Shown piece by piece: positions 1 to 64,000 of a stretch of 64,000 nt of DNA; the first letter of the stretch is position 1, and every line of letters begins with the position of its first letter. Position numbers and translations under genes: made by a program. This stretch comes from Streptomyces sp. NBC_00102 (lineage in GTDB: Bacteria; Actinomycetota; Actinomycetes; Streptomycetales; Streptomycetaceae). The DNA is taken from contig NZ_JAPEMC010000001.1 of the NCBI RefSeq assembly GCF_026343115.1, forward strand, positions 4,173,501 through 4,237,500, written 5' to 3'. The notes below the pieces were generated by a model. It saw only the letters and a program-made list of their open reading frames with translations. It was not told where the DNA came from and searched no databases.

Positions 1-326
1 TTGCCTCCGAGCCCCAGCGCGGTGGCCCAGACCCGCAGGTCGCCCCGGCCGGTGGCCGCGTTGGACGGGCCGATGCCGTCCATGGAGACGCCCACCCGGT
101 GTGCGGCGCGCGGGAGTTCGCCGTACGGCAGTCCGAAGACGGTGGCGCGTCCCGCGGTGGGCCGGGCGAGGCCCAGCAGCATACGCAGGGTCGTCGTCTT
201 GCCGGCTCCGTTGCGTCCGAGAAGTCCCACGACCCTGCCGGACGCGACCCGGAAGGAGACGTCCTCGACGGCGGTCACTTCGCCGTACCGCTTGGTGAGG
301 CCCTCGACCTCGACTACGTCGGTCAT
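1..326 (-). CDS. ABC transporter ATP-binding protein (N-terminal part, cut by window edge)
   Basis: The first 108 residues of an ABC ATPase are visible and the rest lies left of the window. The start is ATG at 326. A Walker A motif GRNGAGKTT lies at residues 37-45, preceded by the usual beta-strand block and an aromatic Tyr at residue 14. The Q-loop region is partly visible. Its start is 2 nt from the stop of the small membrane protein at 329-526, so the two are probably co-transcribed. Next to a RiPP cluster, export or self-protection of the mature peptides is the likely job, but this is inferred from position only. Confidence 0.85.
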   Translation of the reverse strand, partial: MTDVVEVEGLTKRYGEVTAVEDVSFRVASGRVVGLLGRNGAGKTTTLRMLLGLARPTAGRATVFGLPYGELPRAAHRVGVSMDGIGPSNAATGRGDLRVWATALGLGG

Positions 327-328
327 GG

Positions 329-526
329 TCAGTTCCTCCCCCGGGCGCGGAGGTAGAGGCCGAGGCCTGCGATCAGCAGCAGCTCGACACCCACGCAGAC
401 CAGCAGGGCGACGGTCCGCGTACGGCCGCTGGTGAGTGCCGAGACGATGCCGGGGGCGGCCATGACGGCGACCAGCCAGCAGCCCGCGAGGGCCCACGGA
501 AAGCCGCGGGAAGCAGCCTGGGACAT
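329..526 (-). CDS. Small two-helix membrane protein beside ABC ATPase
   Basis: A 65-residue protein with two predicted membrane helices (about residues 10-30 and 38-58) and a basic C-terminus ending RARGRN. The ATG at 526 has a GGAG ribosome site about 8 nt upstream. It lies between the RiPP precursor block and the ABC ATPase, 2 nt from the latter. I recognise no family. It may be a permease accessory or immunity-like peptide, which is inference from position. Confidence 0.6.
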   Translation of the reverse strand: MSQAASRGFPWALAGCWLVAVMAAPGIVSALTSGRTRTVALLVCVGVELLLIAGLGLYLRARGRN

Positions 527-745
527 GGAGGGAACTCTCCTTCGGTCGTGCGGGGTCCTGCGCTTCGGATCGGAGGGGCGGCCCGGCGGTGCGATGCCGT
601 CGGGGTGAGTGAGGGGGCGGGAGCCCGCCTCGGGCGCGGAGTCGTCCGGCGCGTGCGGGGCATACTCGGAGATACGGGAACGGCGTGCCGCCGCGCCGGT
701 AGCCCGGGCGCGGCGGCACGAGCCGCACGTAACATCTCGCCGGGG

Positions 746-784
746 CCCTGTCCCGGATGCACCAGTCCTGCATCCGGAACAGGG
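746..784 (-). terminator. Hairpin terminator after the precursor-peptide genes
   Basis: Two 16-nt arms (746-761 and 769-784) pair with one mismatch around a 7-nt loop. The hairpin lies 21 nt past the stop of the last precursor gene on the minus strand. It separates the RiPP biosynthetic operon from the downstream membrane protein and ABC ATPase genes. Confidence 0.7.
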
Positions 785-805
785 TCCCTTGGCGTGCCGG
801 ACCGG

Positions 806-985
806 TCAGGTCGCGACGACGACCGACGTGATGACCAGCGAGGCGTAGGTGGTGCTGACGGCCGCCGACACTCCGAAGCTGACCAGGAAGCTGTTCCACC
901 AGTCGGGGGCGTCCATGCCCTCCAGCTCCTCCATGTCCAGTTCCTGCATGGCCAGTTCGAGAGCCGAGTTGTTGTTCTCCTGCAT
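806..985 (-). CDS. mpaA: Daptide-type RiPP precursor peptide 1
   Basis: A 59-residue peptide. The ATG at 985 has ribosome site GAGGTG; an in-frame GTG at 994 lies inside that site and is less likely. The N-terminal part is acidic and leader-like, with MQELDMEELEGMDAP at about residues 13-27. The following core is hydrophobic and begins with DWWNSF. It ends in VVVAT, so the C-terminal residue is Thr, the residue converted in daptides to a dimethylated propanediamine end group. Leader layout and ending match the second peptide at 1081-1269. The class assignment rests on the neighbouring dehydrogenase, aminotransferase and methyltransferase. Confidence 0.8.
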   Translation of the reverse strand: MQENNNSALELAMQELDMEELEGMDAPDWWNSFLVSFGVSAAVSTTYASLVITSVVVAT

Positions 986-1080
986 TGCTTTCACCTCAAT
1001 CTCTGTGTGGGTACCGCGTGGGACGTACGGGGATCGCGCTCGGCCGGGGGCGGCCCGGTGGGCCGGACCCGGGGAGTGGA

Positions 1081-1269
1081 TCAGGTGGCCAGCGTGATCA
1101 GCGAGACGTAGGAAACGACCGCGCCCGCGCTCAGACCGCCGACGAAGCTGAGGACGTCGCTCCAGCCGAAGGGCGCGTCGAGCGCCTCCAGCTCCTGCAT
1201 GTCCAGCTCGTGCGCCTCCAGCTCCTGAAGAGCCAGCTCCAGAGGGGCCTTGGTGTCCGTGTTCTGCAT
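1081..1269 (-). CDS. mpaA: Daptide-type RiPP precursor peptide 2
   Basis: A 62-residue peptide starting at ATG 1269 with a strong AAGGAGGAG ribosome site. It has an acidic leader with two MQEL/LQEL-type repeats and the boundary motif EALDAP (residues 27-32). The hydrophobic core begins FGWSDVLSF and ends LITLAT. The leader resembles precursor 1 closely and the core has diverged. Ser/Thr and small residues are common, but there are no Cys residues, which argues against lanthipeptide or sactipeptide classes. Having two precursors behind one enzyme set suggests a two-peptide or multi-product system. Confidence 0.8.
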   Translation of the reverse strand: MQNTDTKAPLELALQELEAHELDMQELEALDAPFGWSDVLSFVGGLSAGAVVSYVSLITLAT

Positions 1270-1311
1270 GGGTTCTCCTCCTTCCGAGGTGTTGATCTCC
1301 TGGTGGTGCGC

Positions 1312-1331
1312 CCGCCGGCGGGTACCGGCGG
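1312..1331 (-). other. Small hairpin between dehydrogenase and precursor genes
   Basis: Seven-base arms CCGCCGG and CCGGCGG flank a 6-nt loop in the 131-nt gap between the dehydrogenase stop (1401) and the precursor 2 start (1269). It could act as a processing or attenuation point that sets the precursor-to-enzyme ratio, or be a chance GC-rich repeat. No T-run follows it. Confidence 0.3.
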
Positions 1332-1400
1332 AAGTCTGCGGGTGAGGGGCCTCACCGCGAGGGCCGCCCGGGGGCAGGGGCTCCGCCGCGGGGGCCGGCC

Positions 1401-2606
1401 TCAGGACGGGACCGGGGTGCGTACCGCCTCCGTCAGCGCCGCGCGGACGTCGGGCAGCGCCAGCGCGCCGAGGGTCGGCAGCCCGTCGCCCCAGGCCCGC
1501 ATGGTGGCGCGGGCCACCTCCGCGGTCCGCTCGGGCGTGGCGTTCAGCCCGCGGGCGATGGACCAGTCGTCCAGCAGTGCGGTGATGCCCTCGACCGGGT
1601 CCTCGGGCGTCGGCACCGACCGCCCCTCCGCGACCGCCCGCCAGAGCCGGGCCAGCCGGGACGCCGAACCCCACCGGGTGTCGCCGTCCGCGATCCGCCG
1701 CCACAGCGGCGGCAGCAGGGCGGCGGCGGCCGTCATCTTCCGGACCCCGAGGGCGGTGGAGAGCTCGTTGGCGAGATACCAGCCCTTGCAGGCGGCGGGC
1801 TCCCGGCCGAGGTTGAGCCACTGCTGATGGCTCAGCCCGCTCAGTTTGGCGATCTCCAGCCGCAGGGTGTCGTCGGCCGCGCCCCCGGTCGCCCGTACGT
1901 CCGCCACCCGGTCGCCGAGGCCCACCAGCAGCCCCAGCAGCGTCCGGGCGAAGGCGTCCTCCACCGGCAGCTCCCGGTGGTCGCCCGCGTACATCCCGGA
2001 GAGCCGGAAGAAGACCTCCAGCACCCCCTCGGCGAGGAGTTCGAGCGGCAGCGTCCGGGTGGCCGCCGGGTCGTAGACCGCCACCTCGGGCTGGAGCCCG
2101 TTGCCCAGTACCAGCCGCTTGCCGGTGGGGGTGGCCAGGCAGACCGCACCGCTCAGCTCGCTGCCCGTGCCCACCGTCGTCGGTACGGTGACGAGCGGCA
2201 GACGGGGCACCGAACCCGCCGACAGCAGGATGAGCCCACTGCGGTGCCGGACCGCCAGCCGGTCGCGCACGTCCGGGTCGGAACGCAGCAGGACCGCGAG
2301 CTTCGCCCGGTCGAGAAGGGAGCCGCCGCCCACCGCGACCACCAGGTCGCTGTCGGCCAGCCGGCCGGCGAGCTCCTGGACGCCGCCCAGGTCGCCGGGG
2401 CCGGTGAGGACCACCCGCTCGGTGTCCCAGCCCGCCCAGTCCGCCCGCTCCCGCACCCGGGCCACCGCCTCGCCCTCGGCGACCGCCGAGTCCGCGAGGA
2501 CGGTGAGGCGCCGGCCCTCGTGCTGGGGCAGCCACTTGGACAGACCGTCCAGGCCGTACGCCACCCGGGTGAGCGGGTGCCTGCTGAGGCTCCAGACCAC
2601 CTCCAT
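1401..2606 (-). CDS. mpaC: Daptide-type dehydrogenase (iron-alcohol-dehydrogenase fold)
   Basis: A 401-residue protein starting at ATG 2606, overlapping the aminotransferase stop by 1 nt (TGATG). The nucleotide-binding signatures of the Fe-ADH/dehydroquinate-synthase-like superfamily are clear: VAVGGGS at 90-96 and TVPTTVGTGSE at 140-150. In daptide biosynthesis this family is thought to oxidise the C-terminal Thr side chain, leading to decarboxylation. The places where Fe-ADHs carry metal ligands (Asp/His near 195-201, and His-Gly near 290) read EVFFR and KM here, so the usual iron site looks absent. Assignment is by fold plus context. Confidence 0.78.
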   Translation of the reverse strand: MEVVWSLSRHPLTRVAYGLDGLSKWLPQHEGRRLTVLADSAVAEGEAVARVRERADWAGWDTERVVLTGPGDLGGVQELAGRLADSDLVVAVGGGSLLDRAKLAVLLRSDPDVRDRLAVRHRSGLILLSAGSVPRLPLVTVPTTVGTGSELSGAVCLATPTGKRLVLGNGLQPEVAVYDPAATRTLPLELLAEGVLEVFFRLSGMYAGDHRELPVEDAFARTLLGLLVGLGDRVADVRATGGAADDTLRLEIAKLSGLSHQQWLNLGREPAACKGWYLANELSTALGVRKMTAAAALLPPLWRRIADGDTRWGSASRLARLWRAVAEGRSVPTPEDPVEGITALLDDWSIARGLNATPERTAEVARATMRAWGDGLPTLGALALPDVRAALTEAVRTPVPS

Positions 2607-3901
2607 CAGACGGCCCCCGCCCCCGCCGCGGCGCCGACTGCCGCCGCGCCGGTCACCGTGTACGCGTCGATCCCGGCCCTGATGCGGAGCAGGAGTTCGT
2701 CGAGGTCCCCGTCGGTGTAGGTCAGCGCCGGCAGGATCTGCACCCCGGACACGCTGGGGTGGACCAGGGCACCGGCCCGGCGGATCGCCGCGACCAGCGC
2801 GGGGACCTCTCCCTGCGGCAGCGGTGCGCCGTCGTCGCCCGCCGCGGAGAGCCGGATCGACCGGAAGCAGCCCGCTCCGGTGGTCGCGCTCACCCGGGGG
2901 TGCCCGGCCACCAGGGCGTCCAGCGCGGTGTCCAGCCGTGCCGAGAGGCGACGGGCCGAGGCGACCGCGTCCAGCCGGCGCATCTCGGCGAGCGTGGCGG
3001 AGATCGCCGCACAGGTCACCGGGGTGCCGGCCTGCGTCTCGCCGTGGACGAGCACGTCCCCGGAGGCGTCGAAGGGTTCGGCCACGGCACGGGAGACCAG
3101 GACCGCCGCTGCCGCGCTCGTGCCGTTGGTCAGCCCCTTCGACGTGATCAGCACGTCCGGGGGAGCGGGCCACCGCTGGGAGGCGAACAGACTGCCGGTG
3201 CGCCCGAAGCCGGTGGCCACCTCGTCGGCGACCAGCAGGAACCCGTGCTTCTCGCGGAGTTCCAGCAGGGTCTCGACGTACTCGGGGGTCAGCACCACCG
3301 CGCCCGTACCGAGCACCGGCTCGACCACCACGGCGGCGATCTGCGCGCCCTGCCGGGAGGCCAGCGCGCGGATCTCCTCCGGGGCGTTCGGCGACACGTG
3401 CCGCACCAGCCGCTGGTCGACCCCGTACACCGGCTGCCCCAGGTTCTCGCCGGTGAGCGCGAACCCGCCGAAGGTCAGCCCGTGGTAGCTGTCGCGGAGC
3501 CCCACCACCAGCTTGCGCTGCCCCTGGCCGCGCAGCGCGTGGTGGTGCCGCGCCACCTTCATCACCAGGTCGTTGGCGGCGCCGCCGGAGGTGGAGAAGA
3601 TCACCCGGGCGTACGTGTCCTCGCCGGCCGCCTCCACCAGCTCCCGGGCCGCGCGCCGGGCGTAGACGTTCTCGTAGCGGAAGACGGAGAGGTACGAGGC
3701 GTCCCGGAGCGCGGCGGAAGCGGCGTCGGCGATCGCCTCGTTGCCGTAGCCGAGGTTCGCGTTCCACAGGCCGCTGGTGCCGCAGAGGAGTTCGCGGCCG
3801 TCCAGGAAACGGACCCGCACCCCGTGCGCGGAGACCGTGCAGAGCTCGTCGTCCCCGTGCAGGGCGGGTGCCTGGAGGGACGGCCAGAGTGCGTCACCCA
3901 T
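2606..3901 (-). CDS. mpaD: Daptide-type class III aminotransferase (PLP)
   Basis: A 431-residue class III (ornithine/omega) aminotransferase. The PLP-contacting Asp is in LLVADEVATGFGRTG (D226) and the Schiff-base Lys is in LITSKGLTNG (K255). SGGAAN at 105-110 forms the phosphate-binding loop. ATG 3901 overlaps the methyltransferase stop (TGATG); an in-frame GTG at 3904 is the alternative start. In this pathway it would convert the C-terminal ketone made by oxidative decarboxylation into an amine. Substrate specificity is inferred from the cluster, since the fold alone would suit many ketones. Confidence 0.82.
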   Translation of the reverse strand: MGDALWPSLQAPALHGDDELCTVSAHGVRVRFLDGRELLCGTSGLWNANLGYGNEAIADAASAALRDASYLSVFRYENVYARRAARELVEAAGEDTYARVIFSTSGGAANDLVMKVARHHHALRGQGQRKLVVGLRDSYHGLTFGGFALTGENLGQPVYGVDQRLVRHVSPNAPEEIRALASRQGAQIAAVVVEPVLGTGAVVLTPEYVETLLELREKHGFLLVADEVATGFGRTGSLFASQRWPAPPDVLITSKGLTNGTSAAAAVLVSRAVAEPFDASGDVLVHGETQAGTPVTCAAISATLAEMRRLDAVASARRLSARLDTALDALVAGHPRVSATTGAGCFRSIRLSAAGDDGAPLPQGEVPALVAAIRRAGALVHPSVSGVQILPALTYTDGDLDELLLRIRAGIDAYTVTGAAAVGAAAGAGAV

Positions 3902-4737
3902 CACACGCCCTCCGCTTCCAGCAGGACGTCGCGGTGTCTGGGACCGCTCGCGGGCAGGGTGTGCCGGGCGGTGATCCGCAGCCCGGCATCGGCGAGTTCA
4001 CGCTCCAGCCGCTGGGCCGGAAGGACCCGGATCGACGTGGTGAGCACCTCGATCCGGTCGGCCGTCGCGGCCTCCGCCGCAGGCGGCAGGATGGTGACGC
4101 GCCGGGCGGGGGCGCCCTCTGGCCAGTGCTCGATCATCCGGTACCTGCGGCCGCTGGCCCCCTGGCCCTCGATGTCGAGGTCGGTGGCGCGGGCGGACTC
4201 GTCCTCCGGGTCCACCATGTCCACGGTGGAGAGCAGGAACCGCCCCCCGGGTGCGAGATGGGCCCGCACCGAGGCGAACAGCCCGGCCCGGCCCGCGTCG
4301 TCGAGCAGCGACACCGAGGTGGTGCCGAGCACCACGAGCCCGAAGGTGCGGCCCAGCTCGAAGGCGGCCATGTCGCCCTGCACGGGAACGCACCGGGCCC
4401 GCAGCCCCGCCGGAGCCGCCGCGAGGCGCTCCCGCAGCAGGTCCAGCATCTCGGCCTTGAGTTCCAGTGCCGTCACCCCGCGGCCCAGCGCGAGCAGCGG
4501 AAGTGTCAACCGGCCCGAACCGGAAGCGAGTTCCAGCACCGGCCCGGTCACCGCCCGCGCCACCCGCAGCACTTCGCGGATCTCGCTGGTGTCGGCCGCG
4601 GCGAGGTCGTGGTAGACGGGGGCGCCGACCGCGTCGTAGAGGTCGTGCAGCACCACCCGGTCGCCGTACCCGGCCAGTACCTCACCGGCGAGTCCGGGCG
4701 GATACTGCCGAGTTGCCGCTGTCACTGTCGTGGTCAC
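3901..4737 (-). CDS. mpaM: Daptide-type SAM-dependent N-methyltransferase
   Basis: A 278-residue class I methyltransferase with motif I VLELASGSGRL at about 67-77 and motif II acidic residue in TALELKAEM. The start is GTG 4737, whose GTGA overlaps the stop of the upstream recognition-protein gene. The expected role is mono- or dimethylation of the new C-terminal amine, giving the dimethyl-propanediamine group typical of daptides. Very tight overlap on both sides indicates translational coupling. Confidence 0.8.
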   Translation of the reverse strand: MTTTVTAATRQYPPGLAGEVLAGYGDRVVLHDLYDAVGAPVYHDLAAADTSEIREVLRVARAVTGPVLELASGSGRLTLPLLALGRGVTALELKAEMLDLLRERLAAAPAGLRARCVPVQGDMAAFELGRTFGLVVLGTTSVSLLDDAGRAGLFASVRAHLAPGGRFLLSTVDMVDPEDESARATDLDIEGQGASGRRYRMIEHWPEGAPARRVTILPPAAEAATADRIEVLTTSIRVLPAQRLERELADAGLRITARHTLPASGPRHRDVLLEAEGV

Positions 4738-5882
4738 GCTCCTGCCACCTCCGCCGGCGTCGCCCCGGGCCGAGTCTCCGGAAGCAGCGGGACGCCCCGT
4801 TCGGCGAAGAAGGCCAGCACCGCCGCCACGGCCGCCTCGGTCAGCGGGGCGGGGGTGTCCTCTCCCGCCTCGGCACGCGCGTGCTCCAGGGCCGCCCCGG
4901 GGGAACCGTGCACCAGGAGCCGTTCGGCGATCCCGGCCGCGGGGCGGCCGAGCCGGAAGGTCCGGTCGTGCCCCGGTACGCGTACGTACGCGGCCTCCGG
5001 AGTCCAGGCCAGGAAGGGCGCGCGCGGGTCGTCCGCGTCGTGCGGTCCGTCCACCGTGTCCAGCGAGGGCACCAGCCGGCCGCCGAACCCGGAGACCCGC
5101 ACATCGGTGACCCCGTGCACATGGAGGTCGCGCAGTACGTCCAGCGCGGCCATGTACCGCGCCAGCCAGGGGCGTTCGGCCGTCCGTGCGGCGCGCTGGT
5201 CCTCCGGCACGGCCGAGGTGAGAGAGAGCGGGGCGCCGGTCGCGTCCCCGGTGGCGAGTGCGGCCCACCGTGCGTCCAGCTCGGCCGCCGCGTCGCCCAC
5301 CACACCCAGCGGTGCGCCCTGCGGGGACACGGACACGCTGCCGTCGGCGGCCACCCAGAGCCGGGTGCCGGGACCGTCACCCGTCTCCCCGCTGCCCAGC
5401 GCGGGAAGGTCCGCGAGCTGGACCGCGGGGCTCACCGCGAAGGCGGCGAACTCGCCCTCCAGCCGGGCCCGGTCGGCGTCCGCGAGGAACGCCTCGAAGT
5501 CCGTCTCGCCGGCCACCCGGACGAGCGTGGTGCCCAGCAGGGACATGTACGGGCTGGTGCCGTAGTCCTGCACCTGAAGGAAGAGGACGCCGCCGATCGA
5601 GGCGTCGCCGCCCGGCTCGCTGAGCGAGCCCTCGAAACCCACCACGACGGCGCCCGACTCGTGGGACGCCTCGGAGGTTTCGGCGGACTCGTGCGTTCCC
5701 ACCGGGACGAGCACCAGGGAGCGCGGCCCGACCACGTCCGAGGCGAGCAGAGCCGGCAGGTGCGCGGCGTCCTCCAGGACCACGGTCGCGGTACCGCCCC
5801 CCGGGACGTCGCCCAGCAGCCGGCGTCCGGTGACCCAGGACCGCAGATGCAGACCGGCACGGCCGATCAGAGCCTCATGCAC
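4734..5882 (-). CDS. mpaB: Daptide biosynthesis RiPP recognition-type protein
   Basis: A 382-residue protein with no catalytic motif that I can see. It starts at GTG 5882 and overlaps the upstream oxidoreductase gene by 8 nt. In known daptide clusters a protein of this size and position is described as the RiPP recognition partner that works with the dehydrogenase. I assign it by position and size, not by a motif. It is acidic and Ala/Gly/Val-rich with no membrane segment, so cytoplasmic. It probably binds the acidic ELD/ELE leader of the precursors. Confidence 0.6.
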   Translation of the reverse strand: MHEALIGRAGLHLRSWVTGRRLLGDVPGGGTATVVLEDAAHLPALLASDVVGPRSLVLVPVGTHESAETSEASHESGAVVVGFEGSLSEPGGDASIGGVLFLQVQDYGTSPYMSLLGTTLVRVAGETDFEAFLADADRARLEGEFAAFAVSPAVQLADLPALGSGETGDGPGTRLWVAADGSVSVSPQGAPLGVVGDAAAELDARWAALATGDATGAPLSLTSAVPEDQRAARTAERPWLARYMAALDVLRDLHVHGVTDVRVSGFGGRLVPSLDTVDGPHDADDPRAPFLAWTPEAAYVRVPGHDRTFRLGRPAAGIAERLLVHGSPGAALEHARAEAGEDTPAPLTEAAVAAVLAFFAERGVPLLPETRPGATPAEVAGA

Positions 5883-6855
5883 GGGTTTCCCTCCGATCGG
5901 CGCCGACCGCCGTGAGAATCTTTTTCAGATCTTCCATGGCGGCCTTCGGGCCATAGAGATTGGCGACGCCGGTCAAATTGAGGACGATTTCGTCGACCCC
6001 GGCGATGCGGTATTCATCGAGTTGTTTGACGACGCTGTCGAGATCCCCGTGAATGAATGCACCGGCATCGGCCATGAGTCGCCCCGCCGATTTGGGGTCC
6101 ATCGTCGAGTAATCGATTCCCGCTTTGCCCAGCATGTCGATGTAATGCGGGGCCACCATGTGCCCGGAATTGCTGGAGAGTACGAAATCGGATACGTCCC
6201 GTCCGGGGCGCTCCAGTGCCACGGGCACCATCGCCGTCACCTTCGGCTCCGCCCGGCCCGCCGAGTCGGCGCCCTCGCGCAGCGCCGGGCGCACCACCCC
6301 GTCCAGGTAGGCGGCGGGTGTCAGCCACGTGATCGCCGCGTCCGCGACCTCGCCCGCCAGCCGCGCCATGCCGGGGCGCAGGACCCCGAGCCCGAGCTGG
6401 ACCTCCGGTGACATGACCGGTCCCATCTGGGCGTGGCAGCTGTAGAAATCGCCCTTCACCTCGACGATCCCGCCGCCCAGCAGTTCCCGCACGATCGTCA
6501 GGTACTCCCTGACCGCGCCGAGCTGACTGCGGTAGGGAGCGCCCAGCAGGCTCTGCTGGAACGTCTTGCCACCAGGGCCGAAACCGGCCAGCACGCTCTC
6601 GCCGGTCGCCATCGCCAGGGACTTGACCAGGTGTGCGGCCTCGAAGGGGTGCCGCAGGGGCATCAAGGTGACCCCGAGACCCGTCGGGACCCGGAATCCC
6701 GCACCCGCCACGGCGGAGAAAGTCTGGAAAGGCTCCATCAGAAGGCTCTGTCCCTGCCAGAGTCTCCGGGCTCCCGTCCATTCGACCAGAGCCGCATAGG
6801 GCAGCACTTGTTCGGTGCGTCGCGGCAGAAAAGGAATCAGTACGGAATAGTCCAC
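5875..6855 (-). CDS. LLM-class (luciferase-like) flavin/F420-dependent oxidoreductase
   Basis: A 326-residue luciferase-like TIM-barrel protein starting at GTG 6855 behind a GGGGGGCGAG ribosome site. Family signatures include RVPTGLGVTLMPLRHPFEAA near 55-74, which lies on the cofactor side, and LAGFGPGGK near 89-97. It is the first gene of the RiPP operon, as it overlaps the recognition-protein gene by 8 nt. LLM enzymes use FMN with a reductase, or F420. Its substrate is unknown. Either an extra oxidation or reduction of the peptide or help in the decarboxylation is possible. Confidence 0.75.
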   Translation of the reverse strand: MDYSVLIPFLPRRTEQVLPYAALVEWTGARRLWQGQSLLMEPFQTFSAVAGAGFRVPTGLGVTLMPLRHPFEAAHLVKSLAMATGESVLAGFGPGGKTFQQSLLGAPYRSQLGAVREYLTIVRELLGGGIVEVKGDFYSCHAQMGPVMSPEVQLGLGVLRPGMARLAGEVADAAITWLTPAAYLDGVVRPALREGADSAGRAEPKVTAMVPVALERPGRDVSDFVLSSNSGHMVAPHYIDMLGKAGIDYSTMDPKSAGRLMADAGAFIHGDLDSVVKQLDEYRIAGVDEIVLNLTGVANLYGPKAAMEDLKKILTAVGADRRETRA

Positions 6856-7241
6856 GTCTTCTCGCCCCCCTTCGTAATGTGCTGGATAGTTTCACGGAGC
6901 CACTGGTTCCGGGGAGGGGGTGCTGTTGCAGCTTCATGCACCGGACCGCTGCAGCAAGTTGCATTTCCTTCGCCGGTGGTTTTGCCGCTGATCAGAGGCC
7001 CTGCCGTGGGGCGTACCGCGAGCTCTGTCGGGCGCGGGGTGCGGGGTGGGGGGTGGGGGGTGTGTGGTGCGGGACCCCGGGGCGCCGAGGGCGGCGGGCG
7101 CCGGGGGCGGCAGGGGTGTGCGCAACCCGGACGGACCCCCTGCGGGCCGCCCGCACACGGTCCAGAATCGGAGACAAAATTGTTGACAATCCTGTTGGCC
7201 TAGATTTAGCGTCGACAAGCACTCACTCAGGGAGGGCACGA
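6856..7241. other. Divergent intergenic region between RiPP operon and gntR
   Basis: This 386-nt gap must hold promoters for the minus-strand RiPP operon and the plus-strand gntR operon. On the gntR side there is a palindromic site at 7179-7190. A G-rich low-complexity tract lies at about 7032-7062. I see no convincing ORF. A GCTG-TTG-CAGC dyad at 6922-6932 lies upstream of the RiPP operon and may be regulatory. Confidence 0.5.
7179..7190. promoter_or_regulatory. Predicted GntR operator overlapping the gntR -35 box
   Basis: ATTGTTGACAAT has perfect 5-base arms (ATTGT/ACAAT) and contains TTGACA (7183-7188), a consensus -35 hexamer. The same core, TTGTTGACAA, recurs before the transporter gene at 11636. 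Overlap with the -35 box suggests repression, including autoregulation by the adjacent GntR protein. Confidence 0.6.
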
Positions 7242-7892
7242 ATGCCGAAGGAAGCCAGTCCGGGCAGCGGGGAGCAGGCCAAGCAACTGGCCCTGTCCCG
7301 GCTCCGGCAGGCGATTCTGCGGGGCGAGATGGCACCGGCCCAGCGGCTGGTGGAGAACGAACTCGCCGAGCAGTTCGGTGTGACACGGGCCAGCATCCGT
7401 GCGGCGTTGATCGATCTCGCCGCGGAGGGGCTGGTGGAGCGGATCCGTAACCGCGGGTCCCGGGTGCGCGTGGTGACCGTGGAGGAGGCGGTGGCCATCA
7501 CCGAGTGCCGCATGGCGCTCGAAGGCTTGTGCGCGGCCAAGGCGGCGGTCCTGGCCACCGAGGCGCAGCGCGAGGAGCTGACCCGCCTGGGCGATTCGAT
7601 GGCCAAGGCGGTGGCGGAGGGCGATCCCCTCACCTACTCCGAGCTGAACCATCAACTGCACACCTGTGTGCGGGAGTTCTCGGGTCAGCGGACCGCCGTG
7701 GAGCTCCTGGAGCGTCTCAACGGACAACTGGTGCGCCACCAGTTCCAGTTGGCCTTGAGACCTGGTCGTCCCCAGCAGTCCCTGAGTGAACACCTGGCCA
7801 TGATCGAGGCGATCGTGGCCGGGGAGCCGCAGGCGGCGGAGCAGGCCGTCCGCGCCCATCTCAGCAGTGTGATCGACGTGTTGCGCGACTGA
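7242..7892 (+). CDS. GntR-family (FadR/FCD-type) transcriptional regulator
   Basis: A 216-residue regulator. The N-terminal winged helix spans about residues 14-75, with the hallmark LAEQFGVTRASIRAALIDLA. It is followed by an all-helical FCD effector domain in which His residues of NHQLH and EHLAM are probable metal or ligand contacts. ATG 7242 has ribosome site GGGAGG. It is 51 nt from the first catabolic gene and probably heads that operon. Shared operators at 7179 and 11635 make it the likely repressor of both aromatic catabolism and uptake, with a pathway compound as inducer. Confidence 0.9.
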   Translation: MPKEASPGSGEQAKQLALSRLRQAILRGEMAPAQRLVENELAEQFGVTRASIRAALIDLAAEGLVERIRNRGSRVRVVTVEEAVAITECRMALEGLCAAKAAVLATEAQREELTRLGDSMAKAVAEGDPLTYSELNHQLHTCVREFSGQRTAVELLERLNGQLVRHQFQLALRPGRPQQSLSEHLAMIEAIVAGEPQAAEQAVRAHLSSVIDVLRD

Positions 7893-7943
7893 CCCGGGTG
7901 TCCGGCGGGCCGGTGGCGCACCCGCAGCGAAGGAGATCCGAGC

Positions 7944-8693
7944 ATGACCCCAGCCAACGTGCCCGCCCCCGCCCGGTCGACACTCGTCGTCACCGCGCAC
8001 GCCGGAGACTTCGTGTGGCGGGCCGGGGGCGCCATCGCCCTGGCCGCCTCGCGCGGCGAGAAGGTCACCATCGCCTGCCTGACCTACGGCGAACGCGGCG
8101 AGTCGGCCCGGGCCTGGCGCGAGGGCAAGGCGCTGGACGAGATCAAGGCGATCCGCAGGGACGAGGCCGAGCGTGCCGCGGCCGTCCTCGGCGCCGAGGT
8201 GCGCTTCCTCGACGCCGGCGACTACCCCCTGCTGGTCACCCCGGAACTCACCGACCGGCTCGTCGGGATCTACCGCGAGACCCAGCCCGACGTGGTGCTC
8301 ACCCACCCGCTGGAGGACCCGTACAACGGCGACCACCCGGCCGCCGCCCGGATGGCGCTGGACGCCCGGGTGCTGGCCGGGGCCATCGGCTACCCGGCCC
8401 CCGGCGAGGTGCTCGGCGCCCCGCCGGTCTTCTTCTTCGAGCCCCACCAGCCGGAGATGTGCGGCTTCACCCCCGAGGTGCTGCTCGACATCACCGAGGT
8501 TTTCGACACCAAGCGCGCGGCGATGGAGTGCCTCTCCGCGCAGGCCCACCTGTGGGAGTACTACACCGACCTCGGCAAGCGGCGCGGGGTGCAGCTCAAG
8601 CGGAACGCGGGCCCCAACCTCGGCCTGGCGTCGACCACGTACGGCGAGGCGTACATGCGCCCGTACCCGCAGGTGACGGGGGAGCTGGCATGA
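7944..8693 (+). CDS. galB: PIG-L-fold 4-oxalomesaconate hydratase-like enzyme
   Basis: A 249-residue protein of the PIG-L/LmbE fold. The usual deacetylase metal motif HPDDE is replaced by TAHAGDFVWRAGG (residues 17-29), the form I associate with GalB, the 4-oxalomesaconate hydratase of gallate degradation. HPLEDPYNGDHPAA supplies the second metal-binding part. The start is ATG 7944 with an AAGGAG site. It overlaps the aldolase gene by 4 nt (ATGA). With its neighbours it would hydrate 4-oxalomesaconate to 4-carboxy-4-hydroxy-2-oxoadipate. Confidence 0.78.
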   Translation: MTPANVPAPARSTLVVTAHAGDFVWRAGGAIALAASRGEKVTIACLTYGERGESARAWREGKALDEIKAIRRDEAERAAAVLGAEVRFLDAGDYPLLVTPELTDRLVGIYRETQPDVVLTHPLEDPYNGDHPAAARMALDARVLAGAIGYPAPGEVLGAPPVFFFEPHQPEMCGFTPEVLLDITEVFDTKRAAMECLSAQAHLWEYYTDLGKRRGVQLKRNAGPNLGLASTTYGEAYMRPYPQVTGELA

Positions 8694-9400
8694 GCGGCGT
8701 GATCGTCACCAACCCCCCGAAGGCGTCCCTGCGTGACGCCGACGCGCTGGCCGGGTACGGCGTGGCCACCGTGCACGAGGCCCTCGGCCGCACCGGCAGT
8801 CTCGGCCCCGCGCTGCGCCCCGTCCAGCAGGGCGTACGGGTCGCGGGCACCGCCGTCACCGCGCTCTGCTGGCCCGGCGACAACCTCATGATCCACGCGG
8901 CGGTGGAGCAGTGCGGCGAGGGAGACATCCTCGTCGTCACCACCACCTCCCCCTGCACGGACGGCCTGTTCGGCGAGCTCTTCGCCACCGCGCTCCAACG
9001 CCGCGGAGTACGCGGCCTGATCACCACCACCGGGGTGCGCGACACCGGGGAACTGCGCGCGATGGGCTTCCCCGTCTGGTCGAAGGCCGTCTGCGCGCAG
9101 GGCACCGTGAAGGCCACCGGCGGATCGGTCAACGTCCCCGTCGCGATCGAGGGGCGGATCGTCCGGCCCGGCGACATCGTCCTCGCCGACGACGACGGAG
9201 TGATGTGCGTACCGCGCGAACGAGCCGCCGAGGCCGTCGAGGCGTCCGCCGCGCGCACCGCGAAGGAGGAGGCGTCCCGGGCGGCCTTCGCCGAGGGGCA
9301 GTTGGGCCTGGACCGGTACGGCCTGCGCGGGACGCTGGAACGGCTCGGCGTGGTGTACCGGTCGTACGAGGAGCACCTGCGCGACGGAGCGGCACCGTGA
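8690..9400 (+). CDS. galC: 4-carboxy-4-hydroxy-2-oxoadipate aldolase / oxaloacetate decarboxylase (RraA-like)
   Basis: A 236-residue RraA/HMG-CHA aldolase-family protein. Characteristic stretches are LITTTGVRDTGELRAMGFPV in the middle and VLADDDGVMCVPR near residue 165, which carries the metal-site acidic residues. It cleaves 4-carboxy-4-hydroxy-2-oxoadipate into pyruvate and oxaloacetate, the last step of gallate or protocatechuate 4,5-cleavage. It overlaps galB by ATGA and the tautomerase gene by GTGA, so all three are translationally coupled. Confidence 0.85.
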   Translation: MSGVIVTNPPKASLRDADALAGYGVATVHEALGRTGSLGPALRPVQQGVRVAGTAVTALCWPGDNLMIHAAVEQCGEGDILVVTTTSPCTDGLFGELFATALQRRGVRGLITTTGVRDTGELRAMGFPVWSKAVCAQGTVKATGGSVNVPVAIEGRIVRPGDIVLADDDGVMCVPRERAAEAVEASAARTAKEEASRAAFAEGQLGLDRYGLRGTLERLGVVYRSYEEHLRDGAAP

Positions 9401-10536
9401 CCGTCCCCGAGGAGGTGCCGTGCATGCTGATGCGGGGCGGCACCTCCAAGGGGGCCTACTTCCTCGCCGGTGACCTCCCGGACGCACCCGCCGAGCGGGA
9501 CGACCTGCTGCTGCGGGTCATGGGCAGCCCCGACCCGCGCCAGATCGACGGCCTCGGCGGGGCGCACCCACTGACCAGCAAGGTCGCCGTCGTCTCACCC
9601 TCGGACCACCCCGACGCTGACGTCGACTACCTCTTCCTGCAAGTCGCCGTCGACGAGCCGGTGGTGAGCGCGCGTCAGAACTGCGGGAACCTGCTGGCGG
9701 GCGTCGGCCCGTTCGCCGTCGAACGCGGACTGGTCCAGGCCGGGGCCGACCGCACGACGGTCCGCATCCGGATGGTGAACACCGGGGACCTCGCCGTCGC
9801 CGGCTTCGCCACCCCCGACCGGCGCGTCGACTACGCCGGTTCCACCGTGCTCTCCGGGGTGCCGGGGGCGGCCGCCCCGGTGGTGGTCGAATTCCCGCCC
9901 GGAGCAGGCGCGTTGCTGCCCACCGGACGGGTCCGCGACACCGTCGCGGGGACCCCCGTCACCTGCGTGGACAACGGCATGCCCACCGTCCTGATCGCCG
10001 CCGCCGACCTCCGGGGCACCGGGATCACCGGCTACGAGACCCCGGCCGACCTGGAGGAGAACACCGCCCTGGCGGCCCGCCTCCAGGAGATCCGGCTCGC
10101 CGCCGGCCCCCTCATGGGGCTCGGGGACGTATCCGGCGCGACCGTCCCCAAACTCAGCCTGCTCGCCCCGCCGGCGGACGGCGGAACGGTCACCACCCGC
10201 ACCTTCATCCCGGTCCGCTGCCACACCTCCATCGGGGTGCTGGGCGCGGCGAGCGTCGCCGCCGGGCTGCTGGTCCCCGGCAACGTCGGCGAGAGCGTCG
10301 CCCGGCTCCCGACGGACGGGGGGCCGGTGCGCATCGAGCACCCCACCGGATTCCTGGACGTCGCGGTCTCCGTGACCCCCGGCGGGGACGGCGGGGAACC
10401 CGGAGTACCCGTGGCCGGCCGGACCGCCGTGGTGCGCACCGCCCGGAAGATCTTCGACGGAACCGTTTTCGCGCGGCCCCGTGACCCCGCACCCACACCA
10501 TCCCCCGCTCCCGCACCCCTCAGGAGGCTCCGATGA
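9397..10536 (+). CDS. galD: PrpF-family isomerase, probable 4-oxalomesaconate tautomerase
   Basis: A 379-residue PrpF/diaminopimelate-epimerase-fold protein with the family opening CMLMRGGTSKGAYF. The two half-domain signatures around QNCGNLLAGVGPFAVE and CHTSIGVLGAASV carry the catalytic Cys residues. In this operon the expected reaction is keto-enol tautomerisation of 4-oxalomesaconate before hydration by GalB. GTG 9397 overlaps the aldolase stop and the gene ends in an ATGA overlap with the dioxygenase gene. The C-terminal tail is Pro/Arg-rich. Confidence 0.82.
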   Translation: MTVPEEVPCMLMRGGTSKGAYFLAGDLPDAPAERDDLLLRVMGSPDPRQIDGLGGAHPLTSKVAVVSPSDHPDADVDYLFLQVAVDEPVVSARQNCGNLLAGVGPFAVERGLVQAGADRTTVRIRMVNTGDLAVAGFATPDRRVDYAGSTVLSGVPGAAAPVVVEFPPGAGALLPTGRVRDTVAGTPVTCVDNGMPTVLIAAADLRGTGITGYETPADLEENTALAARLQEIRLAAGPLMGLGDVSGATVPKLSLLAPPADGGTVTTRTFIPVRCHTSIGVLGAASVAAGLLVPGNVGESVARLPTDGGPVRIEHPTGFLDVAVSVTPGGDGGEPGVPVAGRTAVVRTARKIFDGTVFARPRDPAPTPSPAPAPLRRLR

Positions 10537-11483
10537 CCCCGCCGCTCGGCGACATCGCCCACCTCGGCCACGTCGAACTGCTCACCCCGGACCTCGACGC
10601 CAGCGTCGACTTCTTCACCCGGATCCTCGGGCTGACGGAGAACGGCCGCTCGGGCGACTCCGTGTACCTGCGGACCTTCGACGACTACGAGCACCACAGC
10701 CTCGTCCTCACCGCCCACGAGCTGCCCGGTGTGCGCCGGACCGCCCTGCGCGCCTCCAGTCAGGAGGCGCTGGGCCGCAGGGTCGAGGCGCTCGAAGCCG
10801 CCGGACGCCCCGGCCGCTGGACCGAGGACGAGCCCGGCATCGGCCCGCTGTACCTGAGCAGCGACCCGGACGGCCACGAACTCGCCCTGTACTGGGAGAG
10901 CGAGCACTACGTCGCACCCGAGGGGCTGAAGCCGGGCCTGAAGAACCAGCCGCAGGCCAAGCCCGCCCACGGGGTGGGGGTCCGCCGTCTGGACCACGTC
11001 AACTTCCTCGGCTCCGACGTGGCCGCCAACGCGTCCTTCACCCGGGACGTCCTCGGCGCCCGGCCCACCGAGCAGATCGTCCTCGACAGCGGCAAGCTCG
11101 CCGCCCAGTGGCTGACCTTCACCAACAAGTCGTACGACGTCGTCTACACCTCCGACTGGACGGGCTCCAGCGGCCGGCTGCACCACATCGCCTTCGCCAC
11201 CGACACCCGCGAGGACATCCTGCGCGCGGCCGACATCTGCCTCGACAACGACGTGTTCATCGAGACCGGCCCCCACAAGCACGCCATCCAGCAGACGTTC
11301 TTCCTGTACGTCTACGAGCCCGGCGGCAACCGGATCGAGCTCTGCAACCCGCTCACCCGGCTCGTCCTCGCCCCCGACTGGCCGCTGATCACCTGGACCG
11401 AGGCCGAACGCGCCAAGGGCCAGGCGTGGGGCCTGAAGACCATCGAGTCCTTCCACACGCACGGCACGCCGCCGGTCGCCTGA
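10533..11483 (+). CDS. Type I extradiol (catechol 2,3-dioxygenase-like) ring-cleavage dioxygenase
   Basis: A 316-residue two-domain vicinal-oxygen-chelate protein, close to the 307 residues of XylE. The iron ligands of the C-terminal domain are visible: His155 in RRLDHVNF, His217 or His218 in LHHIAF and Glu269 in NRIELCNP. It should open a catecholic ring next to the hydroxyls using Fe(II) and O2. It sits last in the GalBCD-like operon, where a type II (LigB-fold) enzyme would be normal. Its true substrate (gallate-like or another catechol) cannot be told from sequence. Confidence 0.85.
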   Translation: MTPPLGDIAHLGHVELLTPDLDASVDFFTRILGLTENGRSGDSVYLRTFDDYEHHSLVLTAHELPGVRRTALRASSQEALGRRVEALEAAGRPGRWTEDEPGIGPLYLSSDPDGHELALYWESEHYVAPEGLKPGLKNQPQAKPAHGVGVRRLDHVNFLGSDVAANASFTRDVLGARPTEQIVLDSGKLAAQWLTFTNKSYDVVYTSDWTGSSGRLHHIAFATDTREDILRAADICLDNDVFIETGPHKHAIQQTFFLYVYEPGGNRIELCNPLTRLVLAPDWPLITWTEAERAKGQAWGLKTIESFHTHGTPPVA

Positions 11484-11497
11484 CGGCCGGCCAGTAC

Positions 11498-11532
11498 GGC
11501 GGGGGCGCGCCGCGGCACGGTGCGCCCCCGCC
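11498..11532 (+). terminator. Terminator of the catabolic operon
   Basis: Perfect 11-base arms GGCGGGGGCGC and GCGCCCCCGCC flank a 13-nt loop, 15 nt after the dioxygenase stop. A second GC hairpin (arms GCCCGCC/GGCGGGC, 11541-11559) follows directly, so termination may be two-step. Confidence 0.65.
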
Positions 11533-11634
11533 GCACACCCGCCCGCCCGGTGGGCGGGCTCCGAGGCGCGCCCCAGCAGCCCCGGGCGGCCTCCCGCGCC
11601 CCCGGAATCCGGACGTGGCCCGATTGTTCCTGAG

Positions 11635-11679
11635 ATTGTTGACAAAAACGTTGACACTCAACGGGTGCGTTTCTACCGT
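11635..11679 (+). promoter_or_regulatory. Transporter promoter with GntR-type operator
   Basis: ATTGTTGACAAA (11635-11646) repeats the operator seen before gntR. A second TTGACA at 11651-11656, 12 nt on, is followed after 17 nt by TACCGT (11674-11679), a plausible -35/-10 pair. The transporter start is about 100 nt downstream. The operator next to the -35 fits repression by the GntR protein at 7242-7892. Confidence 0.55.
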
Positions 11680-11777
11680 CTTGCCATCCGGGTCGCCGCG
11701 CCGCCGTACCGCCGCACCGACCCACGTCCCCCGCCCAGCTCCGGAGGCTCTCAGCGCTCCGGACGAGAGGAACAACG

Positions 11778-13118
11778 ATGTCCTCCTCCACCGCCCTGTC
11801 GCCACGCGGCAGAAAACTCGCGTTGCTGGTCGTCGGCCTGTGCTGGCTGGTCGTCCTCTTCGACGGCCTCGACATGTTCGTCTACGGCGCCGTGCTGCCC
11901 CACATGCTGGAGCACCACGCGCTCGGGCTGAAGCCGTCCATGGCGGGCGACCTCGGCAGCTACGCCACCTTCGGGATGCTGATCGGCGCGCTGTCGGCCG
12001 GCACGATCACCGACTGGGTCGGCCGCAAGAAGCTGATCATCGTCTGCACCGCGGTCTTCTCGCTGGCCTCCGCCCTCTGCGCGGTGGCCGGTTCGGTCGG
12101 GGTCTTCGGGCTCGGGCGCTTCATCGCCGGAGTGGGGCTCGGCGGTCTGCTGCCGGTCACCATCACCCTGGTCTCCGAGTACGCCCCGCGCGGCCGGGGA
12201 GCGATCATCGTCGGCACTCTGATGACCGCCCACCAGGCGGGCGGCATCGTCTCCGGCTTCATCGGCCTGTGGACCGGCGGAGAGAACGGCTGGCGGATCG
12301 CGTACTGGATCTGCGTGGTCCCGCTCTTCATCGGCGTTCCGCTGGTCTGGAGGTTCCTGCCCGAGTCGATGAGCTTCCTGCTGGCGAAGGGCCGCGACGA
12401 GGAGGCCGCCGAACTGGCCCGCCGGTTCGACGTGGACGTGCCCGCCGCGAAGGCCGACCGCCCGGCCGCCGGTGAGCGCTGGGACGCGCTGGTCGCCCTC
12501 TTCCGCGGCAACCTCTGGCGCCGCACGCTGCTCTACTGGCTGACTTCCTTCGGCGGCCTGCTCCTCGTCTACGGCGTCAGCAACTGGCTGCCCACGATGA
12601 TGCGCGGTGCCGGGTACGAACTCGGCTCCTCCCTCTCGTTCGTGGTCATCATCAACGCCGGCGGCATCGTCGGCATGCTGATCGCCGGCCGGTTCTCCGA
12701 CCGCTTCGGCGCGCTCCGCGTCGCCGCCCTCTGGTTCGCCCTGACCGCCGTCGGGGTCTACCTCCTCGGCATCCACATGGCGCTGCCGCTCACCTACACG
12801 GTGGTCTTCCTGACCGGCCTGTTCCTCTTCAGCGCCCAGGCCATGGTCTACGCGGCCGTCGCGGGCGACTCCTCCGACGACAACCGCGCCACGGCCGTCG
12901 GCTGGACCAGCGGAATGGGCCGCTTCGGCGCCGTCTTCGGCCCCTGGCTCGGCGGACAGCTGGTCGCGGGAGGCGCGGAGGACTGGGGCTTCACCGCCTT
13001 CGCCATCACCGCGGTGTTCGCCACGGTCATGCTCTGCCTCACCGGGCTTCGCCCCGCGAAGCACACCGACGCCGCGGGCGGCGCGGGTACCGCCCAGCCG
13101 CTCACCGCGGCGGGCTGA
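11778..13118 (+). CDS. MFS aromatic-acid:H+ symporter (AAHS/PcaK-like)
   Basis: A 446-residue, 12-helix major facilitator. The AAHS hallmark is in helix 1, LFDGLDMFVYGAVLPHM (Asp-Gly-x-Asp), and the loop 2-3 motif DWVGRKK follows. Uptake of an aromatic acid by proton symport is the family role. Its own promoter carries the same operator as gntR, so it is probably induced together with the ring-cleavage operon. It is most like PcaK/BenK-type transporters, and the substrate is inferred from the neighbouring enzymes. Confidence 0.85.
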   Translation: MSSSTALSPRGRKLALLVVGLCWLVVLFDGLDMFVYGAVLPHMLEHHALGLKPSMAGDLGSYATFGMLIGALSAGTITDWVGRKKLIIVCTAVFSLASALCAVAGSVGVFGLGRFIAGVGLGGLLPVTITLVSEYAPRGRGAIIVGTLMTAHQAGGIVSGFIGLWTGGENGWRIAYWICVVPLFIGVPLVWRFLPESMSFLLAKGRDEEAAELARRFDVDVPAAKADRPAAGERWDALVALFRGNLWRRTLLYWLTSFGGLLLVYGVSNWLPTMMRGAGYELGSSLSFVVIINAGGIVGMLIAGRFSDRFGALRVAALWFALTAVGVYLLGIHMALPLTYTVVFLTGLFLFSAQAMVYAAVAGDSSDDNRATAVGWTSGMGRFGAVFGPWLGGQLVAGGAEDWGFTAFAITAVFATVMLCLTGLRPAKHTDAAGGAGTAQPLTAAG

Positions 13119-13145
13119 CGCCCCGGACGACGGCCTTCGGGCGCC

Positions 13146-13224
13146 GGTCTGAGGTGCGGCGGTCTGAGGTGCGGCGGCCTGAGGTGCGGCGGCCTGAGGC
13201 GCGACGGTCTGATGTGCGGCGGCC
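13146..13224. repeat. Five tandem 15-bp imperfect repeats
   Basis: Units of the form GGTCTGAGGTGCGGC repeat five times (13146-13220), with a short sixth start. They lie between the convergent transporter and metalloprotease genes. Fifteen-base periodicity keeps one frame open but there is no start or ribosome site. It is probably slippage-prone filler, possibly acting as a 3' structure. Confidence 0.7.
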
Positions 13225-13236
13225 ACCGGGTCCGGA

Positions 13237-14514
13237 TCAGGAACGGGTGATCCGGACCCGGTACTCGCCCTCCGCGTCCTCGCCGAGCACGGCGACCCGG
13301 ACGCCGTTGACCCGGTCGGTGAAGGTCTCGCCAGGCTGGAACGGCGCGTCCGAGAGCTCGGCGTGCACATTGGGCCTGCGGGTGCAGCCGCCGCTGTCAC
13401 CGGTGCTGTCCGCGACGGAGACCGGACCCTGGCCCGTCTCCACGTCCGAGTCGACCTGGTAGATCAGCACCCCCGGCCGGCAGACCGCCTCGTCGTTCCC
13501 GGCGGGGGTGCGCACCTCCATGACGTACCCGGAGTCCTCGCTCAGCGGGACGACCGCGAGCTTGGTGCCACCGGTGGTCTCCAGCGGTTCGAGCGTGTGC
13601 TCGCTGGTGCCGGGCTCCGAGGCGCAGGTGATCTGCCCGTTGTCGAGCCAGCCCAGCTTCCACTTGTGCCAGCCGAGGAAGTCGTTGTTGGCCCCCCAGT
13701 CCTCGGACATGATGTCCCAGTGCCCGACCGAGCCGCCGCCCTCCGCGGTGTAGAGGTCGGGAAGGCCGAAGACATGGCCGTTCTCGTGCGGGAGCACCCG
13801 GTACCCGGTCCGGGCGTAGGAACCCGAACCGTCGTCCTGGCGGCTGTAGACGAACGAGGTGTTGGCCAGCGGTACCCCGTCCGCGCGCGGCGCCTCCTCG
13901 TTGTCGGGGAAGGTCACCGACAGCACGGTGTCCAGCGCCGAGGGGCCCGCGTTCGGCGTGACCAGCACGTTGACCAGGTCGTACGCGGAGAAGTCCACCC
14001 GTGCGTCGGCGGCCTTGACGATGTCCGACACCAGCTGCCGGTAGCCCGGTTCGTACGGGGAGCCGCGCTCTATCCCGTAGTCGGCGAACGGCATCGGCAT
14101 CCGCAGCCAGCCCTTCACCGGGGCCTCGGGCACGTAGACCAGCCGGCCGTACGAGCTGCGGCGGAACCAGTCGGACGTCTGCGGGAAGAACTCCGCCATC
14201 CGGTCCGCGGCGGTCCCGCTGCCCTGCGCGTCCGGGAAGTCGATCATGAGGTTCAGGGCCCGCACCCTGCCGGTGGAGCGGGCGTACCCGGGCGGTGTCG
14301 GCATGCCTTCCGACATCTGCACGCCCAGCGCGGCGGATATCCGGCACGGGCCGAGCGCGGACTCCTGACTGAGGGACGCCGGTCCCGCCGAGACCCGGTT
14401 CGCCTCCGGGAGAGCGGTGCTCGCCGACGCCAGAGCGGCGATGACCAGCGCGGTCGCCCCGGCGAGAGCGAGCGGGCGGCGACAGCTGCGTATCCCTCGG
14501 CGAGGGTGCTGCAT
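13237..14514 (-). CDS. Secreted M6 (immune inhibitor A-like) metalloprotease
   Basis: A 425-residue protein from ATG 14514, which has a GGAGG site 8 nt upstream; a GTG at 14535 is in frame but has no good site. A basic stretch followed by a hydrophobic segment and an Ala-rich cleavage region in the first 40 residues forms a signal peptide. The zinc motif is PHENGHVFGLPD (HExxH), with the downstream M6-type HWDIMSEDWG block. It should be exported and act on extracellular protein. It is convergent with the transporter and not linked to the catabolic block. Confidence 0.85.
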   Translation of the reverse strand: MQHPRRGIRSCRRPLALAGATALVIAALASASTALPEANRVSAGPASLSQESALGPCRISAALGVQMSEGMPTPPGYARSTGRVRALNLMIDFPDAQGSGTAADRMAEFFPQTSDWFRRSSYGRLVYVPEAPVKGWLRMPMPFADYGIERGSPYEPGYRQLVSDIVKAADARVDFSAYDLVNVLVTPNAGPSALDTVLSVTFPDNEEAPRADGVPLANTSFVYSRQDDGSGSYARTGYRVLPHENGHVFGLPDLYTAEGGGSVGHWDIMSEDWGANNDFLGWHKWKLGWLDNGQITCASEPGTSEHTLEPLETTGGTKLAVVPLSEDSGYVMEVRTPAGNDEAVCRPGVLIYQVDSDVETGQGPVSVADSTGDSGGCTRRPNVHAELSDAPFQPGETFTDRVNGVRVAVLGEDAEGEYRVRITRS

Positions 14515-14778
14515 GGGCGCGCCTCCGGGGAACACGGCAGCCGGCCGACCCGGACTGCGCTCTGGCGTCAGCCTCTGTCGGCACGTCCCGGCCCGCTCGT
14601 TGGGTAAGCCGATCGGAGGGTTTTCCCGGCCGGTATCGCGATGTGGTGCAGGTCACTTCCGGGGGTGAAATAAGCGGGGACCCTCTCCCCGTTTGTACGT
14701 GTGTCCCCGCGAAGTGGGGGCGCGGTACCCGGTTACTCCGGGAGCCGCCCGTACTCGTACACGGAGAGGTTCCACGTC

Positions 14779-15435
14779 GTGGAGACCGCCGCCCGAACCG
14801 CACCGGAGTGCCGGCGCCGTGCGTCCCGCCCGCGGGCCGACGCGCTGCGCAACCGCGAACGGATCGTCACGGCCGCCCGGGAGCTGTTCGTCGAGCTGGG
14901 GCCGGACGTGCCCCTCGACGACGTCGCCCGGCGGGCCGGGGTCGGCAACGCCACGCTCTACCGGAACTTCCCCGACCGTGCCGCACTCACCCACGAGGTC
15001 GTCCTCGCGGTCCTGTCCCGCACCGCCGACCGGGCCGAAGAGGCCATGGCCGAGGAGAGCGACCCGTTCGACGCGCTCAGCCGTTTCGTGCACGCTGCCG
15101 CCGACGAACGGGTCGGGGCCCTGTGCCCCGTACTCTCCGGGGCGTTCGACAGGGACCACCCCGAACTGCTCGCCGAACGCCGGCACCTCGAAGAGGCCGT
15201 CGAGGAAGTCGTACGGCGGGCGATGGCCTCCGGAGGGCTGCGGACGGACATCGCGGTCGGCGACCTGATGATCGCCCTCTCGCAGCTCACCCGGCCCCTT
15301 CCGGGCATCGCGTGCCTGGACATCGACCAGTTCGTCCACCGCCATCTGCAGCTGTTCCTGGACGGACTGCGGACCCCGGTCCGCTCCGAACTGCCGGGCT
15401 CGGCCGCGACCCTGGAGGACCTGCGACGGCGCTGA
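14779..15435 (+). CDS. TetR-family regulator of adjacent exporter
   Basis: A 218-residue TetR protein from GTG 14779 (GGAGAGG site). The HTH spans about residues 24-70, with LDDVARRAGVGNATLYRNF. The C-terminal ligand domain is of the TetR_C type common beside drug exporters. It lies 423 nt upstream of the 14-helix exporter on the same strand and probably represses it. No obvious palindrome is seen directly before the exporter start. Confidence 0.85.
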   Translation: METAARTAPECRRRASRPRADALRNRERIVTAARELFVELGPDVPLDDVARRAGVGNATLYRNFPDRAALTHEVVLAVLSRTADRAEEAMAEESDPFDALSRFVHAAADERVGALCPVLSGAFDRDHPELLAERRHLEEAVEEVVRRAMASGGLRTDIAVGDLMIALSQLTRPLPGIACLDIDQFVHRHLQLFLDGLRTPVRSELPGSAATLEDLRRR

Positions 15436-15858
15436 CGCCACCCGCACCCTCCGCCGGCCCGACCCGCTGATGTCCGAAGTTTTCCCGCTTCCCGACTTTT
15501 GATCCTCGTTTCCTTCTGTTCCTCCCTCTGTCTTCCGTATCCCCCCTTCGCTTCCCACGGGACCGGCAACGTCGCCGGTGAACGGGACCGGGCCGCACGG
15601 TCCGCACCCCCGGGGGAGTGCGCCCGCTCGCGCGGCGCCGCTCCCGCACCCGTGCCTGCCCGCCGCACCGGGCGTCCGTCCGTCCGCCCGCCCCGCGTCC
15701 CGTGGTGCCCGTCCCGACAGCCGTAACGAAACGATTCGTCTTCTTCGCCCGTGTACGGGTGCGTCCACGCGCGCCCGGCACGTCCCACGCGTACACCGCA
15801 CGAACCCTTCGGGGTCGACGTCCCGCCGATCCCGCGCAGTCCTTAGGTGGCTACTCCC
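15436..15858. other. Long intergenic leader before exporter
   Basis: A 423-nt gap. A pyrimidine-rich, less GC-biased stretch at about 15477-15555 stands out, followed by GC-rich sequence. I see no ORF with a ribosome site. It probably carries the exporter promoter and a long 5' leader. I find no recognisable riboswitch. Confidence 0.4.
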
Positions 15859-17394
15859 ATGTCAGAAACCCTCCCGAAGAACGCCGGCCTCCCGGCTCCC
15901 GACCCCGGGCGCTGGAAGGCACTGGCCTTCATCGCCCTCGCCCAGCTGATGGTCGTGCTCGACGCGACCATCGTGAACATCGCGCTGCCCAAGGCGCAGG
16001 TGGACCTCGGCATCTCCGACGCCAACAAGCAGTGGGTCATCACTGCCTACGCCCTCGCCTTCGGCGGGCTGCTGCTCTTCGGCGGCCGGATCTCCGACCT
16101 CTTCGGCCGCAAGCGCACCTTCACCATCGGCCTGATCGGCTTCGCGCTGGCCTCCGCGCTCGGTGGCGCGGCCACCGGCCAGGGTCTGCTGTTCGGCTCC
16201 CGCGCCCTCCAGGGCGTCTTCGGTGCGCTCCTCGCGCCCGCGGCTCTCTCGCTGCTCGCCGTGACGTTCACCGACGCCAAGGAGCGCGCCAAGGCGTTCG
16301 GCATCTTCGGTGCCATCGCCGGTGGTGGCGGCGCGGTCGGCCTGCTGCTCGGCGGCTTCCTCACCGACTCGCTGAACTGGCGCTGGACCTTCTTCGTCAA
16401 CATCCCGTTCGCGGTCATCGCGGCGATCGGCGCGTACTTCTTCATCCGCGAGCCCGTCGGCACGCGCAACCGCTCCTCGCTCGACATCCCGGGCGTGCTG
16501 CTCTCCACCCTCGGCCTGGTCTCGCTGGTCTACGGCTTCACCCGCGCCGAGTCGGCCGGCTGGTCGGACACGCTGACGATCGGTTCGTTCGTCGCGGCCG
16601 TCGTGCTGCTCGCCGCCTTCATCGTCGTCGAGTCGCGCGTGAAGTCGCCGCTGCTGCCGCTCCGGGTGCTCGCCGACCGCAACCGCGGCGGCATCTACCT
16701 CTCGCTGGGCCTCGCCGTGATCGGCATGTTCGGTCTCTTCCTCTTCCTCACCTACTACCTCCAGGTGGTCAAGGGGTACAGCTCGCTCTCGACCGGCTTC
16801 GCCTTCCTGCCGATGGTCGCGGGCATGATCACGGGCTCCACGCAGATCGGTGCCCGCCTGATGACCCGCGTCGCGCCGCGCCTGCTGATGGGGCCGGGCT
16901 TCCTGCTCGCCGCCGTCGGCATGCTGCTGCTGACGCGCCTGGAGATCGGATCCTCGTACGCCGGTGTCATCCTGCCGGGCATGGTCCTGCTCGGCCTCGG
17001 CATGGGCACCGCGTTCATGCCGGCCATGTCGATGGCCACCCACGGCATCGAGCCGCGTGACGCGGGCGTCGCCTCCGCGATGGTCAACACCTCACAGCAG
17101 GTCGGCGGCGCCATCGGTACCGCGCTGCTGAACACCATCGCCGCCAGCGCCACCACCGCGTTCGTCGCCGACCACGCGGCGGGCGCCACCAACCCGAAGC
17201 TGCTCCAGCTCCAGGCCCTGGTCGACGGCTACACCAGCGCGATCTGGTGGGCGGTGGGCATCCTCGTCGTCGCCTCCGCCATCGCCTTCACCTTCATCAA
17301 CGCCGGCAAGCCCAGCATGGGCCCGGTGAGCCAGGGCGGCGGCACGCGTGACGCCGAAGAGGACGAGTTCAAGGTCCCGGTCATCGCCCACTGA
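15859..17394 (+). CDS. MFS drug exporter, EmrB/QacA (DHA2, 14-TM) type
   Basis: A 511-residue protein with 14 predicted membrane helices. Motif D1-like LMVVLDATIVNIALP is in helix 1, the RISDLFGRKR loop lies between helices 2 and 3, and motif C-like glycine-rich stretches are in helix 5. ATG 15859 has the AGGTGG site at 15845-15850. It exports small hydrophobic or cationic compounds by proton antiport. The TetR at 14779 is the likely local regulator. Confidence 0.88.
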   Translation: MSETLPKNAGLPAPDPGRWKALAFIALAQLMVVLDATIVNIALPKAQVDLGISDANKQWVITAYALAFGGLLLFGGRISDLFGRKRTFTIGLIGFALASALGGAATGQGLLFGSRALQGVFGALLAPAALSLLAVTFTDAKERAKAFGIFGAIAGGGGAVGLLLGGFLTDSLNWRWTFFVNIPFAVIAAIGAYFFIREPVGTRNRSSLDIPGVLLSTLGLVSLVYGFTRAESAGWSDTLTIGSFVAAVVLLAAFIVVESRVKSPLLPLRVLADRNRGGIYLSLGLAVIGMFGLFLFLTYYLQVVKGYSSLSTGFAFLPMVAGMITGSTQIGARLMTRVAPRLLMGPGFLLAAVGMLLLTRLEIGSSYAGVILPGMVLLGLGMGTAFMPAMSMATHGIEPRDAGVASAMVNTSQQVGGAIGTALLNTIAASATTAFVADHAAGATNPKLLQLQALVDGYTSAIWWAVGILVVASAIAFTFINAGKPSMGPVSQGGGTRDAEEDEFKVPVIAH

Positions 17395-17468
17395 CCGACC
17401 GGCCCGCCCCCGGTCCCGGCGTACGCGCCGGGGCCGGGCGGACCGCATCGGGGCGCGCCCGATGTGCC

Positions 17469-17510
17469 ACTGCCCCGGTTCCGCCGTTCGTACGGCGGGG
17501 CCGGGGCAGT
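17469..17510 (+). terminator. Strong hairpin terminator (exporter/MarR convergent)
   Basis: Eighteen-base arms (17469-17486 and 17493-17510) pair with two wobble mismatches around a 6-nt loop and are followed by a T-rich stretch. It sits between the convergent exporter and MarR genes. A smaller hairpin (CCCGGCG/CGCCGGG) precedes it at 17415-17432. Confidence 0.7.
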
Positions 17511-17589
17511 TTCCGTTCCGGCTTCCTTCCGCCGGGTCGAGCCGCTGTCGCCCCGGCCCGCCCGGATGCGGCGCCTCAGGTCGTCCGTC

Positions 17590-18093
17590 TCAGCGGAGCC
17601 AGGGCAGGTCCGCGTCGGCGTGGTCCGGCTGCAGCCCGGCGGCCAGCGTCCGCATGATCTCCCCGAGCCGGGACACCTGCTCGGGCGTGAGCCGGTCGAA
17701 CATCGCCTGGCGGACGGCCGCGACATGGCCCGGCGCCGAGCGCCGCAGCATCTCGCGGCCCGCCTCGGTGAGGACGGCGTTCTGGCCGCGCTTGTCGGTC
17801 GGGCAGTCCTCCCGGCGTACCCAGCCGTTCTTCTCCAGCCGGGCGATGGCGTGCGAGAGCCGGGAACGGGTGATCTTCGCGTCCTTCGCCAGCTCGGTCA
17901 TCCTCAGCTGCCCGCCGGGCGACTGGGAGAGCTGGACGAGCAGCCCGTAGTAGAGATGCGGCATGCCCGCGTCCCGCTGCAACTGGCGGTCGAGGTGGTC
18001 TTCCAGCAGCGTGGTCGTGTGGAGGTAGGCACGCCAGACGCTCTGCTCTTCGTCGGTGAGCCACCGGGTGCCGGTCTTGGGTGCCGTGGTCAT
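17590..18093 (-). CDS. MarR-family transcriptional regulator
   Basis: A 167-residue winged-helix protein. The recognition region is MTELAKDAKITRSRLSHAIARLE (quoted here in part: TELAKDAKITRSRLSH) with a wing containing DKRGQNAVLT. It starts at ATG 18093 and is divergent from the dioxygenase gene at 18287. The 193-nt shared region contains CTTGAA-type dyads, so autorepression and control of the dioxygenase are likely. MarR proteins are typically released by phenolic ligands, which suits the neighbour. Confidence 0.87.
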   Translation of the reverse strand: MTTAPKTGTRWLTDEEQSVWRAYLHTTTLLEDHLDRQLQRDAGMPHLYYGLLVQLSQSPGGQLRMTELAKDAKITRSRLSHAIARLEKNGWVRREDCPTDKRGQNAVLTEAGREMLRRSAPGHVAAVRQAMFDRLTPEQVSRLGEIMRTLAAGLQPDHADADLPWLR

Positions 18094-18114
18094 GAACCCA
18101 CTGTACGACCTTTC

Positions 18115-18171
18115 CTTGAAAGTTGAACTAGATGGGGTTAGGGTCGTCGAGTAGGAACTTGAAGATTCAAG
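18115..18171. promoter_or_regulatory. MarR-type operators in divergent promoter region
   Basis: A perfect dyad CTTGAA-GA-TTCAAG lies at 18158-18171. A related degenerate site, CTTGAAAGTTGAAC, lies at 18115-18128. Both carry the TTGAA/TTCAA half-sites common for MarR binding. They fall between the MarR and dioxygenase starts. Confidence 0.55.
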
Positions 18172-18286
18172 AAGCTGTCGCGCGGGAGGGTTCTCCCGGA
18201 GCCGGAGCGGCCCCGGGACGTCTCCGGGAGCCGGAGCGGGTCCACCCGAGGAGAATCGTCACCAGCCGCAGCGGATGGGGAGTGCC

Positions 18287-19069
18287 ATGACCGTCACCGC
18301 AGAGCGCATGCCCGCTCTCTACCTCTCCCACGGGGCCCCGCCGCTCGCCGACGACCCGGTATGGACCGGCGAGCTGGCCGCCTGGTCCGCCGACCTGCCG
18401 CGCCCGAGCGCGATCCTGATCGTCTCCGCCCACTGGGAGGAGGCCCCCCTCGCGATCGGCGCCACCACCACCGTCCCGCTCGTCTACGACTTCTGGGGCT
18501 TCCCCGAGCACTACTACCAGGTGCGGTACGCCGCTCCCGGCGCCCCGAAGCTGGCCGAGGACGTCCGCAAACTTCTGCGCGCCGCGGGGAACCCGGTCCA
18601 GGACATCCCGGAGCGCGGCCTCGACCACGGTGCGTACGTCCCGCTGGTGGAGATGTTCCCGGGTGCCGACATCCCGGTCCTCCAGATCTCGATGCCGACC
18701 CTCGACCCGCGCAAACTCATGGACATCGGGCGCAAGCTCGCCCCGCTGCGGGACGAGGGCGTGCTGATCGTCGGCAGCGGCTTCTTCACCCACAACCTCG
18801 CCGCGCTCCGGCACACCGGGGGCGGCACTCCGGGCTGGTCGGCGGAGTTCGACGACTGGGGGAACCGGGCCCTGAAGGCGCAGGACGTCGACGCGCTGCT
18901 CGACTTCGAGCACAAGTCCCCGGCCGGCCGCCTCGCCCACCCCCGTACCGAGCATTTCGCGCCACTCTTCGTGACGCTCGGAGCCTCCGAGGACGAGCTC
19001 GACCGGGGCCGCAGCGTGATCGACGGCTTCTGGATGGGACTGGCGAAGCGCTCGGTCCAGTTCGGCTGA
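18287..19069 (+). CDS. LigB/DODA-type class III extradiol dioxygenase
   Basis: A 260-residue protein of the 4,5-DOPA dioxygenase/LigB family. Metal-ligand histidines are in YLSHGAPPL and IVSAHWEE, with later conserved His in RGLDHGAYVPL and FFTHNL. It should open a catechol ring using Fe(II) or Zn-like chemistry. ATG 18287 has GGGGAG just upstream; ATG 18275 is an alternative with a worse site. It is divergent from MarR and 5 kb from the GalBCD-like block, so it is not clearly part of that pathway. Confidence 0.85.
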   Translation: MTVTAERMPALYLSHGAPPLADDPVWTGELAAWSADLPRPSAILIVSAHWEEAPLAIGATTTVPLVYDFWGFPEHYYQVRYAAPGAPKLAEDVRKLLRAAGNPVQDIPERGLDHGAYVPLVEMFPGADIPVLQISMPTLDPRKLMDIGRKLAPLRDEGVLIVGSGFFTHNLAALRHTGGGTPGWSAEFDDWGNRALKAQDVDALLDFEHKSPAGRLAHPRTEHFAPLFVTLGASEDELDRGRSVIDGFWMGLAKRSVQFG

Positions 19070-19082
19070 CCGCCCCGCCAGG

Positions 19083-19108
19083 AGCCGCCGCCCGGTGGAG
19101 CGGCGGCT
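19083..19108. terminator. Hairpin between convergent genes
   Basis: Perfect 9-base arms AGCCGCCGC and GCGGCGGCT with an 8-nt loop lie 13 nt after the dioxygenase stop and 54 nt from the acetyltransferase stop. It can serve both strands. Confidence 0.6.
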
Positions 19109-19162
19109 TCCCGCGACGGTTCGGGCGCTCGGCGGGGGCGCTTCCCGTGCCGTCCCGCCCGC

Positions 19163-19726
19163 TCAGGGGGCGAGCGGCTTCTCGAACCAGCTCACGTCCC
19201 AGTAGCGCCCGAACTTCCGCCCCACCTCGGTGTACGTACCGAGCCGGCGGAAGCCGAAGGCCGCGTGGAGGCGCCCGGACGGCTCGTTCGGCTGGGCGAT
19301 GCCCGCGTACGCGCGGTGGAGATCCTCGCCTGCCAGCGCCTCGAAGAGCGCCGTGTACAGCAGGGTCCCCACGCCCCGGCCCGTCGCGTCCGGTGCGCAG
19401 TAGACGCTGACCTCGACCGAGGTCCCGTACGCCGCCTTGGGGCGGAACGCGCTGCTGGTGGCGTATCCCAGCACCCTGCCGCCGCCCGGTGCACCGCTTC
19501 CGCCGTCCGTGTCCCCCGCCGTCCTGGTGTCCTCGGCGACGAGCAGGCGGTGCGGCCCGTGGTCCGGGTGGGCGTGCAGCCAGGGCAGACGCTCCCTCGG
19601 AGTGAAGGGCGTCACGTCGAAGGTGAGCGCCGTCTCCCGGACGTAATGGTTGTAGATGTCCGTGAGGGCCTCCAGGTCGTCCTCCGTACCGGGTCTGACC
19701 TGCACATCCGTGGGTATGCGAGACAT
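19163..19726 (-). CDS. PAT-like GNAT N-acetyltransferase
   Basis: A 187-residue GNAT protein starting at ATG 19726 (AGGAGG site). It resembles phosphinothricin acetyltransferases in its opening VQVRPGTEDDLEALTDIYNH, the SVYCAPDATGRGVGTLLYTA acetyl-CoA loop and the FEALAGEDLHRAYAGIAQPN region. The family acetylates small amino-group substrates such as demethylphosphinothricin and methionine sulfoximine. A bar-like gene next to hrdD is also known from S. coelicolor as far as I recall. An Asp/Gly-rich insert around residues 70-85 is unusual. Confidence 0.82.
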   Translation of the reverse strand: MSRIPTDVQVRPGTEDDLEALTDIYNHYVRETALTFDVTPFTPRERLPWLHAHPDHGPHRLLVAEDTRTAGDTDGGSGAPGGGRVLGYATSSAFRPKAAYGTSVEVSVYCAPDATGRGVGTLLYTALFEALAGEDLHRAYAGIAQPNEPSGRLHAAFGFRRLGTYTEVGRKFGRYWDVSWFEKPLAP

Positions 19727-19787
19727 CCGTCCTCCTGTCGGCGGCCGACAGGGTACTGCATGATCGCGAAACTGAGGCCGGTGCCGG

Positions 19788-19813
19788 GGAATTCTGTCCG
19801 GATTCCAGTCGTT
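19788..19813 (+). promoter_or_regulatory. SigR-type promoter of hrdD
   Basis: GGAAT at 19788-19792 and GTT at 19811-19813 are separated by exactly 18 nt, matching the disulfide-stress sigma factor SigR consensus as I know it (GGAAT-N18-GTT). The hrdD start is 61 nt downstream. S. coelicolor hrdD is a reported SigR target, so this fits. Confidence 0.65.
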
Positions 19814-19874
19814 GTTTCCATCGGATGCAGGGCACCCGAAAGGGTGTCGCGACCTACTCAGCAAGGGAGCACGC

Positions 19875-20873
19875 ATGGCAACCCGTGCCGTCGCCCGTCG
19901 TTCGTCACCCACCGGTGGGACCGAACGGGCCCGCAGTGTTCGCGGTGGAAGCGGGGAGATCGCCGACCGCGACCTGGTCGGCATGTACCTCGACGAGATC
20001 GCGCGAACCCCTCTGCTCGACGCCGCCAAGGAAGTCGAGCTGTCGCAGGCCATCGAGGCGGGCGTCTACGCACGCAAGATCCTCGACGGCGAGGTCGAGA
20101 GCGACGCCGGTGGGGCGAAGCCCGAGGAGCTGGAAGCGCTGTTCGCGGAGAGCGAGCGCGCCAAGGACGTCTTCATCCGCTCCAACCTCCGTCTCGTCGT
20201 CGCCGTGGCCCGTCGCTACCCCCGCGCGGGGCTGCCGCTGCTCGACCTGATCCAGGAGGGGAACGCCGGCCTGGTCCGCGCGGTCGAGAAGTTCGACTAC
20301 GCCAAGGGCTTCAAGTTCTCCACGTACGCCACGTGGTGGATCCGCCAGGCGATCACCCGGTCGATAGCGGACCAGTCCCGCACGATCCGTCTCCCCGTCC
20401 ACCTGGTGGAGGAGCTGGGCCGCATCCGCCGGGTCCAGCGCGAGTTCAACCGCGAGCACGGGCGTGACCCGGAGCATGCGGAGATCGCCGCGGAGCTGGG
20501 CGCCGAGCCCGAGCGTGTCAGCAACGTCCTGGACTGGGCCCGCGACCCGGTCAGCCTCAACATGCCGGTCGACGACAACGGCGACACGCAATTCGGCGAC
20601 CTGCTGGAAGACACTTCCGCCGTCTCGCCGGAGCAGTCCGTGATGTCGCTGCTGCGCAGTGAGGAGCTGGAGGAGCTGATCGGCAAGCTCGACAACCGCA
20701 CCGCCTCCATCATCCGGATGCGCTACGGCATCGAGGACGGCCGTGAGCGGACGCTGACCGAAGTGGGCAAGGAACACGGTCTGACGCGTGAGCGGATCCG
20801 CCAGATCGAGAAGCACGCGTTGGTCGAATTGAAGCGAATGGCGCGCGACACGGGCTTTGACGCTGCGGCGTGA
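19875..20873 (+). CDS. hrdD: RNA polymerase principal-like sigma factor HrdD
   Basis: A 332-residue group 2 sigma-70 factor. Region 1.2 opens LVGMYLDEIARTPLL. Region 2 carries RLVVAVARRYPRAGLPLLDL and the -10 recognition FKFSTYATWWIRQAITRS. Region 4 ends with LTRERIRQIEKHALVELKR. The N-terminus MATRAVARR and the lack of the long acidic region 1.1 of HrdB match HrdD. ATG 19875 has an AAGGGAGC site. It is not the essential HrdB. Its SigR-type promoter suggests induction by thiol stress. Confidence 0.9.
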   Translation: MATRAVARRSSPTGGTERARSVRGGSGEIADRDLVGMYLDEIARTPLLDAAKEVELSQAIEAGVYARKILDGEVESDAGGAKPEELEALFAESERAKDVFIRSNLRLVVAVARRYPRAGLPLLDLIQEGNAGLVRAVEKFDYAKGFKFSTYATWWIRQAITRSIADQSRTIRLPVHLVEELGRIRRVQREFNREHGRDPEHAEIAAELGAEPERVSNVLDWARDPVSLNMPVDDNGDTQFGDLLEDTSAVSPEQSVMSLLRSEELEELIGKLDNRTASIIRMRYGIEDGRERTLTEVGKEHGLTRERIRQIEKHALVELKRMARDTGFDAAA

Positions 20874-21023
20874 GCCAATAACCCGTAATCTCCCCATCAA
20901 GCCGGTTCGCACCGGCCCGACGACCGGTCTTCGCACCGGTCCCATGAACCGAGTCCCGGCGCCCACCCCCCCCGGCGTCGGGGCTCGCTCATGTCCGGGG
21001 GCGGTTCGGGTGCGCGCCCCTGG

Positions 21024-21059
21024 CCTCTCCCGCCTCTCCCGCCTCTCCCGCCTCTCCCG
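21024..21059. repeat. Four tandem 9-bp repeats
   Basis: CCTCTCCCG is repeated four times exactly, in the 263-nt gap between hrdD and the next gene. No ORF or hairpin is evident in it. Confidence 0.8.
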
Positions 21060-21136
21060 CGGCCCGGTGCGGGGCCGCGGGGCCGGCGAGACCGCGAGAC
21101 CTGGTGTCGGGCCTCCGGACTCTCCCGCCGGACGGC

Positions 21137-21910
21137 TCAGCAGATGCGGGTGCGGTGCTCCATCGCGTCGCGGGCCGTCTGCTCGTCGGTGTACACCTCG
21201 CACATGTGGCGGCCGTCCTCGGTCGCGGTGTGCTCGACCTCCCAGAGGCTGGTCTCGCTGCCGTCGAGCAGCAGGAACGCGTGCTCGTAGAGGGTGAACC
21301 CGGCATCGTGGCCGCCCACCCGGAACTGCCGGCCGAAGATCTGGGTGATGTGGTGGGCGAAGGCCGAGCGCAGAAGGCGGGCCGTGGGGCCGCCCGGGCG
21401 GTCCGGGTTCTCCGCGCGGCGCAGCACCCGGCGGGCGTGGTCGGCGCTGTTGTCCGGGGCGTACGTCCGCGGCGGCGGTCCCGGGTGAGCGGCCATCAGC
21501 GCGTTCAGGGTGTCCAGGTCGACGGTGGGCACGTCCTCCGCGAACGCCGGGGCGTCCGAGAACGCGCCGGTGACCCGCGCGGCGGCGGTGTGCGCGTCCG
21601 CCTCGTCGTCGTAGAGCTCGTGCTCCCGGGCGGTGGGCGCGTCCCGGCCGCCGCCGTGCACCAGCTCCCAGAGGCTGAGCGCGCTGCCGTCGGAGAGCAG
21701 GTAGGTGTGGCGGTACGTCTCGCGGTGCAGCTCCGCGCTGTGGTGCGAGGAGTGCAGGGTGCTGCTGTGTGCGAGTGCCGTGCCGAGCCGGTCGACCGTG
21801 CCGTCGGGCAGGTCGAAGGAGTTGAGGGCCCGTCGCAGGAGTCGGTCGAGGTGCTGCTCGGTTGTCTCGTACGGATCGCTCAAGGTGCTGTCTCCAGGCC
21901 GTTGCCGCAT
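21137..21910 (-). CDS. Hypothetical protein with internally duplicated domain (DUF6227-like)
   Basis: A 257-residue soluble protein from ATG 21910. The two halves share a pattern: YRHTYLLSDGSALSLWEL near 66-83 and YEHAFLLLDGSETSLWEVEH near 207-226. Each is followed by an acidic Tyr-containing stretch (ELYDDEADAHTAA and CEVYTDEQTARDA). I recall a Streptomyces DUF6227 family of this kind near hrdD, but the function is unknown. No catalytic motif is visible. Divergent from the oxidoreductase operon. Confidence 0.75.
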   Translation of the reverse strand: MRQRPGDSTLSDPYETTEQHLDRLLRRALNSFDLPDGTVDRLGTALAHSSTLHSSHHSAELHRETYRHTYLLSDGSALSLWELVHGGGRDAPTAREHELYDDEADAHTAAARVTGAFSDAPAFAEDVPTVDLDTLNALMAAHPGPPPRTYAPDNSADHARRVLRRAENPDRPGGPTARLLRSAFAHHITQIFGRQFRVGGHDAGFTLYEHAFLLLDGSETSLWEVEHTATEDGRHMCEVYTDEQTARDAMEHRTRIC

Positions 21911-22388
21911 GTGACGTGGTGCGTGCTTAACGTAGTCCCTGGCTCCGACATCGTCGCCGGGGTTGGAGAAAACGTGGGACGGCAGCGGAAAGTTCCCGAC
22001 CCGCCCGGAAGCTCCGCCGAACTCCCCGCGTTCCGGGGCGAGTCGGTGGGCGGTCCGGCGACGGTCCGCTCCGTTGGAGCGTTCACGGGCTCGCGGTGTC
22101 CAAGGTCCCGCCCCTTTTCGCAGGTCGGACGGTGCGTGCCGGAGCGTGCCCGCCGATCGGCGGGACCTGAGCTCTCCAGTGGGGTCCGATGCGGCCCTCC
22201 CCGGCGGCGATGTCGTGCCCCGAGCCCCGGCGCCGCGCGCCCCACCTCGTACCGCCCCGCCCTCGGGGCGGGCTCGCCGTGCGTCCCCGTGCGGCCCGCC
22301 GGGGTGGGCGCCGCCATGCAGGGGATGCGCTCACCCGGGAGAGGGGCAAAACGGGGTAAATATACCTATAGGTACCTACGGTGGGCGG
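21911..22388. other. Divergent intergenic region before molybdopterin operon
   Basis: This 478-nt gap is mostly GC-rich with no supported ORF. Its last 40 nt become AT-richer and contain overlapping palindromes (22363-22378) just before the operon start, the likely promoter and operator. Confidence 0.45.
22363..22378. promoter_or_regulatory. Overlapping palindromes at the molybdopterin operon promoter
   Basis: TACCTATAGGTA (22363-22374) and TAGGTACCTA (22369-22378) are both perfect palindromes and overlap. ACCTA half-sites are spaced one helical turn apart. They lie 11-26 nt before the GTG start of the first gene, so a bound regulator would block transcription or initiation. Confidence 0.5.
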
Positions 22389-23576
22389 GTGACCGAGCCA
22401 CCAGAAGCCTCCGCCGTACCGCCCCCGCCCGACGGACCGACCCCCTCGTCCGGCGTCACCTCCTCGTCCGGCGTCCAAGCGCGGGTGAGCACCGAAGAAC
22501 CGGCCCCGTCCGGCCCGGGCGGCGCCCTGCGCAAGGCGGCGGCCGCTCTGCCCGAGTCCGTCGACGCGCGGGCGGCCATGGTCGGCGCGGCCGTCTCGGG
22601 CCTGCTGATCCTCGCGATCGTCCTCGGCAGCCGGCTGCTGCGGAACTTCGACTCCGCACTGCTCCCCTATGCCGTCGCCGGCGTCTTCCTGGCCTTCGGC
22701 GTCGCCTACCGCTACACGGTCTGGATCTCCGCCCCCGGCGCCGCGCGCCTCTTCAAGCAGGGCTGGCGCAGCCTCTTCTCGGCCGAGAACTTCCGCCAGG
22801 CCCCCACCGCCCTGCCGAAGATGATCGCCACCTACCTCGGCTTCCAGAAGTTCCTCGGCGCCCGTTCGCACGCCCGATGGGCCGCCCACCAGCTGATCTT
22901 CTGGGGCTGCGTCCTGGCCGCGCTGATCACCTTCCCGCTGACCTGGGGCTGGTTCACCTTCACCTCGGGGTCCGGCTCGGGCCCCGGGTACGAGATGCGG
23001 ATCTGGGGCTTCAAGATCCTCGGCTTCGACTCGCTGAGCTTCATCGGCTGGGTGATGTTCCACGGCCTCGACCTCGCGGCCGTCCTCGTCATCCCGGGCG
23101 CCTCGTATTTCCTCTGGCGCCGGATGAAGGACCGCGGGGCAAGCACCGGACAGCGCTTCGGCTACGACCTGATCCCGCTGATCGCGCTGATCGTCATCTC
23201 CGTCACCGGGCTGCTGCTCACCTTCTCGTCGATCTTCCTGCACGGCGGAGGCTACGAATTCCTCGCCGTCCTCCACATGGTCGCCGTGGTCTTCACGCTC
23301 ATCTACATCCCGTTCGGGAAGTTCTTCCACATCGTCCAGCGCCCGGCCGCCGTCGGCATGCAGCTGTTCAAGTACACCGCCCGCCAGGACGACGAGGTCT
23401 TCGCCTGCCGGCGCTGCGGACAGCCCATCGACACCGAGCCCTACGTCGAGAACCTCCGCGGCACCATGCGCGACCTGCGGCTCGACTTCGACGAGTGGGC
23501 CGAGTACTGCCCGCGCTGCAAGCGGGTGCTGCGCGGCAGCGCCTACCTCACCCATGTGAAGAAGGGCTTCAAGTGA
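22389..23576 (+). CDS. NarI-like membrane cytochrome b-type subunit with C-terminal Cys pairs
   Basis: A 395-residue protein from GTG 22389. A Pro/Ser-rich cytoplasmic N-terminus (about 45 residues) is followed by five or six membrane helices. These carry His residues (WAAHQLIFWG, VMFHGLDLA, FLHGGGYEFLAVLHM, GKFFHIVQRP) that could bind haem, as in NarI-like quinol oxidases. The C-terminus has two CxxC pairs, CRRC and CPRC, suggesting a zinc ribbon or metal centre. GTGA overlap joins it to the catalytic subunit. Likely the quinone-linked anchor of the complex. Confidence 0.75.
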   Translation: MTEPPEASAVPPPPDGPTPSSGVTSSSGVQARVSTEEPAPSGPGGALRKAAAALPESVDARAAMVGAAVSGLLILAIVLGSRLLRNFDSALLPYAVAGVFLAFGVAYRYTVWISAPGAARLFKQGWRSLFSAENFRQAPTALPKMIATYLGFQKFLGARSHARWAAHQLIFWGCVLAALITFPLTWGWFTFTSGSGSGPGYEMRIWGFKILGFDSLSFIGWVMFHGLDLAAVLVIPGASYFLWRRMKDRGASTGQRFGYDLIPLIALIVISVTGLLLTFSSIFLHGGGYEFLAVLHMVAVVFTLIYIPFGKFFHIVQRPAAVGMQLFKYTARQDDEVFACRRCGQPIDTEPYVENLRGTMRDLRLDFDEWAEYCPRCKRVLRGSAYLTHVKKGFK

Positions 23577-25930
23577 CCGCGGACCCGCGCGCAGCCGACC
23601 ACGGCGGGGGCGCCTCGCCCGCCCCGTCCTCCCCCCGCGCCGCCGTTCCCCTCGACCCCTCCCTCGCCCCGCCCGGCACCCGCGCGTTCCGCGACGCCGG
23701 AGGCATCCCCGCCGACCAGTGGCACGCCGACCAGGACGGCGAGACGCTCGTCCCCACCCACTGCTGCTTCTGCGGCGTCCAGTGCGGGATGTACCTGCGG
23801 GTCGACCGCGGCGGCAAGGTCTTCGGCGTCGAACCCCGCAACCACGACATCAACCGGATGCGGCTCTGCCCCAAGGGCATCAACGCCTACCAGCAGGTCA
23901 ACCACCCCGACCGGCTCACCGCCCCGCTGATGCGCCGCTCCCGCGACGAGGAGTTCGCCGAGGTCTCCTGGGACGAGGCGCTCGACTTCACCGTCTCCGA
24001 GATCCGCCGCATCCAGGAGATGTACGGAAAGGACGCGTTCGGCCTCCTCGGCGGGGCGAGCCTCTTCTCCGAGAAGACCTACCTGGTCGGCAAGTTCGCC
24101 CGGGTCGCGCTCAAGACCAAGCACGTCGACTACAACGGCCGGCTCTGCATGGTCAGCGCGGCCGGGGCCAACAAACTCGCCTTCGGCATCGACCGGGCCG
24201 GCAACCCCTTCTCCGACATCCTGCTCACCGACTGCCTGCTCATCGCAGGATCCAACGTCGGCGAATGCTTCCCGGTGCTGACCCAGTACGTCTGGGGAGC
24301 CCGGGACCGCGGCGCCAGTCTCATCGTCGTCGACCCGCGCGAGACCGCCGTCGCCCGCACCGCCGACATCCACGTGGCGCTCAAGCCCGGCACCGACTCG
24401 GCGTTCTTCAACTCCCTGCTCTGCGTGATCGTCGAGGAAGGGCTCGCCGACGAGGCCTACCTCGCCGAACACACCACCGGCTGGGAGGAGGTGAAGGCCA
24501 AGGCACTGGAGTACCCGCCCTCCCGTGCCGCCCAGATCTGCGGCGTCCCCGCGGAACAGATCTTCCAGGTCGCCCGGACCTTCGCCCGCGCCCCCAAGGC
24601 CATGGCCTGGCACGCCCGCGGCATCGAGCACCACTCGCAGGGCGTCGAGAACTGCCTCACCGTGATCAACCTCTGCGCCGCCACCGGCCACATCGGCAAA
24701 CCCGGCGCCGGATACGGAACCCTCACCGGCCAGGGCAACGGCCAGGGCGGCCGGGAGCACGGCCAGAAGGCCGACCTGCTGCCCGGCGGACGCTCCATCC
24801 TCAACGAGGAGCACCGCCGCCAGATCTGTGAGATCTGGGGCATCGAGGAGTCCGAACTCCCCACCGCCGGAACCTCCATGATGGAGATGGTCTGGCAGAT
24901 GCAACGCCGCGAGATCCGCGGCCTGATCGGCATCTGCAACAACCCCTTCGTCTCCCTTCCGAACTACCGGGTGGTCAAGGAGGGGTACGACGCCACCGAG
25001 TTCCACGCCCAGTTCGACTTCTTCCTCTCCGAGACCGCGGCCAACGCCCACGTGGTCTTTCCCGTCACCACCTGGGCCGAGGACGACGGCGTGATGGCCA
25101 ACGCGGAGGCGCGCGTCGTCAAGCACAACAAGGCCCAGGAACCGCCCCCCGGCGTACGCACCGACACCTGGGTGATGTGCGAACTCGCCCGGCGCCTCGG
25201 AGCGGGCGACAAGTTCGCCTTCGCCGACTCCCGCGAGGTCTTCGAGGAGCTGCGCACCGCCTCCCGGGGCACCGTCATCGACTACTACGGCATCACCTAC
25301 GAACGGCTGGAGGAGACCGGGGGCATCGCCTGGCCCTGCCCCTCCACCGACCACCCCGGCACCCCGCGCCTCTTCGAGGACGGCCGGACCTACCACGAGG
25401 ACGGCAGGATCCACCTCCAGGCCGTCGAGTGGCACCTGCCGATGGACCCGTACAGCGACGAGTTCCCGATGTCCCTGACCACCGGGCGCACCGTCGCGCA
25501 CTTCCTCTCCGGCAACCAGACACGCCGGCTGGGCGCCCTCGTGGAGCAGACGCCCCGCCCCTGGGCGGAGGTCCACCCCTCCCACGGCTTCCGCACCGGC
25601 GAACCCGTACGGGTCGTCACCCGGCGCGGCAGCGAGGTCTTCCCCGCCCTCGTCACCGAGGCGATCCGGCCCGACACCGTCTTCCTGCCGTACCACTGGC
25701 CGGTGCCCACCGCCGCCAACGCCCTCACCATCGACGCCCTCGACCCCCGTTCGAAGATCCCGGAGTACAAGGTGTGCGCCTGCCGCATCGAGCACGCCTC
25801 CGAACTCGACACCGTGCCCTCGCCGCCCGTCGCCCCCGGGCACGTCGCCTACCCGGAGACCCAGGTCTCCCGGACCGACCCGCTGCCCCCCACGTCCCCG
25901 CAGGGCCGTGGCACCTCGGAGAGGAGCTGA
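23573..25930 (+). CDS. Molybdopterin (bis-MGD) oxidoreductase catalytic subunit
   Basis: A 785-residue DMSO-reductase-family protein. An N-terminal 4Fe-4S motif C-x2-C-x3-C-x27-C uses C64, C67, C71 and C99. A candidate molybdenum-ligating Cys192 lies in YNGRLCMVSAAG, as in assimilatory nitrate reductase and Cys-type formate dehydrogenase. The MGD-binding domains are intact and the C-terminal molydop-binding domain ends near 755. There is no Tat signal, so it is cytoplasmic. Formate, nitrate or another oxyanion are all possible substrates. Confidence 0.82.
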   Translation: MTADPRAADHGGGASPAPSSPRAAVPLDPSLAPPGTRAFRDAGGIPADQWHADQDGETLVPTHCCFCGVQCGMYLRVDRGGKVFGVEPRNHDINRMRLCPKGINAYQQVNHPDRLTAPLMRRSRDEEFAEVSWDEALDFTVSEIRRIQEMYGKDAFGLLGGASLFSEKTYLVGKFARVALKTKHVDYNGRLCMVSAAGANKLAFGIDRAGNPFSDILLTDCLLIAGSNVGECFPVLTQYVWGARDRGASLIVVDPRETAVARTADIHVALKPGTDSAFFNSLLCVIVEEGLADEAYLAEHTTGWEEVKAKALEYPPSRAAQICGVPAEQIFQVARTFARAPKAMAWHARGIEHHSQGVENCLTVINLCAATGHIGKPGAGYGTLTGQGNGQGGREHGQKADLLPGGRSILNEEHRRQICEIWGIEESELPTAGTSMMEMVWQMQRREIRGLIGICNNPFVSLPNYRVVKEGYDATEFHAQFDFFLSETAANAHVVFPVTTWAEDDGVMANAEARVVKHNKAQEPPPGVRTDTWVMCELARRLGAGDKFAFADSREVFEELRTASRGTVIDYYGITYERLEETGGIAWPCPSTDHPGTPRLFEDGRTYHEDGRIHLQAVEWHLPMDPYSDEFPMSLTTGRTVAHFLSGNQTRRLGALVEQTPRPWAEVHPSHGFRTGEPVRVVTRRGSEVFPALVTEAIRPDTVFLPYHWPVPTAANALTIDALDPRSKIPEYKVCACRIEHASELDTVPSPPVAPGHVAYPETQVSRTDPLPPTSPQGRGTSERS

Positions 25931-25936
25931 CGCCCC

Positions 25937-26539
25937 GTGATGGGAAGAACGATCTTCATCGATCCCGGCCGCTGCATCGGCTGCCAGGCCTGCGTCTCCG
26001 CCTGCCGCGAATGCGACTCGCACCGCGGCAAGTCGATGATCCACCTCGACTACACCGACGAGGGACAGTCCGTCGCCTCCCTCCCCACCGTCTGCATGCA
26101 CTGCGAGGACCCCGTCGCCCCGTGCGCCGAGGTCTGCCCCGCCGACGCCATCCTCGTGACGGCCGACGGCGTGGTGCAGCAGGCCGACACCACCCGCTGC
26201 ATCGGCTGCGCCAACTGCGTCAACGCCTGCCCCTTCGGTGTACCCAAGATCGACCTCGGCGCGAAGCTCCAGATGAAGTGCAACCTCTGCTACGACCGCA
26301 CCGCCTACGGCCTCGCCCCCATGTGCGCCACCGTCTGCCCCACCGGAGCCCTCTTCTACGGAACGGTCGAGGAACTCCAGGCGGAGCGCCCCGGGGTCCA
26401 GGTCGCCGACACCTTCGTGTTCGGCTCGACCGAGGTGCGCACCGGAGTCGCCATGGTCGTCCCCGCGGACAAGGTCCAGTGGCCCGTACCCGGCGGGCTG
26501 CCCGTCGTCGAGATCAACGGTAAGGACGTCCGCCGATGA
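25937..26539 (+). CDS. 4Fe-4S ferredoxin-type electron-transfer subunit
   Basis: A 200-residue protein with four Cys clusters of the DmsB/FdhB/HycB type: CIGCQACVSACREC, CMHCEDP with later CAEVCP, CIGCANCVNACP, and CNLCYDR with CATVCP. That implies up to four [4Fe-4S] centres forming a wire between the Mo subunit and the membrane subunit. The start is GTG 25937 with a GAGGAG site (ATG 25940 is the alternative). The stop overlaps the Rieske gene by 4 nt. Confidence 0.85.
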   Translation: MMGRTIFIDPGRCIGCQACVSACRECDSHRGKSMIHLDYTDEGQSVASLPTVCMHCEDPVAPCAEVCPADAILVTADGVVQQADTTRCIGCANCVNACPFGVPKIDLGAKLQMKCNLCYDRTAYGLAPMCATVCPTGALFYGTVEELQAERPGVQVADTFVFGSTEVRTGVAMVVPADKVQWPVPGGLPVVEINGKDVRR

Positions 26540-27351
26540 GCATCACCGAACAGCCCCCGGGCAACGAACGTCCCACCGGGAACGACCCCCGCGACGCCCT
26601 CCACGACCGGATCTCCGCCGACGCCCTCACCACCCGCCGCGACTACCTCCGCATCGTCACCACCGTCTCCGGCGGACTGGCCGTCGGCGGCATCGGGGTG
26701 GCCGCCGGCATCCTGCACCGGCACGGCGACACCGACGACGGGAAGCCGGCCCAGCCCAAGAGGATCGCCTCCCGGCTGCTTCCCGGGGAGTCCCTCGCCT
26801 TCCGCTACCCCGGCGAGGAGGACCGCGCGGTGGCCGTACGGCTCGACGACGGCACTCTCGTCGGCTACTCCGCGATCTGCACCCACCTCGCCTGCGCCGT
26901 GCTGTGGCGGCAGGACCGGGGCGTCGAGGGCGAGCTGTACTGCCCTTGCCACGAGGGCGTCTTCGACGCGCGCACCGGCGAGGTCACGGCCGGACCGCCG
27001 CCCCGCGGGCTGCCCAAGGTGGTCGTCACCGAGGAGTCCGACGGCAGCATCTGGGCGATCGGCACCACCCGGTCCGGCGAGTCCATCGAGGAAGGCGTCT
27101 GCCGCCAGCTCAGGGAGACCAACCCCGGCCTCGCCGGCCGCCTCGACTGCCCCGGAACCACCGACGGCGTCGAAGCACCGGGCCGCAGCGGGAACGGCAG
27201 CACCGAGGCGCCGGACCGCGGCAGAACGGCCTCCGCGCACCGCGTCCGGAGTACGGAAGCGGGCGGGGGAGCGGTCGGCGGAGCAGCTGGGGGAGCGGTC
27301 GGCGGAGTAGCCGGGGGAGCGGTCGCGGGAACGGCGGGTGGCCGGGCATGA
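26536..27351 (+). CDS. Rieske [2Fe-2S] protein with Gly/Ala-rich tail
   Basis: A 271-residue protein. A Tat-like TRRDYLR motif at about 33-39 is followed by a hydrophobic segment (41-60). The Rieske centre has CTHLAC and CPCHEG, the form with the extra disulfide Cys pair seen in cytochrome bc1/b6f Rieske proteins. After residue 190 the sequence is low complexity, ending in GGAVGG/AGGAVGG repeats. It is coupled to its neighbours by ATGA overlaps on both sides, so it belongs to this Mo-enzyme complex rather than the bc1 complex. Confidence 0.82.
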   Translation: MSITEQPPGNERPTGNDPRDALHDRISADALTTRRDYLRIVTTVSGGLAVGGIGVAAGILHRHGDTDDGKPAQPKRIASRLLPGESLAFRYPGEEDRAVAVRLDDGTLVGYSAICTHLACAVLWRQDRGVEGELYCPCHEGVFDARTGEVTAGPPPRGLPKVVVTEESDGSIWAIGTTRSGESIEEGVCRQLRETNPGLAGRLDCPGTTDGVEAPGRSGNGSTEAPDRGRTASAHRVRSTEAGGGAVGGAAGGAVGGVAGGAVAGTAGGRA

Positions 27352-27728
27352 CCGAGGAACAGCCGCCGCCCGAGGGCCCGGCGTACCCCGAGTACCACCC
27401 GGGAAGCGCCCGGCCCGAGCTGAACCGGCCCGTCAAGGAGCGCTATCCGCAGATCCGGCCCACCAGCGGGTACGGCGACCCCCGGGTCCGGCACACCGGT
27501 CCGGGGCCCGGAGCGGGCACCGATCAGGAGCCCGAGCGGTCGGCCAAGCTGACCGCCCGCCTGGTCCTGGCCATGACCGTGGTCGTCGGCCAGCTCTGGG
27601 GCCTGCTGGTGATCATCGACGAGTGGATGGAGGGCAACACCGGGACCGCATGGTGGGGCGCCGGCTTCCTCTGCCTGTCGTTCCTGGTGGTCCTCGGGCT
27701 CTGGTGGCTGGACCCGAAGGACCGCTGA
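27348..27728 (+). CDS. Small two-helix membrane subunit of the oxidoreductase operon
   Basis: A 126-residue protein: a Pro-rich soluble N-terminus of about 60 residues, then two membrane helices (about 65-88 and 100-118) ending WWLDPKDR. ATGA overlap with the Rieske gene. I do not recognise the family. It is probably a structural subunit or membrane anchor of the five-gene complex. Confidence 0.65.
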   Translation: MTEEQPPPEGPAYPEYHPGSARPELNRPVKERYPQIRPTSGYGDPRVRHTGPGPGAGTDQEPERSAKLTARLVLAMTVVVGQLWGLLVIIDEWMEGNTGTAWWGAGFLCLSFLVVLGLWWLDPKDR

Positions 27729-27772
27729 CCGGCCCGGCGGGGCCGGTGCTCCCGCAGCCGTACCCTGGAAGC

Positions 27773-28009
27773 ATGAGCACCGCCCCCGCCCCCGGATCCA
27801 GCGAGCCGCAGCCGCGGACCCCCGAACACGCTGAAGACGCTGAACACGCCCACCAGGCCAAGCCGCGGCCGAAGTTGCACTTCGGTGATCCGCTGGACCA
27901 GCAGTCGTCCGACGACACGGACCGGGGCTGGGGAGAACGTCCCGCAGCCGGTGGCAGCGCCGCCGATCTCGCCCGCTTCCTCGACGAGAAGCCCCCGCAC
28001 CACATCTGA
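27773..28009 (+). CDS. Small acidic hypothetical protein
   Basis: A 78-residue soluble, acidic and His/Pro-containing protein with LHFGDPLDQQSSDDTDRGWG in the middle and a conserved-looking C-terminus SAADLARFLDEKPPHHI. ATG 27773 follows a GGAAGC site. There is no membrane segment and no known motif. It lies 44 nt after the oxidoreductase operon and may be read from it, though I think it is an independent Streptomyces gene. Confidence 0.6.
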   Translation: MSTAPAPGSSEPQPRTPEHAEDAEHAHQAKPRPKLHFGDPLDQQSSDDTDRGWGERPAAGGSAADLARFLDEKPPHHI

Positions 28010-28098
28010 GCGGTCCGAGTCCGAGCCGTCCGAGCCGCCGGCCCCGCGGTGTCCCGGGCCGTGAAGTCCCGGCGCGCACCACGGCCGTGGTGGTTCGC

Positions 28099-28869
28099 TC
28101 ACGCATCCGACACCGCCACGAGCAACTCCCCCGAGGCATGGGCACCGGCCAGGGCCACCGCCGTCTCGCGGGTCACCGACAGCATCACCAGCGCACCCCC
28201 GTCCGGATCTCCCGCTCCCGGGGACACCGGCCAGTCGGCGAGCGCCCGATCCGGCCGCTCCGCCGGGCCCCCGGCGGCCGAGCCCGGGACACGGCGGACC
28301 CGTACGTCGTGCGCCACCACCTTCGCGTCGCCCCCGGCCGGGGCGGAGATCACGTCCACCCGGTCGCCGGGGCGCAGCAGCCGCACCGTCGCCGCGTCCG
28401 CGATCCGTACCGGGGCGGACACCAGGCGCACCGGGGAGCGTGGGCGCTCCGGTGCTGGTACGCCCGCCGCACTGCCCTCCGTCGCCCCGAGGCCCGAGGC
28501 GGCGAGCGCGGCGGCGGCCAGCGCGAAACCGGCCGCCAGCGCGCGGTGCCGGCCGTACAGCGCGCGCCGTAAACGCAACGCCCCACCGCCGCCCCGCACC
28601 CGCAGTGGGGCGAAGTCGGGGACTCGGCACAAGGGCGGTACGGGCGTCGGAAGCCGGGCGGTCCCGTCAGGGCGCGCCCACCCCGGAGCGGTCCGGGCGG
28701 GGCCTGTCCGCGAGGGTGCGCCGGGGGAGACGGGGAGGCCGGGATGCCCGGCCGCCGAAAGAGCGGAGGACGGCCGGCTCGTGGTGTCCGGGAACGTCGT
28801 GGTGTCCGGGAACGTCGTGGTGTCCGGGAACGTCGTGGTCTTCGGGAACGTCGTGGTGTTCGGGAACAT
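28099..28869 (-). CDS. SAF-domain (CpaB/RcpC-like) protein with N-terminal hexapeptide repeats
   Basis: A 256-residue protein from ATG 28869 with an AGGTGA site. It opens with about four TTTFP(D/K) hexapeptides. A basic linker leads to one membrane helix around residues 110-127, then a SAF domain with PVRLVSAPVRIADAATVRLL and LRPGDRVDVISAP. CpaB/RcpC-type SAF proteins act in Flp pilus assembly outside the membrane. No pilus genes are adjacent, so the role here is open. The N-terminal repeats may be a local expansion. Confidence 0.72.
   Translation of the reverse strand: MFPNTTTFPKTTTFPDTTTFPDTTTFPDTTSRPSSALSAAGHPGLPVSPGAPSRTGPARTAPGWARPDGTARLPTPVPPLCRVPDFAPLRVRGGGGALRLRRALYGRHRALAAGFALAAAALAASGLGATEGSAAGVPAPERPRSPVRLVSAPVRIADAATVRLLRPGDRVDVISAPAGGDAKVVAHDVRVRRVPGSAAGGPAERPDRALADWPVSPGAGDPDGGALVMLSVTRETAVALAGAHASGELLVAVSDA
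28778..28867. repeat. Five tandem 18-bp repeats in the SAF-gene N-terminus
   Basis: Five units like GTCGTGGTGTCCGGGAAC run end to end with few changes and read TTTFP(D/K) on the minus strand. They begin at the start codon of the SAF gene. Copy number could vary by slippage, changing the length of the cytoplasmic tail in steps of six residues. Confidence 0.85.
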
Positions 28870-29027
28870 GGTGTCACCTGGATCTGCGTGCGGAAGTCCG
28901 CCGGATGCCCCGGTCGGACCCCCTCACGATCCCCCGTGCGCAGCGATCCCGCCGGGGCCTGTGGACGGTCCACCGATTGTGGACAACTCCGCCACCCGCA
29001 GGGGTGAAACCACCACGACCCGAGCCT

Positions 29028-29936
29028 CTACGGCAGCGTGATCCCCGTGTCGAGGCCGTCCAGCGCGCGGGAGCACACGCAGTCGCGGTTCTCCCCGGAA
29101 GGCAGCTGCGCCACCGTGTCGAAGAGCACCGAACGCAGCCGGTCGACGTTCTCCGCGAACACGTGGAGCACCTCCTCGTGGGAGACCCCTTCGCCCGCCT
29201 CGGCCCCCGCGTCCAGGTCCGTGACCAGGGTCATCGTGGAGTAGCAGAGGCCCAGTTCGCGGGCGAGCACGGCCTCGGGGTGGCCGGTCATCCCCACCAC
29301 CGACCAGCCCATCGCCGCGTGCCAGCGCGATTCGGCGCGGGTCGAGAAGCGCGGGCCCTCGACCACCACGAGCGTCCCGCCGTCGACCGCGTCCCAGTCC
29401 CGTCCGCGTGCCGCCGCGAGCGCGGCGGCACGCCCCCTGGGGCAGTAGGGGTCGGCGAATCCGAGGTGCACGACGTTCGGCACCGTGCCGTCGGGCAGCG
29501 GTTCGCCGTCGTAGTAGGTCTGGGTGCGGGCCTTGGTGCGGTCGACCAGCTGGTCCGGTACGAGCAGCGTGCCCGGTCCGTACTCGGGCCGCAGCCCGCC
29601 GACCGCGCACGGGCCGAGCACCTGGCTCACGCCGACGGAACGCAGTGCCCACAGGTTGGCGCGGTAGTTGATGCGGTGCGGCGGAAGGTGGTGGCCGCGC
29701 CCGTGCCGGGGCAGGAAGGCGACCGGGCGTCCGGCGATCTCGCCGAGGAAGAGGGAGTCGCTGGGGTCCCCGTACGGCGTCTCCACCCGGACCTCGGTGA
29801 CGTCGTCCAGGAAGGAGTAGAAGCCCGAGCCCCCGATGACACCGATCTCCGCGCGGAGCCCCGGGGCCTCGCCCGCGACCGCCGCTTCGGCCGTATCCCC
29901 GCCCGTACCCGTACCCGTACCCGTACCAGCGCTCAT
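29028..29936 (-). CDS. mtnP: S-methyl-5'-thioadenosine phosphorylase
   Basis: A 302-residue MTAP/PNP-family protein. Phosphate-site GVIGGSGFYSF lies near 32-42, GRGHHLPPHRINYRAN near 80-95, the substrate region has VVVEGPRFSTRAES and the catalytic Asp is in TLVTDLDAGAEAG. It splits methylthioadenosine into adenine and methylthioribose-1-phosphate for methionine salvage. A Gly-Thr repeat at residues 4-12 precedes the fold. It is next to FmdB on the same strand. Confidence 0.9.
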   Translation of the reverse strand: MSAGTGTGTGTGGDTAEAAVAGEAPGLRAEIGVIGGSGFYSFLDDVTEVRVETPYGDPSDSLFLGEIAGRPVAFLPRHGRGHHLPPHRINYRANLWALRSVGVSQVLGPCAVGGLRPEYGPGTLLVPDQLVDRTKARTQTYYDGEPLPDGTVPNVVHLGFADPYCPRGRAAALAAARGRDWDAVDGGTLVVVEGPRFSTRAESRWHAAMGWSVVGMTGHPEAVLARELGLCYSTMTLVTDLDAGAEAGEGVSHEEVLHVFAENVDRLRSVLFDTVAQLPSGENRDCVCSRALDGLDTGITLP

Positions 29937-30037
29937 GCCGTCCCCCCGGCCCTGCGCGTACCCGCGTCCGTGATCGTGCCTGCGTTCACCATGCGGGTCA
30001 GGCTAAGGGCTGTCCCGCCGCGGGGGACAGCACGAAG

Positions 30038-30064
30038 ACTCCGCCGAGGTGATCGGCGGAGTCC
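30038..30064 (-). terminator. Terminator after FmdB gene
   Basis: Perfect 11-base arms GACTCCGCCGA and TCGGCGGAGTC flank a 5-nt loop, 59 nt past the FmdB stop on the minus strand. Confidence 0.65.
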
Positions 30065-30122
30065 CGGTGAAGCGGTGTGTACGCGGTGAGGCGGTGGCGC
30101 TGCGTGCTGCGTGCTGCCAGGC

Positions 30123-30476
30123 TCAGGCGGCCGAGCCGCTCGACGAGGTCGAGGCGGACGACGAACCGGACGACGAGGCCGACGCGGTCGAAGCCGAGGA
30201 CGAGCCCGAGTCGGAGCCCGAGGAGCTCGACGAGGAAGACGACTTCGCGGAGTCGGACGACTTCGTGGACGACGAAGCAGGCGTGCTGCTCGACGACGAT
30301 CCACGGCTGTCGTTCCGGTAGAAACCGGAACCCTTGAAGACGATGCCGACCGCGGAGAACACCTTCTTGAGGCGTCCATTGCAGTTCGGGCACACGGTCA
30401 AGGCGTCATCGGTGAACTTCTGCACCGCCTCAAGGCCTTCGCCACATTCGGTGCACTGGTACTGATAGGTCGGCAC
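30123..30476 (-). CDS. FmdB-family zinc-ribbon protein with Ser-rich tail
   Basis: A 117-residue protein. The N-terminal 42 residues are the FmdB regulatory zinc ribbon: MPTYQYQCTECGEGLE and VCPNCNG supply the two CxxC pairs. SAVGIVFKGSGFY follows. From residue 58 on the protein is almost only Ser, Ala, Thr, Gly and Asp, a disordered tail. AGGAG-type site before ATG 30476. Function is unknown in Streptomyces; FmdB members are thought to bind nucleic acid or protein. Confidence 0.85.
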   Translation of the reverse strand: MPTYQYQCTECGEGLEAVQKFTDDALTVCPNCNGRLKKVFSAVGIVFKGSGFYRNDSRGSSSSSTPASSSTKSSDSAKSSSSSSSSGSDSGSSSASTASASSSGSSSASTSSSGSAA

Positions 30477-30542
30477 TTGCTCCTCCTGGCACTCTCACTC
30501 AGTGAGTGCTAACGACGTTCCATACTGACGTATTCCGTGGAA

Positions 30543-31823
30543 TCAGTCCACCGTGACTGGCTTCCGGTGACCGATCCCACGTGCCACGGCCCGCCCGGAA
30601 GAGGCCGGAAGCAGCCGAGAACGCAGGGCCAGCAGGGTCGCCAGTGCGAGCACCGTGGCCACCAGCGGCACCACGAATCCGCTGCTCGCGCCCCTTTCGT
30701 CGGCCAGCCGGCCGGCCACCGTGACGGCCCCGGCCTGTCCCAGGGCCACCGCGCCGGTCAGCCAGGTGAACGCCTCGGTCCGCGCGGTGGCCGGGACCAG
30801 CGCGTCGACCAGGGTGTACCCACTGATCAGCGCGGGCGCGATGGAGAGCCCGACCAGGAAGCCGAGCCCTGCCATCAGCGGCGCGGAGTGCACCGCCCAG
30901 AGCGCGGATGCGGTCAGGGTCAGGGCGGCGTACCCGACGATCAGCCTGCGGCGGGGGCCGCGCTTCCAGGCGACGGCGCCGCAGACGATCCCGGCCAGCA
31001 TGTTGCCGGAGGCGAAGACCCCGTAGAGCAGGCCGTTCACCCCGGGGTGGCCGATCTCCTCGGCGAACGCGGTCAGCGAGACCTGCATGCCGCCGAAGAC
31101 CGCGCCGATGCCCAGGAAGGTGACCGCGAGCACCCGGACACCGGGGACCGCGAGGGCGGAGGTGCGGGGCGCGGAGTCCGCGGTGGGGGAGTGCGTGGCG
31201 GGCTCGGTGGAGCGCCGCGCCGCGAAGAGCGCCCCGCCGAGCAGGGTCAGCCCCGCCTCGGTCACCAGCCCGGCCGCCGGGTGCACCCCGGTGCAGAGGG
31301 CGGTGGTGAGTACGGGCCCCAGGACGAAGGTGAACTCGTCCGTCACCGATTCGAACGCGGCGGCCGTCGCCATCAGCGGGGAGGCCGGGCGGCCGGGTGC
31401 GGCCCCGAGCAGTGCCGCCCAGCGGGCGCGCACCATGGGGCCGATCTGCGGGATCGAGGCACCGGTCGGCACGGCGGCGGCGAAGAGCGCCCACAGGGGC
31501 GCGTGCGCCAGCGCGAGCGCCGTCAGCGCCCCCACCGACACCGAGTGCGTCAGTACGCCGGGCAGCAGCACGGTCCGCTGCCCGAACCGGTCAGCCAGTC
31601 GGCCGCTCTGCGGCGCGAACAGGGCCATCGAGACGCCGGAGACCGCCGCGACGGCGCCCGCGCTGCCGTAGGAGCCGGTGGTGTGCTGGACGAGCAGGAC
31701 GATGCCGATGGTCAGCATCGCGAAGGGCTGCCGGGCGGCGAAGCCCGGGAGCAGGAAGGTCCACGCACCGGGGGTGCGCAGCAGTTGCCCGTATCCGGGG
31801 CGGACGGGGACCGTGGACGCCAC
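30543..31823 (-). CDS. MFS transporter (12 TM)
   Basis: A 426-residue major facilitator starting near ATG 31823. Twelve hydrophobic segments are visible and the loop 2-3 motif reads GRLADRFGQR. No specific-substrate motif is recognised. It has the make-up of Actinobacteria sugar or drug efflux MFS proteins. An inverted repeat about 180 nt upstream (32007-32023) may be its operator. It stands alone between FmdB and the antiporter. Confidence 0.82.
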   Translation of the reverse strand: MASTVPVRPGYGQLLRTPGAWTFLLPGFAARQPFAMLTIGIVLLVQHTTGSYGSAGAVAAVSGVSMALFAPQSGRLADRFGQRTVLLPGVLTHSVSVGALTALALAHAPLWALFAAAVPTGASIPQIGPMVRARWAALLGAAPGRPASPLMATAAAFESVTDEFTFVLGPVLTTALCTGVHPAAGLVTEAGLTLLGGALFAARRSTEPATHSPTADSAPRTSALAVPGVRVLAVTFLGIGAVFGGMQVSLTAFAEEIGHPGVNGLLYGVFASGNMLAGIVCGAVAWKRGPRRRLIVGYAALTLTASALWAVHSAPLMAGLGFLVGLSIAPALISGYTLVDALVPATARTEAFTWLTGAVALGQAGAVTVAGRLADERGASSGFVVPLVATVLALATLLALRSRLLPASSGRAVARGIGHRKPVTVD

Positions 31824-32203
31824 GGCCGTGCCTTTCTGCCGCCTGGTGGCACCGCGCCCGTGACGCCGTCGAGGCGTACGGGGGCTGCCGAGAGCTGTCC
31901 TCTTCGCGCGGAACTGCGGTAGATGCCGGGCGTCCCGCTCAAGGGGTGCGGAGGAGCGACGCCACGACCGCCATACGGTCGCGCCAGCTCTGCATCAGAC
32001 AGAGTTGGTCGATCAGATCGACCTCATGTTACAGCCGGAAGTCGCGGCGGTACGGGGTCGCGGGCGGCGTACCCGGTACGTACGCGCGGTACGGGCGCCC
32101 AGGGCGCGCGCACCGGGGCGAGCGGCCCGCGTCGGCCCGCACCCCTGCCGTATACGGCTCCGCACGGGACCGGGCACCTCGCGCCCGGGCACCTCGCGCC
32201 CGG
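31824..32203. other. Intergenic region with inverted repeat
   Basis: A 380-nt gap with no supported ORF. It holds a perfect dyad with arms GGTCGAT and ATCGACC around CAG at 32007-32023, upstream of the minus-strand MFS gene. The sequence from 32040 to 32200 is GC-rich with C/G runs that lie after the antiporter stop. Confidence 0.5.
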
Positions 32204-34063
32204 TCAGCGGCGCGCGGTCGGTCCCTCCGAGCGGTCGCCCGCCCCCGGCAGGCCACCGTCCCCGTGGCGCTCCGGGCGGTTCTGGGCTTCCGGCCGGCCG
32301 GACTTCTCCATGCGCGGGCTCTTCCCCCGGCGCCCGCCCGTCTCCGAGCGGCCCGTCCCGCGCCGGTCCGCCTCCGCCCGCCCCGGGGTGTCCGCCGCGC
32401 GGGCGGCCCCCGCGGCGCGGGCCGCCGCCGCGCTGCCGCGTCGCGCCTTCGGCGCGGGCTCGGGCCCGTCCGCCGCGCCGCTGAGCCGCTGCATGGTGTG
32501 GGCGATCCGGTCCAGGTGGGTGGCCCGGGCCAGCCTGGCCACGGCGTCGCCGTCCACCACGCCTGCCGCGTGCTGCCCCGTGTTCAGCCAGCCGGCCAGC
32601 TTGCCGCCCTCGCCGACCGCCCGCAGCCGGGCCTCGGTCGCGTCGCGTACCGGGTCGGTGGAGACCACCAGGAGCTCGTCGCCGCGCCGCAGCACGGTCG
32701 CGGGGGCGGGTACGAAGCTCGTACCGTCGCGGACCACCAGCGTGACGGCCGAGCCGGCCGGGAGGCGCAGCTCGCCCACCTCCACACCGTGCATCCGCGA
32801 CTTCGCCGGGATCGCGACGGAGAGCAGGTGTCCGCGCAAACGCTCCAGGGGCGCGGACTCGATCCCCAGGTCGGCCGCTTCGGACGGGTCCTCGGCGATC
32901 TTCAGCGCCTTGGCGAGCCAGGGCAGCGTCGGGCCCTGGATCAGCGTGTAGACGATGACCAGCACGAAGACGATGTTGAAGACGCGGGTGGAGCCGTCGA
33001 TGCCGGCCACCATCGGGATGGTGGCGAGGATGATGGGGACGGCGCCGCGCAGCCCCGCCCAGGACATCAGGGTCTTCTCGCGTTTGGGCAGCCGGAAGGG
33101 CGCCAGGCTCAGGAAGACCGAGAGGGGCCGGGCCACCACGGTGAGCACCAGGCCCACGACCACCGCGGGCCAGAAGTCGTCGAGCAGGTCGTGCGGGGTG
33201 ACGAGCAGGCCGAGCAGGACGAACATGCCGATCTGGGCGAGCCAGCCGAGCCCGTCGGCGAAGCCCCGGGTGGCGGGCCAGTGCGGCAGCTTGGAGTTGC
33301 CGAGCACCATGGCGGCCAGGTAGACGGCGAGGAACCCGCTGCCGTGCGCGATGGCGCCCTCGGCGTACGCGGTGACCGCGATGGCCATCACGGCGATCGG
33401 GTAGAGGCCGGAGGCGGGCAGCGCGACATGGCGGAGCGCGTAGGCGCCGAGCCAGCCGGCGGCGAGGCCGATGGCGGCGCCGATGGCGAGTTCCAGCGCT
33501 ATCTCGCCGATCAGGACGTACCAGTGCTCGACCGGGCCGACGGTGGAGAACGCGAGGACGAGGATGACCACCGGGGCGTCGTTGAAGCCGGACTCGGCCT
33601 CCAGCACACCGGTGATCCGGGAGGGCAGCGGCACCTTGCGGAGTACCGAGAAGACGGCCGCCGCGTCCGTCGAGGAGACCACCGCGCCGATGATGAGCGC
33701 CTGCTTCCACTCCAGCCCGACGAGGTAGTGCGCCCCTGCCGCGGTGACGCCCACGCTGATGCCCACGCCCACGGTGGAGAGCACGGCCGCCGCCGGCAGC
33801 GCCGGTCTGACCTCTTTCCACTTCGTGCCCAGTCCGCCCTCGGCGAGGATCACGACCAGGGCGGCGTAGCCGATGACCTGGGTGAGTTCCGCGTTGTCGA
33901 ACTGGACGTCGAAGATGCCGTCCTGTCCGAGCGCGATGCCGATGCCGAGGTACAGGAGCAGGCTGGGAAGCCCGCTGCGGGACGAGACCCGGACCGCCGC
34001 CACCGCGACCAGCAGCACGAGCGAGGAGACCAGCAGGAGTTCGTTGAGCGTGTGGACAGACAG
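32204..34063 (-). CDS. K+/H+ antiporter NhaP2 (CvrA)-like, with TrkA-C domain
   Basis: A 619-residue cation/proton antiporter (CPA1) if read from CTG 34063, which has a GGAAG site; GTG 34018 would give 604 residues but removes the first half-helix. Twelve to thirteen helices span roughly 1-400 with the ion-binding ESGFNDAPVV. A TrkA-C regulatory domain follows at about 420-500 (VEVGELRLPAGSAVTLVVRD region). The last 110 residues are basic and low complexity. It exports K+ or Na+ in exchange for protons at the membrane. Confidence 0.8.
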   Translation of the reverse strand: MSVHTLNELLLVSSLVLLVAVAAVRVSSRSGLPSLLLYLGIGIALGQDGIFDVQFDNAELTQVIGYAALVVILAEGGLGTKWKEVRPALPAAAVLSTVGVGISVGVTAAGAHYLVGLEWKQALIIGAVVSSTDAAAVFSVLRKVPLPSRITGVLEAESGFNDAPVVILVLAFSTVGPVEHWYVLIGEIALELAIGAAIGLAAGWLGAYALRHVALPASGLYPIAVMAIAVTAYAEGAIAHGSGFLAVYLAAMVLGNSKLPHWPATRGFADGLGWLAQIGMFVLLGLLVTPHDLLDDFWPAVVVGLVLTVVARPLSVFLSLAPFRLPKREKTLMSWAGLRGAVPIILATIPMVAGIDGSTRVFNIVFVLVIVYTLIQGPTLPWLAKALKIAEDPSEAADLGIESAPLERLRGHLLSVAIPAKSRMHGVEVGELRLPAGSAVTLVVRDGTSFVPAPATVLRRGDELLVVSTDPVRDATEARLRAVGEGGKLAGWLNTGQHAAGVVDGDAVARLARATHLDRIAHTMQRLSGAADGPEPAPKARRGSAAAARAAGAARAADTPGRAEADRRGTGRSETGGRRGKSPRMEKSGRPEAQNRPERHGDGGLPGAGDRSEGPTARR

Positions 34064-34110
34064 GGCGCGCTTCCTTCCCCGTGTACGCCGCCGGGCAGGT
34101 TCCCGGCGGG

Positions 34111-34133
34111 TAGGTACTTCGTTACCTTACCTA
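34111..34133. promoter_or_regulatory. Dyad in the divergent antiporter/acylase region
   Basis: TAGGTA (34111-34116) and TACCTA (34128-34133) form an inverted pair 11 nt apart. TTAGGTAAGG on the complementary strand resembles half an iron (DmdR/IdeR) box, but the second half does not match well. Low-confidence operator between two divergent genes. Confidence 0.3.
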
Positions 34134-34280
34134 ATCTTTAACGCTTTCTTGACGCCTTCGATTATGTGTACGACCTGTGTGCGGATGCCTGCAGCCCCCC
34201 ACCGCGTCCGAGTCGGATCGGCGCTGCGCCTATGGTTGCCCTTGCACTCCCAGGACCACCCTGCCCCGCGAAGGACAGCG

Positions 34281-37040
34281 ATGCCCGCCAACACAACCGT
34301 CTCTGCCGGTCCTTCCGCTGCGAGGAAATCCGGCAGGAAGAAGGGGCGACGCGCCCGCCTCATCGTGATCGTCCTGGTCCTGGCGCTGGTCGCGGGTGTC
34401 GGGTACGGCGCGTACTGGTCCGTCGCCACGGTCCGGGCCTCGTACCCGCAGACCACCGGATCGATCGAGGTCCCGGGGCTGGCCGGAGACGTCGAGGTCA
34501 AGCGCGACGACTACGGCATCCCGCAGATCTACGCGGACACCGACGCCGACCTCTTCCGCGCCCAGGGCTTCGTCCAGGCGCAGGACCGCTTCTACGAGAT
34601 GGACGTCCGCCGTCACATGACGGCCGGGCGGCTCTCCGAGATGTTCGGATCCAGCCAGGTGGAGACCGACTCGTTCCTGCGCACGCTCGGCTGGCGGAAG
34701 GTCGCGCAGGAGGAGTACGACAAGGTCCTCAGCGCCGACACCAAGAAGAACCTCCAGGCGTACGCGGACGGCGTCAACGCGTATCTGAAGGGCAAGGACG
34801 GGAAGGACATCTCCGTCGAGTACGCGGCGCTCAACCTGACCAACGACTACAAGCCCACCGAGTGGACCCCGGTCGACTCGGTCGCGTGGCTGAAGGCGAT
34901 GGCCTGGGACCTGCGCGGCAACATGCAGGACGAGATCGACCGCTCGCTGATGACCAGCAGGCTCTCGGCGAAGCAGATCGCGGACCTGTACCCCGAGTAC
35001 CCGTACGACAAGCACGAGACGATCGTCGGCGAGGGCGCGGTCTCCTCCGTCACCGGGGAGTTCGACCCGGACGCCGAGGCGACCGACACCACCGTGGACG
35101 GGGACACCGTCGCCGGCGCCACCGAGGGGCTCAACACCCAGCTCGGCGCGCTCTCCGACACCCTGGACGAGATCCCGGCGTTGCTCGGCCCGAACGGCAA
35201 CGGCATCGGGTCGAACTCCTGGGTCGTCTCCGGCTCCCACACCACCACCGGCAAGCCGCTGCTGGCCAACGACCCGCACCTGGCGCCGATGCTGCCCTCG
35301 CTCTGGTACCAGATGGGGCTGCACTGCCGGGAGGTCTCGGCGAAGTGCCAGTACGACACCGCCGGCTACACCTTCTCGGGCATGCCCGGTGTGATCATCG
35401 GTCACAACCAGGACGTGGCCTGGGGGCTCACCAACCTCGGCGCCGACGTGACCGACCTCTTCCTGGAGAAGGTCTCCACCGACGGCTACCTCTACGACGG
35501 AAAGACGGTCCCCTTCACCACCCGTGAGGAGACCATCAAGGTCGCCGGTGGAAAGAGCCGGAAAATCACCGTCCGCGAGACCAACAACGGCCCCGTCGTC
35601 TCGGACCGCAGCGGCGAGCTGGAGAAGGTCGGCCAGAAGGCCCCCGTCGACGGCGCCGCCCCCGACCGCGCCTCCGGGTACGCCGTCTCGCTGAAGTGGA
35701 CCGCCCTCCAGCCCGGCCACTCCATGGACGCCGTCTTCGAACTGGACCGCGCCGACGACTTCGCGTCCTTCCGCGATGCCGCCAAGGACTTCGAGGTCCC
35801 CTCGCAGAACCTCGTCTACGCCGACACCAAGGGCAACATCGGCTACCAGGCACCCGGCTGGATCCCGGTCCGCAAGTCCGGCGACGGCACCATGCCGATG
35901 CCCGGCTGGTCCTCGAAGTACGGCTGGAAGAAGGACCCGATCCCCTTCAGCGAGCTGCCCTACGAATACAACCCGGACCGCGGCTACATCGTCACCGCGA
36001 ACCAGGCGGTCGTCGACGACACGTACCCCGAGCTCCTCACCAAGGACTGGGGCTACGGCACCCGCAGCCAGCGCATCAACGACCTCATCGCGTCGAAGAT
36101 CAAGGGCGGCGAGAAGATCTCGACCGACGACATGCAGAAGATGCAGATGGACAACACCAGCGAGATCGCCGCGCTGCTGGTGCCCAAGCTGCTGAGCATC
36201 AACATCGCCGACAAGGACGTCCGCGAGGCGCAGAAGCTGCTGGAGGGCTGGGACTACACCCAGGACTCCGACTCGGCCGCCGCCGCGTACTTCAACGGCG
36301 TCTGGCGCAACATCCTGATGCTCGCCTTCGGCGACAAGCTGCCCAAGGAGATGCGCGTCAAGGGGGACTGCATCTACGTCACCCGCGCCGACGCCACCGG
36401 CCCCGTCGACGAGCAGAACAAGCTGGTCCGCGAATGCGGCCAGCGCGACGCGGACTCGGCGCAGCCGGACGGCGGCGACCGCTGGAACGAGGTCGTCGCC
36501 AAGATTCTGGACGACGAGGACAACGCCTGGTGGAAGGTGCCGGCCCAGGGCCGCGAGACCGCCATCGACAACCGCGACCAGCTGTTCGCCCGCGCCATGG
36601 ACGACGCCCGCTGGGAGCTGACCGCCAAGCTCGGCAAGGACATCTCCACCTGGAGCTGGGGCCGGCTGCACCAGCTGACGCTGAAGAACCAGACCCTCGG
36701 CACCTCCGGTCCGGGCCTGCTCCAGAAGGCCCTGAACCGCGGTCCGTGGAACCTCGGCGGCGGCGAGGCGGCGGTCGACGCCACCGGCTGGAACGCGGCC
36801 GGCGGCTACGACGTCATCTGGGTGCCGTCGATGCGGATGGTGCTGAACGTCGGCGACTGGGACAAGTCCCGGTGGATCAACCTCACCGGCGCCTCCGGGC
36901 ACGCGTTCAGCGCGCACTACACCGACCAGACCGACAAGTGGGTCAACGGCGAACTGCTCGACTGGTCGTTCGGTGCCGACGCGGTCGACGCCTCGACGGT
37001 CGACACGCTGACCCTCAAGCCCGCGGCGGCCACCGGCTGA
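34281..37040 (+). CDS. Penicillin acylase-family (Ntn) amidase, membrane-anchored
   Basis: A 919-residue S45 precursor. A basic stretch and one hydrophobic helix (about 25-50) export or anchor it. The alpha chain runs to about residue 310. The nucleophile is Ser311 in GIGSNSWVVSG, freed by autocleavage. The beta chain contains the acylase landmarks NDPHL, the VIIGHN block and YVTRADATGP region. It hydrolyses acyl amides such as acyl-homoserine lactones, beta-lactam side chains or lipopeptides. ATG 34281 has an AAGGA site. Confidence 0.87.
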   Translation: MPANTTVSAGPSAARKSGRKKGRRARLIVIVLVLALVAGVGYGAYWSVATVRASYPQTTGSIEVPGLAGDVEVKRDDYGIPQIYADTDADLFRAQGFVQAQDRFYEMDVRRHMTAGRLSEMFGSSQVETDSFLRTLGWRKVAQEEYDKVLSADTKKNLQAYADGVNAYLKGKDGKDISVEYAALNLTNDYKPTEWTPVDSVAWLKAMAWDLRGNMQDEIDRSLMTSRLSAKQIADLYPEYPYDKHETIVGEGAVSSVTGEFDPDAEATDTTVDGDTVAGATEGLNTQLGALSDTLDEIPALLGPNGNGIGSNSWVVSGSHTTTGKPLLANDPHLAPMLPSLWYQMGLHCREVSAKCQYDTAGYTFSGMPGVIIGHNQDVAWGLTNLGADVTDLFLEKVSTDGYLYDGKTVPFTTREETIKVAGGKSRKITVRETNNGPVVSDRSGELEKVGQKAPVDGAAPDRASGYAVSLKWTALQPGHSMDAVFELDRADDFASFRDAAKDFEVPSQNLVYADTKGNIGYQAPGWIPVRKSGDGTMPMPGWSSKYGWKKDPIPFSELPYEYNPDRGYIVTANQAVVDDTYPELLTKDWGYGTRSQRINDLIASKIKGGEKISTDDMQKMQMDNTSEIAALLVPKLLSINIADKDVREAQKLLEGWDYTQDSDSAAAAYFNGVWRNILMLAFGDKLPKEMRVKGDCIYVTRADATGPVDEQNKLVRECGQRDADSAQPDGGDRWNEVVAKILDDEDNAWWKVPAQGRETAIDNRDQLFARAMDDARWELTAKLGKDISTWSWGRLHQLTLKNQTLGTSGPGLLQKALNRGPWNLGGGEAAVDATGWNAAGGYDVIWVPSMRMVLNVGDWDKSRWINLTGASGHAFSAHYTDQTDKWVNGELLDWSFGADAVDASTVDTLTLKPAAATG

Positions 37041-37067
37041 CCGGGCGCCGGAGCGCGCGGAGGCCGG

Positions 37068-37709
37068 TCACCGGCCGAAGCGGCGCGTTCCGGCCGGAGT
37101 GACGACGGCGTCCACGGGGTGGTCGTGCGGTTCCGCCGGAACCCGCGCGACCACCTCGTGTCCGTAGAGCAGCACCACCAGCGCCGGGTGCGCCCCCGCC
37201 GCGGTGAGCCGGGCCAGCACCCGGTCGTAACTGCCGCCGCCCCGGCCGAGCCGCATGCCGCGGGTGTCGGCGGCGAGGCCGGGCAGCAGCACCGCGCCGG
37301 CGTCGAGGACGGCCGCCGGGCCGAGCCGGGGGCCGCCGGGTTCGAGCAGCCCGCGCCCCGCCTTCAGCAGCCGGTCCGGGCTCTCGTACACCGCCCAGTC
37401 CAGGTCGTTGTCGGGGAGCAGCACCGGCAGCAGGACGCGTACGCCCCGGGCGCGCAGCGCGTCGAGCAGTGCGCGGGTCCCCGGTTCGCGTCCCACCGAG
37501 ACGTAGGCGGCGACGGTCCGGGCGCCGGAGAGTTCGGGCAGGGTGAGTGCGGTACGGGCCAGCGCGTCGGCGGAGTCCGTCAGTTGTTCCGGGGTCAGCG
37601 TCGCACGCGCGGCGAGCAGCTCGCGCCGCAGGGACGCCTTCAGGACCGGGGTGCCGGCAGGGACTCCGGCCAGGGCTTCGGCCTCTTCGCCGACGGGATC
37701 ACGGGGCAC
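37068..37709 (-). CDS. 5-formyltetrahydrofolate cyclo-ligase
   Basis: A 213-residue MTHFS. The ATP/folate motif GMRLGRGGGSYDRVLA lies near residues 151-166 and the N-terminal RRELLAARATL helix is typical. It converts 5-formyl-THF plus ATP to methenyl-THF in folate metabolism. It starts at GTG 37709 with the alternative being downstream. It is divergent from galU with a 94-nt shared promoter region. Confidence 0.87.
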   Translation of the reverse strand: MPRDPVGEEAEALAGVPAGTPVLKASLRRELLAARATLTPEQLTDSADALARTALTLPELSGARTVAAYVSVGREPGTRALLDALRARGVRVLLPVLLPDNDLDWAVYESPDRLLKAGRGLLEPGGPRLGPAAVLDAGAVLLPGLAADTRGMRLGRGGGSYDRVLARLTAAGAHPALVVLLYGHEVVARVPAEPHDHPVDAVVTPAGTRRFGR

Positions 37710-37803
37710 AGCAAGCTCACACTTTTCTCATAAGGCCGCATAGGCGCACAAAGTTAACCGGATGGTCTGCTTCCGTTCCTGCTCAGCCGTTATGGTTCTG
37801 CGC

Positions 37804-38706
37804 ATGAACGAGTCGACACCCAGGATCAGCAAGGCCGTCATTCCGGCCGCAGGTCTCGGTACCCGCTTCCTGCCGGCTACGAAGGCCACTCCCAAGGAGA
37901 TGCTGCCCGTCGTCGACAAGCCGGCCATCCAGTACGTCGTCGAAGAAGCCGTCGCCGCCGGCCTCTCCGACGTACTGATGATCACCGGACGCAACAAGCG
38001 TCCGCTGGAAGACCACTTCGACCGTAACTACGAGCTGGAATCCGCGCTGACCCGCAAGGGGGACGCCGAACGGCTCCAGAAGGTACAGCAGTCCAGCGAC
38101 CTCGCCACCATGCACTACGTCCGCCAGGGCGACCCCCGCGGTCTCGGCCACGCCGTACTGTGCGCCGCCCCGCACGTCGGTGACCAGCCGTTCGCGGTCC
38201 TCCTCGGCGACGACCTGATCGACCCGCGCGACGCCCTGCTGGCGCGGATGGTGGAGGTCCAGGAGCGCGAGGGCGGCAGCGTCATCGCGCTGATGGAGGT
38301 CGACCCGTCGCAGATCCACCTGTACGGCTGCGCCGCGGTGGAGGACACCGCCGAGGACGGCGTCGTCCGCATCACCGGCCTGGTGGAGAAGCCCGACCCG
38401 GCCGAAGCGCCCAGCAACCTCGCCATCATCGGCCGGTACGTGCTCGACCCCGCCGTCTTCGGCATACTCCGACGGACCGAGCCCGGCCGGGGCGGCGAGA
38501 TCCAGCTGACCGACGCCCTCCAACTGCTCGCGGCCGACGAGAAGATCGGCGGGCCGGTGCACGGCGTCGTCTTCAAGGGCCGCCGCTACGACACCGGCGA
38601 CCGGGGCGACTACCTCCGGGCCATCGTCCGGCTCGCCTGCGAACGCGAGGACCTCGGCCCGGACTTTCGCACCTGGCTCCGCCGTTACGTCACCGAGGAG
38701 ATGTAA
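37804..38706 (+). CDS. galU: UTP-glucose-1-phosphate uridylyltransferase
   Basis: A 300-residue GalU. The nucleotidyltransferase signature AVIPAAGLGTRFLPATKATPKEM (quoted in part: PAAGLGTRFLPATKATPK) is near 11-33. VLLGDDLID carries the Mg-binding acidic pair and LVEKP the sugar-binding region. It makes UDP-glucose for cell-wall and polysaccharide synthesis. ATG 37804. The next gene starts 4 nt beyond its stop, so galU and the glp/moeA gene form one operon. Confidence 0.93.
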   Translation: MNESTPRISKAVIPAAGLGTRFLPATKATPKEMLPVVDKPAIQYVVEEAVAAGLSDVLMITGRNKRPLEDHFDRNYELESALTRKGDAERLQKVQQSSDLATMHYVRQGDPRGLGHAVLCAAPHVGDQPFAVLLGDDLIDPRDALLARMVEVQEREGGSVIALMEVDPSQIHLYGCAAVEDTAEDGVVRITGLVEKPDPAEAPSNLAIIGRYVLDPAVFGILRRTEPGRGGEIQLTDALQLLAADEKIGGPVHGVVFKGRRYDTGDRGDYLRAIVRLACEREDLGPDFRTWLRRYVTEEM

Positions 38707-38710
38707 GTCC

Positions 38711-40021
38711 TTGAGCAGCACGATCTGGTCGGTCGACGACCACCTGGCCGACATCCTGGACGCGGTGAAACCGCTCGAACCCATCGAGCTGCAACTGGCC
38801 GACGCCCAGGGGTGTGTACTGGTCGAGGACGTCGTGGTGCGGATCGCGCTGCCCCCCTTCGACAACAGCTCCATGGACGGCTACGCGGTCCGGGTCGCCG
38901 ACGTCACCGGGGCGAGCGAGGAGTTCCCCTCGGTGCTCACCGTCCTCGGCGACGTGGCGGCCGGCAACGACGGGCTCCCCGGCGGCGGGGTGGTCGGCCC
39001 CGGCCAGGCCGCCCGGATCATGACCGGGGCCCCGCTGCCCAAGGGCGCCGAGGCCGTCGTCCCCGTCGAGTGGACGGACGGCGGTACGGGCGAGGGCCCC
39101 GCCACCACCATGCGCGCCCACCGGGACGCCCCGGAGGGCGCGAGCGGCGAGGTCCGGGTGTACCGGGCCGCCACGGCCGGAGCCCACGTCCGGGCCTCCG
39201 GCAGCGACGTGAAGCCCGGCGACCTGGCCCTCGCGGCCGGATCGGTCGTCGGCCCGCCGCAGGTCGGCCTGCTCGCCGCGATCGGCCGCGCCACCGTCAA
39301 GGTCCGACCCCGTCCCCGGGTGGTCGTCGTCTCCACCGGCAGCGAACTCGTCCAGCCCGGCGAAGAGCTGGCGGGCGGCCAGATCTACGACTCCAACAGC
39401 TACGCGCTCACCGCCGCCGCCCGCGACGCCGGCGCCCTCTCCTACCGCGTCGGCGCGGTCACCGACGACGCCGAGACGCTCCGCGCCACCATCGAGGACC
39501 AGCTCATCCGGGCCGACCTGGTGGTCACCACGGGCGGTGTCAGCGTCGGCGCGTACGACGTCGTCAAGGAGGCTCTCTCCTCGGTCGGCGACGAGGACGA
39601 GCCCGGCAGCGGCATCGACTTCCGCACCCTCGCCATGCAGCCCGGCAAACCACAGGGCTTCGGCTCCATCGGCGCCGAGCACATCCCGCTGATGGCACTC
39701 CCGGGCAACCCCGTCTCCGCCTACGTCTCCTTCGAACTCTTCGTCCGCCCCGCGATCCGCCGGCTGATGGGCCTCGAAGAGGTGCACCGGCCCACCGTCC
39801 GAGCCGCCCTCACCACCTCCGAGGCGCTCTCCTCCCCGGCCGGCAAACGGCAGTTCCTGCGCGGCTCGTACGACGAGGTGTCGGGCACCGTCGTCCCGGT
39901 GGGCGGCTCCGGCTCGCACCTGATCGCCGCGCTGGCACGGGCGGACGCGCTGATCGTGGTGCCCGAGGACGTCACCTCCGTGGAGCCCGGCACGGAGACC
40001 GAAGTGGTCCTGCTCCGCTGA
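38711..40021 (+). CDS. glp: MoeA/gephyrin-like molybdotransferase (Glp)
   Basis: A 436-residue MoeA-type protein starting at TTG 38711. Visible landmarks are ALPPFDNSSMDGYAV near 46-60, STGSELVQPGEEL near 215-227, TTGGVSVGAYD near 276-286 and ALPGNPVSAYVSFE near 337-350. MoeA inserts molybdate into adenylated molybdopterin. In Actinobacteria a MoeA-like paralogue, Glp, binds FtsZ and the membrane receptor GlpR/SepX. Since the SepX gene is only 2 kb on, this is probably Glp; MoeA proper cannot be excluded by sequence. Confidence 0.87.
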   Translation: MSSTIWSVDDHLADILDAVKPLEPIELQLADAQGCVLVEDVVVRIALPPFDNSSMDGYAVRVADVTGASEEFPSVLTVLGDVAAGNDGLPGGGVVGPGQAARIMTGAPLPKGAEAVVPVEWTDGGTGEGPATTMRAHRDAPEGASGEVRVYRAATAGAHVRASGSDVKPGDLALAAGSVVGPPQVGLLAAIGRATVKVRPRPRVVVVSTGSELVQPGEELAGGQIYDSNSYALTAAARDAGALSYRVGAVTDDAETLRATIEDQLIRADLVVTTGGVSVGAYDVVKEALSSVGDEDEPGSGIDFRTLAMQPGKPQGFGSIGAEHIPLMALPGNPVSAYVSFELFVRPAIRRLMGLEEVHRPTVRAALTTSEALSSPAGKRQFLRGSYDEVSGTVVPVGGSGSHLIAALARADALIVVPEDVTSVEPGTETEVVLLR

Positions 40022-40140
40022 GACGGCCACGGTGGCGGTACGGTGTCTGCCGCTGCCTCACCGGGGGACGTACCCCGGGCCCCCGGCCCGCACTCCGGTG
40101 CTGAGCGGGCGAACGGCGCCTTACCGCTAGGCGGAGTGAG

Positions 40141-40641
40141 TTGAGTACGCAGAACAGGCTGACGCACATCGACGAGGCGGGCGCGGCCCGCATGGTCGAC
40201 GTCTCGGCCAAGGACGTCACGGCGCGTGTCGCCCGGGCCAGCGGCCGGGTGCTCGTCTCGCCCCGGGTGATCGAGCTGTTGCGGGGCGAGGGAGTCCCCA
40301 AGGGCGACGCCCTCGCCACCGCCCGTATCGCCGGGATCATGGGGGCCAAGCGCACCCCCGACCTCATCCCGCTCTGCCACCCGCTCGCCGTCTCCGGCGT
40401 CGAGGTCGACCTGAGCGTGGCCGACGACGCGGTCGAGATCACCGCCACGGTGAAGACCACGGACCGCACCGGCGTCGAGATGGAGGCGCTGACGGCGGTC
40501 TCGGTCGCCGCGCTCACCGTGATCGACATGGTGAAGGCGGTTGACAAGGCCGCGGTCATCACCGACGTACGGGTCGAGACCAAGTCCGGCGGCAAGTCCG
40601 GAGACTGGGTACGCCCGGCACGGCCGGGAGCGGACGCGTGA
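40141..40641 (+). CDS. moaC: Cyclic pyranopterin monophosphate synthase
   Basis: A 166-residue MoaC. The landmarks are GIMGAKRTPDLIPLCHPL near 77-94 and KTTDRTGVEMEALTAVSVAALT near 106-127 (quoted in part: DRTGVEMEALTAVSVAA). It converts the MoaA product into cyclic pyranopterin monophosphate. Start is TTG 40141. Its stop overlaps the mog start by 4 nt (GTGA), giving coupling. Confidence 0.92.
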   Translation: MSTQNRLTHIDEAGAARMVDVSAKDVTARVARASGRVLVSPRVIELLRGEGVPKGDALATARIAGIMGAKRTPDLIPLCHPLAVSGVEVDLSVADDAVEITATVKTTDRTGVEMEALTAVSVAALTVIDMVKAVDKAAVITDVRVETKSGGKSGDWVRPARPGADA

Positions 40642-41273
40642 GCGCCTCCGGCTCCCCGGCCAACGGCTCCTCGGCCTCGGAAGGTCCGGCTTCAGGCCTT
40701 CCGGCTTCCGGCGGCCCGGCTTCAGGTTCCCCGGCTTCCGGCGGGTCGGCCGAAGCGCGTTCCGGGGGCACCGGCCCCGCCCCGTACACCGCGCTCGTCA
40801 TCACCGCCTCCAACCGCGCCGCCGCCGGCGTCTACCCCGACAAGGGCGGCCCGATCCTCGTGGAGGGGCTCACCGGCCTCGGGTTCGCCACGGACGGACC
40901 GCTGGTCGTGCCGGACGGCGAGCCGGTCGAGCTGTCGCTGCGCGCCGGGATCGCCACCGGATACGACGTCATCCTGACCACCGGCGGTACCGGCATCTCG
41001 CCCACCGACCTCACCCCCGAGATGACCCGCAGGGTGCTGGACCACGAGGTGCCCGGCATCCCGGAGGCGATCCGCGCCGAGAACCGCGCCGCCGTACCGG
41101 CCGCCGCGCTCTCCCGGGGGCTCGCCGGGGTCGCCGGGCGCACGCTGATCGTCAATCTGCCCGGTTCGACCGGGGGGGTGCGCGACGGGCTCACCGTCCT
41201 CGGCCGGATCGTGACGCACGCCGTCGACCAGCTGCGCGGCGGCGACCACCCACTGCCCGGGAGCCCGTCCTGA
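40638..41273 (+). CDS. MogA/MoaB-family molybdopterin adenylyltransferase with PASG-repeat N-terminus
   Basis: A 211-residue protein. Residues 1-50 are low complexity with several PASG/GSPAS units. The catalytic domain starts at ALVITASNRAAAG with LTTGGTGISPTDLTPE and LIVNLPGSTGGVRDG, the MogA/MoaB landmarks. It adenylates molybdopterin before Mo insertion. GTG 40638 overlaps moaC. The N-terminal repeat is not in ordinary MogA (about 160-195 residues) and may be a local expansion. Confidence 0.88.
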   Translation: MSASGSPANGSSASEGPASGLPASGGPASGSPASGGSAEARSGGTGPAPYTALVITASNRAAAGVYPDKGGPILVEGLTGLGFATDGPLVVPDGEPVELSLRAGIATGYDVILTTGGTGISPTDLTPEMTRRVLDHEVPGIPEAIRAENRAAVPAAALSRGLAGVAGRTLIVNLPGSTGGVRDGLTVLGRIVTHAVDQLRGGDHPLPGSPS

Positions 41274-41914
41274 ACGCCCACCTCTGGCCGGTGCTCCTGA
41301 AGGACGGCGAGGTCACGCTGCGGCCGATACGCCTGCGGGACCAGAACGTCTGGCGGGAGGTCAACCGACGCAACCGCGACTGGCTCCGCCCCTGGGAGGC
41401 CACCGTCCCGCCGCCCGTCCCCGGGGGCCCGGTCATCCGCAGGCCCACGTACCGGCAGATGGTCCGGCACCTGCGGTCCGAGGCGAGAGCCGGCCGGATG
41501 CTGCCGTTCGCGATCGAGTACGAGGGCCGTCTGGTGGGCCAGTTGACCGTCGCGGGCATTACCTGGGGCTCGATGTGCTCGGCCCACATCGGCTACTGGG
41601 TCGACCGGGAAGTCGCCGGTCGCGGTGTCATGCCCACCGCCGTGGCGCTCGCCGCCGACCATTGTTTCCGCCGGGTAGGTCTGCACCGCATCGAGATCTG
41701 CATTCGCCCCGAGAACCGGCCCAGCCGCCGGGTCGTGGAGAAACTCGGATTCCGTGAGGAAGGGCTGCGGCCTCGCTATCTCCACATCGACGGCGCCTGG
41801 CGGGACCACCTCATCTACGCGCTCACGTCGGAGGAGGCGGCCGACGGGATGCTCCGCCGCTGGCACCGGTCGAGGCCGGGGTCGAGGCCGGGGGAGTACC
41901 GGTCGGCCGAATAA
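41270..41914 (+). CDS. RimJ/RimL-type GNAT N-acetyltransferase (CTG start)
   Basis: A 214-residue GNAT with the RimJ/L pattern: LRPIRLRDQNVWREVN near 16-31, IGYWVDREVAGRGVMPTAV as the acetyl-CoA loop, HRIEICIRPENRPSRRVVEK near 141-160 and FREEGLRPRY. CTG 41270 has GGGAG 7 nt upstream and overlaps the mog stop as CTGA. GTG 41291 is the conservative alternative. N-terminal or aminoglycoside acetylation cannot be told apart. Confidence 0.82.
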   Translation: MNAHLWPVLLKDGEVTLRPIRLRDQNVWREVNRRNRDWLRPWEATVPPPVPGGPVIRRPTYRQMVRHLRSEARAGRMLPFAIEYEGRLVGQLTVAGITWGSMCSAHIGYWVDREVAGRGVMPTAVALAADHCFRRVGLHRIEICIRPENRPSRRVVEKLGFREEGLRPRYLHIDGAWRDHLIYALTSEEAADGMLRRWHRSRPGSRPGEYRSAE

Positions 41915-42003
41915 ATCAAATGCGTGTTCGAAATGAACGCCCTGTCGTCGCATTAAGCACCGGCAGCGTCACTCGTTGGTCTGAACAATCACAAAAAAGG
42001 CCC

Positions 42004-42029
42004 GTGATATCACCCTGATCGTGCGACAC
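42004..42029. promoter_or_regulatory. Palindrome and GACAC motif before sepX
   Basis: GTGATATCAC (42004-42013) is a perfect palindrome and GACAC (42025-42029) is a WhiA-like pentamer. They lie 50-75 nt before the sepX start in an AT-richer stretch. BldD- or WhiA-type control of a division gene would fit, but the motifs are short. Confidence 0.35.
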
Positions 42030-42079
42030 ACCGTGGCAATTGGCGGATGCCGCCGTGCAAACCCCTCTACGGTGTGAGC

Positions 42080-43324
42080 GTGAGCAGCAGCGGCCTCATC
42101 TACGCAGTCATCGTCGGGGCCTGGGCCGCCTACTTGGTGCCGATGTGGCTCCGAAGGCAGGACGAACTCAACGAAGCGCGTCCGACGGAACGCTTCAGCA
42201 CCGCCATCCGGCTGCTGTCCGGACGGGCGGCGATGGAGCGTCGTTACGCCAAGGAGTTGCGGGAACGCGACGCCGAGGGGGCGGAACCGGTCGTCGACCC
42301 GGACGCCGAGACGGACCGAATGGAGTCCGTCGACGTCCGGGCCTTCGCCGCGCCCGGGGCACACACCGAAGCCAGGATCCTCGATCCGGCGCACGCTTCC
42401 GGGCGGCCGTCCGGACGTCCGGCGGTGGAGCACCCGGCGCACCCCGCCCACTCGGGCCACTCCGTACAGTCGGCGCACTCCGCGCACGAGCGGAGCGACC
42501 CGCGGGACCGTCAGGCGGCGCAGCGCCCGTCCGCCGGGCGGCCTCCCGAGCAGCGCGTCGCGCCGTCCGCGCCGCGCGCCCGGGGCGGGGCCGAGGACGC
42601 CGAACGCGTCCGTCGCGCCCAGCGCTCCCAGGTGCTGGCCCGTCGTCGGCGCACCACCAGCGTCCTCTTCCTCGTCTTCACCGCGGGCGCGATCGTCGCG
42701 GCGGTCGGCGGTCTCGGCTTCCTGTGGGCCCCCGCCGCACCGGCGTTGATGCTCAGCGCCTACATCGTGCACCTGCGCGCCCAGGAGCGGAGGCGGTTCG
42801 CCTTCACCATGGACCGCCGGCGGGCCGAGGACGCGGCCCAGCGCCTGCGCGAGAACCGCCCGCGCCGCCACCAGCAGCCGGCGGCACCCGCGGTCGAGCC
42901 CGACGGGGAACCCGAAGCACACCACCCGGCGGACCCGGCCCCCGTGCCGGCCGTCTCCCCGCAGGAGGCCGGCCGCCGGGCGCTCGTCGAGCAGACGGAC
43001 CACGCGGAGTGGGTGGACCAGCAGCGCGAACGCGGCCGGGTCCAGGGCGATAGCTGGGAGCCCGTCCCCGTACCGCTGCCCACCTACGTCACCGCCCCGG
43101 TCGCCCCGCGCGCCTCCGGCGGTGTCGAGGTGAACGACCCGGAGACCTGGAGCGCCGCCCGCTCCAGCACCGCCGAGCCCACGACTCCGGACCCGGCCGT
43201 CCCCGACGTGGACCAGGCCCCCCGCCGCCGGCCCGACGCCCGTCGCACCCGCGACCGGGGCCGCACCCCGCTCTTCGACCAGTACGACGACGAGGAGGAC
43301 CGACCGCGTGCCGCCAACGAATGA
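42080..43324 (+). CDS. sepX: Divisome membrane protein SepX/GlpR
   Basis: A 414-residue protein. One helix lies at the very N-terminus (LIYAVIVGAWAAYLVPMWL, about 5-23) with RRQDELNEARPTERFSTA after it, the best-conserved part. Two further helices lie around 198-240. The rest is disordered and rich in Pro, Ala, Arg and His. This is the layout of SepX/GlpR, a septum protein of Streptomyces and the receptor for Glp in Corynebacterium. The start is GTG 42080, with GTG 42074 in frame. Confidence 0.85.
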   Translation: MSSSGLIYAVIVGAWAAYLVPMWLRRQDELNEARPTERFSTAIRLLSGRAAMERRYAKELRERDAEGAEPVVDPDAETDRMESVDVRAFAAPGAHTEARILDPAHASGRPSGRPAVEHPAHPAHSGHSVQSAHSAHERSDPRDRQAAQRPSAGRPPEQRVAPSAPRARGGAEDAERVRRAQRSQVLARRRRTTSVLFLVFTAGAIVAAVGGLGFLWAPAAPALMLSAYIVHLRAQERRRFAFTMDRRRAEDAAQRLRENRPRRHQQPAAPAVEPDGEPEAHHPADPAPVPAVSPQEAGRRALVEQTDHAEWVDQQRERGRVQGDSWEPVPVPLPTYVTAPVAPRASGGVEVNDPETWSAARSSTAEPTTPDPAVPDVDQAPRRRPDARRTRDRGRTPLFDQYDDEEDRPRAANE

Positions 43325-43465
43325 CGGCAGCGGAACGGCCCTCCGGCCCGACCGGCACCCGGGAGCGCCCGGGCCGGAACGCCCCCGGAACCCCGACACC
43401 CCTGACCAGGGGGGAACGGATTTCCAAGCACCCCCTGGAGGGTGCTAGAGTTTCACTCGTCGCAA

Positions 43466-43539
43466 GGGCCTGTGGCGCAGTCTGGTAGCGCACCTCGTTC
43501 GCATCGAGGGGGTCTGGGGTTCAAATCCCCACAGGTCCA
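43466..43539 (+). tRNA. tRNA-Ala (anticodon CGC)
   Basis: A 74-nt cloverleaf. Acceptor arms GGGCCTG and CAGGTCC pair with one G-T wobble. The D-loop contains the AGTCTGGTAGC pattern. The anticodon stem CCTCG/CGAGG holds the loop TTCGCAT, giving anticodon CGC for GCG codons. The T-arm is TGGGG-TTCAAAT-CCCCA. CCA is not encoded. A 17-bp terminator hairpin follows at 43576. Confidence 0.95.
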
Positions 43540-43586
43540 CAGACGACAGTTCGCGAGTAGCTCTCGTGAACGTCACGAGATCCCGT
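43540..43586 (+). repeat. 47-bp direct repeat, left copy, directly behind tRNA-Ala
   Basis: The sequence beginning CAGACGACAGTTCGCGAGTA at 43540 is identical over 47 nt to 44861-44907. The left copy begins on the nucleotide after the tRNA 3' end. The two copies flank a 1.27-kb stretch with a DUF6461-like gene, the arrangement expected for an element integrated beside a tRNA or for a local duplication. Confidence 0.85.
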
Positions 43587-43613
43587 TCAGCCGAGAGGCT
43601 GGGCGGGATCTCG
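43576..43613 (+). terminator. tRNA transcript terminator
   Basis: Arms of 17 nt (43576-43592 and 43597-43613) pair with two wobble positions around a GAGA loop. The left arm overlaps the end of the 47-bp repeat. Confidence 0.7.
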
Positions 43614-43785
43614 GCGTTGGTGGGGTGTGCCCGGAGCGGTGTCCGAACGTGGGCGGGGCCTCGATCAGCTGCCTGCCGGAGGATCGGCCTGGTTTTCGGG
43701 GTGGTTCAGGTGCGTAGGCCTCTTGTTCGGGCACATGGCCCCGCGAGACCTGCATGATCCAGACGAAACCCTCGGCGGGCGACCC

Positions 43786-44097
43786 TCATCCTCGTGCACC
43801 AGACTCCCGGGCGCCGGTGACGCACTCTTCCTCCCCGTGCCACCAGCCCAGTGCCTCGCCGTGTTCCAAGAGCTGGCGGATGCGAGGCCGGTTCGCCTCG
43901 GGCGGAACATCCATGGCCGCCATCCGGAACCGCTCGATCCCTTCGCCCGTCGTGTCGAGGCGGTGGAACACCTCCACCACTTTCTGCCGGGCAGTGGCTG
44001 AGCCGTCGTCCTTCAGCACGATCGGTCGGATCGTGCGGTTCTCAGACGGACGTACCGTCTCCCCGGCCCGGAGAACACCGTTGCTGTCTGGCTCCAC
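43786..44097 (-). CDS. Hypothetical protein downstream of DUF6461-like gene
   Basis: A 103-residue soluble protein starting near 44097, 21 nt after the stop of the neighbour on the same strand. Visible features are a basic-acidic TIRPIVLKDDGSATARQKVVEV stretch (quoted in part: IRPIVLKDDGSATARQKVV) and WWHGEEEC near the end. I recognise no family. Codon use is less GC-biased than in flanking core genes. It may be a truncated gene end. Confidence 0.4.
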   Translation of the reverse strand: MEPDSNGVLRAGETVRPSENRTIRPIVLKDDGSATARQKVVEVFHRLDTTGEGIERFRMAAMDVPPEANRPRIRQLLEHGEALGWWHGEEECVTGARESGARG

Positions 44098-44118
44098 CTC
44101 GATGAAGTCCGAGCGATG

Positions 44119-44724
44119 TCACCGGATCCGGATGGTGGCGCACGCGAACGTCGTGTCCTGGAGCAGCGTCGGAGTGATGGCGACGCCGGTCAGGTGCTCC
44201 GCCAGTGCGAACGCTGCCGGCGAGGACAGATCCGTTTCCGGAGACTCCTCCTCGAAATGGAACCCGATCCGCCCCATGAGGTCGAGGAGTTCGTCGGGTG
44301 CGGTGCCCCATCGGTCTTCCGGGAACATGGGGTCGAAGCACAGGCGAAGCACCTGGTCCTCTGCCCAGAGGAACGTACCGACGGCGTTGATGTTGACGAA
44401 GTGCGAGACCCAGCTCGTCCCGGCGGAGGCCGGCAGGACTCGATCTTCGGTGACTCCGAGGTAGCCGTTGGGCTCGATCAGGAGTGTCCAGGTGCCCACA
44501 GTGGTCATGGCGATCAGCTGACGGGCACCTTCCTCCAGGCCGTACTGGGCGAAAGCAGCGTCGACGACCGCGGCTATGCCCCGCAGAGGCGCCTCCTGTC
44601 GTCCTTCGAGCCGGGACATCAGCTCAGCAGGGGACAGGCCCCGCACCAGGGTGAAGCAGTACGCCTCGGCGATGTCTGGAAAGTCGTCCTCGAACCATGC
44701 GTAGTCCGCTCCGGTCTTCGTCAT
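44119..44724 (-). CDS. DUF6461-like hypothetical protein
   Basis: A 201-residue soluble protein starting at ATG 44724 (AAGG site), or three codons earlier at ATG 44733. YAWFEDDFPDIAEAYCFTLV (near 7-26) and WTLLIEPNGYLGV are the patterns I associate with DUF6461, found widely in Streptomyces accessory regions. No catalytic residues stand out. It lies between the two 47-bp repeats, so it may be cargo of a small tRNA-linked insertion. Confidence 0.65.
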   Translation of the reverse strand: MTKTGADYAWFEDDFPDIAEAYCFTLVRGLSPAELMSRLEGRQEAPLRGIAAVVDAAFAQYGLEEGARQLIAMTTVGTWTLLIEPNGYLGVTEDRVLPASAGTSWVSHFVNINAVGTFLWAEDQVLRLCFDPMFPEDRWGTAPDELLDLMGRIGFHFEEESPETDLSSPAAFALAEHLTGVAITPTLLQDTTFACATIRIR

Positions 44725-44733
44725 GCCGCCCAT

Positions 44734-45324
44734 CCTTGCCCCTGTGTCTGACAGCGGCGGAGCCGGCCGCCGGCGGGATGGGAAACGATCTCCGCCGATT
44801 CGGGAAGCGATCTTCGTACGCCTCTGGAGTGCCTGGTCAGGGGGACTCGTGAACAGCCCGCAGACGACAGTTCGCGAGTAGCTCTCGTGAACGTCACGAG
44901 ATCCCGTCCGGTCGGAAGACCGGGGTAGTTCGGGCGAGGGAGATGTACCGGGACCTTCGCCGGGCGTGCGGGCGGAGGAATCACCCGCCGCCGACCTGGC
45001 AGTCGTAACGACGCCACGGCTCGAACAAGGTGGAGACCGACGACAGCAGCCGACTGTGACTGCCCGGAGACACCGGCCGCCGGAATGGAGCCCCTTCTGG
45101 TGCCCTGCGTCCGACCCAGTCGATGTGCGACTTCAGTAACAACGGTTCCAGTAGAGCTGGTTGCGGGACAGCCCTTAGGTGGGTTCGGTAATCGAGAAGT
45201 GCCTCCTTGTCCGAGGCGCCCGAAGTACGCTGCACGACGAGGGCTGTTCAGGCCCGGTTGGAGGCTGGCTGAAGTGTCCGCACCATGCACCGGCTGGGTA
45301 CGCGAACTTCGAGGACACGCAGTC
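44734..45324. other. Intergenic region with repeat copy and IS-like relic
   Basis: The region carries the right copy of the 47-bp repeat (44861-44907) followed by a small hairpin (arms CCGGTC/GACCGG at about 44909-44924). At 45158-45173 the text GTTGCGGGACAGCCC looks like an IS5-type terminal repeat common in Streptomyces, but no transposase is found. A weak minus-strand ORF (44981-45235) has no start site of note and may be a relic. Confidence 0.4.
44861..44907 (+). repeat. 47-bp direct repeat, right copy
   Basis: Identical to 43540-43586 over 47 nt, then the sequences part. No tRNA sequence precedes this copy. The repeat pair would recombine to delete about 1.3 kb. Confidence 0.85.
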
Positions 45325-46092
45325 ATGTTCACCGGAAAGACCCTGGTCGACGGTGAATGGGTTGTCCGAAAGGACTGCTTCTCTCGTTCGCAGACGCTAG
45401 GAGCTACCTGCCAGAACAGTTTTTCCAGGAAGGTGACCCTCGTGGTCCATGGAGAGCTGGCAGGCAACGTCAAGGACATGGACCGGGGACTGAGCAGGAA
45501 ACTGTTGGCGGTGTTGGAATCACGCAAAGCGGGCCGACACATACACGTGGTCGACGCCGCCGGCTATTCAGATCTCCTGTTCGGAGCTCCGGCTCGCTGC
45601 CGGGATCTCAAGGTGCAGGGGGAATACGTAACGGTCATGCCCGAGGACGGAGATGGATTCCTCGGTGGACCGTTCGACAGGATTCATCTGCGCACCCGAG
45701 GGCTCGGCCGTTTCGAGGCCGGTGTTCTGGGACGCGGCACGCCGCGACACGAGAAGCTGCTGTCGCGTCTGATCGATCAGGTCACCGGGCGGATGGCACT
45801 CGAAGCCCGTGCCCCAGCGCGCCGCGGTCCACACTTCGACCTCGGCTGGATCAGTAAACGGACCGCGTACGGTGCGTGGGTGGCGGTTCCCCAGCAGCCG
45901 GCCGACGAACGGACGACATACCTGACGGATGTTGTCGAGCACGTGAGCAGGGCAGTCCGTTCTGTTCCGCGACACGGCCAGGCCCAGCCCCTAGTGGTTC
46001 TTGAGGACTCCGTAGACCTGAACTCCGGGCTGGAGGAGGAGGCGAGGTCGCTCGGTGTTCTCCTCAGGAAGGTCGGGGATGTTCCTCGTTGA
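45325..46092 (+). CDS. BRCT-domain protein in accessory island
   Basis: A 255-residue protein from ATG 45325 with a GAGGA site. Residues about 1-90 look like a BRCT fold: FTGKTL opening, GATCQNSFSRKVTLVVHG (the usual glycine plus T-x-LV-x-G), then LESRKAGRHIHVVDAAGYSD with the usual hydrophobic C-terminal helix. The C-terminal 160 residues match nothing I know and contain no nuclease or ligase motif. BRCT domains bind phosphoprotein or DNA ends. Codon use is mixed, pointing to transfer. Confidence 0.65.
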   Translation: MFTGKTLVDGEWVVRKDCFSRSQTLGATCQNSFSRKVTLVVHGELAGNVKDMDRGLSRKLLAVLESRKAGRHIHVVDAAGYSDLLFGAPARCRDLKVQGEYVTVMPEDGDGFLGGPFDRIHLRTRGLGRFEAGVLGRGTPRHEKLLSRLIDQVTGRMALEARAPARRGPHFDLGWISKRTAYGAWVAVPQQPADERTTYLTDVVEHVSRAVRSVPRHGQAQPLVVLEDSVDLNSGLEEEARSLGVLLRKVGDVPR

Positions 46093-46148
46093 AATGTTGA
46101 ACAAGCGTTACGGAGGCGTAGGAATCAGCGCAGTCAAGGGGGACGCTC

Positions 46149-46829
46149 GTGGGCAGCGTAAGACTGACTCGCACGTGTGTGAAGTGCCGCAATTTTGTCG
46201 AGGTCGAGCAGGACGGCTGCGTGGCTGTCCACACCAGGCCGCTGAGTGGTCTCCACTGCCATGCTTCCGGCCAGCTCGCCTCACGCGTGTCGGTCCAATG
46301 GGGGCCTGGACCTCGGCGTAGCCGCACGATGGTGAGCGAGGGCAAGGGGCGCGTGCATGGTGTGCGGAAGAACGCTGAGTACCTCAAGCCCCCTGAGTGG
46401 ATACCGAGTTATCAAGGCGCGCACCTGGCTTCGATCGGTTTGCCCGCCAAGGGATGGTTAGCTGTCTGGTTCCCAGCGCACACCATGTGGGAACACGAGC
46501 GGAAACTCCACAGCTGGCTTGGAAGCGATCGGTCGTTCCGGTGGGACGGCCGCCAGGGGTGTTGGACGGTTGCCAGCGATCGCTTCCCCCGAATAAGCAC
46601 GGAGCTGCTCCAGAGGTACCCAGGGGTCCTCATCGGCCGAGAGTACAACCCGAGTGAAAAGTGCAACTCGTCCTGTCAAAACGCCCGGGGCTTCCTGTGC
46701 ACATGCTCTTGCCTTGCGAAGTACCACGGTCGTGGGAAATGGCGCAGCGGGTGGACGACTCTGGGTGAGTTCGGCGATCGGCGCGAGGGTAGACCGTGGC
46801 ATTGGATGGCCGTCGCCGTTGCAAGCTGA
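46149..46829 (+). CDS. Cys-rich hypothetical protein (metal-binding pattern)
   Basis: A 226-residue protein from GTG 46149 with a GGGGGA site. The N-terminus has CVKC with a later His/Cys pair (GLHCHA), and the C-terminus has CNSSCQNARGFLCTCSC followed by KYHGRGKWR. This pattern resembles a CxxxCxxAxGxxCxCxC-xxxHG motif that I associate with small Actinobacteria proteins of unknown role. It probably binds zinc. It lies 57 nt after the BRCT gene on the same strand and may share its transcript. Confidence 0.6.
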   Translation: MGSVRLTRTCVKCRNFVEVEQDGCVAVHTRPLSGLHCHASGQLASRVSVQWGPGPRRSRTMVSEGKGRVHGVRKNAEYLKPPEWIPSYQGAHLASIGLPAKGWLAVWFPAHTMWEHERKLHSWLGSDRSFRWDGRQGCWTVASDRFPRISTELLQRYPGVLIGREYNPSEKCNSSCQNARGFLCTCSCLAKYHGRGKWRSGWTTLGEFGDRREGRPWHWMAVAVAS

Positions 46830-47065
46830 TCGCCTGGCACCCCTCTCGCAGAAGGCCTGCACAGCCGCCGAGCCACGCGTCCCGATCCTGCCGACCGAGA
46901 TTCCTGCCCGCATGGCCGCCCTGGGGCCGAAAGCCCGAGTACGTCCAGTACGGGGGCTTCCGGCCGACACTCCGAGAGCACACACCTGACGCCGCTCCTT
47001 GGCGGGCAAACCTTGGCTGACGCGGTACTGGCTTGGGTGGTTCGTCCATCTTCAGGAGGGTTCCG

Positions 47066-47263
47066 GTGCGGAAGTTTCTCGGTGTTCGTGCGGGTGCGGT
47101 GGTCGGGTGGGCGGTGGCGGCCATGCTGCTTTCCGCCCAGGGCGCGCAGGCCGCTCCACCGGTCGGACCTCCGGAGGACGAGCCGGGGACGGTCGTCATG
47201 TCCAACGAGGAGTACGACGCGATGATGGCGCAACGCTGTCCGGAGGAGGGCTGGGGGAGATGA
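47066..47263 (+). CDS. Small secreted protein
   Basis: A 65-residue protein from GTG 47066, with AGGAGG 6 nt upstream. A basic N-terminus, a hydrophobic core (AGAVVGWAVAAMLLSA) and the signal-peptidase site AQA before residue 30 form a signal peptide. The mature part is short and acidic, with one Cys and the sequence PEDEPGTVVMSNEEYDAMM. I recognise no family. It ends 62 nt before the ECF41 promoter. Confidence 0.65.
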   Translation: MRKFLGVRAGAVVGWAVAAMLLSAQGAQAAPPVGPPEDEPGTVVMSNEEYDAMMAQRCPEEGWGR

Positions 47264-47325
47264 CGGGACGGAGGCCGGTTCGACGGGGCCCGGTCCGGAG
47301 TCCCCGTGGCCGGGCCTCCAGGGAA

Positions 47326-47352
47326 TGTCACATCCCGTGGGGCTGTTCTGTC
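47326..47352 (+). promoter_or_regulatory. ECF41-type autoregulated promoter
   Basis: TGTCACA (47326-47332) and TGTC (47349-47352) are separated by 16 nt, close to the reported ECF41 consensus TGTCACA-N16-CGTC. A dyad TCTGTCTC/GAGACAGA overlaps the -10 region. It would drive the leader ORF at 47407 and the sigma gene. Confidence 0.6.
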
Positions 47353-47406
47353 TCTCCTGCGGAGACAGAGACGCTTTCCGAGCCCGTGACCCAGGAGGGA
47401 CCTCCC

Positions 47407-47475
47407 ATGATCCGCAAGGCCCGTGTACCGGCCGCCCCGGCGCGGCACCGCACCCTCACCGGTGCCGCGTCATGA
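47407..47475 (+). CDS. 22-residue leader peptide coupled to ECF41 gene
   Basis: ATG 47407 has AGGAGG 10 nt before it. The reading frame MIRKARVPAAPARHRTLTGA plus two residues ends TCATGA, so its stop overlaps the sigma factor start. The sigma start itself has no good ribosome site. Translation through the leader is therefore likely needed to start the sigma gene. Confidence 0.5.
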   Translation: MIRKARVPAAPARHRTLTGAAS

Positions 47476-48386
47476 CCGGTTCCGATGCCGTTACCGGCTC
47501 CGACGCGGCGCTCGCGCACTTCCAGGAGCACCACGCGGCCCTGTTCGGCATCGCCTACCGGATGCTCGGGAGCGCGGCGGACGCCGAGGATCTGCTCCAG
47601 GACACCTGGCTGGCCTGGAGCCGGGTCGATCACGCCCGGATCGACAGCCCCGGCGCCTATCTGGCCCGTACGATCACCAACCTCTCGCTCAACCGGCTGA
47701 CCTCGGCGACCGCGCGGCGGGAGGCGTACGTCGGGCCGTGGCTGCCCGAGCCGCTGGTCACCGAGCCCGACGCGAGCGACACGGTGGAGCAGGCGGAGGC
47801 GGTCTCGCTGGCGATGCTGGTGGTGCTGGAGTCGCTCTCCCCGCTGGAGCGGGCGGTCTTCGTGCTCAAGGAGGTCTTCGGCTACCCGTACGCGGAGATC
47901 GCCTCGATGGTCGACCGTACGGAACCGGCGGTGCGGCAGGCCGGCAGCAGGGCGCGCTCGCACGTACGGGCGCGCCGGCCGCGTTACGAGGCGGCACCCG
48001 AGGTGCGCCGCAGGGTCACCGACGAGTTCCTGGCGGCGTGCGTCGGCGGCGACCTGAACCGGGTGCTGGCGATGCTGGCGCCCGACGTGACGGTCTGGTC
48101 CGACGGCGGGGGCAAGGTCCACGCGGCGCTGCGGCCGATCCACGGCGCGGACAAGGTGGCCCGCTGGCTCCTGGGCGTGATGTCCGCGCCGCTGCCCGAC
48201 ACGGTGTACCACCGGGTCGACGTGAACGGTGAGCCCGGCCTGCTGGTCACGGTGGCCGGGGTGACCGACGACGTCCTCGTGGTGGAGACGGGCCCGGCCG
48301 GCATCGTGGGCATCCGGGTGGTCCGCAACCCGGACAAGCTGGAGCGGGTGCCCGTGCCGGAGCGGCCGTTCAGGCCGCGCGGCTGA
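47472..48386 (+). CDS. ECF41-type RNA polymerase sigma factor (SigJ-like) with SnoaL-like C-terminus
   Basis: A 304-residue ECF sigma. Region 2 includes FGIAYRMLGSAADAEDLLQD and region 4 includes YPYAEIASMVDRTEPAVRQ. The WLPEPL linker motif is present. A C-terminal SnoaL-like domain (about 185-290, DEFLAACVGGDLNRVLAML) ends with the NPDKL motif typical of ECF41, which sets activity in place of an anti-sigma factor. No usual anti-sigma gene is adjacent. ATG 47472 overlaps the leader stop. Confidence 0.88.
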   Translation: MTGSDAVTGSDAALAHFQEHHAALFGIAYRMLGSAADAEDLLQDTWLAWSRVDHARIDSPGAYLARTITNLSLNRLTSATARREAYVGPWLPEPLVTEPDASDTVEQAEAVSLAMLVVLESLSPLERAVFVLKEVFGYPYAEIASMVDRTEPAVRQAGSRARSHVRARRPRYEAAPEVRRRVTDEFLAACVGGDLNRVLAMLAPDVTVWSDGGGKVHAALRPIHGADKVARWLLGVMSAPLPDTVYHRVDVNGEPGLLVTVAGVTDDVLVVETGPAGIVGIRVVRNPDKLERVPVPERPFRPRG

Positions 48387-48410
48387 GGACCGCGCGGCGC
48401 TCGTGGTGGG

Positions 48411-48896
48411 TCAGGGCTGCTGGAGCGGCTTCTCCATGCAGATGCTGTTCTCGTACGTCCGGTAGTGGCCGAACTTCTCGCAGACCGTGTAGCCGCTCGA
48501 CGTGTAGAGCCCGATGGCCTCGGGCTGCTTGTCCCCGGTCTCCAGGACCATGCGCGTGCGGCCCGCGGTGCGGGCGTCCTCCTCCAGCAGGCCGAGGATA
48601 CGGCGGGCGAGACCCTGGCCACGTCCCTCGGGTATCACGAACATCCGCTTGACCTCGGCGTCGCCGTCGGAGTAGCCCTCTTCGTTCTGCTCCATGGCGC
48701 GCCAGCCGCCGGTCGCCACCGGGCGCTCCCGCTCGTCGTAGGCGAGCAGGTACAGGCCGTTGGGGGGTTCGAACATGGTGGGATCGAGGTGGGTCTGGTC
48801 GCCGCCGTCCTGGTAGCGCTCGATGTATTCGAGCTGGACCTCGTCGTTGAGCTTGACGGCGTCAGGGTGGTCGTACGACCGGCGCTGGATATTCAC
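48411..48896 (-). CDS. GNAT N-acetyltransferase
   Basis: A 161-residue GNAT. FVIPEGRGQGLARRILGLLE near 86-105 is the acetyl-CoA loop, followed by MVLETGDKQPEAIGLYTSSGY. The start is GTG 48896, without a clear ribosome site; a downstream start is possible but would cut the first strand. It is divergent from exonuclease III, with the 14-bp palindrome at 48906 between them. Substrate unknown. Confidence 0.78.
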   Translation of the reverse strand: MNIQRRSYDHPDAVKLNDEVQLEYIERYQDGGDQTHLDPTMFEPPNGLYLLAYDERERPVATGGWRAMEQNEEGYSDGDAEVKRMFVIPEGRGQGLARRILGLLEEDARTAGRTRMVLETGDKQPEAIGLYTSSGYTVCEKFGHYRTYENSICMEKPLQQP

Positions 48897-48905
48897 GCAG
48901 GTAAG

Positions 48906-48919
48906 CGTACATATGTACG
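48906..48919. promoter_or_regulatory. 14-bp perfect palindrome between GNAT and exonuclease III genes
   Basis: CGTACATATGTACG is fully symmetric and lies 10 nt before the GNAT start and 27 nt before the exonuclease start. Such a site in a short divergent region is a strong operator candidate. It does not match the LexA box (GAAC-N4-GTTC). Confidence 0.5.
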
Positions 48920-48945
48920 GGCCCTCGTTTGGGTACTGTTTCTGG

Positions 48946-49761
48946 GTGCTTACCGTCACCAGCGTCAACGTGAATGGGCTCCGCGCCGCCGCGAAGAAGG
49001 GCTTCGTCCCCTGGCTCGCGGAGACCGGGGCCGATGTCGTGTGCCTCCAGGAAGTACGCGCCGAGGCGGCCCAGCTCCCCGAGGAGGTACGGGAGCCCGA
49101 AGGCTGGCACGTGGTGCACGCGCCGGCCGCCGCCAAGGGGCGCGCGGGCGTATCCCTCTACTCACGGCGTGCGCCGGAGCGTGTCCAGATCGGTTTCGGC
49201 GGGTTCGGGATCGAGGGCGCCGAAGAGTTCGACCTCAGCGGCCGGTACGCCGAGATCGACCTCCCGGGCGTCACCGTCGCCAGCCTGTACCTGCCCTCCG
49301 GCGAGGTCGGCACGGAGCGCCAGGACGAGAAGGAGCGCTTCATGGCGGCCTTCCTCCCCTACCTGGTCGGACTCAAGGCGCGGGCCGCCGCCGAGGGGCG
49401 CGAGGTCGTCGTCTGCGGCGACTGGAACATCGCCCACCAGGAGGCCGACCTCAAGAACTGGAAGTCGAACCGGAAGAGCTCCGGCTTCCTCCCGGAAGAG
49501 CGGGAGTGGCTGACCCGGGTCTTCGAGGAGGCCGCGTACGTGGACGTGGTGCGCGCCCTCCACCCGGACCAGGAGGGCCCCTACTCCTGGTGGTCCTACC
49601 GTGGCCGCGCCTTCGACAACGACGCGGGCTGGCGGATCGACTACCAGGTGGCGACCCCCGGCCTCGCGGCCCGCGCGGTCAAGGCCTGGGTCGAGCGCGC
49701 CGAGACCCACCCGGAGCGGTGGAGCGACCACGCACCGGTGACGGTGGTCTACGAGCGCTGA
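48946..49761 (+). CDS. xth: Exodeoxyribonuclease III
   Basis: A 271-residue ExoIII/AP endonuclease. Key parts are TVTSVNVNGLRAAAKKG at the N-terminus, DVVCLQEVRAE with the metal Glu, YLPSGE, VVCGDWNIAHQEADLKN, and the C-terminal WSDHAPVTV with the catalytic His. It cleaves at abasic sites and removes 3' blocks in DNA repair. GTG 48946 is the chosen start, which gives the normal family N-terminus. It is divergent from the GNAT gene. Confidence 0.9.
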   Translation: MLTVTSVNVNGLRAAAKKGFVPWLAETGADVVCLQEVRAEAAQLPEEVREPEGWHVVHAPAAAKGRAGVSLYSRRAPERVQIGFGGFGIEGAEEFDLSGRYAEIDLPGVTVASLYLPSGEVGTERQDEKERFMAAFLPYLVGLKARAAAEGREVVVCGDWNIAHQEADLKNWKSNRKSSGFLPEEREWLTRVFEEAAYVDVVRALHPDQEGPYSWWSYRGRAFDNDAGWRIDYQVATPGLAARAVKAWVERAETHPERWSDHAPVTVVYER

Positions 49762-50263
49762 GGGCCGAGCCCGGTCCACGGGTTGCTGCGCCGCCCAACT
49801 CGGCCTGCGCCCATACGGAGACACCGCTCAGCCGGGCGGCCGCCCGGGCCGGGTCGCCGGTCCGGGTGGGCTGGTCCACCTCGAAGTCGTGGCCGGTCAT
49901 GCCGCTTTCGTCCTCGACGATGCGGGCGATGCGGTAGGCCACGTCCATGACCGCCGATGCCGCCGCGCCCGCGTGGTGGTGGGCGACCTCGATGTGGGCG
50001 GTGTCCCCGCAGTGGTCGAGCTGTACGCGCCCCGGTGGCCCGACCGTCTCCAGGGTCAGGCCGTACGGGTACTCCTCGGACTCGACGGGACCGACCTCCC
50101 GCGCGACGCGTTCCAGGATGCGGGCCCACTCGTCCCGGTGTGCGTCGGTGGGCCGGTACGGGGTCGGTTCGGCGTCGGGGTCGTAGCCGGTGTTGATGCG
50201 GTCGAGCGCTTCGTGGAGCGTCAGCCCCGGTTCGACCCGTACGAGCGTGATGTCGTAGGTCAC
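49679..50263 (-). CDS. Hypothetical protein, 3' end overlapping exonuclease III gene
   Basis: A 194-residue protein from GTG 50263. The first 150 residues look folded, with TLHEALDRINTGYDPD, ILERVAREVGPVESEEY and AHHHAGAAASAVMDVAYRI. The last 40 residues are basic and Pro/Ser-rich and run 83 nt into the 3' end of the convergent exonuclease gene. I recognise no family. An earlier stop is not available in this frame, so the tail overlap seems real. Confidence 0.55.
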   Translation of the reverse strand: MTYDITLVRVEPGLTLHEALDRINTGYDPDAEPTPYRPTDAHRDEWARILERVAREVGPVESEEYPYGLTLETVGPPGRVQLDHCGDTAHIEVAHHHAGAAASAVMDVAYRIARIVEDESGMTGHDFEVDQPTRTGDPARAAARLSGVSVWAQAELGGAATRGPGSALSARRPPSPVRGRSTAPGGSRRARPRP

Positions 50264-50316
50264 CGGGCAACTCTGCTTTCCCCGGCCGCCGTTGTCCACC
50301 GCGAATCGTCCCTGAA

Positions 50317-50979
50317 TCAGGGCGTGTCGTCCGTCTCGCGCAGCCGGCGGTCCAGGGCCATGGAGAGCTCCGCGTCGACGACCGCTCGGGCCAGTGGGCG
50401 GAGTTTGTCGATGGGGCTGTCCGCCGCGTGCACCTGGATGACGCGTACGAAGATCTCGGCCAGCGCCTCGGCGTGCTCGCGGATGCGGCGGCCGGTGGAG
50501 AGCACGGTGGCCAACGGAACGCCCTCGCGCACCAGTTCGGCCGATACCTCCAACAGGCGACGGCTGATGTGCACGATCTCGTCGCCGTCGGTGGCGAGGT
50601 AGCCGAGATCGAGGGCGGTGGCGAGGTTCTCCGGGGTGACTTCGCCCTCGAAATAGTCGGCGAGTTGCTCCGGAGTGAGCCGGACCGGGGTCTCCTCGGT
50701 GGGCTCGCCCAGGCCCAGGACCTCGGCGACATCGCGTCCGCTCTCGAAGGTGGCGGCGAGATCGGCGATGCCGTTCAGGGTGTGGCCGCGCTCCAACAGG
50801 CCGGTGATGGTGCGCAGTCGTGCCAGGTGATGGCTGTCGTACCAGGTGATGCGTCCCTCGCGGCGGGGCGGCGGGATGAGTCCGCGCTCGCGGTAGAAGC
50901 GGAGGGTCCGCACGGTGATGCCGGCCTCCCGGGCCAGCTCCTCCATGCGGTATTCGCGTTGCTCATGTCCTTCGGCCAC
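50317..50979 (-). CDS. MerR-family transcriptional regulator
   Basis: A 220-residue MerR regulator. The N-terminal HTH has EYRMEELAREAGITVRTLRF and YRERGLIPPPRREGRITWY. The C-terminal effector region is longer than in metal-sensing MerR and has no Cys pair, suggesting an organic ligand. ATG 50979. It is divergent from the mymA-like operon, with a dyad at 50998-51008 between them, and so is the likely regulator of it. Confidence 0.87.
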   Translation of the reverse strand: MAEGHEQREYRMEELAREAGITVRTLRFYRERGLIPPPRREGRITWYDSHHLARLRTITGLLERGHTLNGIADLAATFESGRDVAEVLGLGEPTEETPVRLTPEQLADYFEGEVTPENLATALDLGYLATDGDEIVHISRRLLEVSAELVREGVPLATVLSTGRRIREHAEALAEIFVRVIQVHAADSPIDKLRPLARAVVDAELSMALDRRLRETDDTP

Positions 50980-50997
50980 AGAGCGAACCTTATGTTG

Positions 50998-51008
50998 TAC
51001 CGCCGGTA
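50998..51008. promoter_or_regulatory. Candidate MerR operator
   Basis: TACCG-C-CGGTA (50998-51008) is a perfect dyad, extended in part by GTTG/AAC outside. It is 19 nt upstream of the MerR start and 106 nt before the monooxygenase start. Confidence 0.5.
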
Positions 51009-51113
51009 ACTTCCTTGTCCTGCCCTCTACCCATCAGTACGGGCCTGCTCTACCCTCCGAAAGGTGCCAGTGATTGCTGGCAGAGTCGTGTGACTACCGC
51101 GGGAGGCGGCGGC

Positions 51114-52754
51114 ATGGCCCAGCACGAGCACGTACGGGTGGCGGTGATCGGATCCGGATTCGGGGGCCTCGGGGCCGCGGTCCGGCTGCGCCGCGAAGGC
51201 ATCACCGATTTCGTCGTCCTGGAGCGGGCCGGCTCCGTGGGGGGAACCTGGCGCGACAACACGTACCCCGGGTGCGCCTGCGACGTGCCCTCGCACCTGT
51301 ACTCCTTCTCCTTCGCCCCCAACCCCGAGTGGCCGCGCACCTTCTCCGGTCAGGAGCACATACGCGCGTACCTGGAGCGGGTGGCCGACACCTTCGGCAT
51401 CCACCCTCACCTCAGGCTCAACCACGAGGTGACGGTGATGCGTTGGGACACCGAGGCGCTCAACTGGGTGATCGAGTGCGCCAACGGCAGGACGATCGTC
51501 GCCGACGTCGTCGTCTCCGCGACCGGACCGCTCTCCGACCCGAAGGTGCCGGACGTCCCCGGGCTCGGCACCTTCCCGGGCGAGGTCTTCCACTCCGCCC
51601 GCTGGAACCACGACTACGACCTGGCCGGCAAGCGCGTCGCGATGATCGGCACCGGCGCCTCCGCCATCCAGATAGTGCCCGCCATCCAGCCGAAGGTGGG
51701 GCGCCTCACGCTCTTCCAGCGCACTCCGCCCTGGGTGATGCCGCGGGTGGACCGGGCCATCGGCCGGGCCGAGCGGTGGCTGCACCGCACGGTGCCCGCC
51801 ACCGGCACGGCCCGGCGCGGACTTCTCTGGGGGATAAGGGAGTTGCAGGTCAGCGCCTTCACGAAGTACCCGGACGGGCTCGGCCTGATCGAGTCCCTGG
51901 CGAAGGCGGGCATGGCGCGGGCCATCAAGGATCCGGCACTGCGCGCCAAGCTCACCCCGGACTACCGCATCGGCTGCAAGCGCATCCTGCTCTCCAGCAC
52001 CTACTACCCGGCGCTCGCCCGCCCCAACGTCGACGTGGTCGCTTCCGGCCTCGCCGAGGTGCGCGGATCGACGCTCGTCGCCTCGGACGGTACGGAGACC
52101 GAGGTCGACGCCATCATCTTCGGCACCGGCTTCCACGTCACCGACATGCCGATCGCCGAACGCGTCGTCGGCGCCGACGGCATCACCCTCGCCGAGAGCT
52201 GGAAGACCGGGATGCGGTCGCTGCGCGGCGCCACCGCCGCCGGGTTCCCCAACTGGATGACCATCATCGGCCCGAACACCGGGCTCGGGAACTCCTCGAT
52301 GATCCTCATGATCGAGTCCCAGCTGAACTACATGGCCGACTACCTGCGGCAGTTGAAGGTGCTCGGCACGGGCACCGCGCTCGCCGCCCGCCCGGCCGCG
52401 GTGGACGGCTGGAACGACCGCGTCCAGAAGCGGATGGAACGCACCGTCTGGAACACCGGCGGCTGCACCAGCTGGTACCTGGACGAGAACGGCCGCAACA
52501 CCACCGTCTGGCCCGGTACCACGGCGGACTTCCGCCGCGCCACCAGGTCAGTCGATCTGGCGGAGTACGACGTGATCCGCGCCCCCGCGACCGTACGGCC
52601 GCCTACGGTGGTCGCCCAGAGGTCCGGCGGGTCCGGAAAGGCCTCCCGGGCCCCGAAGGCGGCAGGACAGCAGGCGGCGCAAGCCAAAGCCGCGGAGAAG
52701 AACACCGAGCCCGCCGGACCGGACCGGCCCGTGACCGAGGAGGCCACCCGATGA
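51114..52754 (+). CDS. Flavin-binding Baeyer-Villiger-type monooxygenase (MymA-like)
   Basis: A 546-residue class B monooxygenase. FAD-binding GSGFGGLG lies near 13-20 and the second Rossmann motif GTGASAIQ near 179-186. Between them is the BVMO fingerprint FPGEVFHSARW (F154 to W164, with D167). It uses NADPH and O2 to insert oxygen next to a carbonyl or to oxygenate a soft nucleophile. ATG 51114 has GGGAGG at 51101-51106. It is coupled by ATGA to the hydrolase gene. The C-terminal 50 residues are low complexity. Confidence 0.87.
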   Translation: MAQHEHVRVAVIGSGFGGLGAAVRLRREGITDFVVLERAGSVGGTWRDNTYPGCACDVPSHLYSFSFAPNPEWPRTFSGQEHIRAYLERVADTFGIHPHLRLNHEVTVMRWDTEALNWVIECANGRTIVADVVVSATGPLSDPKVPDVPGLGTFPGEVFHSARWNHDYDLAGKRVAMIGTGASAIQIVPAIQPKVGRLTLFQRTPPWVMPRVDRAIGRAERWLHRTVPATGTARRGLLWGIRELQVSAFTKYPDGLGLIESLAKAGMARAIKDPALRAKLTPDYRIGCKRILLSSTYYPALARPNVDVVASGLAEVRGSTLVASDGTETEVDAIIFGTGFHVTDMPIAERVVGADGITLAESWKTGMRSLRGATAAGFPNWMTIIGPNTGLGNSSMILMIESQLNYMADYLRQLKVLGTGTALAARPAAVDGWNDRVQKRMERTVWNTGGCTSWYLDENGRNTTVWPGTTADFRRATRSVDLAEYDVIRAPATVRPPTVVAQRSGGSGKASRAPKAAGQQAAQAKAAEKNTEPAGPDRPVTEEATR

Positions 52755-53707
52755 GTTCACGGCACCCACGACTCCCGCGACAGCGTTCCGGGGGACTCGT
52801 GCCCGTACCCGAGCGGACGCTCTTCGCCGCCTCCGCGGACGGCTCCCGCGTCCACGTCGAGCTGTACGGCCCCGAGGAGGCGCCCGCCGTCGTCCTCTCC
52901 CACGGCTGGACGTGCAGCACCCGGTTCTGGGCGGCCCAGATCGCCGACCTCGCCGCCGACCACCGGGTCATCGCCTACGACCAGCGCGGACACGGCGGCA
53001 GTCCCGACGTGGGCCCCGGCGGCCACAGCACGGACGCCCTCGCCGACGACCTGGAGGCGGTGCTCGCCGCCACCCTCGCGCCCGGCCGCAAGGCGGTGCT
53101 CGCGGGGCACTCCATGGGCGGGATGACCCTGATGGCCGCCGCCCGCCGCCCCCGGTTCCGGGAGCACGCCGCCGCCGTGCTGCTCTGCAGCACCGGCAGC
53201 GGGCGGCTGGCGGAGGAGGCCCGGGTGTTCGCGTTGCCGGGTGCCGCGCGCAGCGGCGGGACCCGGGCGCTCCTGCGGGCGACCGTCCCGCTGGGGCCGG
53301 TCACGCCCGTCACCCGGTCCCTGCTCAAGTACGCGACCATGGGGCCGGGTTCGACGCCCGAGCGGGTGGAGGTCTGCGCGCGCATCGTGCACGCCTGCCC
53401 CCGCAAGGCCCGCGCCTCCTGGGGGCGCGTGCTCTCGGAGCTCGATCTGGACCGGGAAGTCCCTGAGCTGCGGGTGCCCACCGCCGTGCTGGTGGGCCTG
53501 GAGGACCGGATGACCCCGCCCGTGCACGCCCGCGCGCTGGCGGCGGCGCTGCCGGACTTCCTCGGTCTCACCGAGTTGCCCGGGATGGGGCACATGACGC
53601 CGCTCGAAGCGCCGGAAGCCGTCAGCGCGAAGATCCGCGAACTGGTCGCCGGTCACCTCACCGGGACCGCCACGACCGACAAGACCGAGAGGGAGGACAT
53701 CGCATGA
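52751..53707 (+). CDS. Alpha/beta-hydrolase (LipR-like position)
   Basis: A 318-residue alpha/beta hydrolase. The nucleophile elbow is GHSMGG (Ser121), the oxyanion strand is SHGWTCS, the acid is in LEDRMTP and the His in GMGHMTPLE. It would hydrolyse the ester made by the BVMO, or a lipid ester. It overlaps the monooxygenase gene by 4 nt and the SDR gene by 4 nt. Confidence 0.85.
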   Translation: MSSRHPRLPRQRSGGLVPVPERTLFAASADGSRVHVELYGPEEAPAVVLSHGWTCSTRFWAAQIADLAADHRVIAYDQRGHGGSPDVGPGGHSTDALADDLEAVLAATLAPGRKAVLAGHSMGGMTLMAAARRPRFREHAAAVLLCSTGSGRLAEEARVFALPGAARSGGTRALLRATVPLGPVTPVTRSLLKYATMGPGSTPERVEVCARIVHACPRKARASWGRVLSELDLDREVPELRVPTAVLVGLEDRMTPPVHARALAAALPDFLGLTELPGMGHMTPLEAPEAVSAKIRELVAGHLTGTATTDKTEREDIA

Positions 53708-54588
53708 GCGCCGCACGGAGTCTCGAAGGTCAGGTCGTCGTCGTCACCGGCGCGGCCCGGGGCGTGGGCGAGCTGCTCGCCCGCAAACTGTCGGCGCGCG
53801 GTGCCACGCTGGCTCTGGTCGGCCTGGAGCCGGAGGAGCTGAAGCAGGTCTCCGAGCGGCTGTACGGGGAGAGCGCCCACTGGTACGCGGACGTCACCGA
53901 CCACGAGGCGATGGAGCAGGTCGCCCGGGAGGTGAAGGCCCGCTTCGGCAAGGTGGACGTGGTCGTCGCCAATGCCGGGGTCGCCACCGGGGGTCCGTTC
54001 GTCGATTCCGACCCGGTGGCCTGGCGGCGGGTCATCGAGGTCAACCTGATCGGCAGCGCGGTGACCGGCCGGGCGTTCCTGCCGGTGCTGATGGAGAGCC
54101 GGGGCTACTTCCTGCAGATAGCGTCGCTCGCCGCGATGACCCCGGCGCCGATGATGAGCGCGTACTGCGCGTCGAAGTCGGGCGTGGAGGCGTTCGCGCA
54201 CAGCCTGCGGGCCGAGGTCGGCTACCGGGGCGTACGGGTCGGGGTCGGCTACCTCTCCTGGACCGACACCGACATGGTGCGCGGCGCCGACCAGGACGAG
54301 GTCATGCGGGAGCTGCGCGGCAGGCTGCCCTGGCCCGCCAACCGCACCTACCCGCTCGGCCCGGCCGTCGACCGGATCGTGGCCGGTGTCGAGCGGCGCT
54401 CCACACATGTGTACGCCCAGTGGTGGCTGCGCGGGATGCAGTCGGTGCGCGGCTACCTGCCCTCGCTCATCGGCACGGTCGGGGCCCGGGAGATGAAACG
54501 GTTCGCCTCCCGGCTGGACGCCATCCCCAAGGGGCTGGTCGGAGCGGGCGGAGCGGCGGACACGCAGGCCCGGGACCGGCGCGGCTGA
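53704..54588 (+). CDS. Short-chain dehydrogenase/reductase (SadH-like)
   Basis: A 294-residue classical SDR. The cofactor motif TGAARGVG lies near 15-22, NAG at 90-92 and the catalytic Ser141, Tyr154 and Lys158 in YCASK. It oxidises or reduces an alcohol or ketone. The C-terminal extension resembles the longer SadH/mycolate-type SDRs. Last gene of a three-gene operon with the order monooxygenase, hydrolase, SDR. Confidence 0.87.
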   Translation: MSAARSLEGQVVVVTGAARGVGELLARKLSARGATLALVGLEPEELKQVSERLYGESAHWYADVTDHEAMEQVAREVKARFGKVDVVVANAGVATGGPFVDSDPVAWRRVIEVNLIGSAVTGRAFLPVLMESRGYFLQIASLAAMTPAPMMSAYCASKSGVEAFAHSLRAEVGYRGVRVGVGYLSWTDTDMVRGADQDEVMRELRGRLPWPANRTYPLGPAVDRIVAGVERRSTHVYAQWWLRGMQSVRGYLPSLIGTVGAREMKRFASRLDAIPKGLVGAGGAADTQARDRRG

Positions 54589-54746
54589 TCCGGTCGCGGT
54601 ACGGCCGCAACACCGGCCGCAACACCGGCCCGCACGCAGCGCCATTGATCAAAATGCGCGGTATGTCCGGCCGTGCGAGGCTGAGCGAGGCCGCTCCTCA
54701 CGGGGCGGTCTCCTCAGACCCCACGCACCCCACAGGAGTGAACGGC

Positions 54747-54938
54747 ATGGGCATCGCAGACCAGTTCAAGGACAAGGCGCAGGAACTCGCCGACCAGGCC
54801 AAGCAGAAGTCCGGCCAGGGCAAGGACGCCGCGCGCGACCGCTCCAAGGGCGCCGGCGGCCGGAACGACGAGAAGTCGGACCTCCGTGACCGGGCCGACG
54901 ACGCGGCGGACAAGGCCCGCGAGCGCTTTGACCGTTGA
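54747..54938 (+). CDS. Small hydrophilic CsbD/LEA-like protein
   Basis: A 63-residue highly charged protein (MGIADQFKDKAQELADQAKQ at its start) made of Lys/Asp/Ala-rich helices with no hydrophobic core. It resembles CsbD-like and Rv0909-type small stress proteins. ATG 54747 has CAGGAGTG 7 nt upstream. Followed by a strong bidirectional hairpin. Function unknown. Confidence 0.65.
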   Translation: MGIADQFKDKAQELADQAKQKSGQGKDAARDRSKGAGGRNDEKSDLRDRADDAADKARERFDR

Positions 54939-54980
54939 CGGCCTGATCTCCTGACCGGCCCCGGCCGGTGGGCAGGTGAC

Positions 54981-55016
54981 GAAGAGGCGCATCCGGACGA
55001 CAGGATGCGCCTCTTC
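54981..55016. terminator. Bidirectional hairpin terminator
   Basis: Perfect 14-base arms GAAGAGGCGCATCC and GGATGCGCCTCTTC flank an 8-nt loop. It separates the CsbD-like gene from the convergent tricorn protease gene. Confidence 0.75.
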
Positions 55017-55060
55017 CGCGTGCCCGGCCGAAAACAGGTCCGCGTGCCCGGCCGAAAACA
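55017..55060. repeat. Two 20-bp direct repeats
   Basis: CGCGTGCCCGGCCGAAAACA occurs at 55017-55036 and 55041-55060 with 4 nt between. It lies just after the hairpin and before the tricorn gene end. Likely a small tandem duplication. Confidence 0.8.
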
Positions 55061-55095
55061 CGGACCCCCGGGCTCCCGGTTCCCCGGGGGCCGCC

Positions 55096-58000
55096 TCACC
55101 TCGGGGGCAGCGGCGGCCTGCGCAGGTCCGGTACGGCGTCGTACGTCGGCGGGGTCGCCGCCGGCTGCTCCTCCAGCAGCTCCAGGGCCAGGCGCACCGC
55201 GTCGTCCAGCACCGCGTGCCGGCCCTCCGCCCAGTCGAGCGGGGTGCGCAGCGCCTCGATGTCCGGCTCCACGCCGTGGTTCTCGACCGACCAGCCGTAC
55301 GTGTCGAACCAGGCTGCGTTCATCGGCACCGTGATCACCGTGCCGTCGCCCAGCCGGTGGCGGCCGGTCATGCCGACCACCCCGCCCCAGGTGCGCTGCC
55401 CCACCACCGGGCCCAGCTTCAGCAGCCGGAACGCGGCGGTGATCATGTCGCCGTCCGAGGAGGTGGCCTCGTCCGCGAGCGCCACCACGGGACCGCGCGG
55501 CGCGTTGGAGGCGTAGGAGACGGCCTGCGCGTTCCGGGTCAGGTCCCAGCCGAGGATCTTGCGGGTCAGCTTCTCGACCACCAGCTCGCTGATGTGGCCG
55601 CCCGCGTTGCCGCGTACGTCCACGATGAGGGCGGGCCGGGAGACCTCCATCCTCAGGTCCCGGTTGAACTGTGCCCAGCCGGATCCGCCGAGGTCCGGGA
55701 TGTGCAGGTAGCCGCATTTGCCGCCGCTCAACTCCCGTACGACCTCACGGCGTTTGGCCACCCAGTCCTGGTAGCGCAGCGGGCGTTCGTCCACCAGCGG
55801 CATGATCGCGACCCGGCGCGGGCGGCCCTGTCCGCCCGGCGGGAGGAAGGTCAGCTCGACGGTCGTGCCGCCCGCCGCCGTCAGCAGCGGGTACGGGCCG
55901 GTGAGCGGGTCGACCGGGCGGCCGTCCACGTGGGTGAGGACCGCGCCTTCGCGGATGCCCGTACCGGCGAGGGGGGAGCGGGCCTTGGAGTCGGAGGAGT
56001 CGCCGGGCAGGACCCGCCGGATGGTCCAGGCCCCGTCCCGGCAGGTGAAGTTGGCGCCGAGCAGGCCGATCGCCCGCTGGTAGTGCGGGGGCCCTTCGTT
56101 GCGGCGGGCGGGGGAGACGTACGCGTGCGAGGTGCCCAGCTCGCCGAGGACCTCGCGGAGCAGGTCGGCGAACTCGTCGGGGGAGGAGACGCGTTCGAGG
56201 AGCGGACGGTACTGGTCGAGCACCCCCGACCAGTCGATCCCGCACATGTCCGGCTCCCAGAAGTAGGAGCGGATGATGCGGCCCGCCTCGTCGTACGCCT
56301 GCCGCCACTCGGCCGCCGGGTCCACCTCGTGCAGGATGCGGCGCAGGTCGAGGTAGGTGGTGGAGTCGCTGTCGCCGGGCTCGTTGGACGGGACGGCCCG
56401 CAGCTCCCCGTCGTCCATGACGACCATCCGGCTCGCGTCGCCGCTCACCGCGAACCAGTCGAGGTGGTCCACGAGTTCGGTCCTGCGAGCCTTGGCGATG
56501 TTGAAGTGCTCCAGCGTCGGGCGGCCCGACATGTCCGCCGGGTTGGCGAAGGTCTCGCCGAGCGCCCCGGAGATCGGCCACCGCAGCCAGACCAGCCCGC
56601 CGCCGCTGACCGGGTGCAGCGCGGAGTACTTCGAGGCGGAGACCGGGAACGGCGCCACCCGGTTCGCCAGCCCCTCGAACTCGACGGTGACCGGGGCCGT
56701 CCCCTCGCCCGTACCGGTCTCCGGAAGGTCCAGCGGGTCCAGCCCTCCCGCCGCCGGGCGGCCGTCCGGCGAGAGCGCGAACGGCGACGGGGTCGCGGAG
56801 GAGAGGGGGACCAGGTACGGGCGGCAGCCCAGCGGGAACGAGAGGTCGCCGGTGTGCACGTCGTACACCGGGTCGAAGCCGCGCCAGGAGAGGAACGCGA
56901 GGTACCGGCCGTCCTCGGTGAAGACCGGGTTCTCGTCCTCGAAGCGGCCGTTGGTGACGTCGACGATCACCGGTGCGCCCGGTCCGGAGATGCGGGCCAG
57001 CTTGATCTGTCGCAGCGAACGGCCGATGCCCGGGTGCGACCAGGTGAGCCAGGCGCCGTCCGGCGAGAAGGCGAGGTCGCGGACGGGTCCGTTGACGGAG
57101 CGGATGAGCTCGGTGACCTCGACGGGCGGGTCCGGGGGAGCCGGAGGCGCCGGTGCCGGTTCGGTGGTGTCCGTCGGCTCCGGGGTCTCTCCCGCGTCCC
57201 GGCCCGCCTCGGGCGCCTCACCCGTGCCGTCCTGGGCCCCCGAGGTCTCGGCGAGGGCGGCCACCGCGGTCTCCTCCACCGCCTCGGCCTTCTCGGCCAC
57301 CCCGGCGGCGCGGGCGCGGAACACGTCCGCCCGGGTGGAGCCGCCCGGCCCCGACCCCGGCGGCTCGGTGCCGGTGGCACCGTCCGTCGAGAGGCCGCCG
57401 TCCGCCGAGGTGCCGCCCGCGGCCGTGGCGTCCGCCGTGGCCGGGTCCGCGGTGTCCAGGAGCAGCAGCCGGCCGTCGTCCGAGGCGATGGCGAGGCGTT
57501 CGCCCTCCGGGTCGGAGATCATCTCCAGCACCCGGCCCAGCTGCCCCGAGGCGAGCCGCCGGGTGGGGCGGTCGCCGGTGGCGCGCGGCAGTGCGGCGAT
57601 CTCCACCGCGTCCTCGCCGTCCGCGTCGGTGACGTACGCGACCTGGCCGCCGCTGCCGAGCATCTCCGGCAGCCGGACCCGTACCCCCGGGGTGTCGGTG
57701 ATGGTGCGGGCGGGGCCGTCGCGGTGGGTGAGCCAGTACAGCGAGCCGCGCACGTTGACCGCGCTCGCCCGGCCCGTCTCGTCCACCGAGAGCGAGCCGA
57801 CGTGGCTGGCGGCCGGCACCTGGTACGTACGGCGCCCGGTGCGCGGGCCACCGAGACGCACCTCCAGCTTCCGGGGGGTGGCGGCCGGGTCCTCCAGGTC
57901 CTCGGCCAGCCAGAGGTCACCGGCGCACTGGTAGACGACCCGGGTGCCGTCGCTGGAGGCGTGCCGGGCGTAGAAGGCGTCGTGGTCGGTGTGGCGGCGC

Positions 58001-58701
58001 AGGTCGGTGCCGTCCATCAGGCAGGAGTAGAGGTTGCCGACACCCTCGTGGTCGGAGAGGAACGCGATCCGCCGGCCGACGAACATGGGTGCGTCGAGGT
58101 GGCCGCCGATGTCCGGCAGCAGCCGTTGGCCGTGCAGCCAGAGGCGCCCCGTGGCGCCGCCCCGGTACCGCTTCCACGCGGCCGGTTCGTGCGGCGGTGT
58201 CCCGGTGAGCAGCAGGGTGCGGCGCTCGCCGTCGATGTCGGCGACGGCGATGTCGGAGACCGGGCCCCAGGGCAGCCGGCCGCCGGGGGAGCCGTCGGTG
58301 GGCACGCTGTAGGCCCAGGAGAAGTACGAGAACGGCTGCCGGTGCGAGGAGACGGCGAGGATCTGCGCCCCGTCGCCGGTGTCGGGGGTCCAGCCGCAGA
58401 CCCGGGCGTCGGTCGAGCCCCAGTAGGTGAGCCGGCGCGCGGGTCCGCCGTCGACGGGCGCGAGGTGGATCTCGGGGTCGAGCGTGCGCCAGGTCGTGTA
58501 GGCGACGCGGCTGCCGTCGGGCGAGAAGCGTGGGTGGCTGACCCGGGTGCGGTCCGCGGTCAGGCGCCATGCCCGGCCGGGCCGGTGGCCGGGTGCGGCG
58601 AGGGGGGCGACCCAGAGATCGTCCTCGGCCGCGAAGCAGAGCAAGTCCTGGTGGAGGTGCGGGAAACGGAGATACGCGACGTCGTCACTCACCCCACCCA
58701 T
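55096..58701 (-). CDS. Tricorn-like S41 protease (peptidase with TolB-type propellers)
   Basis: A 1,201-residue protein. The N-terminal two thirds show TolB/WD-like propeller repeats (RVSHPRFSPDGSRVAYTTW style). A Pro/Ala/Glu/Thr-rich insert lies at about 440-530. A PDZ-like domain is followed by the S41 core, with NAGGHISELVVEKL and the catalytic Ser near residue 1082 in DEATSSDGDMI. It degrades oligopeptides after the proteasome. There is no signal peptide, so it is cytoplasmic. ATG 58701 gives MGGVSDD; GTG 58692 is an alternative. Confidence 0.87.
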   Translation of the reverse strand: MGGVSDDVAYLRFPHLHQDLLCFAAEDDLWVAPLAAPGHRPGRAWRLTADRTRVSHPRFSPDGSRVAYTTWRTLDPEIHLAPVDGGPARRLTYWGSTDARVCGWTPDTGDGAQILAVSSHRQPFSYFSWAYSVPTDGSPGGRLPWGPVSDIAVADIDGERRTLLLTGTPPHEPAAWKRYRGGATGRLWLHGQRLLPDIGGHLDAPMFVGRRIAFLSDHEGVGNLYSCLMDGTDLRRHTDHDAFYARHASSDGTRVVYQCAGDLWLAEDLEDPAATPRKLEVRLGGPRTGRRTYQVPAASHVGSLSVDETGRASAVNVRGSLYWLTHRDGPARTITDTPGVRVRLPEMLGSGGQVAYVTDADGEDAVEIAALPRATGDRPTRRLASGQLGRVLEMISDPEGERLAIASDDGRLLLLDTADPATADATAAGGTSADGGLSTDGATGTEPPGSGPGGSTRADVFRARAAGVAEKAEAVEETAVAALAETSGAQDGTGEAPEAGRDAGETPEPTDTTEPAPAPPAPPDPPVEVTELIRSVNGPVRDLAFSPDGAWLTWSHPGIGRSLRQIKLARISGPGAPVIVDVTNGRFEDENPVFTEDGRYLAFLSWRGFDPVYDVHTGDLSFPLGCRPYLVPLSSATPSPFALSPDGRPAAGGLDPLDLPETGTGEGTAPVTVEFEGLANRVAPFPVSASKYSALHPVSGGGLVWLRWPISGALGETFANPADMSGRPTLEHFNIAKARRTELVDHLDWFAVSGDASRMVVMDDGELRAVPSNEPGDSDSTTYLDLRRILHEVDPAAEWRQAYDEAGRIIRSYFWEPDMCGIDWSGVLDQYRPLLERVSSPDEFADLLREVLGELGTSHAYVSPARRNEGPPHYQRAIGLLGANFTCRDGAWTIRRVLPGDSSDSKARSPLAGTGIREGAVLTHVDGRPVDPLTGPYPLLTAAGGTTVELTFLPPGGQGRPRRVAIMPLVDERPLRYQDWVAKRREVVRELSGGKCGYLHIPDLGGSGWAQFNRDLRMEVSRPALIVDVRGNAGGHISELVVEKLTRKILGWDLTRNAQAVSYASNAPRGPVVALADEATSSDGDMITAAFRLLKLGPVVGQRTWGGVVGMTGRHRLGDGTVITVPMNAAWFDTYGWSVENHGVEPDIEALRTPLDWAEGRHAVLDDAVRLALELLEEQPAATPPTYDAVPDLRRPPLPPR

Positions 58702-58809
58702 GCTTTCGGTGTGCGGGGGCCGGGGCAACTTGTGACGCAGAAAACGTGTGGCACTCCCCACAAGCGAGACGGTCCCGTTTCGCTTCACGGGCGACGTAGG
58801 CTCAGGTGT

Positions 58810-58824
58810 ACGAAACGGTTTCGT
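58810..58824. promoter_or_regulatory. TetR operator before the TetR/MMPL pair
   Basis: ACGAAAC-G-GTTTCGT is a perfect dyad, 48 nt before the TetR start. It matches the style of operators found before TetR genes that control MMPL exporters. Confidence 0.6.
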
Positions 58825-58871
58825 TCCTGTGAGCGAACCGTGGACCGGAGTACGGAAGGAGGCCGGCGCCC

Positions 58872-59444
58872 ATGGCGCGCACCAGGCTCACGCCTGAACG
58901 CGAGAGCGAGCTGTTCGCGGCGGTCCTCGACCTGCTCCGCGAGGTCGGCTACGACGCCCTGACCATGGACGCCGTCGCGGCCCGCACCCACTCCAGCAAG
59001 GCGACCCTCTACCGCCAGTGGGGGAGCAAGCCCGAGCTGGTGGTGACAGCGATGCGGCACAACAAGCCGGTGCGGCTGGCCGACATCGACACGGGTTCGG
59101 TGCGGGGAGACTTCCTCGCCGTCGTGACCCGTACCGACGACTGTCGCATGGAACAGGACTCCGCACTGATGCGGGGCCTGAGCCGGGCCGTCCACGACAA
59201 CCCCGATCTGCACCAGGCCCTGCGCGAACTGCTGGTCGAACCGGAGCTCTCCGGTCTCGCCGCACTGCTGCGCAGGGGTGTCGAGCGGGGTGAGCTGAAT
59301 CCGGACAATCCGGCGCTCAAATACGTACCCCACATGCTGATCGGCGCGTTCGCCGCCCGGCAGCTGGTCGACGGCCGCCCCGTCGACCAGGCCTTCCTCC
59401 TCGAATATGTCGACTCCGTGGTCTTCCAGGCTCTCGGCGTCTGA
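58872..59444 (+). CDS. TetR-family regulator
   Basis: A 190-residue TetR protein. The HTH spans about 12-55 with LTMDAVAARTHSSKATLYRQ and WGSKPEL. The C-terminal domain resembles TetR_C types of MMPL-linked regulators. It is 123 nt upstream of the MMPL gene on the same strand and has its own dyad at 58810, so it probably represses both. Confidence 0.87.
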   Translation: MARTRLTPERESELFAAVLDLLREVGYDALTMDAVAARTHSSKATLYRQWGSKPELVVTAMRHNKPVRLADIDTGSVRGDFLAVVTRTDDCRMEQDSALMRGLSRAVHDNPDLHQALRELLVEPELSGLAALLRRGVERGELNPDNPALKYVPHMLIGAFAARQLVDGRPVDQAFLLEYVDSVVFQALGV

Positions 59445-59567
59445 CGTCCCCGGCCGCTTCCCCCGGCGGTCCGCTCCCCACCGCTCCACCTGACACGCCG
59501 CTCTCGTCGTCGGGCTGGTTCCTCATGCCGAATTTCCCGCACACGACTTGACCGGGAGTCCGCCTCC

Positions 59568-61793
59568 GTGGCCACATTCCTTTACAAAATCGGGCGCCTC
59601 GCGTTCCGCAAGCGGGGCTACGTCGCCCTCATCTGGGTCGCCCTGCTGGCCATCGCCGGCGTCGGTGCCGCCACCGCGGCCACCCCTGCGGCCAGTTCCT
59701 TCTCCATACCGGGCACGGAGGCGCAGAAGGCCTTCGACCTGCTGGACCAGCGCTTCCCCGCCTCCCACGCCGACGGCGCCACCGCCCGGGTCGTCTTCCA
59801 GGTCCCGGACGGGCAGAAGATGGCCGACCCGGCCAACAAGGCCGAGGTCGAGAAGATCGTCGGTGAGCTGAAGAGCGGCTCCGACCAGGTCGCCTCGGTG
59901 ACCGACCCGTTCACGGCCAACGCCGTCAGCAAGGACGGTTCGACCGCGTACATCACGGTCTCCTACGACGCCGCGTCCACCAGCCTCACCGACGAGACCA
60001 AGGAAGCCCTGCAGAAGGCGGGCGACCACGCCGAGAAGGGCGGGATGACCGTCGCGCTCGGTGGTGACGCGCTCGAAGCGGGCGCCGAAGGCGGCGCCAC
60101 CGAGGTCATCGGAATCGTCCTCGCCGGAGTGGTGCTCGTCGTCACCCTGGGTTCGCTGGTGGCCGCAGGCCTTCCGCTGCTGACCGCGATCGTCGGCGTC
60201 GGCATCGGCGTCGCCTCGATCACGGCACTCGCGAACGCGCTGGATCTCGGCACCACCACCTCCACCCTCGCGATGATGATCGGCCTCGCGGTCGGCATCG
60301 ACTACGCGCTCTTCATCGTCTCCCGCTACCGGGCCGAACTGGCCGAGGGACGGGAGCGCGAGGAAGCCGCCGGACGAGCGGTCGGCACCGCCGGCTCCGC
60401 CGTCGTCTTCGCCGGGCTGACCGTCGTCATCGCCCTCGCGGGCCTCTCCGTCGTCAACGTGCCCATGCTCACCAAGATGGGCCTCGCCGCCGCCGGCACG
60501 GTCGTCGTCGCCGTCCTCATCGCCCTCACTCTGGTCCCCGCCCTGATGGGCTTCGCGGGCAAGCGGATCATGGGCCGTAAGGCGCGCAACGCCGCGGCCG
60601 CCGCGAACCGTCCCGACGCCAAGCCGAACGGCGGGACCCGCTGGGCCCGGTTCGTGCTGCGCCGCCCGTTGTGGGTCCTGGTGGTCGGTGTCCTCGGCCT
60701 CGGTGCCATCGCGCTGCCGGCCACCTCGCTGGAGATGGGCCTGCCGGACGACGGCTCCCAGCCCAAGAGCACCACGCAGCGCCAGGCGTACGACATGCTG
60801 TCGGACGGTTTCGGTCCCGGCTTCAACGGGCCGCTGATGGTCGTCGTCGACACCCAGCACAGTTCGGACGGCAAGACCGCCGTGAAGCAGGTCTCCGACG
60901 AGATCGAGTCCCTCGGTCATGTCACCGCCGTCACCCCGGCCGTGTTCAACCCCGCCGGTGACACCGCGACGATCACCGTCATCCCGAAGGACCGGCCCAG
61001 CTCGGCCGGTACCGAGGAGCTCGTGCACTCGATCCGCGACGCGGGTGAGCACATCAAGAGCGACACCGGCGCCGAGGTCCTGGTCACCGGGGCCACCGCG
61101 ATGAACATCGACTTCTCGCAGAGGATGAACGACGCCCTGATCCCGTATCTGGGGCTCGTCGTCGGCCTGGCCTTCCTCCTCCTGATCCTGGTCTTCCGCT
61201 CGATCCTCGTCCCGCTGAAGGCGGCCCTCGGCTTCCTGCTCTCGGTCGTGGCGGCGCTCGGCGCGGTCGTCGCGGTCTTCCAGTGGGGCTGGCTCGCCTC
61301 CCTGCTGGGCGTGGAGACGACCGGCCCGATCATGTCGATGATGCCGATCTTCATGGTCGGTGTGGTCTTCGGCCTGGCCATGGACTACGAGGTCTTCCTC
61401 GTCACCCGGATGCGGGAGGCGTTCGTCCACGGCGAGACCCCGCACCAGGCGATCGAGACGGGCTTCAAGCACGGGGCCCGTGTGGTCACGGCGGCGGCGG
61501 TCATCATGATGGCGGTCTTCGGCGGCTTCATCGGTGCCACCGAGTCGATGATCAAGATGATCGGTTTCGGTCTCGCGATCGCCGTCTTCTTCGACGCCTT
61601 CGTGGTCCGCATGGCGATCGTCCCGGCCGTGCTCGCCCTGCTGGGCAAGCGCGCCTGGTGGCTCCCGCGCTGGCTGGACCGCGTCCTGCCGAACGTCGAC
61701 GTCGAGGGCGAGGGCCTGCGCAAGCACCTCCCGGCCGACGAGCGCGACGGCGGCGGCCCGGCCGGCGACGCACGCGAGCTGAGCAGGGTCTGA
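59568..61793 (+). CDS. MMPL-family RND transporter
   Basis: A 741-residue protein from GTG 59568. Twelve membrane helices are visible in two halves, each with a large periplasmic loop (about 40-190 and 390-530). MMPL landmarks are GLAVGIDYALFIVSRYR in the first half and GLAMDYEVFLVTRMREA in the second, with the proton-relay Asp-Tyr pairs. It exports hydrophobic molecules, lipids or drugs. The TetR just upstream is its probable regulator. Ends with a strong hairpin at 61922. Confidence 0.9.
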   Translation: MATFLYKIGRLAFRKRGYVALIWVALLAIAGVGAATAATPAASSFSIPGTEAQKAFDLLDQRFPASHADGATARVVFQVPDGQKMADPANKAEVEKIVGELKSGSDQVASVTDPFTANAVSKDGSTAYITVSYDAASTSLTDETKEALQKAGDHAEKGGMTVALGGDALEAGAEGGATEVIGIVLAGVVLVVTLGSLVAAGLPLLTAIVGVGIGVASITALANALDLGTTTSTLAMMIGLAVGIDYALFIVSRYRAELAEGREREEAAGRAVGTAGSAVVFAGLTVVIALAGLSVVNVPMLTKMGLAAAGTVVVAVLIALTLVPALMGFAGKRIMGRKARNAAAAANRPDAKPNGGTRWARFVLRRPLWVLVVGVLGLGAIALPATSLEMGLPDDGSQPKSTTQRQAYDMLSDGFGPGFNGPLMVVVDTQHSSDGKTAVKQVSDEIESLGHVTAVTPAVFNPAGDTATITVIPKDRPSSAGTEELVHSIRDAGEHIKSDTGAEVLVTGATAMNIDFSQRMNDALIPYLGLVVGLAFLLLILVFRSILVPLKAALGFLLSVVAALGAVVAVFQWGWLASLLGVETTGPIMSMMPIFMVGVVFGLAMDYEVFLVTRMREAFVHGETPHQAIETGFKHGARVVTAAAVIMMAVFGGFIGATESMIKMIGFGLAIAVFFDAFVVRMAIVPAVLALLGKRAWWLPRWLDRVLPNVDVEGEGLRKHLPADERDGGGPAGDARELSRV

Positions 61794-61921
61794 CGGCCCC
61801 GCTCCTCCTCGACGGCCGCCGGGCCCACCGGCCCGGCGGCCCCCCAGAACTCCGGAGCCGCGCCTGAGCGGGGCGCGGTACCGGATGCTCCGGCGCCTGT
61901 GGGGACGGGTTCCGGTGCGAC

Positions 61922-61956
61922 GACAAGCCCCCGTGCGAGCGGCACGGGGGCTTGTC
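61922..61956. terminator. Perfect-stem bidirectional terminator
   Basis: Fifteen-base perfect arms GACAAGCCCCCGTGC and GCACGGGGGCTTGTC flank a GAGCG loop, followed by a T-rich stretch. It ends the MMPL gene. A second structure of tandem GTACCC/GGGTAC units follows (about 61971-62006) toward the convergent SsgA-like gene. Confidence 0.75.
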
Positions 61957-62012
61957 TTTGTCGTCGTACTCGTACCCGTACCCGTACCCGTAGTGCGTAC
62001 GGGTACGGGGGC

Positions 62013-62372
62013 TCAGCGCCCGGCGGCGGCGGGCGGGGCGGTCTTCGCGCGGGTGCGGTCCAGGAAGCGCTGGAGCGCCGCGTTCTCGATCTGGAATACC
62101 TCGACCCCGCCTCCGCCGGCCGAGTGCAGCTCCAGCATCAACTGCGCCCGCCCGGCGGGCCAGAGGCGTACCTCGCCGCTCTCGACCGGGGCGTTCATGC
62201 CGTCCTCCAGGAGTTCGCGGCCGAGCGCCCAGTCGGCGCCGCCGTCGAAGACGAGGTGGACGGTGCCGGGGTCGACGTCGGCGTCGTAGCGCAGGTCGAC
62301 CGGGACCGGGCGCGTGAGCGGGCCGTCGGTGATGAGACGGGCCCGGGTGTGTTCTTCGATCACGGGAGACAT
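62013..62372 (-). CDS. SsgA-like sporulation/cell-division protein (SALP)
   Basis: A 119-residue SALP. The pattern is VPVDLRYDADVDPGTVHLVF, WALGRELLEDGMNAPVESGE, VRLWPAG and FQIENAALQRFLDRT, matching the SsgA/SsgB fold that guides septum placement and peptidoglycan remodelling in sporulation. ATG 62372 has AGGAGGAG 7 nt upstream. It is not clearly SsgB, and which of SsgC to SsgG it is cannot be told. Divergent from the nickel/cobalt transporter. Confidence 0.82.
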   Translation of the reverse strand: MSPVIEEHTRARLITDGPLTRPVPVDLRYDADVDPGTVHLVFDGGADWALGRELLEDGMNAPVESGEVRLWPAGRAQLMLELHSAGGGGVEVFQIENAALQRFLDRTRAKTAPPAAAGR

Positions 62373-62458
62373 CGGCCGACTCCTCCTGTTATTAACACTT
62401 TGCAATCTAATGTCCCATATTTCACGGCGCGTGCGCGGTCCGTAAATGTAGGGGATGC

Positions 62459-62483
62459 GCTCTTGCGCATGGTTTGCAAGAGC
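62459..62483. promoter_or_regulatory. Nur-like nickel box before cbiM
   Basis: Arms GCTCTTGC and GCAAGAGC form a perfect dyad around 9 nt. Within it, TTGCGC-N5-TTGCAA (62463-62479) fits the published Streptomyces Nur box (tTGCaa-N5-ttGCAA). It lies 104 nt before the transporter start. Confidence 0.6.
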
Positions 62484-62586
62484 ACCCTATGATGGGTGGG
62501 TTCTGGTCGCTGCCGGGCGCACACCGCTGCCCGCGCCCAGGTCGGACGTCCACATCCCGCCGACCCCGCAGAAGCGGAGCCCACCC

Positions 62587-63660
62587 ATGCATGTACCCGA
62601 CGGTTTCATCAACGCACCTGTCTCCGTGGCCACCGGTGTCGTCGCCGCGGGCGCCGTCGCGGTCAGCCTGCGCGGTGCCCGCCGCGAACTGGGTGAACGC
62701 ACCGCCCCGCTCGCCGGGCTGATGGCCGCCTTCATCTTCGCCGTGCAGATGCTGAACTTCCCGGTCGCCGCCGGCACCAGCGGGCATCTCCTCGGCGGGG
62801 CGCTGGCCGCGATACTCGTCGGGCCCTACACCGGGGTCCTCTGCGTCACCGTGGTGCTGCTGATGCAGGGCATCCTGTTCGCGGACGGCGGCCTCACCGC
62901 CCTCGGCGTCAACATCACGGACATGGGCGTCGTCACCACCGTCGTCGGTTACGTGGTGTTCCGTCTGCTGATGCGGGCCCTGCCGCGCCGCCGGTCCACC
63001 GTCACGGTCGCCTCCTTCGTCGCCGCGCTGGTCTCCGTGCCCGCCGCCGCCGTCGCCTTCACGCTCATGTACTGGATCGGCGGCACCACCGACATCCCCA
63101 TCGGCGAGGTCTTCAAGGCGATGGTCGGGATCCACGTCCTCATCGGCATCGGTGAGGCGGTCATCACCGCCGCCACGGTCGGCGCCGTCATCGCGGTCCG
63201 CCCCGACCTGGTGCACGGTGCCAAGGGCTTCGCCGCGCCGCTCAAGCTCCGCGTGGACGGGCAGCTGATCGACGCGGCCCCCGCCGCGAAGCCTGCCGTC
63301 GGCGTCGCGACCCGCTCCACGCGCGGTCTGCTGGCCGGCGGCCTGCTCACCGCGCTCGTGCTGGCCGGTGTCGTCTCGTACTACGCCTCCTCCAGCCCCG
63401 ACGGACTGGAGAAGGTCGCCACCGACAAGGGCATCGACCGGAACGTCGAGGAGCACGCCTCCGCCGACTCCCCGCTCGCCGACTACGGCGTCAAGGACGT
63501 GGACGACGCCCGCCTCTCCGGCGGCCTCGCCGGGGTCATCGGCGTCGGTGTCACCGTCGTCGTGGGCGGCACGGTGTTCTGGGTGATCCGCCGCCGCCGG
63601 GACGACGGCGCCGACGTGACCGCCGCAGGGGCAGCCGCCCCGCTCGCCGAGAAGGTCTGA
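62587..63660 (+). CDS. ECF-type Ni/Co transporter component CbiM with fused CbiN-like PDGLE domain
   Basis: A 357-residue membrane protein. The CbiM N-terminus starts MHVPDGFINAPVS, whose His2 and the N-terminal amine bind the metal, and HLLGGALAAILVGPYTG follows. Six to seven helices run to about 220. The PDGLEKVATDKGI motif near 280 is the CbiN-like domain with one more helix. The substrate is Ni(II) or Co(II); the Nur-like box argues for nickel. ATG 62587. CbiQ follows by 9 nt. Confidence 0.88.
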   Translation: MHVPDGFINAPVSVATGVVAAGAVAVSLRGARRELGERTAPLAGLMAAFIFAVQMLNFPVAAGTSGHLLGGALAAILVGPYTGVLCVTVVLLMQGILFADGGLTALGVNITDMGVVTTVVGYVVFRLLMRALPRRRSTVTVASFVAALVSVPAAAVAFTLMYWIGGTTDIPIGEVFKAMVGIHVLIGIGEAVITAATVGAVIAVRPDLVHGAKGFAAPLKLRVDGQLIDAAPAAKPAVGVATRSTRGLLAGGLLTALVLAGVVSYYASSSPDGLEKVATDKGIDRNVEEHASADSPLADYGVKDVDDARLSGGLAGVIGVGVTVVVGGTVFWVIRRRRDDGADVTAAGAAAPLAEKV

Positions 63661-63669
63661 GGCGCCTCC

Positions 63670-64000
63670 ATGGGCGCCGGCCACGCGCACCGTCTCTACC
63701 GGCACGGGCACTCGCCCGTCCACCGGCTCCCCCCGCACTGCAAACTCGCCGCCGTCTTCTGCTTCGTCCTCGTCGTGGTCTCCACCCCGCGCGAGGCGGT
63801 GTGGGCGTTCGCGCTGTACGCCGTGCTTCTCGCGGCCGTCGCGGCGGCGGCCCGGATGCCGGCCGGGTACCTGCTGAAGCGCCTCGTCATCGAGGTGCCG
63901 TTCGTGGCGTTCGCGCTGCTCATGCCGTTCTTCGTACCGGGTGAGCGGACCGAGTTCCTCGGTCTGCACCTGAGCGTGGCCGGCCTCTGGGGCGCCTGGA
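63670..64000 (+). CDS. cbiQ: ECF transporter transmembrane subunit CbiQ (cut by window edge)
   Basis: The first 110 residues from ATG 63670. The HSPVHRLPPHCKLAAVFCFV opening is the CbiQ/EcfT start and two to three membrane helices follow. It forms the T-component that couples CbiM to the ATPase, probably encoded next by CbiO outside the window. Confidence 0.85.
   Translation, partial: MGAGHAHRLYRHGHSPVHRLPPHCKLAAVFCFVLVVVSTPREAVWAFALYAVLLAAVAAAARMPAGYLLKRLVIEVPFVAFALLMPFFVPGERTEFLGLHLSVAGLWGAW

Follow-up and report, generated by a model that had tools for sequence, protein, structure and literature searches.

A Streptomyces daptide gene cluster of the LanKC/LanJC subtype with a glycosyltransferase that tracks with core tyrosine

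The cluster very probably encodes actinobacterial daptides of the D-alanine (LanKC/LanJC) subtype. Daptides are small membrane-active peptides in which the acid end is exchanged for an amine. Daptides as such are of a known kind, and the cluster adds one more case to a known class. The new part is a sugar-attaching GT2 glycosyltransferase (GT) that tracks with tyrosine in the precursor cores and suggests a glycosylated version of the daptides. As judged from gene co-occurrence, this GT, encoded beside the LanKC dehydratase, probably attaches a sugar, most plausibly a dTDP-derived 6-deoxyhexose, to the core Tyr. The cluster is longer than the interval 806..6855 annotated initially in the window (the whole stretch of 64,000 nucleotides that was analysed). 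It crosses the left window edge into the genes of the transporter, DapP, LanKC, the GT and a regulator (Table 1).

Table 1. Genes of the daptide cluster. Coordinates left of the window are given on locus L007 (window coordinate = L007 coordinate minus 13500); paired bit values are score/cut-off.
Feature	Coordinates	Strand	Models and remarks
LuxR/TrmB-type regulator	L007:5964-6953	+	left of window
GT2 glycosyltransferase (GT)	L007:8023-6959	-	adjoins LanKC
LanKC dehydratase, full-length	L007:10578-8050	-	NF038151 851/575 bits
DapP, daptide protease	L007:12362-10698	-	NF041824 479/300 bits; HEMAHG
DapT2, ABC2-type permease	L007:13105-12359	-	left of window
DapT1, ABC transporter ATPase, first part	1..326	-	runs on left of window
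65-aa hydrophobic, probably membrane protein	329..526	-	between DapA1 and transporter
DapA1 precursor	806..985	-	alternative GTG start at 994; NF041808 33.4 bits, cut-off 25; predicted core DWWNSFLVSFGVSAAVSTTYASLVITSVVVAT, directly after ELEGMDAP
DapA2 precursor	1081..1269	-	NF041808 25.0 bits, cut-off 25; predicted core FGWSDVLSFVGGLSAGAVVSYVSLITLAT, directly after ELEALDAP
DapC oxidative decarboxylase (Fe-ADH fold)	1401..2606	-	NF041822 485/300 bits; PF00465
DapD class III aminotransferase	2606..3904	-	NF041821 635/450 bits; PF00202; TSKGL at residues 254-258
DapM SAM methyltransferase	3901..4737	-	NF041820 317/175 bits
DapB, RiPP recognition protein (DUF-RRE), DapC partner, 382 aa	4734..5882	-	NF041823 401/150 bits
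DapJ, LLM-class (F420-type) reductase, LanJC-like	5875..6855	-	PF00296

The first-pass annotation had proposed a daptide-type RiPP cluster from two hydrophobic precursors with Ala-Thr ends, ELD/ELE leaders and a DAP boundary, next to enzyme genes with overlaps of 1-8 nt. Both precursors (DapA1 985-806 from its ATG, DapA2 1269-1081) indeed have these features. All of these genes lie on the minus strand. Measured overlaps are 1 nt between the dehydrogenase (2606-1401) and the aminotransferase (3904-2606), 4 nt between the latter and the methyltransferase (4737-3901), 4 nt between the methyltransferase and DapB (5882-4734) and 8 nt between DapB and the LLM reductase (6855-5875). Profile comparison had been suggested as the check, with the lack of any daptide-specific profile as the refuting outcome. 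Both precursors, the dehydrogenase, the aminotransferase, the methyltransferase and DapB reach curated NCBIfam daptide models, and DapP left of the window also passes its own. The score of DapA2 lies exactly at the threshold, and the narrower models MpaA1, MpaA2 and MpaA3 are passed by neither precursor (highest 20.5 of 40). Both precursors combine an ELExMEAP-like motif with a hydrophobic core and the invariant C-terminal Thr. The DUF-RRE protein, the Fe-ADH-fold decarboxylase, the class III aminotransferase and the methyltransferase of daptide clusters are present, as are the RRE-type intramembrane metalloprotease and the ABC exporter, which lie mostly left of the window. The three enzymes named at first were right, but the set was incomplete, as DapB, DapJ, DapT1/T2, DapP and LanKC were missing from it.

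Comparison with related clusters showed similar precursors at the same place in L050, L008, L009 and others. The gene block J-B-M-D-C-A-T1-T2-P-KC is found again in most related Streptomyces loci and in one Frankia; in L064-L069, DapT2 has no match and DapT1 is absent or weakly matched. Many precursor relatives are already labelled as daptide-type RiPP in NCBI records. DapB has no match in the Pfam scan, and the best NCBIfam model of DapJ, TIGR03564, gives 116 bits, under its cut-off of 234, so that DapJ reaches no NCBIfam cut-off. At E 0.01, neither Pfam nor NCBIfam gives a match for the 65-aa protein, whose matches elsewhere are confined to some of the nearest clusters.

Two readings outside the daptides were weighed against this gene content. 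Ordinary metabolic dehydrogenase, aminotransferase and methyltransferase genes might lie next to two chance short ORFs, the enzyme folds being common. However, generic models for these enzymes remain below their cut-offs among the matches listed (the best 25 for the aminotransferase), and the daptide-specific models and the recurring precursors contradict this reading, which is scarcely credible. The full-length LanKC would suit a class III lanthipeptide cluster flanked by unrelated genes, but this reading is also very improbable, being contradicted by the daptide-specific B, C, D, M and P proteins in the operon and by the missing Cys. The cores of DapA1 and DapA2 contain six and five Ser, respectively, and no Cys, and thus no lanthionine ring is possible. 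In a comparison of 43 clusters, likewise, none of the 122 cores contains Cys. The core Cys required for the lanthionine or labionin rings of class III lanthipeptides is therefore lacking, as is that required for a lanthidin (class V, cacaoidin-like) with an AviMeCys C-terminus. Homologues of both LanKC and LanJC together with Ser-rich, Cys-free cores place the cluster in the LanKC/LanJC subtype. Core Ser tracks LanKC, with 4.07 per core in 36 clusters with LanKC vs. 0.84 in 7 without it (per-cluster p 4e-5, descent ignored).

We infer every reaction of the pathway from published homologues. The recognition domain of DapB would bind the acidic leader and hand the peptide to DapC. Using NAD+, this enzyme would oxidise the C-terminal Thr and decarboxylate it to an aminoacetone. 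DapD would transaminate the aminoacetone (Lys is the donor in T. fusca), and DapM would dimethylate the product to the Dmp amine. Alignment of DapC to YqhD showed changes at the four positions that correspond to the metal ligands of YqhD (E197, R201, W276 and K290 in DapC). Changed metal ligands are likewise reported for TfDapC, a metal-independent enzyme, in the available text of PMC12338566. That of Ren et al. (PMC10036551) states that the RRE-bearing DapB is required for oxidative decarboxylation. LanKC would phosphorylate core Ser and eliminate it to dehydroalanine, which DapJ would reduce to D-Ala. DapP would cleave after the ELExxxxx motif, here ending in DAP; the mpa precursors are described as cleaved after a conserved Pro (PMC10036551, available text). 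DapT1/T2 would then export the two peptides, 32 and 29 residues long. If they resemble the mpa daptides, these would be membrane-active helices that perhaps act cooperatively. Two cores are weak evidence for the two-component agent proposed initially, because daptide clusters usually encode at least two related precursors; the text available does, however, describe the mpa daptides as synergistic hemolysins.

The nearest published relative found is sca of S. capuensis NRRL B-3501, a species absent from the organism names among the matches listed. In the available text of PMC10036551, sca has the daptide core enzymes and a LanKC/LanJC pair, as here, and its product carries D-Ala besides Dmp. 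Five Ser are converted in ScaA2, and DapA2 also has five core Ser. The sca product is described there without a sugar. According to the same text, mpa of Microbacterium paraoxydans shares DapB, C, D, M, P, the transporter and precursors with a C-terminal Thr, and was picked by its authors as a cluster whose modifying enzymes are all primary ones; Tyr occurs in its compound 1, with no sugar described in that text. As far as PMC12338566 is available, tfDap (Thermobifida fusca) and saDap (Streptomyces azureus) share DapBCDMPT1T2 with the present cluster, and tfDap also DapKC and DapJ. In both, a YcaO (DapY) makes an imidazoline, whereas no YcaO model is among the matches listed for the 14 cluster proteins scanned. 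Two of these four characterised actinobacterial clusters, those of S. capuensis and S. azureus, belong to Streptomyces in the two texts, which, as far as characterised clusters go, contradicts the initial statement that other Actinobacteria are the source of most of those described. The available text of PMC12338566 (Dommaraju et al. 2025 preprint) gives 1,034 predicted daptide clusters and holds no word starting with glycosyl. Ren et al. (PMC10036551) list glycosyltransferases among the secondary genes of daptide clusters, the available text giving neither acceptor nor sugar. No glycosylated daptide was found in literature titles and abstracts, mostly of openly readable papers.

The relation between the GT and the cores was analysed in the 43 clusters. 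Core Tyr is present in 23/23 clusters with the GT vs. 2/20 without it. Tyr is the foremost of all 20 residues (p 1.9e-9 in 40 clusters, descent ignored), followed by Asp (0.0016), which is also commoner in cores with the GT (15/23 vs. 3/20 clusters). On the tree, four independent pairs with a GT change lie on supported branches, and Tyr agrees in 3.3 of them on average and never disagrees; with only four such changes, the pattern there cannot reach significance. Tyr accompanies the GT in separate clades as well (G450/G465, G511 and G377b/G122), and the association spans Streptomyces, Frankia and other genera. Among 392 sampled Streptomyces, the GT was found in 14 of 24 genomes with DapB vs. 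2 of 368 others, in a survey that scored the top five candidates from a first look at each genome, so that the absences are not exhaustive. The core Tyr lies in TTYAS in DapA1 (13th residue from the C-terminus) and in VSYVS in DapA2 (9th residue). Two apparently Microbacteriaceae-like clusters have a core Tyr without the GT, likewise ~13-14 residues from the end. With RmlA, RmlB and RmlD queries and evened-out flanks, rml-type dTDP-sugar genes were found near 12/23 clusters with the GT vs. 0/20 without it; the other 11 of the 23 have no dTDP-sugar genes in the flanks read. This genome has no rml-type genes within 28.8 kb (LanKC side) or 58.7 kb (DapJ side) of DapB, and RmlB-type genes are present elsewhere in it.

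The daptide GT is also related to two GT2s of the cacaoidin region of Streptomyces cacaoi (40 and 42%), and DapJ shares 49% identity with the LLM reductase encoded there. The single Tyr of the CaoA core lies in the run TIYASVS, compared with TTYASLV in DapA1. Cacaoidin carries D-amino acids and a glycosylated Tyr; it differs in its Cys, lanthionine, AviMeCys and other dehydration proteins and is not a daptide (PMC8068269, available text). The same text assigns the glycosylation of Tyr to no particular Cao GT. Taken together, the GT, the core Tyr, the dTDP-sugar genes and the kinship with the cacaoidin GTs suggest an acceptor and a sugar for the daptide GT. The broader reading, slightly favoured on this sequence evidence, is that the GT2 subfamily common to daptide clusters and cacaoidin includes RiPP tyrosine O-glycosyltransferases, and that the cluster makes glyco-daptides. 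These would be two helical peptides, each ending in a cationic Dmp group and bearing D-alanines and, on Tyr, a dTDP-derived deoxysugar. If so, a glyco-daptide would unite three rare modifications within one peptide, and Cao8 and/or Cao16 would become candidates for the enzyme that glycosylates Tyr in cacaoidin. The reading, if true, would also offer a route to glycosylate these poorly soluble membrane peptides and a rule for the substrates that a peptide-tailoring enzyme accepts.

The GT might instead be inactive or act elsewhere (lipid, cell wall or self-protection), leaving a plain daptide with Dmp and D-Ala, which we regard as possible but not probable. The sugar-free description of the sca product and the lack of local sugar genes in this genome are consistent with this, as is the dispensability of the GT, which has no nearby copy in 20/43 clusters and persists in G335 without daptide genes. 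However, the GT accompanies daptide clusters and core Tyr across genera, the D-H-D-D and E-D-W-D motifs are kept in 50 aligned GT homologues (of 120 among the matches listed), and its relatives beyond daptides include the two cacaoidin GT2s, which belong to a RiPP cluster whose product is glycosylated on Tyr. An acceptor other than Tyr (Ser, Thr, Trp or the N-terminus), with Tyr a mere lineage marker of a longer core type, appears unlikely. Cores with the GT are longer on average (30.7 vs. 22.6 residues), Tyr falls within the extra stretch, and NAI-112 bears its sugar on Trp (PMC8068269, available text). However, a core Trp occurs in all 43 clusters, and Trp, Ser and Thr are present both with and without the GT and thus do not track it, whereas Tyr does, separate clades included. 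Tyr makes up 44/1565 core residues with the GT vs. 5/1608 without it, beyond what length alone explains. The idea that the GT is strictly linked to LanKC/DapJ was rejected, as three clusters with the GT (G450, G465 and G511) have neither in the stretches compared and many without it have both.

The set of 43 leaves out a second locus of G125 (L072; B and J pieces only), G147 (split contigs and missing precursors, GT present), G500, G457 and G471 (no precursors found), G820, G931 and G883 (C and D, or precursors, not found) and G443, G677, G771 and again G883 (DapB sub-threshold). L010-L013, L016 and L017 appear to equal loci of G278, G257, G377, G125, G147 and G125, respectively, and were counted once. 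G083b and G377a were scored as lacking the GT by neighbourhood, and their genomes hold it beside another daptide cluster.

A wider pairing of database precursors and GTs by contig covered 68 contigs (the best 120 of 585 precursors and the best 120 of 170 GTs, with the longest contig per protein cluster). Tyr is present in a listed core of 18/21 contigs with a listed GT; the other three have one listed precursor each, without Tyr. Tyr is also present in 25/47 contigs without a listed GT, a group that is not a true negative, as only the best 120 of 170 GTs were paired; two of the 47 appear to be the contigs that carry the GT in G048 and G295. Among the 47 are also Tyr-bearing, possibly GT-less clusters with cores like ...GYGSYVAS...

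Profile searches showed that DapC, DapD, DapM, DapB and both precursors reach curated NCBIfam daptide models, with DapA2 scoring exactly at the threshold of its model. The Pfam search showed only common folds for the cluster enzymes and no match for DapB or the precursors. Because the curated daptide models were reached, the class is settled, and the cluster is almost certainly a daptide cluster. Two precursor genes and five overlapping enzyme genes are present. The first-pass annotation had proposed this class from the two precursors and an adjacent dehydrogenase, aminotransferase and methyltransferase, and had stated that the lack of a daptide-specific profile would speak against it; the models reached are specific ones. 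Such precursors are already labelled by NCBI. The cluster carries on to the left of the window, in the fetched stretch L007.

Comparison with a near relative (G335, stretch L090) showed DNA matching the source genome on both sides, without the stretch from LanKC to DapJ. In L090, the sequence corresponding to L007 position 8092 (GT) joins that corresponding to L007 position 20667, shortly before the GntR-type regulator gene, which puts the breakpoints at L007 about 8092 and window about 7167. G335 is not among the genus-sample genomes having DapB and retains the GT (87% identical). The missing stretch is probably a natural deletion, and the gap marks the right edge of the cluster. The genes beyond this edge, as judged by ORF reading only, apparently form an aromatic-acid catabolic operon unrelated to daptides.

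Features of the cluster and its right flank (window, 4173501-4237500 of contig 1 in a genome of 8.6 Mb; L007 coordinate minus 13500 = window coordinate)
Feature	Position	Strand	Remark
LuxR/TrmB-type regulator	in L007	convergent	
GT2 glycosyltransferase (GT)	in L007, left of window		
LanKC	in L007, left of window		complete; NF038151
DapP	in L007, left of window		NF041824
DapT2	in L007, left of window		
DapT1	begins in window at 326, runs on into L007		
65-aa hydrophobic protein	window 329-526	minus	between DapA1 and DapT1
Two precursor and five overlapping enzyme genes	window 806-6855	minus	
GntR regulator, then PIG-L deacetylase-, RraA-, PrpF-, dioxygenase- and MFS-like genes	window about 7241-13118	plus	

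The 65-aa protein, for which no more than a part of the nearest clusters gave matches (85, 86, 61, 58 and 43% identity in the stretches L050, L008, L054, L009 and L180, respectively), is a candidate immunity or transport helper. Genome searches, in which only the best first-look candidates per genome were scored, showed that DapB exceeds its cut-off in 24 of the 392 genus genomes sampled, in 17 of 394 from the class (G000 and G013 also being in the genus set), 5 of 35 of a further family (all five already in the class set) and 7 of 250 of another (two already in the class set). Scanning the contigs of named genomes by pattern yielded 10 loci. The gene order is well conserved across most of the genus set. 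Two stretches, L072 (G125) and L188 (G931), hold pieces of DapB and DapJ, with the other daptide enzymes unmatched in the stretch read, and are probably decayed clusters.

Alignment with YqhD showed Glu197, Arg201, Trp276 and Lys290 of DapC opposite the residues that we take to be the YqhD metal ligands (Asp194, His198, His267 and His281). As all four positions differ, DapC of the source genome should, on its sequence, act without metal. In M. paraoxydans and T. fusca, DapB and DapC together are described as the oxidative decarboxylase, after which DapD transaminates and DapM dimethylates (PMC10036551, PMC12338566); added metal is reported as not needed by TfDapC (PMC12338566). The same order of oxidative decarboxylation, transamination and dimethylation would apply here. 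LanKC and DapJ would convert Ser to D-Ala, in agreement with the published route. The cores average 4.07 Ser in the 36 clusters with LanKC vs. 0.84 in the seven without (per-cluster p 4e-5, descent ignored), and Cys is absent from all 122 cores. Formation of D-Ala by LanKC/DapJ is very likely.

The daptide class is already known, and glycosyltransferases are mentioned among the secondary genes of its clusters (Ren et al., PMC10036551); no glycosylated daptide was found in the literature searched, mostly titles and abstracts. Matches to the GT at E 1e-30 or better occur in 16 of 392 genus genomes: 14 among the 24 with DapB and two (G335, G390) among the other 368, taking the two samples as the same genomes. 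Outside the genus set, the GT lies beside daptide genes in seven genomes (G650, G651, G450, G465, G511, G910, G877). Four named loci have it in their genomes as well: L008 (in two pieces), L009 (Frankia, identical to G650), L014 and L015. G457 and G471 gave weaker matches, located on contigs other than those of the daptide genes. Among 43 clusters with readable precursors, all 23 with a nearby GT (GT+) have Tyr in at least one core, whereas only 2 of the 20 without (GT-) do. These two, G616 and G756, belong to one group, which we guess to be Microbacteriaceae; the characterised Microbacterium daptide contains Tyr (PMC10036551). Counted back from the C-terminus, every GT+ cluster has at least one Tyr between the 8th and the 14th residue, and a manual count places that of G616/G756 at about the 13th-14th. 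A control over all 20 residues in the first 40 clusters gave p-values, taking no account of descent, of 1.9e-9 for Tyr, 0.0016 for Asp and 0.034 for Asn. A quick tree built from DapB, C, D and M showed five GT changes. The four independent pairs whose branches were supported gave on average 3.3 agreements with Tyr and 0 disagreements, four being too few for significance. Overall, action of the GT on the daptide tyrosine is somewhat more likely than not. In the core alignment, GT+ cores resemble GT- cores plus an insertion of ~10 residues near the C-terminus bearing the Tyr. Two GT genes each are present in L051/L095 (G152) and L015/L121 (G395, S. cacaoi), both of which have one core with two Tyr (GYIS and TYSI/TYSV). 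Two-Tyr cores also occur in clusters where one GT was found, so this link is not clean.

The cacaoidin region's dTDP-glucose 4,6-dehydratase (RmlB type) was used as query in flanks of comparable length, some ending at contig ends in both groups. Homologues at a distance of up to 20.5 kb from DapB occur in 12 of 23 GT+ vs. 0 of 20 GT- clusters (Fisher 9.6e-5, descent ignored). All 12 also have RmlA-type matches (two only at 37-39%) and seven have RmlD-type matches. Nine of the 12 carry the Rml-type genes 11-16 kb away, on the side of LanKC, and the other three carry them on that of DapJ. The flanking stretches read around the source-genome cluster hold no such sugar genes. RmlB-type genes 57% and 51% identical are located elsewhere in that genome, and the sugar donor could therefore be supplied in trans.

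In S. cacaoi, the GT query (E 1e-20) matched two GT2s (C2:487690 and 497591; 40 and 42% identical) as well as genes of the daptide contig. The region of these two GT2s is where the cacaoidin precursor and genes are located. Contig BJMM01000002.1 of NBRC 12748 is described as bearing cacaoidin, with Cao8 and Cao16 as GT-2 enzymes and a deoxysugar disaccharide on the tyrosine of cacaoidin (PMC8068269). From gene order, Cao8 and Cao16 were assigned to L120:7621-8772 and 17537-18634, and Cao12 to 12312-13262. A quick tree, with 9 of the source genome's other 22 GT2 genes (those giving long enough pieces) included, placed the GTs of daptide clusters in one group with both Cao GTs and that of G390 (SH-aLRT 96), with poorly supported branching in places inside the group. 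The reverse search with Cao8 recovered several of the same GTs (P0038, P0040, P0063 and others), its nearer matches being GTs from Nocardia, Nocardiopsis and others. In G390 (L091, 8422-11621), RmlA- and RmlB-type genes come directly after a GT of this subfamily, with no daptide genes around; thus the subfamily is not confined to daptides. A deoxyhexose is tentatively suggested as the attached sugar.

The predicted structure of a database homologue (P0015, 91% identical to the GT, pLDDT 94) has a GT-A glycosyltransferase fold, and its nearest solved structures include AvpGT. The TDP-rhamnose-binding RmlT is among the 50 best structural matches, a likeness at the fold level only that lends weak support. 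The motifs D-H-D-D and E-D-W-D are retained in the 50 GT homologues aligned, out of at least 120.
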